From: Loxodes magnus
Lineage: Eukaryota; Ciliophora; Karyorelictea; Loxodida; Loxodidae
Assembly: GCA_946699065.1 (NCBI GenBank)
Contig: CAMPDV010000005.1
Span: forward strand, 496,001 to 560,000
Direction: 5' to 3'
DNA: 64,000 nt
The position numbers were made by a program, and so were the translations under genes. A model generated the notes under the pieces. The model saw only the letters and a program-made list of their open reading frames with translations, did no database searches and was not told the origin of the DNA. Positions 1-64,000 of this stretch are shown one piece after another. The first letter of the stretch is position 1, and every line of letters starts with the position of its first letter.

Positions 1-654
1 AATAGAGGAAAATGCGTTTGCACATTAGGCTATTAATTTGGAACTAGCGATTAAACAAGTTAGTGCATTAAACAAGAAATTAATTCTTAAAATGTTATAC
101 CCATAATACCCTGTACCATTCCTACTTACATTGCACTTACCAGCAATTAAAATGATGCAATTTCTTATTCTGGAGCATCAGTTAATTTATAAACTTAGCT
201 AGGTGCTGCTTTAAATGTTAATGGATTTACATTGGATTTTTGGTTAACTCTTGGATCCACTTAAAAAATGATATTTTTGTAAATAAAGGATACTTCGAGA
301 AAATTTCTTTAGTTAGCTATTAATCCAACTCAATTAACTTTAATATTAATAACTGACTTAAGCTCTGGATAAAAAACGCAATTTTCGTACTATGACTTAG
401 CTACTTGGCACCATTTCCTATTAAGCTTTACAACGACAAATATATAATACTGCTATTCAACTTTTTATTTTCCAAGTCACTGTGAAACATCTATAAACTT
501 CATAATAAATACAAATTAAGTTAATACAAACGATGCATTGACTGTTGGAGGAGGCACTGCAACTGGATATTCTTAATTTGATGGTAAAATTTTAGCTTTA
601 AGACTATATAATGATATTCACTCTAATTTGGGACTTACTGAAACTAAAATGAAC
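1..654 (+). repeat. Partial repeat unit 0 (Cys linker plus LamG module)
   Basis: Begins inside the linker (CVCTLGY at codons 5-11) and contains a complete LamG-like module: GFTLDFW, a hydrophobic strand (FLQLAIN), TWHHFLLSF, the two-cysteine turn YCYSTF...CE, the TVGGGT loop and FDGKILALRLYN. The first half of the unit lies upstream of the window. Confidence 0.88.
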
Positions 655-3600
655 TGCCTTACAATTTAAACTCCTTGCTGATAGAGTTGCTTTGGAACTT
701 GTTCTGATACAGATCCTCAACTAACTACAGGATGCTCAGTAAATAGTACGACATCAATGTTTACTGGGGTATGATATACAATAAATGCTGATAGTGAATA
801 CAAAATATATGGATTTAGCAATATCTTTAAAGGAGATTTATTGAACTAGCAGTATATGTAATATCAATTCTGAAGTACTTTAACTTATAGTACTACATCC
901 TATGATGTTTTTAAGTTAGATAATAATGGAGAATGCTCTTTAACTATTTCACATGTTAATAATCAATTTGACATAGTCATAGATTAAGCAGACAACAATG
1001 TAGATAGATCTTATTAAGTTTTAATTCCTTCCTACTCTACAACTTAAATAGCTTAAATTATTATTAGCATTATAGACTTAGGAACTCATTAATATGATTT
1101 GCAAATATGTGTGGATATTGATTCGAATAGTTAATGCGCCGGCGAAAAGGCTATAACTGGAGCTAATTGCATTCCTAAATTAAAGCATGCTTCTAATAGT
1201 TATTTATAATTCAATTCTTAAGTCTCATATTTAATAGCTGATTTGGAAATTTATGATTTAAGTACTTAAATTTAATTATAATGTGATACAAATAAATATA
1301 ATCAATTATTCCCTAATAGTGGTACTTGCTAATGTTCCTTATGCTTTTTGGATTCATTTTACAATCCAGCTACATCTTCAGCTTGCAACATTTCTATTCC
1401 TAGTTTTACAACAAGATATCCTGTTTCCAAATGTAGCTTACCAAGCGATTATATATACATTTCTTCCATTAGTAGATACTATTATACTTAATTCACATTA
1501 GGAGCTGACGAAGTTTTACAATCGTCTTTTCAATCTACAATAAGCGCAATTTAAAATATAAATGGATTTATAATTGACTTTTGATTTATAGCCACAGGAA
1601 AACACAACATGAATATTCTAGAAATTAAAGATAATTCTAACAAATTTATCTCAATTGGCTTAGATTAAGTCTAAAAAATACTCCACTTTTATACAGAAAG
1701 AACCGCTACTTAATAATTTTATGTTCCTTATTGTTCAAGCAATACATAGCACCATATCGTAGTTAGCTTTACAAATACAGAAACTTATTACTGTTACTCG
1801 GCTTATTTATTTCCATCTTCGTGCTATATGCGTACATTCACATTGGCTTTAAGCTAATTAAATTCAAATGATGAATTAAAAGTAGGTGCTGGAACTTTAG
1901 CAAACTATACTTAATTTGAAGGATATGTAATGGCTCTTAAATTTTCTGGGAAATACCATACTTTATTGTCCTTAACAGAAAATAAAATAGATTGCTTTTC
2001 ACTAAATTCCCCTTGTTGGCTAAATTGTGCTGGCTTTTGCAAATATAGCGACAACCCAACATATTACAATTGCTATACTGGTGCAAATAATTTGATATCT
2101 GATACTTATTAAACTTATGGTGTAAGCTCATTTATTGCTTACGGAAATGACCCAACAAAATTTTATTATGATATTTTTATGTAAACCTCATAAAGATATG
2201 AATATTGAGCAAAGCTTACTTATAACTCTTTAAACTATAATTTCTTTAAAATTTAAGGAAACGCTGTTTCTTGCACTGTTACAATGAGCATTACAGGAAA
2301 CATATTCTATCTGAGTTCTTCGTTTGCTAGTACTAAATAAATTTAGATTTCCGAATTTACTTCAGGAACAACTTAGTTTAGAGTTTAGTATCAATCAACT
2401 TATAACAATGCCACAAATGATTATACAATAAGATGGTGTGTAGTACCTGAATTCCATAAAAATCCTTAATTGTGCTAATACATATATAACTCTGGTTCAA
2501 CATGCAATATTGAGCAAAGCGCTACTAGCTTTATATAATTTCCAACATCAACTATAAACTACTAAATTGCATGATTTTCTTATTATAATTATGAACTTAC
2601 TAGCACAAATTGTACTTCAGTAAGTAAAACATACAACCCCAATTATAGCTCAATAGGCTTATGTATTTGCAGTCTAGGTTATAAATACAATATATACAGT
2701 CCTGGTTCATATGGTGCTACTTGTACTAGTTCTGCTCTTCCAAGCCTTCAAGAAACAAGTGGTAGATATCCATTTTCAACTTGCCCATACCCAACTGATT
2801 TTATAGAAATCTCAATTAATAATTAAGTAGCTAATGACTTCACTACGGGTGGAAGTACTCTTACAACTAACTTCCGTACTGCAATAGCTTCTATTATAAA
2901 CGCAGATGGATTTATAATATCTTTCTGGATTAAACTAAGCACAACAAGCAAAAATACAAGAGTCTTTGAAGTAAAGAACTCTCAAGCCTCAAATAAAATA
3001 TTTTTATCATTTTAAAGTTTAATGTATCAAGGAGTATTTCTATTCTTTTCAAATAGAACAGGAACAAGTTAAATGTTTAAAGCTCCTTACTACGATTAAA
3101 ATACTTGGCACTACTTAGTTGTAGGATTTTAAAATAATGGAACAAAATATTGTATTTCAACTTATTTAAACTCAGCCTCATATTGCTTTGATTTTAGTTT
3201 TACACTAACTCTAAGTCAAACTACTACTGATGATATAATCACTTTTGGAGATAGCACTTTTTCTTTTAGTGAATATTCACTTTACTCTTTCGAGGGGAAA
3301 ATTCTAAATTTCAAAGTATCTGGAAATACATTTAGCTCCTTGAATTTAAATGAAAACATTGTTGATTGCTGATCAGTAAGAACACCATGTTGGAAATATT
3401 GTTACGGAGAATGCTTGACTTAAGATCCATAAAATATTGCAACAACTACTTGCACAGTTAACTAACCACATGATCTCGTAACGACCACTTGATAAACAGT
3501 TGATGGAAGTCATAGTTTCAGTTATATTGGAAGCTCTTCCAGTTTATTTAACTACAATACATTTTTTTAGGATATTGCTATTTATAAATTTTGGTTAAAA

Positions 3601-6600
3601 GCAACTCCAAGTGCAACTTAATATCTGGTTTTCTTTATTGATGGACCTTCTTCTTCCTGCTGATTAAAATTATACGTCACCAATTAACTGTTCAATTTAG
3701 AAATAAATGATGGATCAAGTACTTCATCGTTTTAAGTGACAGTTAGTTAATGAACAAGTAATGAAGAATTAAGAGTAGAAATCTATTACATTTATAGCTC
3801 ACCATAATGATAAATAAAACTCTGTGTTACTAGAACTACTTTTGAACCATATTGCAGTTAAGGAACAATGACAAATATTTGCAAGCTTTCATATTTTTCA
3901 AATAGCTAAATTTAATTTCCTATTTCAGCTGTTTCGTTTCAAGTAAGAGGAGTTTATGTCTATTCATTTAGTCCATAATGCACAGGTCTGGATCTTAAGT
4001 ACAACTTTAATTGACCTTCTCTAGGATTTTGTACATGCTCACTTGGCTATAAAATGACTTTATCAGGTATTGATGAAATAACTTGTAGTACTTCAAGCAT
4101 TTTACCAATTTATGATGATTCTTACTCTGAAAGGTATCCGATACCCGTTTGTAGTTATCCTTCATCATGGGTATAAATCAATATAGCAAGTAAAATTAAT
4201 TAAGATACACCATTTTCATTTGTATCTGGTACAGATGAATGTAGTACAAACTTTTATTCTCTAGTTTCTGGATAAACTAATTTTGATAGTGGATTTATAC
4301 TTATCTTCTGATTCTAAATAAATTAAACTAATGTTCAATAAACAATTATGGAAATAAGAAGAGCTAGCAATAATGTATTTTTAAGCGTTGGAGTAGACAC
4401 AAATCAAGGAGTTCTTCTTTTTTACTCTCAAAGAATTACAACTTAAAAATTTGTTGGTCCGTTTGATTCTTCAAATACTTGAAACTATATAGTTGCTGGA
4501 TTTTCAACTACTTCTACTCTTTACTGCTACTCAAGTTAGACAAAACCGTCTTATTGTTATTCTAGAACATTCACTCTAAGTTTAAAAGATTTAGAGACTT
4601 TAGATCTCATTTATATAGGAAGCGGAACTTACTCAGGATATACGAAATATGAAGGAGATCTTTTAGGAGTAAAGATTTTGAATTAGAATTTTATCACTTT
4701 AGGCTTAAATTAAGATATAGTAGATTGCTGAACAACATTTACGCCTTGCAGATTAAATTGCTAAGGAATATGTAGTTCTACTACCTATCCTTAGTATGAT
4801 ACTACTACTTATTGCAATTAGCAGCCTTACATGTTGCAATAAGATACTTATTCTACTTGCGATAATTCTAACAGTATCTAAATTGTAGGAAGTAATTAAA
4901 CCAAATTTTATTATGATTTGTTCTAATAAAACATTTTGAGATACTAATTTTGGTTAAAGGCAACACGAACAGTTACTAGTTATACAGTATTCTAGATATT
5001 AGGAAGCAGTTCTTCCTGCTCACTGACTCTTTCAATTACTGATAATACTTTTAACTTAGTAATAGTATCAGGATCTACATATAGTTATTAAATGACTCTA
5101 GCTTCGTTTATAAGTACGATGGAATTTAGAATAACTATAGTAAATTAAATTAATGGTGCCAATTATGATTTCTAGTGGTGTATAGCTTATGATAACATAG
5201 AAATTAACGACTTAAAAATGTGTAGAAGTGCTACATAAACTACAACATGTAATATTCAACACTCTGCTACTAGTAAAATTATTTTTCCAACTACTCCATC
5301 AGTTACTATAAGCTACTAAGTCGCTTTAGCAATATTTTCAAATTATCTTCCTGCAAGCACCTGTACTCTTCCTAAATAATATAATCCTTATTACCCAACA
5401 TCAGATGATTGCGTTTGTAGTTTAGGAAATCAAATGGATTTAACTGGTGGAGGAACTAATACTATTACATGCAATGCTGATCCAATTTAAATAATTACCG
5501 ATGCAAGCTACACAAATAGATGGCCTTTAACAACTTGTGACTATCCGAAAAATTGGGTAAGCATTGATATATCTGGAGCAATAAATTAATATACTGAAAC
5601 TGTATTTACAACTGCCAGTAATGCTGTAAATACTAATTTTTATAATTTAGTCTAAGGATAAATTCCTTTTTCTAATGGATTTATTTTATCCTTTTGGTTT
5701 AAAACTTCAGAACCTTCTGCATAGATGAGAATGATTGAAATAAGAAAAGCTGATGGGAATGTCTTTCTTAGTATTTAAGTGAACACAGTATCATTTTCTT
5801 TATTATATTATACTCAAAGAACAACAACTCAAAGTTTCATGGTACCATTTGATGGTTCAAATACCTGGCACTATATAATTACAGGGTTTACATCAACAGG
5901 AACACTCCACTGCTATTCTAGTTATACGAAACCTTCTTATTGTTTTCAAAGATCAATGACGTTAGCACTAGATGCTTTATATTCGGATGATAAAATATAC
6001 GTAGGTGATGGAACATATAGTGGTTATTCATATTTCAAAGGAAGCATTTTGGCAGTTAAAATAATAGATGACTTATACTCTAGCTATAACTTAAATTAAA
6101 CAGTTGCTGATTGCTGAACAACATTTACGCCTTGCAGATTAAATTGCTAAGGAATATGTAGTTCTACTACCTATCCTTAGTATGATACTACTACTTATTG
6201 CAATTAGCAGCCTTACATGTTGCAATAAGATACTTATTCTACTTGCGATAATTCTAACAGTATCTAAATTGTAGGAAGTAATTAAACCAAATTTTATTAT
6301 GATTTGTTCTAATAAAACATTTTGAGATACTAATTTTGGTTAAAGGCAACACGAACAGTTACTAGTTATACAGTATTCTAGATATTAGGAAGCAGTTCTT
6401 CCTGCTCACTGACTCTTTCAATTACTGATAATACTTTTAACTTAGTAATAGTATCAGGATCTACATATAGTTATTAAATGACTCTAGCTTCGTTTATAAG
6501 TACGATGGAATTTAGAATAACTATAGTAAATTAAATTAATGGTGCCAATTATGATTTCTAGTGGTGTATAGCTTATGATAACATAGAAATTAACGACTTA

Positions 6601-8866
6601 AAAATGTGTAGAAGTGCTACATAAACTACAACATGTAATATTCAACACTCTGCTACTAGTAAAATTATTTTTCCAACTACTCCATCAGTTACTATAAGCT
6701 ACTAAGTCGCTTTAGCAATATTTTCAAATTATCTTCCTGCAAGCACCTGTACTCTTCCTAAATAATATAATCCTTATTACCCAACATCAGATGATTGCGT
6801 TTGTAGTTTAGGAAATCAAATGGATTTAACTGGTGGAGGAACTAATACTATTACATGCAATGCTGATCCAATTTAAATAATTACCGATGCAAGCTACACA
6901 AATAGATGGCCTTTAACAACTTGTGACTATCCGAAAAATTGGGTAAGCATTGATATATCTGGAGCAATAAATTAATATACTGAAACTGTATTTACAACTG
7001 CCAGTAATGCTGTAAATACTAATTTTTATAATTTAGTCTAAGGATAAATTCCTTTTTCTAATGGATTTATTTTATCCTTTTGGTTTAAAACTTCAGAACC
7101 TTCTGCATAGATGAGAATGATTGAAATAAGAAAAGCTGATGGGAATGTCTTTCTTAGTATTTAAGTGAACACAGTATCATTTTCTTTATTATATTATACT
7201 CAAAGAACAACAACTCAAAGTTTCATGGTACCATTTGATGGTTCAAATACCTGGCACTATATAATTACAGGGTTTACATCAACAGGAACACTCCACTGCT
7301 ATTCTAGTTATACGAAACCTTCTTATTGTTTTCAAAGATCAATGACGTTAGCACTAGATGCTTTATATTCGGATGATAAAATATACGTAGGTGATGGAAC
7401 ATATAGTGGTTATTCATATTTCAAAGGAAGCATTTTGGCAGTTAAAATAATAGATGACTTATACTCTAGCTATAACTTAAATTAAACAGTTGCTGATTGC
7501 TGAACAACATTTACGCCTTGCAGATTAAATTGCTAAGGAATATGTAGTTCTACTACCTATCCTTAGTATGATACTACTACTTATTGCAATTAGCAGCCTT
7601 ACATGTTGCAATAAGATACTTATTCTACTTGCGATAATTCTAACAGTATCTAAATTGTAGGAAGTAATTAAACCAAATTTTATTATGATTTGTTCTAATA
7701 AAACATTTTGAGATACTAATTTTGGTTAAAGGCAACACGAACAGTTACTAGTTATACAGTATTCTAGATATTAGGAAGCAGTTCTTCCTGCTCACTGACT
7801 CTTTCAATTACTGATAATACTTTTAACTTAGTAATAGTATCAGGATCTACATATAGTTATTAAATGACTCTAGCTTCGTTTATAAGTACGATGGAATTTA
7901 GAATAACTATAGTAAATTAAATTAATGGTGCCAATTATGATTTCTAGTGGTGTATAGCTTATGATAACATAGAAATTAACGACTTAAAAATGTGTAGAAG
8001 TGCTACATAAACTACAACATGTAATATTCAACACTCTGCTACTAGTAAAATTATTTTTCCAACTACTCCATCAGTTACTATAAGCTACTAAGTCGCTTTA
8101 GCAATATTTTCAAATTATCTTCCTGCAAGCACCTGTACTCTTCCTAAATAATATAATCCTTATTACCCAACATCAGATGATTGCGTTTGTAGTTTAGGAA
8201 ATCAAATGGATTTAACTGGTGGAGGAACTAATACTATTACATGCAATGCTGATCCAATTTAAATAATTACCGATGCAAGCTACACAAATAGATGGCCTTT
8301 AACAACTTGTGACTATCCGAAAAATTGGGTAAGCATTGATATATCTGGAGCAATAAATTAATATACTGAAACTGTATTTACAACTGCCAGTAATGCTGTA
8401 AATACTAATTTTTATAATTTAGTCTAAGGATAAATTCCTTTTTCTAATGGATTTATTTTATCCTTTTGGTTTAAAACTTCAGAACCTTCTGCATAGATGA
8501 GAATGATTGAAATAAGAAAAGCTGATGGGAATGTCTTTCTTAGTATTTAAGTGAACACAGTATCATTTTCTTTATTATATTATACTCAAAGAACAACAAC
8601 TCAAAGTTTCATGGTACCATTTGATGGTTCAAATACCTGGCACTATATAATTACAGGGTTTACATCAACAGGAACACTCCACTGCTATTCTAGTTATACG
8701 AAACCTTCTTATTGTTTTCAAAGATCAATGACGTTAGCACTAGATGCTTTATATTCGGATGATAAAATATACGTAGGTGATGGAACATATAGTGGTTATT
8801 CATATTTCAAAGGAAGCATTTTGGCAGTTAAAATAATAGATGACTTATACTCTAGCTATAACTTAA
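1..8866 (+). CDS. Giant LamG-repeat surface protein, 5' part in this window (5'-incomplete)
   Basis: Frame 1 (codons start at 1, 4, 7...) read with TAA/TAG = Gln and TGA = Trp. It holds the C-terminal half of one repeat unit, three diverged units with anchor cysteines at 655, 1993 and 3367, then array A copies with anchors at 4726, 6112 and 7498. LamG_3-like (concanavalin A-like sandwich) signatures recur: GFTLDFW, WHHFLLSF, FDGKILALRLYN. No start codon or signal peptide is visible because the gene begins upstream. The sense strand changes at TTAA 8863-8866. The coding sequence continues on the minus strand from 17141 downward, as shown by the uninterrupted array A unit across that junction when the block is flipped. 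Inferred role: secreted or membrane-tethered extracellular repeat protein. The frame and repeat family are certain by eye; the function is not. Confidence 0.92.
655..1992 (+). repeat. Repeat unit 1 (446 codons)
   Basis: Anchor CLTIQTPC then W (TGA), Q (TAG), SCFGTC. The first module has QFWSTLTY and the cysteine strand LQICVDID. The linker has CQCSLC. The LamG module has GFIIDFWF, the turn YCYSAY...SSC and FEGYVMALK. The usual Trp of the WHH strand is TAG (Gln) at 1747, a single-base change from TGG, so this module may be slightly degenerate. Confidence 0.87.
1993..3366 (+). repeat. Repeat unit 2 (458 codons)
   Basis: Anchor CFSLNSPC-W-LNCAGFC with TGG. The first module has YEYWAKLTY, its Trp written TGA, and RWCVVPEFH followed by QLC. 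The LamG module has GFIISFWIKL, TWHYLVVGF, the turn YC...YC and FEGKILNFKV. All landmarks sit in frame 1. Confidence 0.87.
3367..4725 (+). repeat. Repeat unit 3 (453 codons)
   Basis: Anchor C-W(TGA)-SVRTPC-W(TGG)-KYCYGEC, using both Trp codons inside one motif. The first module ends in LCVTRTTFEPYC. The LamG module has GFILIFWFQI and TWNYIVAGF with TGA as Trp, and the turn LYCYSS. It is closely similar to the array A unit that follows and is its likely parent. Confidence 0.87.
4723..8866 (+). repeat. Array A, forward part: tandem 1386-bp coding repeats
   Basis: Copies run 4723-6108, 6109-7494 and 7495-8866. The third is cut by the inversion and its last 14 bases lie at 17141-17128 on the minus strand. 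Each copy is 462 codons, keeps frame, and appears identical wherever I compared it, including synonymous sites. The anchor is CWTTFTPC-R-LNCQGIC: the usual Trp is replaced by AGA. LamG landmarks are GFILSFWFKT, TWHYIITGF and DDKIYVGDGT. Near-perfect identity implies recent expansion or homogenisation. Copy number may be misjudged by an assembler. Confidence 0.93.
8863..8866. other. Inversion breakpoint, left TTAA
   Basis: Left of this palindrome the sequence matches array A up to TATAAC; right of it the match stops and minus-strand coding begins. In intact array copies the same TTAA is followed by ATTAAACAG. That continuation is found, reversed, at the right breakpoint. Confidence 0.9.
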
Positions 8867-8931
8867 GGATTAGTAGTTGATACACATTATCCTTAACATT
8901 TCTACCAACATGGTGTAATACTAGTGAAGCA
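8863..8931 (-). repeat. Repeat unit 13, first 23 codons (cut off by the inversion)
   Basis: Anchor CFTSITPC-W(TGG)-QKCQGQC, then STTNPQ up to the TTAA. The rest of this unit lies at 17142-18438 on the plus strand. Joining the two gives 454 codons to the next anchor, a normal unit length and in frame, which is the strongest sign that the block was inverted. Confidence 0.9.
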
Positions 8932-11900
8932 ATCCATTTTATATCTATCTAATCCTAAGCTACTATATGTTTAACCATTTACTTTGAAAGCTAAAATTGA
9001 TCCTTCAAATTCTTGGTAAGTACTGAAGCTGTCAGGATCAGTAAAGCTTCCATCTCCTACTTAAATTTAGTCATTTGTAGTTAGATTTTATAAAACTAGT
9101 TTAAAGCTTCTTTTATAGCAAAAAGATGGATACAGCTAACTAGAATAGCAATATAAAGTATCTTAACTAGTGAAGCTCACCATAATATGATGCCAAGTTT
9201 TTGCTAGATCTATTGGAGCATTGAAATATTAAGCTATTCCCTATCTGTTACTATAAAAAAGTAAAACACCTGACCATTAGTTCAGCATAACAGTCAAAAA
9301 TATTGAATTAGCAATGCTAGTGTCTTTAATTTCAAATAATTTCATGTCTGCTGTATTAGATTAAGTAAACCATCAAGTTAATGTAAATCCATTAGAATTT
9401 ATAATACTACTAACAGCTGTATAAAAGTTAGTTGTGTATTCATCTGCTCCTACTGTGAAATCTTATTTGATATCTTAATTTATTCAAATACTTATCAAAT
9501 CGGTTGGATATCTACAGAAGGGAGGAGGATAACGATTTGGAGTTAAAGTTATTGATTGTATAGGACTTGAAGTGCATGTTATCTTATACTGTCCAGCTAC
9601 TAAACTACTTATATATCCTAATGTGCAAACACAAGCTCCTGCATTTCTGTAATTTGGATTATACTAATGCTATAGTTAGCATTATATGTTCTATTCTTAG
9701 TAGTTAAATATATCAATTCAAGCTACTTAATATGACTATATACTTGTAGTGGGAAATTCTATTTTTGAGCCTAATTTAGAAGCAATATTGCATGCATTTG
9801 ACAAAACATAAGATAAGCATATAGGTTCATAATAAGAAGGCGTTACGCATCATTCTAATTGATAGTCATTTGTAGCTTTTCTATATTAATTTTGAATGTA
9901 AATCTTGGCTTCTAAACTAGTAAATGAATCAACCGTAATCTAATAACTTGTAGTAGAAACAGTAGTTAGTGCTAAGTTAAAATAATTGCCTGTAACTGAA
10001 ACTTATATATTGCAATTATCTCCAATTAGATTTGTGAATATCACTTAAGATGGATTTTAAGTAGCTTTAATTCAGTATTCATATCTTATATATTAAGCCA
10101 TAAATAAATCGCTATAAAATATTGTATTATCATATCCGTTCTTCGAGTAGCTTTGGCTATTATCACAAGTAAAGTATGTATCATTTTTTAATCTATGTGA
10201 ATAGTATTTACTACAGTAATTTATGGCTTCTTTAAATTCAACGTTTGTTGTACTTTAGCATTCGCCTTAGCAATATTACCAGCATGGTGAATAAGTTGTC
10301 CAGCAATCTGCAAATTTTTCATTTAATCCTAAAGTAATCCAATCTGATCTTGTTATTTTTAAGGCTAAAATTTGTCCTTACATTTCTTCATACGTAGAAT
10401 AAGTTCCACTTCCAACAGTTATAAGATCATTTGTATTTAATTAAGCAAGAGTAAGTTAGAATTCTTTATTTTGGCAAACTGAAGCATACAAGTAAGTAGA
10501 TCAGCAAAATATTGACGAAGAGGAAGAAAAGCCTAATATAATATGTTGCCAATTATTATTTGCACCTCAATATGGTCCAATTAGAGTGTTTGAGCTAGGC
10601 CTCTAAGTATATACTTCAATTACTTTGATATTTGAATTATGATTGACTGATAAGAAAACATTAGTTGTATCTTTAATTTCGAATATTCTCTAATTAGCAT
10701 TTACACTAGTTTTATACCAGAATGATATGGTAAATCCATTTTAGTTTATAATACTATTGACTAACGTATAAAAGCTTAGTATATCTTCGTCAATTGTTGG
10801 TTTAGCGTATGTAGTAAGTGTTTTGTCATTTATCTTTCCACTGACTGAAACAGATATGAAATCAGGATAATTACATCTTTCAATAGGATATCTTGTAGAA
10901 AATCATGAGGGATCGGTAAGTGGTTATAATGCAACCGAAGCGCAGACTAATTCATCAGTATTTAAAAAGTTAGTTGAATAACCGATAGAACACATACAAT
11001 CTCCATATCCGTGATGCTTAGGATCAAATTGTATGTCAGGACAAGGCTCATTTCAAGAATAAGGATACAGTTTCACTTGAGCAATTTAATGAGATACTGA
11101 AGTTAAAGGAAAGCTTATAGTACTAGAAGCAGAATGTTAAATGTTACAAGTAGCTGGAATGATTGATTATATGCATTATGGTTCTTTATTATCTTAAGTT
11201 ACACATCATGTGAATGTGTATTTATTCGTTATTGAATCGTATTAATTTTAAACGTAAGATTTCACTTTTTAGTTAACCGTAAATTAGCTTAGTGTAATTG
11301 TATAGTGCTAATTAGTTGAAGCTGTTATATAGCAATCCCAAGTAACACTTGTAATTTTGATTTCTATAGAGCATTAATTAAAATGTCCAGTTAGTTTAAA
11401 GACAGTATAAGTTGATAAATCGTTAGTTAAAGTAGTGAAAAATTAATATTTAAAGGCATTATTTGTGAACATGTTATAATTGAAAATATTCTTATTATAT
11501 CCGTATATAGTAAGATCGTGTGTTACATTAATATTCTGCCAATTATTATCTTGTAGGAGATAATAAGAATGATACGAGCATGCACTAGTTTACGGATCAT
11601 CTGAACAAGTTCCTGCACAATTTAATCAGCATGGCGTTATAGATGTTAAGCAATCAGCTAATTTTTCATCTAAATTGAGATGCGTATAAGTATCTTATAT
11701 TACTCTTAAAGCTAGAATTTTTCCTTTTAATTATTCATAAGTACTATATGTTCCATCGCCAACTTTTATAGTATCTCCAACTACTAAATTACTAAAAGTC
11801 AATTAAAAATCTCTTAAATAGCAATAAGAAGAAAATCCATATGAAGAGTAGCAGTATTTAGTTTATGATGTAGTAAAGGAAATTATTATATGATGCCAAC

Positions 11901-14900
11901 TATTTTAATCATAAAATGGAACAGCGAAAGCCTGTCTATTTGCTCGATTAGAATAAAATATAACTGACTTAGCTACATTATCTATGTTTGAGGATAAAAA
12001 CACGTTTAATCCACTTGCAATTTCAAACATTCTCATATTTTTATTGGTTACAGTTAGTGTAAACCAAAATGTTAGTGTGAAACCGTTCGAATTCATTGTT
12101 GGATGAACTAAATTATAAAAGTTCGTAGTTGCTTCGTCACCTACAGTATCAGAAAATAAAATTCCTGTCAACTAGTTAATATTTGAGGTTATATCAACAG
12201 AAATATATGATGGTCATGAACAAATTGTTATTGGATATCTATTAACTAATGCTCCATTATTAATGCTAGAAATAAAACTATAAGGCTAACAAACGCTATC
12301 ATAAGACCCAGATCCTCCGTTCAAATCTAGTTTATATCCTAAGCTGCATGCACATGAAAATGTTGTAAGATACTGTCTATAAGCATAAGAGGGACAAGCT
12401 AAATCTTAGAATGTTCACAGAACCAGTTAACTAAGACTATAGCTTATGGAACTTAAGGGAAACTGTAAGTAGTTGCCAGCTGAATGCTTGATAAAGCATG
12501 ATTTATCTAACGAATATAGTTAACACTAAGGTTCTTCATCGATAGCTTATAAACATCAATAAAAGTTATATTTAGGACTTACAAACTAATTTTAGAGAGT
12601 TATTATATACTGATCATTAGCAGCAGCGTTTTAAAGAGTCATTTGATAGTTATAATTATAAACTCCTGAAATGATTGAAAGAGAATATTGCCATTATTAA
12701 ACTGATGAAGTAATACTACAATAAGAATTATCAATTAGTTAAAAAAGAGTGTATGATGTAGCAGTATCCGTGATTTTAATTCTAAAACTAATTTCTTAAA
12801 AGTTATATTCAAATAAGTTGAAATAGTATTTACTTGGATTATAGAAGCAATTCTATACTTTGTTATTTGAGTCTATTACTGTCCATGTATTATCCAAAAC
12901 CCCATAATATTTCTTCGAGACACATTGAGATGACTAAACATCTGTTAGTGATTAGCATTAGCCAACACAAGATTAAATGCAAGGTGTGTGCACAGTTCAA
13001 CAATCAACTACGTTTTCGTTAAGCGACAAAGATGTTTTAGTTTAGGAAGTTATCCTTAATGCCAAAATTTTTCCTATAAATTACGAATATGAGGGATAAG
13101 TTCCATCTCCAAATTTTATTACATCACTTGAAACTAAAGATGCTAACGTAAGGGAAAAATGAGATCGTGTATAGCAGAATGAAGGCAAGTTTAAACTGGA
13201 ATAGCATGCTAAAGTACCTGAACTTTCAAATCCTACTACAATATGATGCCAACTTTACACATCGTAATAAGGAATTTCAAATCTTGAAGGAGAAATTCTT
13301 TCTGTATAGAATAGCAAAATGCTTCTATAAATATTAAGTAAAACAGATAGTCATTTATTATTAGCACTATTATAAATTTCGAAAAATGTCATATAATTAC
13401 TACCTCCATTTTAAATGAATCAGAAACTCATTGTAAAGCCATTCGAGTTAATGACAGAACTAACCAACGAGTAAAAGTTAGTGGAAACTTCATCACCCAA
13501 AGTGCTTGTAAAAGTTCAACCATTATTCTAATTTACACTTCCAGATATATCTATTTTTATGAAATCACTTGGGTAATTACAGTATGTGATAGGGAATCTA
13601 TTAGTCCAACTAGAATCAGTTATACCAAGAATACTGGATCCAGTCTAACACTTTTATACGCCAGAGTTAAAATAACTTTAATAGCCCAAAGAGCATACAC
13701 ATAGTCCTCTTGCAAGATCATAATATGGATTGTACATATGTTATTATGAACAATCAGGACTTTAAAACTATATTGTTAAATAGGCGAAATTATAGCTAGG
13801 AGTAGCAGTTGGAAATTTAATGCTTCCTAACTCATGATAAGGGAAGCAAACTGAAGAAACTGTTTTCGAAGAGCACAATTGATGATCAATGGAGTAATAA
13901 GGTTAAACGCAAAATATAAGCTAATAGGAATTAGTTGAAATATACTTAATTTCATATTAAATATTTACTATTTAAGAAACCGAAGTTGGAATTGTTAAGA
14001 GTAAAGAATTACTTGAAGATGCCGTATTTTCGAAAGTATATTAGTTGGTTTAAACAATTATATTTATTTAGCAAGCTTTTCCAATTTGTTCAAAAATAGT
14101 TCTTGCTTAGCCATCTTAAGTAAACGAAACTCAGAAGCTAACTCTTGTGTATTTATGCTGAAAAAATAAATCATAATAATATGTAGTATTATCTGATAAT
14201 CCATATGACTAACCACTTCCAGTCAAATAAGTGGAATCTTTAATAGTAACGTTTTATGAAAAGCATGTAGTTTCAGAAATGTATTAGACATTAGAAGTGC
14301 TTGTGCACTAGCCATAACAGTTTAACCAGCAAGGAGTTAGTGTTGTTCAGCAATCAGCAACTGTTTAATTTAAGTTATAGCTAGAGTATAAGTCATCTAT
14401 TATTTTAACTGCCAAAATGCTTCCTTTGAAATATGAATAACCACTATATGTTCCATCACCTACGTATATTTTATCATCCGAATATAAAGCATCTAGTGCT
14501 AACGTCATTGATCTTTGAAAACAATAAGAAGGTTTCGTATAACTAGAATAGCAGTGGAGTGTTCCTGTTGATGTAAACCCTGTAATTATATAGTGCCAGG
14601 TATTTGAACCATCAAATGGTACCATGAAACTTTGAGTTGTTGTTCTTTGAGTATAATATAATAAAGAAAATGATACTGTGTTCACTTAAATACTAAGAAA
14701 GACATTCCCATCAGCTTTTCTTATTTCAATCATTCTCATCTATGCAGAAGGTTCTGAAGTTTTAAACCAAAAGGATAAAATAAATCCATTAGAAAAAGGA
14801 ATTTATCCTTAGACTAAATTATAAAAATTAGTATTTACAGCATTACTGGCAGTTGTAAATACAGTTTCAGTATATTAATTTATTGCTCCAGATATATCAA

Positions 14901-17145
14901 TGCTTACCCAATTTTTCGGATAGTCACAAGTTGTTAAAGGCCATCTATTTGTGTAGCTTGCATCGGTAATTATTTAAATTGGATCAGCATTGCATGTAAT
15001 AGTATTAGTTCCTCCACCAGTTAAATCCATTTGATTTCCTAAACTACAAACGCAATCATCTGATGTTGGGTAATAAGGATTATATTATTTAGGAAGAGTA
15101 CAGGTGCTTGCAGGAAGATAATTTGAAAATATTGCTAAAGCGACTTAGTAGCTTATAGTAACTGATGGAGTAGTTGGAAAAATAATTTTACTAGTAGCAG
15201 AGTGTTGAATATTACATGTTGTAGTTTATGTAGCACTTCTACACATTTTTAAGTCGTTAATTTCTATGTTATCATAAGCTATACACCACTAGAAATCATA
15301 ATTGGCACCATTAATTTAATTTACTATAGTTATTCTAAATTCCATCGTACTTATAAACGAAGCTAGAGTCATTTAATAACTATATGTAGATCCTGATACT
15401 ATTACTAAGTTAAAAGTATTATCAGTAATTGAAAGAGTCAGTGAGCAGGAAGAACTGCTTCCTAATATCTAGAATACTGTATAACTAGTAACTGTTCGTG
15501 TTGCCTTTAACCAAAATTAGTATCTCAAAATGTTTTATTAGAACAAATCATAATAAAATTTGGTTTAATTACTTCCTACAATTTAGATACTGTTAGAATT
15601 ATCGCAAGTAGAATAAGTATCTTATTGCAACATGTAAGGCTGCTAATTGCAATAAGTAGTAGTATCATACTAAGGATAGGTAGTAGAACTACATATTCCT
15701 TAGCAATTTAATCTGCAAGGCGTAAATGTTGTTCAGCAATCAGCAACTGTTTAATTTAAGTTATAGCTAGAGTATAAGTCATCTATTATTTTAACTGCCA
15801 AAATGCTTCCTTTGAAATATGAATAACCACTATATGTTCCATCACCTACGTATATTTTATCATCCGAATATAAAGCATCTAGTGCTAACGTCATTGATCT
15901 TTGAAAACAATAAGAAGGTTTCGTATAACTAGAATAGCAGTGGAGTGTTCCTGTTGATGTAAACCCTGTAATTATATAGTGCCAGGTATTTGAACCATCA
16001 AATGGTACCATGAAACTTTGAGTTGTTGTTCTTTGAGTATAATATAATAAAGAAAATGATACTGTGTTCACTTAAATACTAAGAAAGACATTCCCATCAG
16101 CTTTTCTTATTTCAATCATTCTCATCTATGCAGAAGGTTCTGAAGTTTTAAACCAAAAGGATAAAATAAATCCATTAGAAAAAGGAATTTATCCTTAGAC
16201 TAAATTATAAAAATTAGTATTTACAGCATTACTGGCAGTTGTAAATACAGTTTCAGTATATTAATTTATTGCTCCAGATATATCAATGCTTACCCAATTT
16301 TTCGGATAGTCACAAGTTGTTAAAGGCCATCTATTTGTGTAGCTTGCATCGGTAATTATTTAAATTGGATCAGCATTGCATGTAATAGTATTAGTTCCTC
16401 CACCAGTTAAATCCATTTGATTTCCTAAACTACAAACGCAATCATCTGATGTTGGGTAATAAGGATTATATTATTTAGGAAGAGTACAGGTGCTTGCAGG
16501 AAGATAATTTGAAAATATTGCTAAAGCGACTTAGTAGCTTATAGTAACTGATGGAGTAGTTGGAAAAATAATTTTACTAGTAGCAGAGTGTTGAATATTA
16601 CATGTTGTAGTTTATGTAGCACTTCTACACATTTTTAAGTCGTTAATTTCTATGTTATCATAAGCTATACACCACTAGAAATCATAATTGGCACCATTAA
16701 TTTAATTTACTATAGTTATTCTAAATTCCATCGTACTTATAAACGAAGCTAGAGTCATTTAATAACTATATGTAGATCCTGATACTATTACTAAGTTAAA
16801 AGTATTATCAGTAATTGAAAGAGTCAGTGAGCAGGAAGAACTGCTTCCTAATATCTAGAATACTGTATAACTAGTAACTGTTCGTGTTGCCTTTAACCAA
16901 AATTAGTATCTCAAAATGTTTTATTAGAACAAATCATAATAAAATTTGGTTTAATTACTTCCTACAATTTAGATACTGTTAGAATTATCGCAAGTAGAAT
17001 AAGTATCTTATTGCAACATGTAAGGCTGCTAATTGCAATAAGTAGTAGTATCATACTAAGGATAGGTAGTAGAACTACATATTCCTTAGCAATTTAATCT
17101 GCAAGGCGTAAATGTTGTTCAGCAATCAGCAACTGTTTAATTTAA
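8863..17145 (-). CDS. Inverted block of the same giant gene (seven repeat-unit anchors, read on minus strand)
   Basis: The minus strand carries the same protein family in one frame, with anchor cysteine codons starting at 17124, 15738, 14352, 13002, 11652, 10305 and 8931. Spacings are 1386, 1386, 1350, 1350, 1347 and 1374, all multiples of three. LamG signatures on this strand include GFTMSFWF, GFTLTFWF, GFTISFWYKT, SWHHIVVGF and NNWQHIILGF. Both ends lie in TTAA. Flipping the 8283-bp interval puts it in frame with both flanks: the left side completes array A copy 3, and the right side joins TNPQ to YIQGTTC, matching the NPQY...TC pattern of other units. As deposited, a plus-strand transcript would carry the antisense of about 2,760 codons, so the allele shown would be broken unless the block is flipped back. 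Alternatives are an assembly or library artefact, or a polymorphic or programmed inversion. Confidence 0.9.
8932..10305 (-). repeat. Repeat unit 12 (458 codons, inverted block)
   Basis: Anchor CWTTYSPC-W(TGG)-QYCQGEC, with Gln after Trp written TAA. The LamG module has GFTLTWWF with adjacent TGA and TGG as Trp, LFEIKDTS, a WHHIMVSF strand and a VGDGSF loop. Confidence 0.85.
10306..11652 (-). repeat. Repeat unit 11 (449 codons, inverted block)
   Basis: Anchor CLTSITPC-W(TGA)-LNCAGTC. The LamG module has NGFTISFWYKT, IFEIKDTT, NNWQHIILGF, the turn IFCWSTYLYASVC, the ITVGSGT loop and MQGQILALKI. Confidence 0.86.
11653..13002 (-). repeat. Repeat unit 10 (450 codons, inverted block)
   Basis: Anchor CWTVHTPC-I-QSCVGQC; the usual Trp is Ile here. 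The LamG module has NSNGFTLTFWF, MFEIASG, a WHHIII strand and a GDGTYST loop. The strand order is the same as in the other units, so function is probably kept despite the Trp loss. Confidence 0.86.
13003..14352 (-). repeat. Repeat unit 9 (450 codons, inverted block)
   Basis: Follows array A copy 5 in the coding sense. Anchor CWTTLTPC-W(TGG)-LNCYGQC. The first module has FCVQPYYSIDHQLC. The LamG module has GFTMSFWF, SWHHIVVGF, the turn ACYSSLNLPSFC, the IKFGDGT loop and FIGKILALR. Confidence 0.87.
14356..17145 (-). repeat. Array A, inverted part: two further 1386-bp copies
   Basis: Copies 4 (17127-15742) and 5 (15741-14356), plus the tail of copy 3, lie on the minus strand and appear identical to the forward copies. 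With the block flipped they make a continuous five-copy tandem array. In the orientation shown they form an inverted repeat of about 2.8 kb with the forward copies, separated by about 5.5 kb. Confidence 0.93.
17142..17145. other. Inversion breakpoint, right TTAA
   Basis: Minus-strand array A sequence ends exactly here, and frame-1 plus-strand coding resumes with TATATTTAAGG. Together with 8863-8866 it bounds a reciprocal inversion of 8275 bp (8283 bp including both TTAA). No target-site duplication beyond TTAA, and no terminal inverted repeat of a transposon, is visible. Confidence 0.9.
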
Positions 17146-18438
17146 TATATTTAAGGAACAACTTGCCTAAGTGGACACCATTTAAAAGACGATATTTATT
17201 CGACAATCAGTAGCATTGGCACTTAATTATCTTGGCAAGCTAATGATAATACGAAGTTCTATTATAATCCATTCCACTAAAGCATACTTAGATATGAATT
17301 CTGAACGTAACTTACTTTTACTGGCACATAATATAAAATCTTTAATTTGGTTGGAAATACTGGTAATTGTGATATTTCTCTCAAAGTAAGTAATAACGTA
17401 TTCTAATTGGACTTAACATCTACTTCTAGCTACAGTTCTCAAATAACAATTTCTTAGTTTACATCTACCCTAGAAGCTAAAATAATTATTGCAAATTATT
17501 ATAAATCAGCTACAAACAATTTTGATTTAAAATGGTGTATTATTCCAGATTATAACGAAGCTAATTGCTTAACTTTGACAAGTATTTCCTCATGCAATTT
17601 CTACCAAAATTAATATTCAAAGATTACATTCCCTTGAACATCTGTTAGTTATTAAATTGCTTGGATTGAAGTTCTGGATTATTTTGAAGGAACAACATGC
17701 AATTAAGTAACTTTATATAATCCTTTTTGGCCATAAGAAGGTCCATGTATCTGTTCTCTTGGGTATGTAATGGATGTATCAGGAGGATCTAATTAAATAA
17801 TATGTACAGTGTAAGCTATCTAAAGTATAAGAAATTTTGCTTCTAGATTTCCAGTGCAAGTATCTAATTATCCTTCCTATGTAGTGCTATAAACAAGCGA
17901 TACCTATCCTAATTATTATATAAGTTCTTCTACAAGCAATTACGTAAATGATTACAGTGTTTACACTGGTTTAAGTTCCTAATTGAATCAAAATGGGTTT
18001 ACTTTATCATTTTGAATATCAACTTCTGTGACTCGCAGTATGATTTTTTTCGAGATTAAAACTTCAAATAGTAGATTTTTAACTATTGCTATTAATTCAC
18101 TTTCAAAGGTAATAGTTTTTGTTAGCGACTTAAACGGAGGTTAAGGATTTTAGTCACCATATTACTCTGCTGCATCGTGATAACATATAATAGTTTCTTT
18201 TAGTAATACATAAACAGTTTATTGCTGAACTTCTTTCGAATTAACTTCTAGTTGCTACACAAAGACTAATTTTGCCTTAAATTCCGGAGTTCTTACAAGT
18301 TCGCATAAACTTAGTATTGGAAATGGAACAGCAACAGGCCTTTTGCAAGGTTATGCAGTTTTTGAAGGATATTTATTAGCAGTTAGATACTTTAATCAAA
18401 TTCCTTCGTAATTGTCAATTGGACAGTCACTTGCAGAT
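17142..18438 (+). repeat. Repeat unit 13, remainder
   Basis: Starts YIQGTTCLSGHH, the normal continuation of an anchor ending NPQ. The first module has LKWCIIPDYNEANC. The LamG module has GFTLSFW (TGA), SWQHIIVSF, the turn VYCWTSFE...SSC, the LSIGNGT loop and FEGYLLAVRYFN. Confidence 0.9.
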
Positions 18439-21400
18439 TTTTGGGGTGTTTATACTCCTTGTTGGCAAAATTGCTGAGGATTATGTTTATAAAGTTTACC
18501 AATAGGTTTAAGTTAATGCACATAAAATATTCCTCATGATAAATATAAAACAGGATGGTAAAGCTTAGCTACGCCTTAAACAATACTTGGAGCTGACATT
18601 TCCTTCTATGGTGACATCTGATATTAAGAAACAGGTATTTATGAGTTTTGGATAAAAGGTTTAGTAGATTCTTCTACTTAATATAACTTGCTTTAAATTT
18701 AGAATTCAGCATGTACCACTAAAATAAGTGCTCTAAATTCTAACATTATAGTAGATATTTCTTAAGGAAGCTTATAGCTTATTTAAAATGGTTTAACTTC
18801 TTTTTCAACCTTTGGAGAAGCTCTAATTTAACTAGCAATTATAAAAAAATCAGGCAGGATTTTTGATTTAAGAATATGTGCTACTTAATCCTATTATGAG
18901 CCTATTTGTACTTATTTAAACTCTACAACGATTTCAACTGTTTGCAGCATTAGATAAGAGTCTATAATCACATTAGGAAATCCCATTTAAGCTCTTCAAA
19001 TAAGAAGTTTGAAAATATATGATAAAGTTCCAAACATTTATTGTTCCCAGTGGCAATACAATCCTCTGTGGAATTATTAGCATGGATGTATTTGTACATT
19101 AGGTAAAGTAATAAGTTCATCTAATCTTTGTGACAATCAAATAATAGACTATACTTAAAGAATACCTGTCACTTTTATTTCTGTACCTTCTTATACCAAT
19201 GTTTTAATATCTCCATATTAGTCTAGAACATTTTAATGACCTACTAATGATTGAATTTAAGATACCATTGCTAATTAAATTGGATTCCCACTTAATTCAA
19301 ATGGCTTTATGCTAGATTTCTGAATTAAAAGTACAAACGTTAATCGAAATGGAACCATTTTAGATATTTTAGCTTCTAACTAGATTGATAGAAAGCTTTC
19401 AATAGTAGTAGATAATTATGCTTACATTTTTAGACTATATTCAGATTTTAGCTCTAATAGACCTGCTAGCGTTCCTTTTTATTATGATGCAGGATGATAA
19501 TATGTAATCATTGGATGGAAATTGAATCAGGGAACAAAATACTGCGTTTCATCATATCAAAAATAGTCAAAATGCTTTAAAAGAGATTTTGAAGTAAAAA
19601 GTAGTATAATAACAAGTACTGATATAATTAGAGTTGGTGGAAGTTTTCATGGCTGGTGATATGATGATTTGGATGGAAAAGTTCTGAACTTGCGATTATT
19701 TAACATGCCATATGATAGCATTCCAATAACTGAAGCTTATGTAGATTATTTAACTCTTCTAACTCCCTGTTGGAAAAATTGTTTAGGAATTTGCCCTGCT
19801 AATTCGCCTGATTATTAAAACTGCTCTTTAAATGCTGCTCATAGGTATTTCTAATCATCTTATACTTCGATTACTTCTAGTTATAGCTTCTCACTTAATG
19901 GATACGACACTAGTTTATTAAGTAATCCTTTCCTTTAAAACTATGCAGCTTATTCATTTTGAGCGAAATTAACTGTTTCTGTAACAGAATACAATGTGTT
20001 TGAAATTATAAATGCAGGATGTACTTTGACAGTTTCTGCAGTAGATAACAAATTCATTTTAAAGACTTATTCTACAAGTTTATAGGTTACAATATCTGCC
20101 TATTCATCAATAGAAGCTTCATTTCTAATTTGAATGAAAAATAATGGAGCAAATCATGATATTTCCTTTTGTGTAAGTCAAATAAATTACGAACCTCAGT
20201 GCATATAAGCAACCATAAACACAAATTGATGTAGATTTGAATATTTAAGCCAATTAAAATTTTAAAAGAGTGTTTAAGATTATTAAGTTAGCGATTTAAA
20301 AATATACAACAGTGATTCTAAAATATCAGGAAATTGCTATAAATCGCACTAATATAATCCAACTTATCCTGATCTAGTTCAATGCCACTGTTCACTTTGC
20401 TATGCTACTTCTTATAATCCTATCACTAACTTAATATAATGTACTCAATCAATTCCTTCTTTTACTCCTAGATATCCTGTTAGTAAATGCAAGCTTCCTT
20501 CTGATTTAATAACCCTCTCTTTAATATCTAGTTATGTTTAAACATAATTTGCTGCTTCAATTGTTGATGAGAAGATTGATTTAAGTTTTAAAAGCACAGT
20601 ATCATCTATTATTAATGCTAATGGGTTTACAATGGATTTCTGATTTACAATAGACCCAACAGCTTCAGAATGATTAGAACTAATGGAAATAAGGGATTTA
20701 AGTGGCATATTTTTAGGCATTGGTATAAATAGATTTTAAGAATCTATAACAGTTTATTCAGAAAGATTATCTAATACATATCAAATTTAGTTTCCTTACT
20801 GTCATACTGTTACATGGCATCATGTCATTCTCAGCTTTACAAGTAATATTCTAATGGCTTGCTATTCTTCCTATTAGTTTCCATCTACATGTTGAACTAG
20901 GACTTTTAGTTTACTACTTACTTATTTAAATAACAATGATAAATTGACAATAGGAAATGGAACCTTAATTGGGTGGAATTAATTCTAAGGTAGTGTCATG
21001 GCATTAAGATTTTCGGGCAAAACTTATACTGAAATAGGATTGAATTAGTAAATATCAGATTGCTGGTCAACTTTAACTCCCTGCTGACTTAATTGTAAAG
21101 GAGTATGCTAGGATTTAGCAAATCCATAATATGATACATCATCCACGTGCACGTAATATATTCCTCATACATTGACTAATGATATTTACAGGACAATTGG
21201 CCCCTCACTTTAATACTATGGAGATGATAAAACTTTATTTTACAACAATCTGTTTTGATAAGATGTAATAAGATATGAGTTCTGAGCAAAACTTACCTTA
21301 CAAAGTACTTAGTATACAATATTCTAATTAATGGGTAACTTAGGTAGTTGCTCTATATCTCTATTCGTAACTGGAAACGTTTTTAATCTTCATATAGATA

Positions 21401-24400
21401 CAGCAACAATAGATACTGATCTTTATATAACTCTACTTTAATTTTAAAGTTCCTTTGAATTGGCTGCTAGAGTTAAAAATACTTATAATCCTAATACTGA
21501 TGACTATAATATTGAATTATGCTTAATAGGAGATAATTTAGAACCTACTTGCAGATAAGCTACTTAAAAGCCAACTTGTAATATTGACTAATCATCAACT
21601 AGTTATATAATGTTTCCTTCAGGAGCTTTTACCTATGAAATAGCATGAATTAGAATATATAATCATGAAAACATTCAAACTTCTTGCGATTCTAAGGCTA
21701 AATAATATAATCCTAATTGGCCTAATCCTGGAGATTGTGTTTGTAGCTTAGGCTATTAGATGGATCTCTCAAATAGTGGAGCTAATACATTGACTTGCTA
21801 TGCTTAAGCAATTTCATCAATTACAACTGATTCTTCGAGATATCCTGTTACAGTATAAAATATCCCAAACTATATTCCTCTTACATCTTTATAATAGTCT
21901 TCCATAACTTTCTAAACTGCAATAACCAGTGATGATATAATAGGATACAATTTGTATACTCCTTTAAGTGGTAATTAGAATTCTAATGGATTTACATTAA
22001 CCTTCTGAATCTATATCTAAACATACAACAACTATGATATTCTAGAAATACTTAAAGCTGATACTTCTTCCTTTTTACGAATTTCATTAAATAATCCAAG
22101 AGCAACTTTCATATTCATAGGCCATGGCTAAAGTTTTTAGGCTCCTTTGTATTCTGATATACTCCAGTATTGGCACTATATAGTAGTTTCATTTTCAAAT
22201 ACAAAGACTGTCTTTTGCTGGTCTTCTTTCAAATATCCTTCTTTCTGCTTTGATAGACCTTAGTTTACTCTGAATTCTGGAAATGTTGGACCTGGTTGAA
22301 CTTTATCTTTAGGGACTGTAAGTACAGTAGGAAATGTAGGATTTGAAGGGAAACTGCTAGCATTAAGATACATTGCAAAATCCCATGATTAACTTTCCCT
22401 AGATAAATACTTAGTAGATTTTTGGGCTCTTTATACTCCTTGTTGGGAATACTGCTAAGGAACATGTGAAGCAACCACAAACTTTCCATTATAATACTCT
22501 GAATGCAATAGCAAGGTTCCTCATACAACCTACATTAGTGGCTTATAATAAATAACAGCTCCTTCATCTATAAACTTATATGGTTGAGATTAATTTTACC
22601 AAGGGAACGTTTTCTTATCAGACTAACTAATTTACTAAATGAGGTTTGAAAGTTAAAGCAATTCTAACAAATATAGTGTTTACTAAATTATAAATGTAGG
22701 ATGTACTATGACACTATCTCATTAAAGCAATATTTGATATCTAGAATTTAGTATTGGACCATCATACAGCATAACTGTCAAAGCTTATCTAAGTACAAGT
22801 ATTTTTTATGTATATCTCAAAATCTATAAAGTATCTGTAGGAGTATACAGCTTTTAATGATGTGTTACTTAATAGGATTATGATACTAAATGCGTATATA
22901 ATAATGCTTTATCTCTAGCGTCTACTTGCAACTTATAGCACAAAAATTCATATTCTCAACTAGGAAATGCCATTCAAACTTATTAAGTCTCCTGAATAAG
23001 AATTTACAATTAGCAAAACCTTTAAGATTGCTCTGCTTAATTTTAATATAATGCTCTTAGTCCTATTTAAGGTGAATGCTTGTGTTGCTTAGGAAAGATT
23101 ACTACGTTATAGCCAACTTCTTATACTTGCAGTGCAGCTACTATAAGTCCTAAAGATTAAGTTGTTTTACAAACTGTTCCTATTTATGATGATCTTAATC
23201 TGGCATGGAATAATTTACTCTATAGTTTTCCTGGCAGTCTCCCAACAGATGTAACACTAAATTTTATAGCTAATCTTGATACAGCTCTTAATATACCAGG
23301 AATTACATTCGAATTCTGAATCGCCCCTGATCTTACAGCAGTTGCTGCATAGGAAAAAATGATGATTTTTGAAATTTCAGATAATTCAGCACATTAATTC
23401 ATTTAAATAGGAATAGACATGAAGAAATATGCCTTTAAATATTGGAGTGGCATAACTTAAACAGGATTAGAAGCTCCTTAATATTATGGTAAGACCTGGT
23501 AGAAACTTGTTATAGGGTTGAAGCAAACTCAAACATAGCACTGCATTTCAGCTTATAGATACGTATCTAAGTGCCTTATTTATGAAAATACATTACTACT
23601 AGATTTCTCTTAAATAGATGCTAATTATAAATTGAGGATTGGTTAGGGAACTTATACTGGATAGTTTTCTAGTTATAGTTATTTTAAGGGAAAATTGCTA
23701 TAGTTCAGAATGTTTAATTAACATTTTGATGCACTTAGCATAGATCAATAATATGTAGATTCTCTCACTTTGCTTACTCCTTGCTGGCTAAATTGTTTAG
23801 GAAAATGCCCTGACGATAGTCCTTAAATTACAGACTGTTTGCAATACTCTCCACACATAATAAATGATTTTTAGCCTAGCTATGTTTAAATTGTTTCTGA
23901 TATGCAATATTATGGGTATCATCAAGACTTTACTGAAGATCCATTTATTCAAAAAACAGCCATTTTTAGATTCTGAACAAAAGTAACAAAAAGTACCGTG
24001 CAGTATGATATTTTTAAAATAGCTAATACAGGATGTAGTGTTGTTATCTCAGTAGTTAATAACAGCTTCAAAATTCTAATTGCAGGTACAACTTATGTAC
24101 TAGATGTTGATAACTATAGTTCTACTTTAGAACTTTAAATTGAACTAAAGATTATCAAAATAACTAGTCATTCTTTTGATTTCCATTTCTGTTTATTCGA
24201 ATCAGCAAAAGAACCAACATGCTAACGCCAGTATAATGTTAATGATATTCCTTGTTAGCTGTCTCATGAAAACAGTTATCTGATGTTCCCTTAAGGAAGT
24301 ACATAGTACTGGATAAATTATTTAACTGTATGCAATTATGAAATCTCTAATACTTGTACAGACTCAATGTAATATAATCCCTAGTGGCCCGTTTTTAGTC

Positions 24401-27400
24401 CTTGTGTATGTACTTTAGGTTACAAGTAAAGTTATACTCCTAACGTAATGACCTGCATTGCAAATTCACTTTCATTTACTCCTCGATTGCCAGTGAATTT
24501 CTGTAGAATTCCTGCTTACATTTCAATTTTCCCAAATTAGAATGCTTACTAAACCTTCACAAATCTAGCCGCAGATGATTAATAAATTAATGTAAATTCA
24601 GTATTTCCAATTGCAAATATTAATGCAAATGGAATTACTTTTGATTTCTGGCTCAAATTTACAGATACCAGTAATATGTATGTCTGGGAAATAAAAAGTA
24701 ATATAAGCAATAGAATATGGATATCAATGGCAATAGATTAAGTATCTAAAACTTTTTTGTTTAAAACAGATGAATTGAGTACCAGATACTAAGAATTTCT
24801 AGGTCCTTATCACCAACTAGATACATGGCTACATGTGGCTTTGAGCTTAAAAACTAGTTAAACTTATTATTGCTACTCTTCCTTTGAAGTTCCAAGTTTC
24901 TGCTTTTGGAAAGACTTTTTCACTTTAAATGCAGCTACTTAATTATAGACATCAGATCAATTTATCATAGGTTCAGGAAGCCATGGTGGGGCCTTTGCTT
25001 CTTAATATATTGGGTAGATAATAGGATTTAGGGTTTATAACATGCCTTATGATACTATGGGCTTAAACAATAATTTATTAGATTGCTTATCATTATTAAA
25101 TCCATGCTGGGAGTTTTGTACTGGTATCTGTGTTGGTGAAATAGACCATGCTGCATGCTAATAATACTAGCCTCACCAATTTTTACTTACAGGTTGGTAA
25201 GTAATAGATAACTCACATAGCTTTACCTTACTAGGATATGATGCTTTGTTATATGGAGATATTTTCTAGGATGATGTGCTTTCCTATACGTTCTGGGCTG
25301 ATGTTACAAGTCATAATGTTTAGTTTGAAGTGTTTAGAATTTAAAATGTTCCAACTTGTACTTTAATCATTTCTTCACTGAATAACTAAATGATTCTAGA
25401 TATATCTGAAGGACCTGTTTAAAAAATAGTGACATTATAAGCATTTACTACCTAATAGTTGCATTTTGAGCTAATTCTCAAAAAGGTAGCTACAAGTTCG
25501 TATTATTTAGTTTTTTGTGTACTGCAAACTCCTAATGAACCAGTTTGTTAGATAGATACAATTCCGCTAGCCAATTCTTGCAATCTATAGCATAAAGTAG
25601 ACAGTAAAGTTATAGTAGGTCCATCTCTAACTTAATATTCTATAACCTGAATTAGAATATTTAACTAATTAACTGTTCTAGATTGTCCTCATGATTATTA
25701 ATATAATCCAAGATATCCTGATTTTGGAGCTTGCATTTGTTCATTGCAATTTTATACTTAATTTTCTAATAATGACTAAGTTTGCACTGGATTCAGTTAT
25801 GATTTCACTCCAAGACTTCCTGTTAATATTCAGCCAATTCCTGCCTATATCGGAATTGGATTACCTACATAAACAGATTACGTATAGTTTACCACATTAG
25901 ATAATTCAGATGATATAATTAAACCTTTTTCAGTTTATTTATCTCCTAATGGGTTTACTTTAGACTTCTGAATTTACCCAACTTAAGTTGTAGTAAATCA
26001 AAGAATGATTGTATTTGAAATATCGAGCACACTTAAGATATTCTTACAGGTGAACATAGATTTAAAAAGAAGAACATTTATAATGAAATCTGATTTTTCA
26101 AGTGATTTTTATAGCATGCAAGTTCCATATTTCCATCTAATGCTTTGGCATCATATAATAGTTTCCTTCTCAAAGAGTCTAGGAACTAAATACTGCTACT
26201 CTGCTTACAGATATCCATCAAAATGCTTAATGAGAGAAAGATTTATAGTAGATTCAACGACTTCATTGACTAATTACTACTTGAAAGTTGGTTATGGAGA
26301 TTTTCCAATAAACTCTGATTTTGTTAGCTTTGAAGGAAAATTACTAGCATTAAGAATATATAACAATCATTGGACTGCTTTACCTTCTTCATTATCAGAA
26401 TAGTTTGTTGACTCCTTAACTTTGCAAAGTCCATGCTGAGTCTATTGTGAAGGAACATGTCCTGCAGATTCTCCTGATTTGCCTTCATGTATAGTTAATT
26501 CCCCACATATTTTTAATGCGATTAATTACTAAACAATTGATAATAATCCAGCTAACGTTATTAAATATTGGGGATATGAATAATATTTTTATGGAGATCA
26601 TTTCTAGCAAAAGTATGCAACTTATCGTTGGTGGTCTATAGTTACAGAATCTGCAACTCGATATACAATCATGCAAATTTAAAATCCGACAGAAGGTTGT
26701 TCTCTTACAGTTGATGCTTAAAATACCAATTTTATTATTACATTAACTCCAGGAGGCACATGGACAGTTTCGATAAGTTATTCAGGAAGTACTGAAGTAC
26801 CTTTTGAAGTATAGTTTATTGATTAAGGAAGTGGAAGTTATCAGTTTAATTTCTGTGTAATCGAAAATGACGAAGAACCAACATGCATTCCCACTCAAAC
26901 TTTATCAGTTGCATAATGCAGATTAAAGCATGCAGATAGCTATATTCAATTTGGACCTTCAGCTGTTACGTATTAAGTGACTTACATTAAGATATTTAAT
27001 TTTGAATACACAACTGAATGCTCAACAATAAGATAATATAACGCTCATTGACCTCATTCAGGTGAATGTTAATGCTCATTAGGTTATTTATTTGATTATT
27101 CTGCTAATTTTATAACCTGCACTTCTTATCCTATAATACTTAACTGGCCAATTTAACTATGCATATAGGCTGCCTTCGAATCTATATACATAAGCTAACT
27201 ATACGATACTTCTTTTTTGCGAAGTGATGCTTCAGATGATATTACTGATAACTTTAAGGATAAATGAGTAACTACTTCATTATTTAATTCAAATGGATTT
27301 ACACTTTCTCTTTGGATTACCTTTTCAAATACTAATCCTAACATGATATTTTTAGAGATTTCAGTACCAGCAGGAAGAATTTTCTTACAACTATGCATTT

Positions 27401-30400
27401 AAACAAATTCTAGAATATTCTAAGTTTTCTCTGATTTAAACTCAAATCAAAGATTTTAAGTTCCTTATTATGATTTATCGGATTGGCATCATATTATGCT
27501 TAGCTTCACTACTATTGGTACTAAATACTGCTATTCAGATTTTAAGTTCTAAGCATTCTGTTATCTTCGTCCAGAGTTTTAACTTTCATTAACTTAACTA
27601 GTAGCTACAGATAAAATTTACATAGGTTGGGGTAATAAAACTGACTTTTAATCCTTTGAAGGCTCTATGCTAGCTTTAAGAGTTTATCATTAGACATATA
27701 CTTCTATGTTATTAGATGAAAATCTTGCGGATTGCTATGCATTGAAAGATCCATGCTGAGAAACTTGTATTGGTGTTTGTTCATCTGATAATCCTGAATA
27801 TTCTGGGTGTACTAATTATGTACCTCATCACTTAACTGATAGTTCTTGGAGCTTAATTAACATGGTGACTTAAAACACTTATAATGGATATGATGCAGTT
27901 TTATTTAACGGAGATCTATTACAAAATAAAACATTTACTTATTAAATCTGGTTTAAACTTAGCTATAATACTAATGAGTATACTTTAATGACTATTAATG
28001 GAAACGGATGTTCTGTTGTATTGAAGATTCAAGCAGGAGTATTCAAGCTAACTTTGAATATAGTTCCTATAACAACAATGTAAGTAAATATTGGTACTTT
28101 TACTACAGTAAATGTAGAAATACTTTACTCAACTGAATTTAATGGAGTTAATTATGATCACTAATTTTGTGTGACTCAAAGTAAATATGAACCTATCTGT
28201 CATGACTTTTTGGGACCTCTAACCTTGAGTAACACTTGTAATCTGAAACATTTTAATGGAAATAATATTGTATTTGGAACTTCTTCATATGATTACGAAT
28301 TTGCATGGCTCAGAGTTTGAAATCATATTAGAATTTAGAACACATGTTTAAATGCTTATGAGTATAATCCCAAATGGATTGACACAGGAGACTGCATTTG
28401 TACATATGGTAAAGAAAAAACTTTAGTATCAGGTCATTCGTACAGTTGTGTTGACTACTCAGATCTACCAAACTTTCCTCTAAATTTACAAACTCCCTTA
28501 AGCTATGATCCTTTGGTTTCTGACCAAAGAAACGGTTTAATTTTTACAAATGACGGAGGGACAGATGATCGTATAAATATCGCATTTTTAAATTCCTTAG
28601 TTGGAAAAGCACTTAATCCAACAGGATTTGTTCTTGATTTTTGAATTAACTTTTCATCTAATTAAAATATGGGAATATTACAAATAAGCGACTTAAGTAG
28701 AAAACTTTTATAAATATCAGTTAACTAATTTTAAAGAACTTTCGTATTATACCATTATAACACTAACCTCAATTAGGATAAATGAACTTCATTTCCTTAT
28801 TATCATGCTTAAACTTGGCATCATATTTAAATTCTTTTCTAGCCAACTTTAACTACATATTGATATTCAGCCTACAGAATTTCAGCCTAATGCTATTATA
28901 GATATAAATTTTTGTTGGATATTAGTTCAGCTAACAATAATGATAAACTTTCTGTTGGAGTTAATACAATGGCTGGGTTTTAAAATTAATTTGAAGGAAA
29001 AGTTTTAGCTCTTAGAATTTATAATTTTGTATAGCCAATGACTAAATCATGAATTGAACAAAATACTATGTAAACTCCTTGCTGGTTAGAATGCTCTGGT
29101 TCCTGTAATCATAGCCAACCTGAAACATCAGCTTGTAAATGGAATATTCCTCATCTTACTTTATCTAGTGATTGAAGTATATTCGATGCTATAACGTCAA
29201 AGAAAATTTATGGATACGATAATGATTGAGCAGGAGACCATTTTTAATAAAATTTCACTTATTACGAATTTTGGAATAAAATGACATACACTACAACCAG
29301 CTATAGTTTTTTCAAAATAGTTAATCCAGGATATTGCAATGTATAACTTTCTTCTAACGCAAATATTTTCACACTTAATATTGTCTCACCTTCAACTCTC
29401 TCTCATCCCTACTCAATCACATTTTCGTTTACTGGTACCACAATATTTTAAATTCTAGTGGGATTTGTAGCTCTAGTTTCTCAAGGATAACTAGCGATAA
29501 CTTTTTGCATCTAGCAAGTAGGTATCGAACCATCATGCAAATATGATTTAATATCTGAAAGTATTTGCAAAATGTATCATGGAAATAGCTATATTGAATT
29601 TCCAACATCTCCTTAAACATACGAAATAAAGAACTTAAAAGTCTATAATTTTGAAAAATTCAATAGATGTAACAATGAATTCTAATATAATCCATATTGG
29701 CCTTATACTTCTGGATGTACATGCAGCATTGGAAAATAAACGGTTGCTATAGGAGTAGCGTTTGTCTGCCTACCTATGATCATTGATTTTTAACCTAATC
29801 TTCCTCTTTAGCATTGCACAGAACCATCTTACATTCCAGTTTCAATAAACAATATGGAAAATGCAGCCACATTTACTGATTCAACTAGTGATAACTTGGC
29901 TTATAGCTTTATAAGCACAATTTTAGGTGGTAGTAATACATTAAATATTAATGGCTTTACGTTGGCATATTGAATCTATTTCGATAAAACAATTTCGATA
30001 AATAGAAATATTTTTGAAATTTCAGACGGAACTCGATCTTTTTTCAGAGTTGCTACCGAAATGTTTACAAGAACTTTTGTAGCAGAGACTGATACAACTG
30101 GAGATAAATTTAATGTTCCTTTCTATTTCGATTCTAATTGACATTTTACTGTCTTTTCATTTGGATCTACTTTTACATAGTACTGTTGAGGAGGATATTG
30201 GGTACCTTCTGTTTGCGTTTTAAGAAGATTTGCTCTTAGTAAAAACTTACTTAATGCTAATGATAAAATTTACTTAGGAAAAGGTTCGATTGCAGGATTT
30301 GAAACTGAATTTGTAGGGAAAATTTTAGGAATGAGAATCTACAATAATAGCTATGTTGATCTAGGAATGAGAATCTACAATAATAGCTATGCTGATCTAG

Positions 30401-33400
30401 GAATGAGAATCTACAATAATAGCTATGCTGATCTAGGAATTAATACTACTTTGATTGATTGCTTGAATATCTTCTAAACACCTTGCTGGAAAAATTGCTA
30501 AGGAACCTGTTCAGCAAATAATCCTGAAAAATCAGCTTGCGTTAAACAGTCTCATACTCTTCGCGAGAACTCTTTCTATACTATTGATTCTAATCCAGCA
30601 AATTAAATAGTTTATAATGGTTACAATGAGGTTTTTCATGGAGATCCTTTTACTTAATAATCTTAAGTAATAAGATTTTGGACAGAAATTTAATGAAGTT
30701 CAACTTAATATACAATTATGGTAATATAAAACTCAGGGCTATGTAGCTTTACTTTATCTGCTCAAAGCAATTAATTTAAAATCTAAATTATAGATGGAAC
30801 TATAAATAATTCTTATTCTATAACTGTTTAAACTTACTCAACTTTATAAGCACCTTTTGAAATAAGATAAAAAGATTTAGGAGGAAGCATTTATGATCTT
30901 CATGTATGTATAACTGAGAAGTTTAGAGAACCAGCTTGTATTCATTAACTTAGTATTTCAGGAAATATTTGTAAACTAAAGCATGGTGCAAGTTTAATTT
31001 AGTTTGGCCCTTCAACTCCTAGCTTTTAAGTAACTTGGCTGCAAATATTTAACTACTAAGAATAAGTAATTTGTGATACTTAAAATTAATACAATCCCTT
31101 CTATGATGAATTTGCGGAATGTATTTGCAGTTTAGCTTTTGAATTAACTCTAAATTTATCAAACCTCAACATTTTGTGTCCAGGACATAATAGAGGTACT
31201 CTAGTCAACTCAACAGGTTGGCCAATTGCCATATCTTAAAAACCTCCTCTTTATTCTACTTACACTACTTTAGGACTAAGCTCTGATAATGGATAATTAT
31301 TTGACATAGGAAACGACGAAATTACACTAAACTTTTACAACAAAACAAGAGATTATTAAAATACTTCAAGTGGATTTACTATTACTTTCTGGTTTAAAAT
31401 AAAGCCTGGAATCACAGATAATATGATACTTTTCTTAATTTCTAATCCTACAAGAATATTCTTAGAAGTAGGAATTTAGCAAGTTAGAAAGACAATAGTT
31501 TTTAGAACTACCACTGTAACTCAATACTATTAAGGACCTTATGATAAAAATATTGCATGAATCAATATAGTCACTTCTTTTAGCAATACCCAAAGTTACT
31601 ATTGCTACGCAGCTTACAAGGAAATTTCATAATGCTTTGAAAAATACAACTTTAAACTTTCCCTGTCAAGTGTTTAAAGCGATGATGTATTATAAATAGG
31701 AAAAGGAACATGGACAGGATTTAATGAATTCTAAGGTTATTTAATGGATCTAAGGATATTTGGAAAATAATTAAGTGAGTTATCACTTGACGAAACTAAA
31801 CTTGATTGCTGAACTACTTCATGAAGTCCTTGCTGATATAGTTGTTTAGGAGTTTGCAGAAATTATGTTGACGTATAATTGAATACTTGCGATTGATATA
31901 CTCCTCATGTTGTATAAAATAGTAATTATATAACTGTCAGCAGTTCAAGCTAACATTAATATAAGGGATCAGAAGATTCATACTTTCATGGAGATCACTT
32001 CATTCATAAAACTCATATTTACTAATTTTGGGCTGTATTGACACATCAAGTTACTAATTATGATCTAATGCAATTGTAAAATAGTTTGAGTGATTGACAA
32101 CTTAAAATATAAGATTAAACATTAACACTTAAAGTGTCTAACTAAATATTCACTTTGACAATCGAGAGAAACTTTACAGGAACTAACACTGAGGTAGAAA
32201 TACTTATAAGAATAACAGATGAAAATATATACGATAATAATTACACAATGGAGTTTTGTATAACAGAAGATTACTAAGAATAAAAGTGTTTGAACTAATA
32301 AGTATCAGGATAACCATGCAAATTATAACACAATGACACAAGTAAATTAATATTTGGTACATCAACAACTTAATGAAATGTAGCTTGAATAAGAGTTTCT
32401 AACTTTGATAAATATTATACTAATTGTAGCTCTCTCAATTAATATAATTAATACTGACACTTACCTGGTGATTGTATTTGTACTCTTGCTTATCAAACTG
32501 ATTTATCTGCAGGTTCTAATAAAATCGTTTGCTAACCCCAACTCATCAGTAATATTCTCGGTACTTCTAGATGGCCTTTCACTGTTTGCTTAGATCCTGC
32601 TTACTATCCTACTCATAAAACTCTTATCATCGATCAAAATAATGCAGTCACTTTCACTAACTCTACTGATGAATTAAGTTCAAGTTTCTACTCACTTGTC
32701 AGTAACTTAACTTCAAATAATACTAGATTTATTCTATCTTTCTGACTAAAACTTGATGATACTTCTTCTAAAATGTAAATTTTAGAAATAAAAAATTAAG
32801 TTCGAGTTTTCCTTCAAATAGCTATCGATGTGAATGCTAAAACAATATAGTTTAGAACAGAAGAAACTTCAGAGAAGAAAATGTAAGGTCCTTATAATCA
32901 TAACATAGTATGACATTTTATAGCTGTTTCTATGAATAGTACAGGATCGACTTATTGTTATGGAAATTATAAATATCCATCTTTTTGTTATGTTAGACCT
33001 CACTTCTTATTAGATTTATCTTCAGTTACAAATACAGATGATATAAAGATAGGAGGAGGATCATGAAGTGGATATAACTAGTTGTAAGGAAAGTTAATAG
33101 CCTTGAAGTTATTAGCAGAAACATAAGCATCGTTAGTATTAGATACAACAATAGTAGATTGTTGGACGATGAGATCTCCTTGCTGAACATCTTGTAAAGG
33201 AATTTGTCATGATGCAAGCGATTTTGCGAAAAGTGATCCTTAACTTTCAAATTGTTCATGGTATGAATAGTATTAATTAACAAATGATACTTATGTAACA
33301 GTGTAATAAGGATCATAATTAATTTTTAATGGAGCTGATAATGATAATTTCTAAGGAGATCACTTAACAGAACAAATCTAAATTATAGAATTTTGAATAA

Positions 33401-36400
33401 AAATAAAATAAAAAACGTAAGTTTATAGTCTGATGAAAGTAAATAACTCTGATTGCATGATAGAATATTAAGTATAAAACAATGAATTTATACTAAAAAT
33501 TGACGAAGTCAAAATGATAATAGAATCAACAAATTTCATTGGATAAATAATTGAAATTGAAAATTATATAAAAATAGTGGGAAATTAATATACTCAATAA
33601 TCTACAGTCAAATTTTGTATAAGAGAAGACACAAAAGAACCAAATTGCAGATCATAAAATATTAACAAAAAAAAATGTTAACTAAAGCATGCAAGTGATA
33701 GTTATCTTATATTTGGAACCTCATCGAATCAGTATGATGTAGCCTGAATAAGAGTATATAATTATGATAAGTATTACTATATATGTAATAATACAAATGA
33801 ATATAATCCCTATTGGATAAGTCCTGGAAACTGTATCTGTACATTAGGTTACTAAACTGACTTATCTTTAGATAAAGACGAGATAGTATGTACAAATCAA
33901 ACTATCGACTCTATTGTAGGTACTTCGAGATTCCCTGTTACTATGTGTGAAGATACTTCTACTATAACTACATATACTCCTCTACTCATTGATTAAGATA
34001 ATTCTTAAAAAATATATACTACCGGAGATGATGAAGTTTCTAGTGATTTCTATCCCTTAGTCAGTTCCAACTCTACTGGTTTCACTCTCTCTTTCTGAAT
34101 AAAACTCCATGACACTTCTAGTAACTATCTTATCTTCGAAATAAGAAATTCTACTCGTATCTTCTTATAAGCTGCTGTCAACACTAACAGCAAAGTCTTT
34201 GCTTTCAGAACTGAAGTCACATCTCTTCAAGGACTTAATGGACCTTATAATCATAATATCGAATGACATTTAGTAGTTGTATCTTTCTAAAGTGAAGGAT
34301 CTCAATATTGTGTAGGAAATTATAAATATCCTTCATTTTGTTATCTGAGAACAATGAGTTTACTTTTATCGAGTGTATAAAGCGATGATGTACTAACAAT
34401 AGGAAATGGAACAGCTTTCGAGAGTTTTGATGATGAATTCAAAGGAGAATTAGTAGGTTTGAGACTATTCGCAAAGACATATTCATAATTAGGAATAACA
34501 GAATAAAAAATGGATTGCTGAAGTTTACGAACTCCTTGTTGAAATAAGTGTAAAGGAAAATGTTTAGACGATGTAGACATTTAGCTTAATAGATGTACTT
34601 GGTACGATCCTCATCTGTTAAAAGATCATACATATGCATCAGTTTACGAAAACCATAATTTAACATACATAGGAGGAGATAATTCAGTTTTTCATGGAGA
34701 TCATTTAACTTAGCCTTTATTAACTTATGAATTCTGAACTAACTTGACTTACTAAGAAACTTCTTATGAGCTACTTTAAATATTTAATCCTAATTGTACT
34801 TTAAGTTACTCAATACAAGCAACTTTAATTACTTTAGAGATAGATAATGAAAACTTTACACTGAGTGCAACGATATTTGATGTTAAAGAAATTGAACATT
34901 CAATTTCTATACGGGATGGAAATACAAACGATACTTCTTACAGTTTACATTGGTGTATAAGAGAAGACGATAAAGAACCAGTATGTAGAAGTGATACAGT
35001 AACAACATAAAAGCCTTGCAATTTGAAGCATGCAAGTGATAGTTATCTTATATTTGGAACCTCATCGAATCAGTATGATGTAGCCTGAATAAGAGTATAT
35101 AATTATGATAAGTATTACTATATATGTAATAATACAAATGAATATAATCCCTATTGGATAAGTCCTGGAAACTGTATCTGTACATTAGGTTACTAAACTG
35201 ACTTATCTTTAGATAAAGACGAGATAGTATGTACAAATCAAACTATCGACTCTATTGTAGGTACTTCGAGATTCCCTGTTACTATGTGTGAAGATACTTC
35301 TACTATAACTACATATACTCCTCTACTCATTGATTAAGATAATTCTTAAAAAATATATACTACCGGAGATGATGAAGTTTCTAGTGATTTCTATCCCTTA
35401 GTCAGTTCTATAATTTCCAACTCTACTGGTTTCACTCTCTCTTTCTGAATAAAACTCCATGACACTTCTAGTAACTATCTTATCTTCGAAATAAGAAATT
35501 CTACTCGTATCTTTTTATAAGCTGCTGTCAACACTAACAGCAAAGTCTTTGCTTTCAGAACTGAAGTCACATCTCTTCAAGGACTTAATGGACCTTATAA
35601 TCATAATATCGAATGACATTTAGTAGTTGTATCTTTCTAAAGTGAAGGATCTCAATATTGTGTAGGAAATTATAAATATCCTTCATTTTGTTATCTGAGA
35701 ACAATGAGTTTACTTTTATCGAGTGTATAAAGCGATGATGTACTAACAATAGGAAATGGAACAGCTTTCGAGAGTTTTGATGATGAATTCAAAGGAGAAT
35801 TAGTAGGTTTGAGACTATTCGCAAAGACATATTCATAATTAGGAATAACAGAATAAAAAATGGATTGCTGAAGTTTACGAACTCCTTGTTGAAATAAGTG
35901 TAAAGGAAAATGTTTAGACGATGTAGACATTTAGCTTAATAGATGTACTTGGTACGATCCTCATCTGTTAAAAGATCATACATATGCATCAGTTTACGAA
36001 AACCATAATTTAACATACATAGGAGGAGATAATTCAGTTTTTCATGGAGATCATTTAACTTAGCCTTTATTAACTTATGAATTCTGAACTAACTTGACTT
36101 ACTAAGAAACTTCTTATGAGCTACTTTAAATATTTAATCCTAATTGTACTTTAAGTTACTCAATACAAGCAACTTTAATTACTTTAGAGATAGATAATGA
36201 AAACTTTACACTGAGTGCAACGATATTTGATGTTAAAGAAATTGAACATTCAATTTCTATACGGGATGGAAATACAAACGATACTTCTTACAGTTTACAT
36301 TGGTGTATAAGAGAAGACGATAAAGAACCAGTATGTAGAAGTGATACAGTAACAACATAAAAGCCTTGCAATTTGAAGCATGCAAGTGATAGTTATCTTA

Positions 36401-39400
36401 TATTTGGAACCTCATCGAATCAGTATGATGTAGCCTGAATAAGAGTATATAATTATGATAAGTATTACTATATATGTAATAATACAAATGAATATAATCC
36501 CTATTGGATAAGTCCTGGAAACTGTATCTGTACATTAGGTTACTAAACTGACTTATCTTTAGATAAAGACGAGATAGTATGTACAAATCAAACTATCGAC
36601 TCTATTGTAGGTACTTCGAGATTCCCTGTTACTATGTGTGAAGATACTTCTACTATAACTACATATACTCCTCTACTCATTGATTAAGATAATTCTTAAA
36701 AAATATATACTACCGGAGATGATGAAGTTTCTAGTGATTTCTATCCCTTAGTCAGTTCCAACTCTACTGGTTTCACTCTCTCTTTCTGAATAAAACTCCA
36801 TGACACTTCTAGTAACTATCTTATCTTCGAAATAAGAAATTCTACTCGTATCTTCTTATAAGCTGCTGTCAACACTAACAGCAAAGTCTTTGCTTTCAGA
36901 ACTGAAGTCACATCTCTTCAAGGACTTAATGGACCTTATAATCATAATATCGAATGACATTTAGTAGTTGTATCTTTCTAAAGTGAAGGATCTCAATATT
37001 GTGTAGGAAATTATAAATATCCTTCATTTTGTTATCTGAGAACAATGAGTTTACTTTTATCGAGTGTATAAAGCGATGATGTACTAACAATAGGAAATGG
37101 AACAGCTTTCGAGAGTTTTGATGATGAATTCAAAGGAGAATTAGTAGGTTTGAGACTATTCGCAAAGACATATTCATAATTAGGAATAACAGAATAAAAA
37201 ATGGATTGCTGAAGTTTACGAACTCCTTGTTGAAATAAGTGTAAAGGAAAATGTTTAGACGATGTAGACATTTAGCTTAATAGATGTACTTGGTACGATC
37301 CTCATCTGTTAAAAGATCATACATATGCATCAGTTTACGAAAACCATAATTTAACATACATAGGAGGAGATAATTCAGTTTTTCATGGAGATCATTTAAC
37401 TTAGCCTTTATTAACTTATGAATTCTGAACTAACTTGACTTACTAAGAAACTTCTTATGAGCTACTTTAAATATTTAATCCTAATTGTACTTTAAGTTAC
37501 TCAATACAAGCAACTTTAATTACTTTAGAGATAGATAATGAAAACTTTACACTGAGTGCAACGATATTTGATGTTAAAGAAATTGAACATTCAATTTCTA
37601 TACGGGATGGAAATACAAACGATACTTCTTACAGTTTACATTGGTGTATAAGAGAAGACGATAAAGAACCAGTATGTAGAAGTGATACAGTAACAACATA
37701 AAAGCCTTGCAATTTGAAGCATGCAAGTGATAGTTATCTTATATTTGGAACCTCATCGAATCAGTATGATGTAGCCTGAATAAGAGTATATAATTATGAT
37801 AAGTATTACTATATATGTAATAATACAAATGAATATAATCCCTATTGGATAAGTCCTGGAAACTGTATCTGTACATTAGGTTACTAAACTGACTTATCTT
37901 TAGATAAAGACGAGATAGTATGTACAAATCAAACTATCGACTCTATTGTAGGTACTTCGAGATTCCCTGTTACTATGTGTGAAGATACTTCTACTATAAC
38001 TACATATACTCCTCTACTCATTGATTAAGATAATTCTTAAAAAATATATACTACCGGAGATGATGAAGTTTCTAGTGATTTCTATCCCTTAGTCAGTTCC
38101 AACTCTACTGGTTTCACTCTCTCTTTCTGAATAAAACTCCATGACACTTCTAGTAACTATCTTATCTTCGAAATAAGAAATTCTACTCGTATCTTCTTAT
38201 AAGCTGCTGTCAACACTAACAGCAAAGTCTTTGCTTTCAGAACTGAAGTCACATCTCTTCAAGGACTTAATGGACCTTATAATCATAATATCGAATGACA
38301 TTTAGTAGTTGTATCTTTCTAAAGTGAAGGATCTCAATATTGTGTAGGAAATTATAAATATCCTTCATTTTGTTATCTGAGAACAATGAGTTTACTTTTA
38401 TCGAGTGTATAAAGCGATGATGTACTAACAATAGGAAATGGAACAGCTTTCGAGAGTTTTGATGATGAATTCAAAGGAGAATTAGTAGGTTTGAGACTAT
38501 TCGCAAAGACATATTCATAATTAGGAATAACAGAATAAAAAATGGATTGCTGAAGTTTACGAACTCCTTGTTGAAATAAGTGTAAAGGAAAATGTTTAGA
38601 CGATGTAGACATTTAGCTTAATAGATGTACTTGGTACGATCCTCATCTGTTAAAAGATCATACATATGCATCAGTTTACGAAAACCATAATTTAACATAC
38701 ATAGGAGGAGATAATTCAGTTTTTCATGGAGATCATTTAACTTAGCCTTTATTAACTTATGAATTCTGAACTAACTTGACTTACTAAGAAACTTCTTATG
38801 AGCTACTTTAAATATTTAATCCTAATTGTACTTTAAGTTACTCAATACAAGCAACTTTAATTACTTTAGAGATAGATAATGAAAACTTTACACTGAGTGC
38901 AACGATATTTGATGTTAAAGAAATTGAACATTCAATTTCTATACGGGATGGAAATACAAACGATACTTCTTACAGTTTACATTGGTGTATAAGAGAAGAC
39001 GATAAAGAACCAGTATGTAGAAGTGATACAGTAACAACATAAAAGCCTTGCAATTTGAAGCATGCAAGTGATAGTTATCTTATATTTGGAACCTCATCGA
39101 ATCAGTATGATGTAGCCTGAATAAGAGTATATAATTATGATAAGTATTACTATATATGTAATAATACAAATGAATATAATCCCTATTGGATAAGTCCTGG
39201 AAACTGTATCTGTACATTAGGTTACTAAACTGACTTATCTTTAGATAAAGACGAGATAGTATGTACAAATCAAACTATCGACTCTATTGTAGGTACTTCG
39301 AGATTCCCTGTTACTATGTGTGAAGATACTTCTACTATAACTACATATACTCCTCTACTCATTGATTAAGATAATTCTTAAAAAATATATACTACCGGAG

Positions 39401-42400
39401 ATGATGAAGTTTCTAGTGATTTCTATCCCTTAGTCAGTTCCAACTCTACTGGTTTCACTCTCTCTTTCTGAATAAAACTCCATGACACTTCTAGTAACTA
39501 TCTTATCTTCGAAATAAGAAATTCTACTCGTATCTTCTTATAAGCTGCTGTCAACACTAACAGCAAAGTCTTTGCTTTCAGAACTGAAGTCACATCTCTT
39601 CAAGGACTTAATGGACCTTATAATCATAATATCGAATGACATTTAGTAGTTGTATCTTTCTAAAGTGAAGGATCTCAATATTGTGTAGGAAATTATAAAT
39701 ATCCTTCATTTTGTTATCTGAGAACAATGAGTTTACTTTTATCGAGTGTATAAAGCGATGATGTACTAACAATAGGAAATGGAACAGCTTTCGAGAGTTT
39801 TGATGATGAATTCAAAGGAGAATTAGTAGGTTTGAGACTATTCGCAAAGACATATTCATAATTAGGAATAACAGAATAAAAAATGGATTGCTGAAGTTTA
39901 CGAACTCCTTGTTGAAATAAGTGTAAAGGAAAATGTTTAGACGATGTAGACATTTAGCTTAATAGATGTACTTGGTACGATCCTCATCTGTTAAAAGATC
40001 ATACATATGCATCAGTTTACGAAAACCATAATTTAACATACATAGGAGGAGATAATTCAGTTTTTCATGGAGATCATTTAACTTAGCCTTTATTAACTTA
40101 TGAATTCTGAACTAACTTGACTTACTAAGAAACTTCTTATGAGCTACTTTAAATATTTAATCCTAATTGTACTTTAAGTTACTCAATACAAGCAACTTTA
40201 ATTACTTTAGAGATAGATAATGAAAACTTTACACTGAGTGCAACGATATTTGATGTTAAAGAAATTGAACATTCAATTTCTATACGGGATGGAAATACAA
40301 ACGATACTTCTTACAGTTTACATTGGTGTATAAGAGAAGACGATAAAGAACCAGTATGTAGAAGTGATACAGTAACAACATAAAAGCCTTGCAATTTGAA
40401 GCATGCAAGTGATAGTTATCTTATATTTGGAACCTCATCGAATCAGTATGATGTAGCCTGAATAAGAGTATATAATTATGATAAGTATTACTATATATGT
40501 AATAATACAAATGAATATAATCCCTATTGGATAAGTCCTGGAAACTGTATCTGTACATTAGGTTACTAAACTGACTTATCTTTAGATAAAGACGAGATAG
40601 TATGTACAAATCAAACTATCGACTCTATTGTAGGTACTTCGAGATTCCCTGTTACTATGTGTGAAGATACTTCTACTATAACTACATATACTCCTCTACT
40701 CATTGATTAAGATAATTCTTAAAAAATATATACTACCGGAGATGATGAAGTTTCTAGTGATTTCTATCCCTTAGTCAGTTCCAACTCTACTGGTTTCACT
40801 CTCTCTTTCTGAATAAAACTCCATGACACTTCTAGTAACTATCTTATCTTCGAAATAAGAAATTCTACTCGTATCTTCTTATAAGCTGCTGTCAACACTA
40901 ACAGCAAAGTCTTTGCTTTCAGAACTGAAGTCACATCTCTTCAAGGACTTAATGGACCTTATAATCATAATATCGAATGACATTTAGTAGTTGTATCTTT
41001 CTAAAGTGAAGGATCTCAATATTGTGTAGGAAATTATAAATATCCTTCATTTTGTTATCTGAGAACAATGAGTTTACTTTTATCGAGTGTATAAAGCGAT
41101 GATGTACTAACAATAGGAAATGGAACAGCTTTCGAGAGTTTTGATGATGAATTCAAAGGAGAATTAGTAGGTTTGAGACTATTCGCAAAGACATATTCAT
41201 AATTAGGAATAACAGAATAAAAAATGGATTGCTGAAGTTTACGAACTCCTTGTTGAAATAAGTGTAAAGGAAAATGTTTAGACGATGTAGACATTTAGCT
41301 TAATAGATGTACTTGGTACGATCCTCATCTGTTAAAAGATCATACATATGCATCAGTTTACGAAAACCATAATTTAACATACATAGGAGGAGATAATTCA
41401 GTTTTTCATGGAGATCATTTAACTTAGCCTTTATTAACTTATGAATTCTGAACTAACTTGACTTACTAAGAAACTTCTTATGAGCTACTTTAAATATTTA
41501 ATCCTAATTGTACTTTAAGTTACTCAATACAAGCAACTTTAATTACTTTAGAGATAGATAATGAAAACTTTACACTGAGTGCAACGATATTTGATGTTAA
41601 AGAAATTGAACATTCAATTTCTATACGGGATGGAAATACAAACGATACTTCTTACAGTTTACATTGGTGTATAAGAGAAGACGATAAAGAACCAGTATGT
41701 AGAAGTGATACAGTAACAACATAAAAGCCTTGCAATTTGAAGCATGCAAGTGATAGTTATCTTATATTTGGAACCTCATCGAATCAGTATGATGTAGCCT
41801 GAATAAGAGTATATAATTATGATAAGTATTACTATATATGTAATAATACAAATGAATATAATCCCTATTGGATAAGTCCTGGAAACTGTATCTGTACATT
41901 AGGTTACTAAACTGACTTATCTTTAGATAAAGACGAGATAGTATGTACAAATCAAACTATCGACTCTATTGTAGGTACTTCGAGATTCCCTGTTACTATG
42001 TGTGAAGATACTTCTACTATAACTACATATACTCCTCTACTCATTGATTAAGATAATTCTTAAAAAATATATACTACCGGAGATGATGAAGTTTCTAGTG
42101 ATTTCTATCCCTTAGTCAGTTCCAACTCTACTGGTTTCACTCTCTCTTTCTGAATAAAACTCCATGACACTTCTAGTAACTATCTTATCTTCGAAATAAG
42201 AAATTCTACTCGTATCTTCTTATAAGCTGCTGTCAACACTAACAGCAAAGTCTTTGCTTTCAGAACTGAAGTCACATCTCTTCAAGGACTTAATGGACCT
42301 TATAATCATAATATCGAATGACATTTAGTAGTTGTATCTTTCTAAAGTGAAGGATCTCAATATTGTGTAGGAAATTATAAATATCCTTCATTTTGTTATC

Positions 42401-45400
42401 TGAGAACAATGAGTTTACTTTTATCGAGTGTATAAAGCGATGATGTACTAACAATAGGAAATGGAACAGCTTTCGAGAGTTTTGATGATGAATTCAAAGG
42501 AGAATTAGTAGGTTTGAGACTATTCGCAAAGACATATTCATAATTAGGAATAACAGAATAAAAAATGGATTGCTGAAGTTTACGAACTCCTTGTTGAAAT
42601 AAGTGTAAAGGAAAATGTTTAGACGATGTAGACATTTAGCTTAATAGATGTACTTGGTACGATCCTCATCTGTTAAAAGATCATACATATGCATCAGTTT
42701 ACGAAAACCATAATTTAACATACATAGGAGGAGATAATTCAGTTTTTCATGGAGATCATTTAACTTAGCCTTTATTAACTTATGAATTCTGAACTAACTT
42801 GACTTACTAAGAAACTTCTTATGAGCTACTTTAAATATTTAATCCTAATTGTACTTTAAGTTACTCAATACAAGCAACTTTAATTACTTTAGAGATAGAT
42901 AATGAAAACTTTACACTGAGTGCAACGATATTTGATGTTAAAGAAATTGAACATTCAATTTCTATACGGGATGGAAATACAAACGATACTTCTTACAGTT
43001 TACATTGGTGTATAAGAGAAGACGATAAAGAACCAGTATGTAGAAGTGATACAGTAACAACATAAAAGCCTTGCAATTTGAAGCATGCAAGTGATAGTTA
43101 TCTTATATTTGGAACCTCATCGAATCAGTATGATGTAGCCTGAATAAGAGTATATAATTATGATAAGTATTACTATATATGTAATAATACAAATGAATAT
43201 AATCCCTATTGGATAAGTCCTGGAAACTGTATCTGTACATTAGGTTACTAAACTGACTTATCTTTAGATAAAGACGAGATAGTATGTACAAATCAAACTA
43301 TCGACTCTATTGTAGGTACTTCGAGATTCCCTGTTACTATGTGTGAAGATACTTCTACTATAACTACATATACTCCTCTACTCATTGATTAAGATAATTC
43401 TTAAAAAATATATACTACCGGAGATGATGAAGTTTCTAGTGATTTCTATCCCTTAGTCAGTTCCAACTCTACTGGTTTCACTCTCTCTTTCTGAATAAAA
43501 CTCCATGACACTTCTAGTAACTATCTTATCTTCGAAATAAGAAATTCTACTCGTATCTTCTTATAAGCTGCTGTCAACACTAACAGCAAAGTCTTTGCTT
43601 TCAGAACTGAAGTCACATCTCTTCAAGGACTTAATGGACCTTATAATCATAATATCGAATGACATTTAGTAGTTGTATCTTTCTAAAGTGAAGGATCTCA
43701 ATATTGTGTAGGAAATTATAAATATCCTTCATTTTGTTATCTGAGAACAATGAGTTTACTTTTATCGAGTGTATAAAGCGATGATGTACTAACAATAGGA
43801 AATGGAACAGCTTTCGAGAGTTTTGATGATGAATTCAAAGGAGAATTAGTAGGTTTGAGACTATTCGCAAAGACATATTCATAATTAGGAATAACAGAAT
43901 AAAAAATGGATTGCTGAAGTTTACGAACTCCTTGTTGAAATAAGTGTAAAGGAAAATGTTTAGACGATGTAGACATTTAGCTTAATAGATGTACTTGGTA
44001 CGATCCTCATCTGTTAAAAGATCATACATATGCATCAGTTTACGAAAACCATAATTTAACATACATAGGAGGAGATAATTCAGTTTTTCATGGAGATCAT
44101 TTAACTTAGCCTTTATTAACTTATGAATTCTGAACTAACTTGACTTACTAAGAAACTTCTTATGAGCTACTTTAAATATTTAATCCTAATTGTACTTTAA
44201 GTTACTCAATACAAGCAACTTTAATTACTTTAGAGATAGATAATGAAAACTTTACACTGAGTGCAACGATATTTGATGTTAAAGAAATTGAACATTCAAT
44301 TTCTATACGGGATGGAAATACAAACGATACTTCTTACAGTTTACATTGGTGTATAAGAGAAGACGATAAAGAACCAGTATGTAGAAGTGATACAGTAACA
44401 ACATAAAAGCCTTGCAATTTGAAGCATGCAAGTGATAGTTATCTTATATTTGGAACCTCATCGAATCAGTATGATGTAGCCTGAATAAGAGTATATAATT
44501 ATGATAAGTATTACTATATATGTAATAATACAAATGAATATAATCCCTATTGGATAAGTCCTGGAAACTGTATCTGTACATTAGGTTACTAAACTGACTT
44601 ATCTTTAGATAAAGACGAGATAGTATGTACAAATCAAACTATCGACTCTATTGTAGGTACTTCGAGATTCCCTGTTACTATGTGTGAAGATACTTCTACT
44701 ATAACTACATATACTCCTCTACTCATTGATTAAGATAATTCTTAAAAAATATATACTACCGGAGATGATGAAGTTTCTAGTGATTTCTATCCCTTAGTCA
44801 GTTCCAACTCTACTGGTTTCACTCTCTCTTTCTGAATAAAACTCCATGACACTTCTAGTAACTATCTTATCTTCGAAATAAGAAATTCTACTCGTATCTT
44901 CTTATAAGCTGCTGTCAACACTAACAGCAAAGTCTTTGCTTTCAGAACTGAAGTCACATCTCTTCAAGGACTTAATGGACCTTATAATCATAATATCGAA
45001 TGACATTTAGTAGTTGTATCTTTCTAAAGTGAAGGATCTCAATATTGTGTAGGAAATTATAAATATCCTTCATTTTGTTATCTGAGAACAATGAGTTTAC
45101 TTTTATCGAGTGTATAAAGCGATGATGTACTAACAATAGGAAATGGAACAGCTTTCGAGAGTTTTGATGATGAATTCAAAGGAGAATTAGTAGGTTTGAG
45201 ACTATTCGCAAAGACATATTCATAATTAGGAATAACAGAATAAAAAATGGATTGCTGAAGTTTACGAACTCCTTGTTGAAATAAGTGTAAAGGAAAATGT
45301 TTAGACGATGTAGACATTTAGCTTAATAGATGTACTTGGTACGATCCTCATCTGTTAAAAGATCATACATATGCATCAGTTTACGAAAACCATAATTTAA

Positions 45401-48400
45401 CATACATAGGAGGAGATAATTCAGTTTTTCATGGAGATCATTTAACTTAGCCTTTATTAACTTATGAATTCTGAACTAACTTGACTTACTAAGAAACTTC
45501 TTATGAGCTACTTTAAATATTTAATCCTAATTGTACTTTAAGTTACTCAATACAAGCAACTTTAATTACTTTAGAGATAGATAATGAAAACTTTACACTG
45601 AGTGCAACGATATTTGATGTTAAAGAAATTGAACATTCAATTTCTATACGGGATGGAAATACAAACGATACTTCTTACAGTTTACATTGGTGTATAAGAG
45701 AAGACGATAAAGAACCAGTATGTAGAAGTGATACAGTAACAACATAAAAGCCTTGCAATTTGAAGCATGCAAGTGATAGTTATCTTATATTTGGAACCTC
45801 ATCGAATCAGTATGATGTAGCCTGAATAAGAGTATATAATTATGATAAGTATTACTATATATGTAATAATACAAATGAATATAATCCCTATTGGATAAGT
45901 CCTGGAAACTGTATCTGTACATTAGGTTACTAAACTGACTTATCTTTAGATAAAGACGAGATAGTATGTACAAATCAAACTATCGACTCTATTGTAGGTA
46001 CTTCGAGATTCCCTGTTACTATGTGTGAAGATACTTCTACTATAACTACATATACTCCTCTACTCATTGATTAAGATAATTCTTAAAAAATATATACTAC
46101 CGGAGATGATGAAGTTTCTAGTGATTTCTATCCCTTAGTCAGTTCCAACTCTACTGGTTTCACTCTCTCTTTCTGAATAAAACTCCATGACACTTCTAGT
46201 AACTATCTTATCTTCGAAATAAGAAATTCTACTCGTATCTTCTTATAAGCTGCTGTCAACACTAACAGCAAAGTCTTTGCTTTCAGAACTGAAGTCACAT
46301 CTCTTCAAGGACTTAATGGACCTTATAATCATAATATCGAATGACATTTAGTAGTTGTATCTTTCTAAAGTGAAGGATCTCAATATTGTGTAGGAAATTA
46401 TAAATATCCTTCATTTTGTTATCTGAGAACAATGAGTTTACTTTTATCGAGTGTATAAAGCGATGATGTACTAACAATAGGAAATGGAACAGCTTTCGAG
46501 AGTTTTGATGATGAATTCAAAGGAGAATTAGTAGGTTTGAGACTATTCGCAAAGACATATTCATAATTAGGAATAACAGAATAAAAAATGGATTGCTGAA
46601 GTTTACGAACTCCTTGTTGAAATAAGTGTAAAGGAAAATGTTTAGACGATGTAGACATTTAGCTTAATAGATGTACTTGGTACGATCCTCATCTGTTAAA
46701 AGATCATACATATGCATCAGTTTACGAAAACCATAATTTAACATACATAGGAGGAGATAATTCAGTTTTTCATGGAGATCATTTAACTTAGCCTTTATTA
46801 ACTTATGAATTCTGAACTAACTTGACTTACTAAGAAACTTCTTATGAGCTACTTTAAATATTTAATCCTAATTGTACTTTAAGTTACTCAATACAAGCAA
46901 CTTTAATTACTTTAGAGATAGATAATGAAAACTTTACACTGAGTGCAACGATATTTGATGTTAAAGAAATTGAACATTCAATTTCTATACGGGATGGAAA
47001 TACAAACGATACTTCTTACAGTTTACATTGGTGTATAAGAGAAGACGATAAAGAACCAGTATGTAGAAGTGATACAGTAACAACATAAAAGCCTTGCAAT
47101 TTGAAGCATGCAAGTGATAGTTATCTTATATTTGGAACCTCATCGAATCAGTATGATGTAGCCTGAATAAGAGTATATAATTATGATAAGTATTACTATA
47201 TATGTAATAATACAAATGAATATAATCCCTATTGGATAAGTCCTGGAAACTGTATCTGTACATTAGGTTACTAAACTGACTTATCTTTAGATAAAGACGA
47301 GATAGTATGTACAAATCAAACTATCGACTCTATTGTAGGTACTTCGAGATTCCCTGTTACTATGTGTGAAGATACTTCTACTATAACTACATATACTCCT
47401 CTACTCATTGATTAAGATAATTCTTAAAAAATATATACTACCGGAGATGATGAAGTTTCTAGTGATTTCTATCCCTTAGTCAGTTCCAACTCTACTGGTT
47501 TCACTCTCTCTTTCTGAATAAAACTCCATGACACTTCTAGTAACTATCTTATCTTCGAAATAAGAAATTCTACTCGTATCTTCTTATAAGCTGCTGTCAA
47601 CACTAACAGCAAAGTCTTTGCTTTCAGAACTGAAGTCACATCTCTTCAAGGACTTAATGGACCTTATAATCATAATATCGAATGACATTTAGTAGTTGTA
47701 TCTTTCTAAAGTGAAGGATCTCAATATTGTGTAGGAAATTATAAATATCCTTCATTTTGTTATCTGAGAACAATGAGTTTACTTTTATCGAGTGTATAAA
47801 GCGATGATGTACTAACAATAGGAAATGGAACAGCTTTCGAGAGTTTTGATGATGAATTCAAAGGAGAATTAGTAGGTTTGAGACTATTCGCAAAGACATA
47901 TTCATAATTAGGAATAACAGAATAAAAAATGGATTGCTGAAGTTTACGAACTCCTTGTTGAAATAAGTGTAAAGGAAAATGTTTAGACGATGTAGACATT
48001 TAGCTTAATAGATGTACTTGGTACGATCCTCATCTGTTAAAAGATCATACATATGCATCAGTTTACGAAAACCATAATTTAACATACATAGGAGGAGATA
48101 ATTCAGTTTTTCATGGAGATCATTTAACTTAGCCTTTATTAACTTATGAATTCTGAACTAACTTGACTTACTAAGAAACTTCTTATGAGCTACTTTAAAT
48201 ATTTAATCCTAATTGTACTTTAAGTTACTCAATACAAGCAACTTTAATTACTTTAGAGATAGATAATGAAAACTTTACACTGAGTGCAACGATATTTGAT
48301 GTTAAAGAAATTGAACATTCAATTTCTATACGGGATGGAAATACAAACGATACTTCTTACAGTTTACATTGGTGTATAAGAGAAGACGATAAAGAACCAG

Positions 48401-51400
48401 TATGTAGAAGTGATACAGTAACAACATAAAAGCCTTGCAATTTGAAGCATGCAAGTGATAGTTATCTTATATTTGGAACCTCATCGAATCAGTATGATGT
48501 AGCCTGAATAAGAGTATATAATTATGATAAGTATTACTATATATGTAATAATACAAATGAATATAATCCCTATTGGATAAGTCCTGGAAACTGTATCTGT
48601 ACATTAGGTTACTAAACTGACTTATCTTTAGATAAAGACGAGATAGTATGTACAAATCAAACTATCGACTCTATTGTAGGTACTTCGAGATTCCCTGTTA
48701 CTATGTGTGAAGATACTTCTACTATAACTACATATACTCCTCTACTCATTGATTAAGATAATTCTTAAAAAATATATACTACCGGAGATGATGAAGTTTC
48801 TAGTGATTTCTATCCCTTAGTCAGTTCCAACTCTACTGGTTTCACTCTCTCTTTCTGAATAAAACTCCATGACACTTCTAGTAACTATCTTATCTTCGAA
48901 ATAAGAAATTCTACTCGTATCTTCTTATAAGCTGCTGTCAACACTAACAGCAAAGTCTTTGCTTTCAGAACTGAAGTCACATCTCTTCAAGGACTTAATG
49001 GACCTTATAATCATAATATCGAATGACATTTAGTAGTTGTATCTTTCTAAAGTGAAGGATCTCAATATTGTGTAGGAAATTATAAATATCCTTCATTTTG
49101 TTATCTGAGAACAATGAGTTTACTTTTATCGAGTGTATAAAGCGATGATGTACTAACAATAGGAAATGGAACAGCTTTCGAGAGTTTTGATGATGAATTC
49201 AAAGGAGAATTAGTAGGTTTGAGACTATTCGCAAAGACATATTCATAATTAGGAATAACAGAATAAAAAATGGATTGCTGAAGTTTACGAACTCCTTGTT
49301 GAAATAAGTGTAAAGGAAAATGTTTAGACGATGTAGACATTTAGCTTAATAGATGTACTTGGTACGATCCTCATCTGTTAAAAGATCATACATATGCATC
49401 AGTTTACGAAAACCATAATTTAACATACATAGGAGGAGATAATTCAGTTTTTCATGGAGATCATTTAACTTAGCCTTTATTAACTTATGAATTCTGAACT
49501 AACTTGACTTACTAAGAAACTTCTTATGAGCTACTTTAAATATTTAATCCTAATTGTACTTTAAGTTACTCAATACAAGCAACTTTAATTACTTTAGAGA
49601 TAGATAATGAAAACTTTACACTGAGTGCAACGATATTTGATGTTAAAGAAATTGAACATTCAATTTCTATACGGGATGGAAATACAAACGATACTTCTTA
49701 CAGTTTACATTGGTGTATAAGAGAAGACGATAAAGAACCAGTATGTAGAAGTGATACAGTAACAACATAAAAGCCTTGCAATTTGAAGCATGCAAGTGAT
49801 AGTTATCTTATATTTGGAACCTCATCGAATCAGTATGATGTAGCCTGAATAAGAGTATATAATTATGATAAGTATTACTATATATGTAATAATACAAATG
49901 AATATAATCCCTATTGGATAAGTCCTGGAAACTGTATCTGTACATTAGGTTACTAAACTGACTTATCTTTAGATAAAGACGAGATAGTATGTACAAATCA
50001 AACTATCGACTCTATTGTAGGTACTTCGAGATTCCCTGTTACTATGTGTGAAGATACTTCTACTATAACTACATATACTCCTCTACTCATTGATTAAGAT
50101 AATTCTTAAAAAATATATACTACCGGAGATGATGAAGTTTCTAGTGATTTCTATCCCTTAGTCAGTTCCAACTCTACTGGTTTCACTCTCTCTTTCTGAA
50201 TAAAACTCCATGACACTTCTAGTAACTATCTTATCTTCGAAATAAGAAATTCTACTCGTATCTTCTTATAAGCTGCTGTCAACACTAACAGCAAAGTCTT
50301 TGCTTTCAGAACTGAAGTCACATCTCTTCAAGGACTTAATGGACCTTATAATCATAATATCGAATGACATTTAGTAGTTGTATCTTTCTAAAGTGAAGGA
50401 TCTCAATATTGTGTAGGAAATTATAAATATCCTTCATTTTGTTATCTGAGAACAATGAGTTTACTTTTATCGAGTGTATAAAGCGATGATGTACTAACAA
50501 TAGGAAATGGAACAGCTTTCGAGAGTTTTGATGATGAATTCAAAGGAGAATTAGTAGGTTTGAGACTATTCGCAAAGACATATTCATAATTAGGAATAAC
50601 AGAATAAAAAATGGATTGCTGAAGTTTACGAACTCCTTGTTGAAATAAGTGTAAAGGAAAATGTTTAGACGATGTAGACATTTAGCTTAATAGATGTACT
50701 TGGTACGTTCCTCACACTATTTAAAATTCAAATTGGCATACTTTTGGTAATGGTTAAGAGTTGATTTTTACGGGATCAAATAATTCCTTATTTCATGGAA
50801 ATCTTTTCATATAGGATTGATTTATTTGTGATTTTTGATTAAATGTTACTTGGACTAATTTTTAATATCGCATTTTTAAGATTACTTATTCTTAGTTACC
50901 AGTTTGCTTCGTTGAACTTTTTTTATTTTAGAAATTCTTTATTTTGAATGTAAATGGCTAGAATTTTTCTACAGCGGTGGAAAATTTTGTTTCATCATTA
51001 AAAGTGCTTAAGTAATCTATAGGATTTTATGACAGAGACATTCAAGACAATTAATATATTTTGCGCTGGTGTATTACAGAAGATTTTAAAGAAGAAAGTT
51101 GCAAGTTGCATTTGTTACAAGGAAAACCTTGTGTTTTAAGGCATTCTGATTCAAGTTAGTTGATTTTTGGCTATGATTTGGTTTAATTTGATTTAGCTTG
51201 GATACGTGTTTTCAATTTTTATCCTGTAAACAGATCGTGCTTATAACCGAATTAATATAACTAATACTGAGGAGCTCCAGGTGATTGTATATGTTCTTTA
51301 GCATTCTAAGATGAACTTATGGCTACTAATCAAATAACTTGCAAAGATTAACCTTATGATAGTTTAGTTCGAACTAATCGCTGAGCTTTAACATTTTGTA

Positions 51401-54400
51401 CAGATCCTATTAAGATCAGTACTTTTACTCCTTTAATAATTAGTTAAAAGAGCAGCGAAAAGACTTATGATTCTTCAATTGATGAAGTGTCTTAAAACTT
51501 TCAAGGACTAATTAGTTCTTTAATTACAGGGTCAACAGATTTTACTCTAACATTCTGAATTAGATTGCAAGATACTGCCTCTAATTACAGTATTTTCTAA
51601 ATTACTAATTCAAGCAGAATTTTCTTAGTCTGTGCTGTAAATACTTATAACAAGGTTTTTGCTTTTAAAACAGAGTAAGGATCAACTTAGATGTTTTAAG
51701 GTCCCTATAATTATAATATGCTATGACATTTTATAACTGTTTCATTTTCTTCATCAGGTTCATAATATTGCTATGCAAATTACTTATATCCTTCTTACTG
51801 CTATTTGAGAGACTTTAACCTAATTTTACAAGATGTATAAGTTGATGATGTTTTAACTATTGGAAAAGGTGACATATGGGAAAATTTTGACGAACAATTT
51901 TAAGGTGAGATAGTAGCTTTACGCTTATTTGCTAAAAATCATTAAGATTTATCTATAAGTACTGCTTTGGTTGATTGCTGGGCTATGAGATCTCCATGTT
52001 GAACTTATTGTGAAGGTTTGTGCTAGAACAATACGGATCCTTAAGAAATTGAGTGCTAAAAGTATGAGCCTCATACTCTGACACCAAGCTTATATTAAAC
52101 TATTGGAGCTGGTGTCTCATTTTCCTATACAGGATTAGATTACAACTACTTTTATGGAGATCATTTATCTTAAAACTATTAAATTCATTAATTCTGAACA
52201 ACTCTTAATCATACTTTAACAGCATATGAATTGTTCAGAATTCAGAACTCTGCTCCTAATTGCCTTTTAACGTTGAAACTTGAGAACTTACAACTTTAAA
52301 TTTCCGTGACTTCTAACTCAGTAAATAATTCCTTTATTATTAATATTTAAGATATTTGGCCTCATTACTTTACTGGCTTAACTATAGAAGGAGAGCATTT
52401 TATTTAAATATATGATCCAATAAAGGGAGATTATGATTATCATCTAAAATGGTGCTTTACTGAAGATGATTAAGAACCTTCATGCTTATTTAAGCATATT
52501 GCAAATTAAGATCCTTGCCGTTTAGAGCATTCTGATTCAAGCTTCATGAAATATGGCTTAGGTACTATCTAATTTGAAATAGCTTGAATTCGAGTTTCAA
52601 ATTTTGATAAGCACTATAATGATTGCGTAGATCAAAATGAATATAATCCAAATTGGGATTTGCCAGGTGACTGTATTTGCTCTCTATCTTTCTAAAGTGA
52701 TCTTTCGCTTGCTACTGATGAAATTATATGTAACTCGAAGCCACTTGGAAGTTTAATTGGAACTTATAGATGGCCAATAACTTATTGCATTAGACCTACT
52801 TTACTACCTTCTCATACTCCTCTAATTATTGATTAAAGATATCCAACAGTATTTGATGTTGGAAATGATGAAAGACAATAAAGTTTTTACACTCTTATTC
52901 ATCCTTACATATCAGGGAATAAAGGCTTTATGTTAAGTTTATGGATCAAAATAAACGATCCTAACATTGATATGCAAATTCTATAGATAAGTGATGGATC
53001 TAGGTACTTTTTATAAATGGCAGTTAATACATGGTAAAAGACATTCTAGTTTAGAACAAAAGTAGGTTCTATTAAGAAATTCTAAGGGCCTTATGATTAT
53101 AATTAAGAATGGAACTTCCTTGTAGTTTCATTTACTTAAAACGAAACTTTATATTGTATTTCGAATTATAGACTACCTTCCTTTTGCTATACAAGAACTC
53201 ATTTTTGGCTTGATCTCACTTCTATAAATGCTAATGATATACTACTAATAGGAAAGTGTGATTGGAATGGATATTCTGAATTTGACGGTAGCCTTATTGC
53301 GCTTAAATTTTTCGCCGAAACTCATTTCACATAAAATTTCGATATTATTAAAATGGACTGTTGGACTACTTAAACACCATGCTGACTGTCTTGTTTCGGC
53401 ATATGCTCATCTTCAACAGATGTGACCTACTTAGATTGCAATTTATGATATCCACATATTTTATAAGATTCTAACTATTCATTGATATCTCCAGTCTTTT
53501 ATTGGGATGGATATGATCCAATATTTAAGGCTGATTTATTTAACTATCCAAAAATTACATATTCCCTATGATTTAAGCATAATTACGCAGATTAGTCAAC
53601 TATTCTTAATATATAAAATCCTGGCTGCTCAGTAGAAATTCTAAGTGTTGCTAATACTTTTAGCTTCAATTTAGTGATTACAGACGCAATCTCTACTAAT
53701 ATCTTAAATTTGACTCTGTTAGACTATACGAATGTTGAAGCTAGACTTGATTTCTATATGAATTAAATTTCGTTTTCCAACTACGAATTGTAATGATGCA
53801 TTACTATGGATTATATCGAGCCAATCTGCTAAAAGTAAACTTTACCAGGTACAGCATGTGGACTAAGACATTTATTAGGAAGTAAAATATAATTTGGACC
53901 TACAAATGGAAATACAAAAGTAGCATGAATATAAATATATAATTATCCATTGTGGCAATACTAATGCGAAGATAGATATCAATATAATCCATACTGAAGC
54001 TAACCAGGAAATTGTATTTGCACTTTAGGATTTTAAATAGAGATAGTAGGAAATTAAATTAGCTGTGTATCTTAGCCTATTCCTGCTCTTTATACAATTC
54101 CTTCAAGATATCCTATTGAATTATGCTAAATTCCAGCTTACTTTGAATCTAATTTAATTTCTTAAAAAGAATATCATACCTTTACAACTTTATCAAGCTC
54201 TGATGATCTTTAAGAAAATTTTTACATCAATATAAGATCTAATTTAATAACTAGTTCAGTTACCTTCAGCTTATGGATGGAAATTTTAGACAATACATAA
54301 GATATGATAGTTCTTTAGATTGCTAGTCCCTCAAGGATTTTTATACAGGTTACTATAAATAACTGGCAAAAAGTATTGATTATTTCATCAGACAGTAATC

Positions 54401-57400
54401 AGATTAACGTACCTTTTGACTAAGACAATTAATGACACTTCTTATTTTTCTCCTTTACTTCTGATGATACCTTGTACTGCTATGGAGCTTTTAATTATCC
54501 AAGTACTTGCTATAAAAGAAATTTCTAAAGAACTTTATTAAGTTCTTTGTCAAATGATTAAATTAGACTTGGATTTGGAGTTAATTCGGCTGTTATAGGT
54601 GCTACATCTTTTGAGGGGAGATTGTTATCTTTAAGGTTTTATAATTAAGATTACACTTAACTAGGAATAGATCAAAGCTTTATAGATTGTCTTAGCTTGT
54701 AACATCCTTGCTGGGAATTCTGTCCAGGTTCATGCTAAGGATCAGAACCACAATACAGTTCTTGTTAAGAATATGTTCCTTTTGCTCTTTCATCTTCATC
54801 TTGATAAAACTATCCAGCAAATAGCTTTTTAACTATATAAGGAACTGATTTCTCTCATTTCAATGGAGAACTATTACAAAACAGACCCCTAACATACTTG
54901 TTTTGGACTTAGTTTTATAGAACTCCATTTTAGTATACATTCTTCAACATTGTGAATATAGGATAGTGTGATGTGAATATCACGCTAGAAGATAAAATAT
55001 TTACGCTATAAATGGACAGTTATGTTACTGGACATGAGTATTCGTATTCGTTCTAACTAGAAGTAGATATTTTCTTAAATCTTAAAGTTTTTCACTTGCT
55101 TTTGATGTATCAAAATTCTGGTGCTACTTTTAAAACACTTTGGTGTATTATTGGAGAATAAGAAGAACCATCTTGTATAGATAATCCAAATCTTGATGGA
55201 TATGCATGCAATCTTATTCATAAACCTACATCATCAATGAAAATAGGTTCGGCAGCTACTTAATTAGATATTACTTTAGTCTAAATCAGATCATATGAAC
55301 TGAATGAATTAGATTGCTATGAGTCAAATCAGTATAAGCCAACATTGCCGGATCCTAATCCTGGTGTATGTATTTGCGCTATAGAGTATAAAATGAAAAT
55401 AGTAGCAGAAAACATGTAATGTGAAAATATGACTGAATAGACACTATAGTCATTAAGAAAATGGCCAATTTAAACTTGTAAAATACCTTAGAATTTTATA
55501 AAATTACATCCTGATTAGAAAAACGGAATTACCTATGAATCAAGTAATAGTTCTGATGATACCAATTATTAGCTTGCTTAAGTTTATGAAAACGAAATAA
55601 TTAGAATTTAATAAGACAGATCAAAGGTAATAATTAGTAGTGCATATCCACCTTTAAAACTAAATGCTACTGGATGAACACTTGAATTCTGATTCACTTT
55701 CTCTGATAACTATAATATGCTGCTTTTCGAAATTTCGAATAACAATAGGATTTTTATATCTATCGCTGCGGATTAATCAGGAAGTATATTAATATTAACA
55801 ACTGATTTGTAGCATGGATATTCTACTACCTTAAGATATGATGGAAATAGAGCTTGGCATCATGTAATATTTGGAATTACTAATACTGTGTTGAGATATT
55901 GCTATGGAGGATATTGACATTAATCTACTTGTTTTGATAGAGATATAAACTTGAATTAGCCATTTGAAGTAAATGATATTATAAGTATTGGAGGTGGTTA
56001 GCAAGATAAATTCCATCATGATTTTGAAGTTTTTCATTCATTTAAGGGAAAAATCTTAGCCCCTAGAATATATAATTTACCTTTCACCGAAATAAAATTA
56101 GACGAAGATCTTTTTAACTGTTATTCCGTTAGAACTCCTTGCTGATAATACTGCTATGGGCCTTGCACTTCTGAGGAGCCGGAATATCAATGATGCCAAA
56201 CCGATAAGCCCCTTTATACTTTATTCAATTAGTATAAAGAAATCTCTGCTGGCTAGAAGATAGTTATATGGAACTACGATCTTGATTTTTATAGTGACTT
56301 TATGGAAAGTGATAACATAACATATAGATTTTGGGTAGCTCTTCCTTATGTAAATTAAGAATAATATATCTACTTCTAGCATAACAGCTATTGTCAAGTC
56401 TGAATATAAGTTATTCAATATAACAACTTCCTTATTTCTCTTAAATAATCAGGAAAAACTAATATTTTGAATATCATCCTTGATTAGTTCCAATCTCTTG
56501 TAGAAGTATAATTTGCTTATACTATGTACTAAAAGGAAAATAGTCTATATATTACTTTCTGTGTTGGAATCAGAGACTAATAAACAAAATGCATAAGTCA
56601 AGATTTTATTGGAGTTACATGTCATTTAAAATATGGAAATGAGAGCTATATTTAGTTTGGACCTTCAAAAGTCGATCTAGCTGTAGCAGGTATGGAACTA
56701 TTTACATATAAAGCAATAATTGACTAATAACTAGAGAATTATTTAAATACTGACTATTTATGCAAATCAAAATGTGGAGGATATTGCTTGAGTATCTTGC
56801 TAGTAGATTGCTTGTATAATGTAATTTCTTATGATTATATTTCTTAAGGAAAATAAATAGATTTTAACGCTGACTTTCTAAGAAATGAACCTTTCTAAAA
56901 GAAAGATTTTTCAGTAAGCTTCCTATTTTCAAATCAAATTTGGACAGAAAATACTTTTGCAGTGTTACAAATTACTGGAAAATAGGTATATAATTAAAAT
57001 GATAAACGCCCTCTTATACTAATGAACCGAACTCATATTATTATTGAGTTTAACGAAGGAAATCAGTAAGGAGTACTTAATATTCCAATTTAAACTAAGT
57101 GAACAACTCATATGACTTATTGACATTTTCTATCTATAGCAGCTTGTAGTGAGTTCAATGAAATAAAAATAAATTACAAGAAATGGGGTGAAAAGCTCTA
57201 ATATTACTCAATTCCATATACTGACTTTTCACAAATTTATGACAAAGAAAAAATGACAATGTATATAGGTTATGTTCCTAATAACCATTTTCATAAATTT
57301 AAAGCAAAATACTTCTAAATGTATGTGTTCGGCTAAAAATGCATTCGAAATTACTAGCTTTCATTTATTCTATCTAAAATTTCTAATTGCTAAAGTATTT

Positions 57401-60400
57401 GTGAAAGTGGTTGTTTCGGTCCTTTTGAATGCTTACCTCATTTTGAAAGACACTACATGTTGACTTAATAAAATGAAGCAATAACAATGTATGATAGATA
57501 GTTTGAAATTCCAGATATTTCTTAAAGATTGGATTAATCTTAAGATACCATTGAAGATTTTTCTATAGCTATATGGTTAAGACCATTTGACTTATTGAAT
57601 ATAAGTGATATTTTCACTGTCGAGGATCCAAATTTATCTCTTTGTGAAGTAAAAGGCAATTTATAAGTTTTTATTGATGATAATAAAATTAAATATAATC
57701 TTAGAGCTGGTAACAATGAAAGTTCTTGCTATGAACAACTTGAAATGAATTATCCAATTAAAGATTATCTAGAAAAACCTTAGTTAATGGTTGCTTAAAT
57801 ATGCCCTTCTTTAAACCTGCTAAGGATGTGAATAGGTGTGAAAGATTCTGATGATAAACGCATATTGATCCCTTCAGCAATAGAAGTTTCTCATCCTATT
57901 TCCTCTATTTAACTTAACAAATTGAGAGTTTTACTTTCTGATTAAGAAACTTATTATCCAGGATGGGTTTCTTAAGTAGCGCTCTATGGAAGTTGCTTGT
58001 AAGAAGAGTAAATAGAATATATTGCATTCAATTATACATGTAGTGATGTATGTAAAAAAGCTTGCTTTGGAACAACAAATAAGGAATGCTTTAGGCATAT
58101 TTAGTTACTTACACAATAAATGAGTTCATATGACTTAGTTGACATTTCTAAGATAAAGTAGTTTTAGTTTGTAAGTGATTAGGATCATAAGGAAGAAGCT
58201 AGCAGAATTTATCCTTCACCATATTGATCACTTACAGTTTGGATTTATTTCTCTGAATTACCAAAAATAGACCAAAATATAATATCTATGAGTAAAGAAG
58301 GATACATCTATTTCTAATCTTACTTCTCTATGAGCTGCTAAGATTCTTCATGCATGACTCTTGTTAAAGTTGATTTTGGTTTATTAAATCCTTCTTAAAG
58401 AAGAAGACTTGAAGCAGGAATTTAGAGTAGTGAAGGAACAATTTAGATAGAAATAGATTAAGACAAAGCAGTAAGCTACTTTTACTAAAAGTGGGTTTTA
58501 TTTGGTTTTTCTTCTTCTCTCAATTCCTAATTCTCATTTTTTGTGGGGTAAGTCTTTGATTAAAATCCACTATATGCAAGTTATATCTATGGTGGGCTAG
58601 ATAATTTAGAATATCACGATAATATTTAAATCAGAGTCTTTGATCAGAATGAAGATAAAAGCTCTCTTGAGGGAAAGATAAAAGATATGAAACTTATGTA
58701 AGCAACGATAGATATAAACCAGTTTAACTACCAACTTTCTAATCCAACGTGCAAAGCAAATTGTAAGAAATGTAATAGTGATATGACTTGTGAATAATGT
58801 TCTGATGGATATGCATTATCAGCTAAAGGAGAATGCATTTAATGTTGCTATATGGCAGAAACTTGCTTTGGCTTTTACTGTGATGAAGTTACTTTTTGCA
58901 AATAATTTAGATATAGATTAGGTACAGTCTGCTTAGATGAATGCCCATAAAATTATTAACCAGACGAAAATTTAAGACTTTGTGTGTGCTTACTTTGCAT
59001 GAATACTGAAGATAATCCAAATGTAATATATGTAACAACACCATTAGATAGTGAAAATAGATATGATCGAGCTTATACTGGAGATATACTAAATCCTTAT
59101 CGTGCTCTTGAGTCAGCAATTAAATAAGGAGCCTGGGCTTGGTATAATATTATATATCTCTCTCCAACTGTGCATGATCTATTAGAATATCCTATTACTG
59201 AATTTAAACTTGATGGAAACTTACTTTACGACAATGAACTACCAAAGAACTTCAAGAAAATTAAATTTATAAAGTATGATTGTACAAATCCTCCTTAAGC
59301 AACTCCTTTATGTAGACAACAAACTTATGAAGAAAGAGCAAAAATAAATATATTCAAAAACGTTAAATTCGTATTTAAATAAGCTTTATACTTCCAGGAT
59401 ATTCAGCTAGATGGTAGCCAAGTTTCAAATATCACATGTGAAGAAATGATTTGAGATAAAACCAATAACTGCAAGGAATTCTAAACGTTTTCTCTATTTT
59501 CACTAAAGCAGGCAGAATTAATTCTGCAAAACGTGTAGTTTAGCAACTTTATTCATTAGTATAGGCATATTATAGATTCAGAGATAAGCTCCATTTAATT
59601 CAGTTAAGTTGATTTTGATAACATATAAACATCAGATACTGCCATTAACTTAGGAACTTGCTCTTTAGATTTCTCCTGTTCTACATTTAGTTATAAAAAA
59701 GGTTTGGTAACTAAACTAAACAAAGGAGGATTACTCTAAAATTGGTTCAATATTTAAATAAGCAAAGGAATAAGACAGGCTGGGTTCCTATATGCCTCTA
59801 AGATTAATGATTTTATCCTGGAAGACCTAATATTCTTTGATAATCCTATTTTACTTGATTTATCTAATCCTTAAGTAGCAGGAACAGAAAGCATTATATA
59901 TATAAGTACTTTTAAGACATTAAAGGTAAAAAATGTTCTAATGTAATATTCTTAAGGAAACAAAGCTCCTATTGTTATTATCCATAACAATGAATTTTCT
60001 TATTATGAAAATTTAGTTACTCACATATAAATAGAAAATAGTTAGTTCAAAAGTAATTACGGATACCAGAAGGCTAATAGCATATTTATCGAAGTTAATA
60101 AAAACGTTCCTAACATTAATATTTAAAATAGCGAATTTAAGTTTAACAAAGGAGACTAAAATGTTGAGTCAGGAGCTATTTAAATATATGTGACTAGTAA
60201 AGTGAGTGATTAAGATAAAGCAGGAATTACTAAGAAGACTCTATTTATTCTATAAACTGTATTTAGTAATAACTATGCAGGAACTATTGCTTCTGTACTT
60301 GATACTTATAATATCCCTAACGTTTAGATGGTTTAAACCACTGCTTAGAGAAACAACTTACGACCATAATGTAGGAGTGGATTTAGTTTTAGAGGTTAAA

Positions 60401-63400
60401 TATATAATTTTGATATGCAAGCAGGAATTTTTGAAAACAATGTTTGCTTAAATGGGCCTGCCGTTTTATACATATAGTAATTATCTTCAACCACACCCTC
60501 CTATATCAATAATTCTGCTTTTAATAATAACCAAGGAAGCTTTTCTTGTGGAGGTTCTATTTCCATTCAAACTCAAAGTCCTATAATTATAAATAATTCA
60601 CTAGCTACTAATAGCACAAACACTGATTTTAACTCAGGACTAGCAGGTTTTGCTTGCATTATTACAACATTAGAAACAAGTGTGACCATAGAAAACTGTC
60701 TATTTTAGAATAGTAAAGCTTATAGTGCAGGAGTTTTATATACAGATGCAAATGATATTTACATTGTCAATTCTTAGTTTTAAAATAGTACTGCTTTACA
60801 GATTGGAGGTGTTCTTATGCTAAACTAAAAGGGAAATGTCTAAGGAATATTGAAGGTAATGGATTCTACATTTAAAGATAGCTTCGCTTCTTACTAAGGA
60901 GGAACAATCTACATTAAAGACAATGCTCAAATTGGAGTATCTATATAGGTTAGTATAACTGATTCAGAGTTTACAATAAGTAAAGCGTAATAAGGAGGAG
61001 GTATATACTTTGGCTTCATAACTCATAATATAAACTATATAGAAAATAGTAAATTCAACAATATTTACAATGATGAAGCTGTCTTATTTTTAGATAACAC
61101 TAAAGGAAATCTAACCATATTAAATTGCGAATTTATGAATATAAACTCATAAGAAACAGCGATTATAAAAGCTAAATTTAACAGATAAGTAAATTTCCTT
61201 AATCTGGTCTAATCTTCCTTCATTTAGGTTTATGGATAGGCACTTATTAAAGTATAAGAAAGTTAAACTTCAAGTTATTCTGTATTGAGCAAGCAGTGCC
61301 TTTTCAAGCAGTTTTTAGGAACAGCGTTTCTTTTATTTGAAAGCACTTTAATTGACTAAGGATCTTTGTTTTAGAATGGATAATCTGAATGGGGAGTTTT
61401 AGTGCAAGCAAGTGTTAGTAGCATTATTAAGTTACAAGACTCTTAAGCTTATTCTAACTTCGCTGATAAAGGTGGAGTAGCCTATCTGTCATCTAATTCC
61501 TCTCTAACAGCGTAAAACGTTAAGATGTCTTAAAATTCAGTTAAGAGATAAGGAGGAGTTATTTACGGAGAAGCAGATGTATAAGTTCAAGTTTTTGACT
61601 CAGAATTTACTTATAACGAAGCTAATGAAGGAAGTGTACTGTTTATTACTTTAAGTCTCAAGGACAACATCTTAAGTAATTCTAAGTTAATTGAAAACTT
61701 TGCATAGTCTAGAGGAGTTGTCAGGCTATCTTCTTCAAATCTAGCCATTATTAAAGGATTATTATTAAAGAATGCTGCTGAGAAATTTACAGGTGGAGTA
61801 TTCATTACAAATTCATTCCTTTAGGTTTATGATAGCGAACTAAGAGAACAAAAAGCTGATTAGGGAAGCTTTATAAACGCTTAGAACAGTATAGTTATAA
61901 TAAAGAAATCTAATTTCTATAATTCCAATGCTACTAAAACTGGAGGTGCTTTGTACTTCCAAAATACTGAAGTAAACATTTCTTAAAGTTAATTTTAATA
62001 ATTGTTCACATCCTTAGGCAGTGCTGGCATTAAAATATACTTTGGAGTTGGGCTGTTTTCTAGAAATCAATTTAGCAATATAAGAAGTAAATAAAGTGGA
62101 GGATGCGTATTTATAGAAGATTGCTCAGTTTCTTTCGATGAAGATTATTTCTATAATTGCTCAACTAACGCTATTTATAGTAAAAGCTCAAATTTAAAGC
62201 TTAATAAAGTAATCATCGATAGCAGTGGAAGCTACAAACAACTAGGTGGTGCAATTTACGCGATTTAGAGTTAAAATTTGTTAATTTAAAATAGTACCTT
62301 GTCAAACAACTTTGGAAAAAAAGGAGGATGCATCTATTTCGATCAAATTTTCGACAGTTCTACTTAACTAGAAATAGAGAACTCTTATTTCATAAACTGT
62401 AATGCATATTAAGGAGGAGCTATTTATTTATATGATACTAATCTATTCGTGAACAGTTCAACCTTTCAAGAGAATAAAGCCATTGGAAAGGCAGATGTTA
62501 CTAAAATAAATAAATTAGATGCATAGGGAGGAGCATTTTACATATATTGCTCTTTATAGAAATTCAAATGTAAACTTACACTTAACTTAAACTATTACAT
62601 CTTAAATAAAGCATTAACAGATAAAGGACAAGGAGGTGTAATTAAAAAAATCGGTTTAACTCCAGTATTCAATCCTCCTCTTTAAGATCCCTCATTTTGT
62701 GACTACAATAAAGATAATTAAGCTAAATATGGTCCTTTTATCGCTTCATCACCTGATCATTTAATAACAACAACTGGAAATAATTTCTAATTTTAATGTA
62801 CTTAAAGTAATTCTTAAAGACTTTTGTAGAAAGAATCAGATAAAAGCTAAGCATAACTTTAAAATAAAGCTTAAGTGCAGCCCGGAAGGGACGGAGATTT
62901 TGACTATTAAGTTGCAATAGCTGATGAGTTTGGATAAGTAATAACAACTGATTAATATTCTAGTTTAACAATGACTACTGATTCTTTAGATGTTATATTA
63001 GGTGGAACCACGAAATATACTTGCTAAAATGGAATGTATAATGTAACAGGCTTTAAAATATATGGAAAAATAGACTCAATAACTGAAGTTTATCTTAAGA
63101 CTGATGCAATAAGTTCTTAAAAATAATAGACTACTAATAGCTCTTTATAGATATCTAATTATTAAATTAAAGTAGCTGTTAATATAACTTAGTGTGAAAT
63201 AGGATTTATTATTATTTCTTAAACATGCACTTGGTGTCCAGACAGGTAATATACTCTTTCCAATAATGAAACTCTTTGTAGCCCTTGTCCTATAGAAGCT
63301 ACTTGCTATGGAGGTTTCATGATGACTCCTATTTCAGGATATTGGAGAACAAACATGCTTAGCACAACATTTTATCCCTGCATGAATAAAAAGGCATGCT

Positions 63401-64000
63401 TAGGAGAAACTATAAGAAAGGATAAAGTAGATTAGTATGTTAATTCAAAGAACATTTATTGGAAATAATCTCTAATTGACTCAATTCAATGGACTGGTAA
63501 ATGCAAAGAAGGGTATACAGGATTAAAATGTTCTTTATGTGATACTAATTATAAAATGGAAGGCTACTATTAATGCATTTTATGTCCAAGGATGGATTAG
63601 AATGTTATAAGAATAGTGAGTTTTTCAATAATTTTGGTAATCTTTTGTGTGATTGTCATAAAGAAGAATATAGCAGCTGCTAATCAATAAGATAATTACA
63701 TCTAAGTCCTTATGAAAAACTTTATTAATTACTCTTAGATACTGCTGCTAGCATTTTCATTTAGTGTTTCATGGCCTTAAACAATAGAGAGACTATTTTC
63801 AAGTTAGTAATAAACAGGAACAGTGACGTAAAGTTTTGTGAGTGTAACGTGCTTATTACGCGAAATAAATTTAAATGATGTAGATCCTTATTATGTAAAG
63901 CTATTTTTATCTTCTATCATGCCTATTTTTTGCTTTATTGTAACCTGGATAATATTTTAGATTATAATAGTCTTTTATAGATAAAAGAAGCAAAGGCTAA
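17142..64000 (+). CDS. Giant LamG-repeat surface protein, main and C-terminal part (3'-incomplete)
   Basis: Frame 1 continues from the inversion breakpoint to the last base without a net frameshift. The anchor motif stays in phase at all 29 positions from 18439 to 56119. Order: diverged units to 33684, array B to 50706, diverged units to about 56820, three LamG-like domains, a furin/growth-factor-receptor-like Cys-rich patch, a long beta-helix, a beta-rich linker, a second Cys-rich patch and three hydrophobic segments. The C-terminal layout (beta-helix, then YWRTN...CxxGYxGxxC, then TM segments with an FxxSWP-like motif) resembles large membrane proteins annotated in ciliates and oomycetes. 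LamG arrays in front of it suggest an outward-facing adhesive ectodomain. No termination site can be placed; in such codes a true stop is usually recognised by its closeness to the transcript end, which lies outside. Confidence 0.93.
18439..21060 (+). repeat. Repeat units 14 and 15 (436 and 438 codons)
   Basis: Unit 14 (18439-19746) has anchor DFWGVYTPCW with Phe for the first Cys, LRICATQSYYEPIC, GFMLDFW, and the turn YCVSSYQKQSKC. Unit 15 (19747-21060) has DYLTLLTPCWKNCLGICP, FCVSQINYEPQC, NANGFTMDFWF and TWHHVILSF. They look like the counterparts of units 17 and 18 (same variant anchors), suggesting an older block duplication. Confidence 0.86.
21061..23760 (+). repeat. Repeat units 16 and 17 (453 and 447 codons)
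   Basis: Unit 16 (21061-22419) has CWSTLTPC-W(TGA)-LNCKGVC, LCLIGDNLEPTC, GFTLTFWIYI and YWHYIVVSF. Unit 17 (22420-23760) has the variant anchor DFWALYTPCWEYCQGTC, FQWCVTQQDYDTKC, GITFEFWIAP, the turn HCISAYRYVSKC and FKGKLLQFRMFN. Confidence 0.86.
23761..26412 (+). repeat. Repeat units 18 and 19 (441 and 443 codons)
   Basis: Unit 18 (23761-25083) has DSLTLLTPCWLNCLGKCP without the first Cys, FCLFESAKEPTC and GITFDFWLKF. Unit 19 (25084-26412) has DCLSLLNPCWEFCTGIC, FCVLQTPNEPVC, GFTLDFW (TGA), LWHHIIVSF, the turn YCYSAYRYPSKC and FEGKLLALRIYN. Confidence 0.87.
26413..29058 (+). repeat. Repeat units 20 and 21 (440 and 442 codons)
   Basis: Unit 20 (26413-27732) has DSLTLQSPC-W(TGA)-VYCEGTCP, FCVIENDEEPTC, GFTLSLWITF, DWHHIMLSF and the turn YCYSDFKF. 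Unit 21 (27733-29058) has DCYALKDPC-W(TGA)-ETCIGVC, FCVTQSKYEPIC, GFVLDFW (TGA), and TWHHIQILF, with Trp in place of the first turn cysteine. Confidence 0.86.
29059..31806 (+). repeat. Repeat units 22 and 23 (467 and 449 codons)
   Basis: Unit 22 (29059-30459) has TPCWLECSGSC with the first anchor Cys missing (Gln at 29059), FCIQQVGIEPSC, GFTLAYW and NWHFTVFSF. It ends in the 36-bp triplication that makes it long. Unit 23 (30460-31806) has DCLNIFQTPCWKNCQGTC with one extra residue between the first cysteines, VCITEKFREPAC and GFTITFWFKI. Confidence 0.86.
30328..30435 (+). repeat. 36-bp (12-codon) in-frame triplication
   Basis: Three head-to-tail copies encode GMRIYNNSY(V/A)DL: 30328-30363, 30364-30399 and 30400-30435. 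The first has GTT (Val) where the others have GCT (Ala). The repeated segment is the last beta-strand of the LamG module plus its exit turn, so the unit gains 24 residues without a frameshift. Confidence 0.97.
31807..34515 (+). repeat. Repeat units 24 and 25 (451 and 452 codons)
   Basis: Unit 24 (31807-33159) has CWTTSWSPCW with TGA at all Trp positions, YSCLGVC, FCITEDYQEQKC and RFILSFWLKL. Unit 25 (33160-34515) has CWTMRSPC-W(TGA)-TSCKGIC and KFCIREDTKEPNC. From 33685 onward it is already array B sequence, so this unit is a chimera of unique and array sequence. Confidence 0.87.
33685..50706 (+). repeat. Array B: 12 full plus one partial 1341-bp coding repeat
   Basis: Copies start at 33685, 35026, 36376, 37717, 39058, 40399, 41740, 43081, 44422, 45763, 47104, 48445 and 49786; the last stops at about 50706 (921 bp). 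The period is 447 codons, except copy 2 at 450. Each anchor reads CWSLRTPC-W-NKCKGKC with both Trp as TGA. Each copy holds TYEFWTNLTY, LHWCIREDDKEPVC, VAWIRVYN, CICTLGYQ, GFTLSFWIKL, EWHLVVVSF, the turn YCVGNY...SFC, the LTIGNGT loop and FKGELVGLRLF. Asn-rich NxS/T sites suggest N-glycosylation. Copies look identical apart from copy 2. The array edges fall inside modules, consistent with unequal exchange. Confidence 0.95.
35408..35416 (+). other. Nine-base insertion (three codons) unique to array B copy 2
   Basis: Copy 2 reads SSIISNSTGF where all other copies read SSNSTGF. Diverged units elsewhere have the longer form (for example SSIINANGF in unit 15), so copy 2 keeps the older state and the other copies share a deletion. 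Copy 2 also has a single-base synonymous difference (TTT for TTC) at about 35513, giving it two private markers. Exact placement within the local repeat is ambiguous by a base or two. Confidence 0.85.
50617..51975 (+). repeat. Repeat unit 38, chimeric exit from array B (453 codons)
   Basis: The first 90 bases are array B sequence; identity stops at about 50706, after which the unit is unique. It has RWCITEDFKEESC, DFTLTFW (TGA), LWHFITVSF (TGA) and the turn YCYANYLYPSYC. The overall layout matches the array unit, so the array grew out of this ancestral unit. Confidence 0.88.
51976..54687 (+). repeat. Repeat units 39 and 40 (461 and 443 codons)
   Basis: Unit 39 (51976-53358) has CWAMRSPC-W(TGA)-TYCEGLC, KWCFTEDDQEPSC, GFMLSLWIKI and the turn YCISNYRLPSFC. 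Unit 40 (53359-54687) has CWTTQTPC-W(TGA)-LSCFGIC, QWCITMDYIEPIC, SVTFSLWMEI, and FEGRLLSLRFYN. Confidence 0.87.
54688..56820 (+). repeat. Repeat units 41 and 42 (last units; 42 is a half unit)
   Basis: Unit 41 (54688-56118, 477 codons) has CLSLQHPCWEFCPGSC, LWCIIGEQEEPSC, GWTLEFW (TGA), AWHHVIFGI and FKGKILAPRIYN. Unit 42 begins at 56119 with CYSVRTPC-W(TGA)-QYCYGPC and FCVGIRDQQTKC. It then lacks the usual CxCxLGY linker, having CKSKCGGYC near 56761 instead. The canonical repeat series ends here. Confidence 0.85.
56821..58740 (+). other. Domain region: three diverged LamG-like modules with Cys links
   Basis: Module C1 (about 56845-57342) has DFSVSFLF, TYWHFLSIA and MYIGY. The Cys link CESGCFGPFEC follows near 57400. 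Module C2 (about 57475-57999) has DFSIAIWLRPF and a VALYGSC end strand. The link CSDVCKKACFG...EC follows near 58040. Module C3 (about 58120-58720) has SLTVWIYF, KWVLFGFSSS and KIKDMKLMQ. They lack the anchor motif of the upstream units and are clearly more diverged. Fold assignment is by strand pattern only. Confidence 0.72.
58741..59010 (+). other. Domain: furin / growth-factor-receptor-like Cys-rich region
   Basis: Dense CxxC spacing: CKANCKKC, CEQCSDGYAL, CIQCC, CLDECPQNY and CVCLLC. The CxxC...CxxCxxGY pattern is typical of growth factor receptor Cys-rich domains, which are very common in ciliate surface proteins. It separates the LamG part from the beta-helix part. Confidence 0.8.
59020..62660 (+). 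other. Domain: long parallel beta-helix (Pmp / pectin-lyase-like repeats)
   Basis: Opens with a segment typical of such helices (NPYRALESAIKQG then NIIYLSPTVHDL). About thirty short repeats follow, with alternating NSxFxxNxA and GGxIY/GGAIY turns: GGVLML, GGTIYIKD, GGGIYFGF, GGVAYLSS, GGVIYGEA, GGALYFQN, GGCVFIED, GGAIYAIQ, GGCIYFDQ, GGAIYLYD. This rung pattern fits right-handed beta-helices of polymorphic-membrane-protein type. Likely a rigid extracellular stalk between the LamG stack and the membrane. Confidence 0.8.
62680..63190 (+). other. Domain: Gln/Ser-rich stretch and beta-rich linker
   Basis: A Gln/Lys/Ser-rich run near 62790-62880 is followed by alternating hydrophobic strands (YQVAIADEFGQVI, SSLTMTTDSLDVIL). 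A segment of this kind commonly sits between the helix and the membrane-proximal Cys patch in this class. I do not recognise a named domain. Confidence 0.5.
63193..63600 (+). other. Domain: membrane-proximal Cys-rich region
   Basis: Contains CTWCPDRQY, CSPCPIEATCYGG, GYWRTN, CMNKKAC, CKEGYTGLKCSLCDTNY and CILCP. EGF-like spacing, together with a GYWR motif just before hydrophobic segments, is characteristic of large ciliate and oomycete beta-helix membrane proteins. Disulfide-rich, therefore probably extracellular. Confidence 0.78.
63610..64000 (+). other. Domain: start of the C-terminal membrane region (three predicted TM segments)
   Basis: TM1 63610-63660 (SFSIILVIFCVIVI, then KKN). TM2 63721-63774 (LLLAFSFSVSWP, the SWP end resembling the xxxWP motif of related proteins). 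TM3 63901-63987 (MPIFCFIVTWIIF, then a basic RQKKQR tail). The gene is still open at the window end, so more membrane segments and a cytoplasmic tail may follow. Confidence 0.8.

What the first reader, a model, noticed from the sequence alone, without database searches (positions are those of the whole stretch)
8863..17145. Reciprocal 8.3-kb inversion inside a coding sequence, cut at TTAA on both sides
Seen: coding sense flips to the minus strand between TTAA 8863-8866 and TTAA 17142-17145, and flipping the block back restores frame, array A copy 3 and normal unit spacing on both sides. Known: piggyBac-type transposases cut at TTAA leaving 4-base palindromic overhangs, which are compatible in either orientation, and domesticated relatives do programmed DNA excision in several ciliates. 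Inference: the block may have been excised at two TTAA sites and religated backwards, either as a developmental rearrangement error, a programmed switch of the number of displayed repeats, or a germline polymorphism. TTAA is common in AT-rich DNA, so a chance microhomology inversion or a library artefact remains possible.
Basis: partly seen in the sequence, partly recalled or inferred. Interest (0 to 1): 0.88.

Follow-up and report, generated by a model that had tools for sequence, protein, structure and literature searches.

The report
Recent inversion in giant ciliate gene
An 8.3-kb piece of a giant repeat gene in a freshwater ciliate has been flipped exactly in place, while three sister copies of the gene keep the normal order; it looks like a recent accidental rearrangement rather than a programmed one, though reads from the two kinds of nuclei could still overturn that.

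Summary
The window is C5:496001-560000 of a 705.73-Mb assembly, the size of the Loxodes magnus somatic (MAC) assembly (706 Mbp). One frame (TAA/TAG=Q, TGA=W) runs through it except 8863-17145, coded on minus. Flipping that block gives 42 unit anchors in one series and five identical 1386-bp units. Three paralogues read unbroken across junction 2 with one TTAA, so the contig's order is derived. Units 4-5 in the block are this copy's own: it flipped in situ, after the array amplified. The joints share exactly TTAA; no base is lost. The piggyBac reading is weak: no terminal repeats, no PF13843 hit (silent control), none in the genome paper, and the MAC-sized assembly carries the broken order. A neighbouring 62-kb inversion splits paralogue P2 without TTAA overlap. 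Best explanation: a recent end-joining inversion, frequency unknown. No reads could be examined, so an artefact is unlikely but not excluded. The genome paper left unscrambling unaddressed; this locus makes it testable.

The parts
1..64000 (+). Part of one giant gene copy (P3), frame +0, TAA/TAG=Q and TGA=W. It seems to start about 3 kb before the window with a signal-peptide-like MNLIVLLLFYFSFLSGQS and to end about 0.9 kb after it.
8863..8866 (.). Joint 1: TTAA shared by the left flank (end of array-A unit 3) and the flipped block
8867..17141 (-). Inverted block, coded on minus (8279 bp between TTAA starts; 8283 bp with both TTAA)
17142..17145 (.). Joint 2: TTAA shared by the flipped block and the right flank; a single TTAA at the un-inverted site in three paralogues
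4723..8866 (+). Array A, units 1-3 (1386 bp each), identical to one another
14341..17145 (-). Array A, units 4-5 inside the flipped block; identical to units 1-3, each 29 mismatches from P2's single A unit
8867..14340 (-). Diverged units that follow array A in the un-inverted gene; over 8863-15741 the block differs from P2 at 45 of 6879 positions
17146..33248 (+). Right flank, collinear with P2 C5:436356-420252 (about 99% identical)
   Evidence: window coordinates there are 1 too high

Best explanation
This is a real, recent, in-situ inversion of 8.3 kb inside one copy (P3) of a small family of giant repeat-protein genes, in a genome that matches the Loxodes magnus MAC assembly. Shown: the un-inverted order is ancestral, the block is P3's own DNA, it flipped after array A had amplified to five identical units, and no base was lost or gained at joint 2 (against three paralogues) or at joint 1 (against the array). 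Inferred: two double-strand breaks fell within TTAA sites 8.3 kb apart and the freed segment was religated backwards by end joining. TTAA is self-complementary, so a centred blunt cut, a 4-base stagger (as left by topoisomerase II or a transposase; recalled) or annealing of 4-base microhomology would all leave this product. The event was probably not programmed, and is most likely carried on one haplotype of a diploid genome as a damaged allele. Whether it is heterozygous, fixed or limited to somatic nuclei is not known.
For: 42 collinear units in one frame only after flipping. Zero-mismatch array across joint 1 after flipping. Of four other places with right-flank sequence (a lower bound by the tool's own note) three reach the joint, and all three are un-inverted and continuous across one TTAA (P2, C5:750 kb, C7716). 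Units 4-5 in the block match P3's own array (0 mismatches) and not P2's unit (29 mismatches); high identity with P2 runs across joint 2 and drops only from about 17426 (right-flank list). P3 against P2 shows constraint (pN/pS 0.38, 0.42, 0.56) and P3 keeps one frame through its units, so the disruption looks young. The paper describes a diploid genome with about 0.6% heterozygosity, assembled by Falcon from HiFi reads without unzipping, where one orientation of a heterozygous inversion could enter the primary contig. A second gene-splitting inversion lies next door (C5:407165-469403).
Against: No reads could be examined. One search found no other copy above P2's 97%, so no un-inverted P3 allele is seen in the assembly and heterozygosity is an assumption. 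Both joints on the same 4-base palindrome with no loss is neater than much end joining. The second inversion also looks nearly exact on its spacer side (weak: 104 of 2000 random pieces score as well), and in both inversions a TTAA lies within 4 bases of each cut. Two inversions in one 314-kb stretch could point to a special process or to assembly trouble.
Confidence: 0.72

Rival explanations
1. Assembly or chimeric-read artefact in a cluster of near-identical copies.
For: The cluster holds copies mostly 97-99% alike and arrays with no mismatch; Falcon overlaps were allowed at 96% identity and contigs were not phased.
Against: Two reciprocal joints agree to the base. The joint-1 30-mer occurs once in the genome, so it is not copied from another locus. 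The block has P3-specific bases. [quoted passage not shown] the supplement was not seen).
Confidence: 0.12
2. TTAA-specific cutting by a domesticated piggyBac-type transposase, with the excised piece religated backwards.
For: TTAA at both joints, nothing lost. In Tetrahymena six intragenic IESs are flanked by TTAA repeats (PMC5182062, passages). In the neighbouring inversion TTAA lies 1 and 4 bases from the cuts.
Against: No CACTTT-like terminal repeat; no PF13843 match (control silent); the paper finds no PiggyMac; the neighbouring 62-kb inversion is not cut inside TTAA; TTAA occurs about every 70 bp.
Confidence: 0.06
3. Programmed or nucleus-specific inversion (DNA scrambling without IESs, or a display switch).
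For: The paper says unscrambling was not directly addressed; the block ends are base-exact.
Against: The MAC-sized assembly has the broken order, opposite to unscrambling; three paralogues are un-inverted; no inverted repeat beyond TTAA was seen within 30 bp of the joints in the restored order (not searched further out); the paper found no classical IESs and no editing small RNAs.
Confidence: 0.04
4. Template switching or conversion from the inverted paralogue P2, which runs the other way about 40 kb upstream, wrote the block in reversed.
For: P2's plus strand has the block's orientation; the block is 99.35% like P2.
Against: The block holds two A units of the P3 type, while P2 has one and it differs at 29 positions; the P2-like tract continues past joint 2 (right-flank list).
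Confidence: 0.04

Closest known systems
Spontaneous intragenic inversion by end joining or microhomology (structural variant in a tandem gene cluster; recalled kind)
   Same: Base-exact reciprocal joints with a short shared word; one copy affected, paralogues normal
   Different: Both joints on the same palindrome TTAA with no loss, inside a giant repeat gene of a karyorelict ciliate; allele frequency unknown
Tetrahymena intragenic TTAA-flanked IESs (piggyBac-related excision; PMC5182062, passages)
   Same: TTAA at both ends, exact joints in coding DNA
   Different: Here the segment is coding and retained but flipped; no CACTTT terminal repeats; no PiggyMac reported in Loxodes
Oxytricha-type scrambled genes with inverted MDSs and pointers (recalled; search listing only)
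   Same: An inverted coding segment with a short shared word at both ends
   Different: No extra sequence between block and flanks; the broken order is in the MAC-sized assembly; the pointer would be one self-complementary TTAA used twice

Membership tests
Recent in-situ inversion (structural variant) | Un-inverted order in related copies | tested here: met
   All three other copies whose match reaches the joint are un-inverted; a fourth, partial match does not reach it
Recent in-situ inversion (structural variant) | Block is the copy's own DNA | tested here: met
   Units 4-5: 0 mismatches to units 1-3, 29 to P2
Recent in-situ inversion (structural variant) | Present in sequenced molecules at some allele frequency | not testable with these tools
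   No reads held
piggyBac/PiggyMac TTAA excision | TTAA at both ends | tested here: met
piggyBac/PiggyMac TTAA excision | Terminal inverted repeats inside TTAA | tested here: not met
   7 of 30 inner bases alike, no CACTTT within 30
piggyBac/PiggyMac TTAA excision | A DDE_Tnp_1_7 transposase in the genome | tested here: inconclusive
   0 hits, but the control genomes rang in 0 of 14; PMC11441545 reports none
Scrambled genes (developmental unscrambling) | MAC holds the ordered gene, MIC the scrambled one | tested here: not met
   The assembly of MAC size holds the broken order; the MIC assembly was not available, so only half is tested
Scrambled genes (developmental unscrambling) | Eliminated sequence (IES) between segments | tested here: not met
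   The block abuts both flanks with only TTAA shared
Site-specific DNA inversion switch | Flanking inverted recombination sites and a recombinase | tested here: inconclusive
   Within 30 bp of the restored joints the shared inverted word is TTAA only; recombinases were not searched

The most novel reading that the evidence does not exclude
Loxodes MACs and MICs differ in the orientation of this segment: a reversible or nucleus-specific inversion at TTAA sites without any IES. It would be DNA scrambling in a karyorelict, uncoupled from DNA elimination, and the neighbouring 62-kb inversion would be a second case.
Probability: 0.05. Interest if true: 0.9.

Novelty: new member of a known kind. Interest (0 to 1): 0.42.

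Why it matters
The 2024 Loxodes magnus paper states that unscrambling was not directly addressed and is likely absent (passage). This locus gives base-exact joints, with three un-inverted copies for comparison, at which sorted MIC and MAC reads can be counted. If heterozygous, it is a clean natural example of a loss-free inversion in a giant gene. It also warns that two of the three gene copies on this stretch of contig (P2 and P3) are split by inversions, which will mislead gene models.

Tried and rejected
Conversion from the inverted paralogue P2 was rejected as the block's source by the A-unit differences. Homologous recombination between inverted repeats was rejected, because the long inverted arms in the contig follow from the inversion splitting array A. 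TTAA as strong evidence for a TTAA enzyme was rejected on frequency and on the second inversion. Searches for relatives gave nothing on the inversion: viral contigs (run in a wrong frame and discarded), genome contigs (a prokaryote collection), phages, protein database (one distant hit, P0001). Literature searches in the open-licence library listed no described case of this inversion that I noticed. I saw listings and abstract starts only, except passages and section 10 of PMC11441545 and passages of PMC5182062.

Errors of my own: window coordinates are 1 too high. One search crashed after making its alignment, which read. In one search the block comparison and the U4/U5 rows were out of register and were replaced; its right-flank list is in register. 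The P1 comparison at the end was out of register and is not used. One search's frame choice for the P2 printout was wrong and only its motif list and the readable P1 and P2 C-terminal parts are used. In one search, P1 joint b was one base off register (about 2 shared bases, not 1) and joint c was not a clean joint. One search left out window 17146-31500 because exceeded the size limit.

Full report
What the window is. The window is G000:C5:496001-560000 of an assembly of 705,730,643 bp in 7843 contigs. The size equals the 706-Mbp Loxodes magnus MAC assembly in PMC11441545 (passages read), and the code fits: in aligned repeat units TGA falls at tryptophan columns (31-fold enriched) and TAA/TAG lean to glutamine (3.4- and 2.9-fold) over glutamate (2.2- and 2.6-fold). 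Karyorelicts use table 27, where UGA is tryptophan or stop (passage). The identification as L. magnus MAC is strong but inferred.

The gene. One frame runs through the window once the block is turned. It seems to begin about 3 kb upstream with a signal-peptide-like start and to end about 0.9 kb downstream (my reading of the translation). It has 42 unit anchors spaced 1308-1431 bp. The model of one unit (mean pLDDT 77) is mostly strands, and its best PDB matches are laminin and neurexin LG-domain pairs, though whole-chain TM scores are only about 0.2-0.3. Of five pieces scanned, Pfam Laminin_G_3 passes its cut-off in one (8866-14373), is below it in two, and is not listed in two.

The inversion. 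Between TTAA 8863-8866 and TTAA 17142-17145 the coding strand is minus. Turning that block back restores the frame, the unit series and array A on both sides. Array A then has 5.01 identical 1386-bp units from 4723 to 11667. A frame model over C5:266001-580000, started from the flipped gene and retrained, printed this as the only same-frame plus-minus-plus flip, at 8852-17149; it called 41% of the stretch coding, mostly copies of this gene, so its power elsewhere is small.

Ancestral order. The same contig holds a close copy, P2, on the minus strand (C5 about 407,165-451,936) with its unit anchors in un-inverted order and a single A unit. Block 8863-15741 aligns to P2 436357-443235, and the right flank from 17142 to 436360 downward; the overlap is the four bases TTAA. 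A genome search with 16900-17500 gave 15 matches. Right-flank sequence reaching the joint lies here and at three other places: P2, C5:750215-750573 and C7716:53770-54128; a partial match at C5:692893 does not reach it (the tool calls its counts lower bounds). All three copies read continuously across one TTAA. The contig's order is thus derived. The 30-base inverted joint 1 occurs once in the genome.

In situ and recent. Units 4 and 5 inside the block are identical to units 1-3 and differ from P2's unit at 29 positions, so the block is P3's own DNA and flipped after the array amplified. The stretch of high identity with P2 spans joint 2 and falls from about 17426, not at the joint (right-flank list). 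Between P3 and P2, pN/pS is 0.38 (right flank), 0.42 (left flank) and 0.56 (block; 7.5 synonymous and 15.5 nonsynonymous changes), which indicates constraint.

Mechanism. With no base lost or gained and a 4-base palindrome at both joints, two cuts inside TTAA and reversed religation suffice. A centred blunt cut, a 4-base stagger and microhomology annealing cannot be told apart, because TTAA is its own complement (reasoning; topoisomerase II staggering is recalled). TTAA is common: 898 in the window against 910 expected, 2.9% of inverted 4-mer pairs; random breakpoint pairs include it in 0.11%.

Against a piggyBac process. The block's inner ends are unlike (7 of 30 bases) and lack the CACTTT repeat of Tetrahymena TTAA IESs. 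PF13843 gave no hit, but the control genomes rang in 0. The paper reports no PiggyMac, best E-value 0.12, and no editing small RNAs (section 10 read). The adjacent 62,239-bp inversion C5:407165-469403 cuts P2 between the equivalents of window 62407 and 62408: the gene-side joint is exact with no shared base, beside but not inside a TTAA. Its spacer side resembles the spacer after P3 across the joint, but 104 of 2000 random pieces score as well. With 14-18 TTAA per kb and seen after the fact, this is suggestive at most.

Artefact or real. I could not see reads. Against an artefact: two reciprocal exact joints, copy-specific bases in the block, and SMRT subreads of the sorted nuclei used for base-modification calls, which suggests unamplified DNA if they are the same libraries. 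For caution: unphased Falcon contigs at a 96% overlap identity in a cluster of near-identical copies, and no second, un-inverted P3 allele in the assembly.

Consequence (inference). Because UGA is sense far from the poly-A tail, the flipped block is not closed: in the plus frame it has 2761 codons with 83 TGA, so a long but partly nonsense protein is possible.

Verdict. The locus is useful because it allows a direct MIC/MAC orientation count on a question the genome paper left open.

Noticed in passing
C5:407165-469403 (outside the window; in L021-L026 and L002): A 62-kb inversion splits paralogue P2: its last ~3.1 kb (like window 62408-65499) lies at C5:469404-472494 on the plus strand while the rest is on minus. 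Undoing it would put three gene copies head to tail.
   Followed up: partly
window 35515-50707: Array B: about 11.3 units of 1341 bp with no mismatch (identical run of 13.85 kb at that shift). P1 and P2 show a single matching unit. Its true length may exceed what reads could resolve.
   Followed up: partly
C5:383657-404451 (outside the window): Copy P1 lacks large internal parts (two deletion joints with 0 and about 2 shared bases) and carries an ~875-bp insertion at C5:401346-402221.
   Followed up: partly
C5:415414 and 419542-420727 (outside the window): P2's best coding frame changes several times there, which suggests frameshifts.
   Followed up: no
window 1-64000: The gene (about 68 kb, over 22,000 codons by my reading of its ends) has no evident intron and ends in a Cys-rich, transmembrane part distantly related to P0001 (24% identity).
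   Followed up: partly
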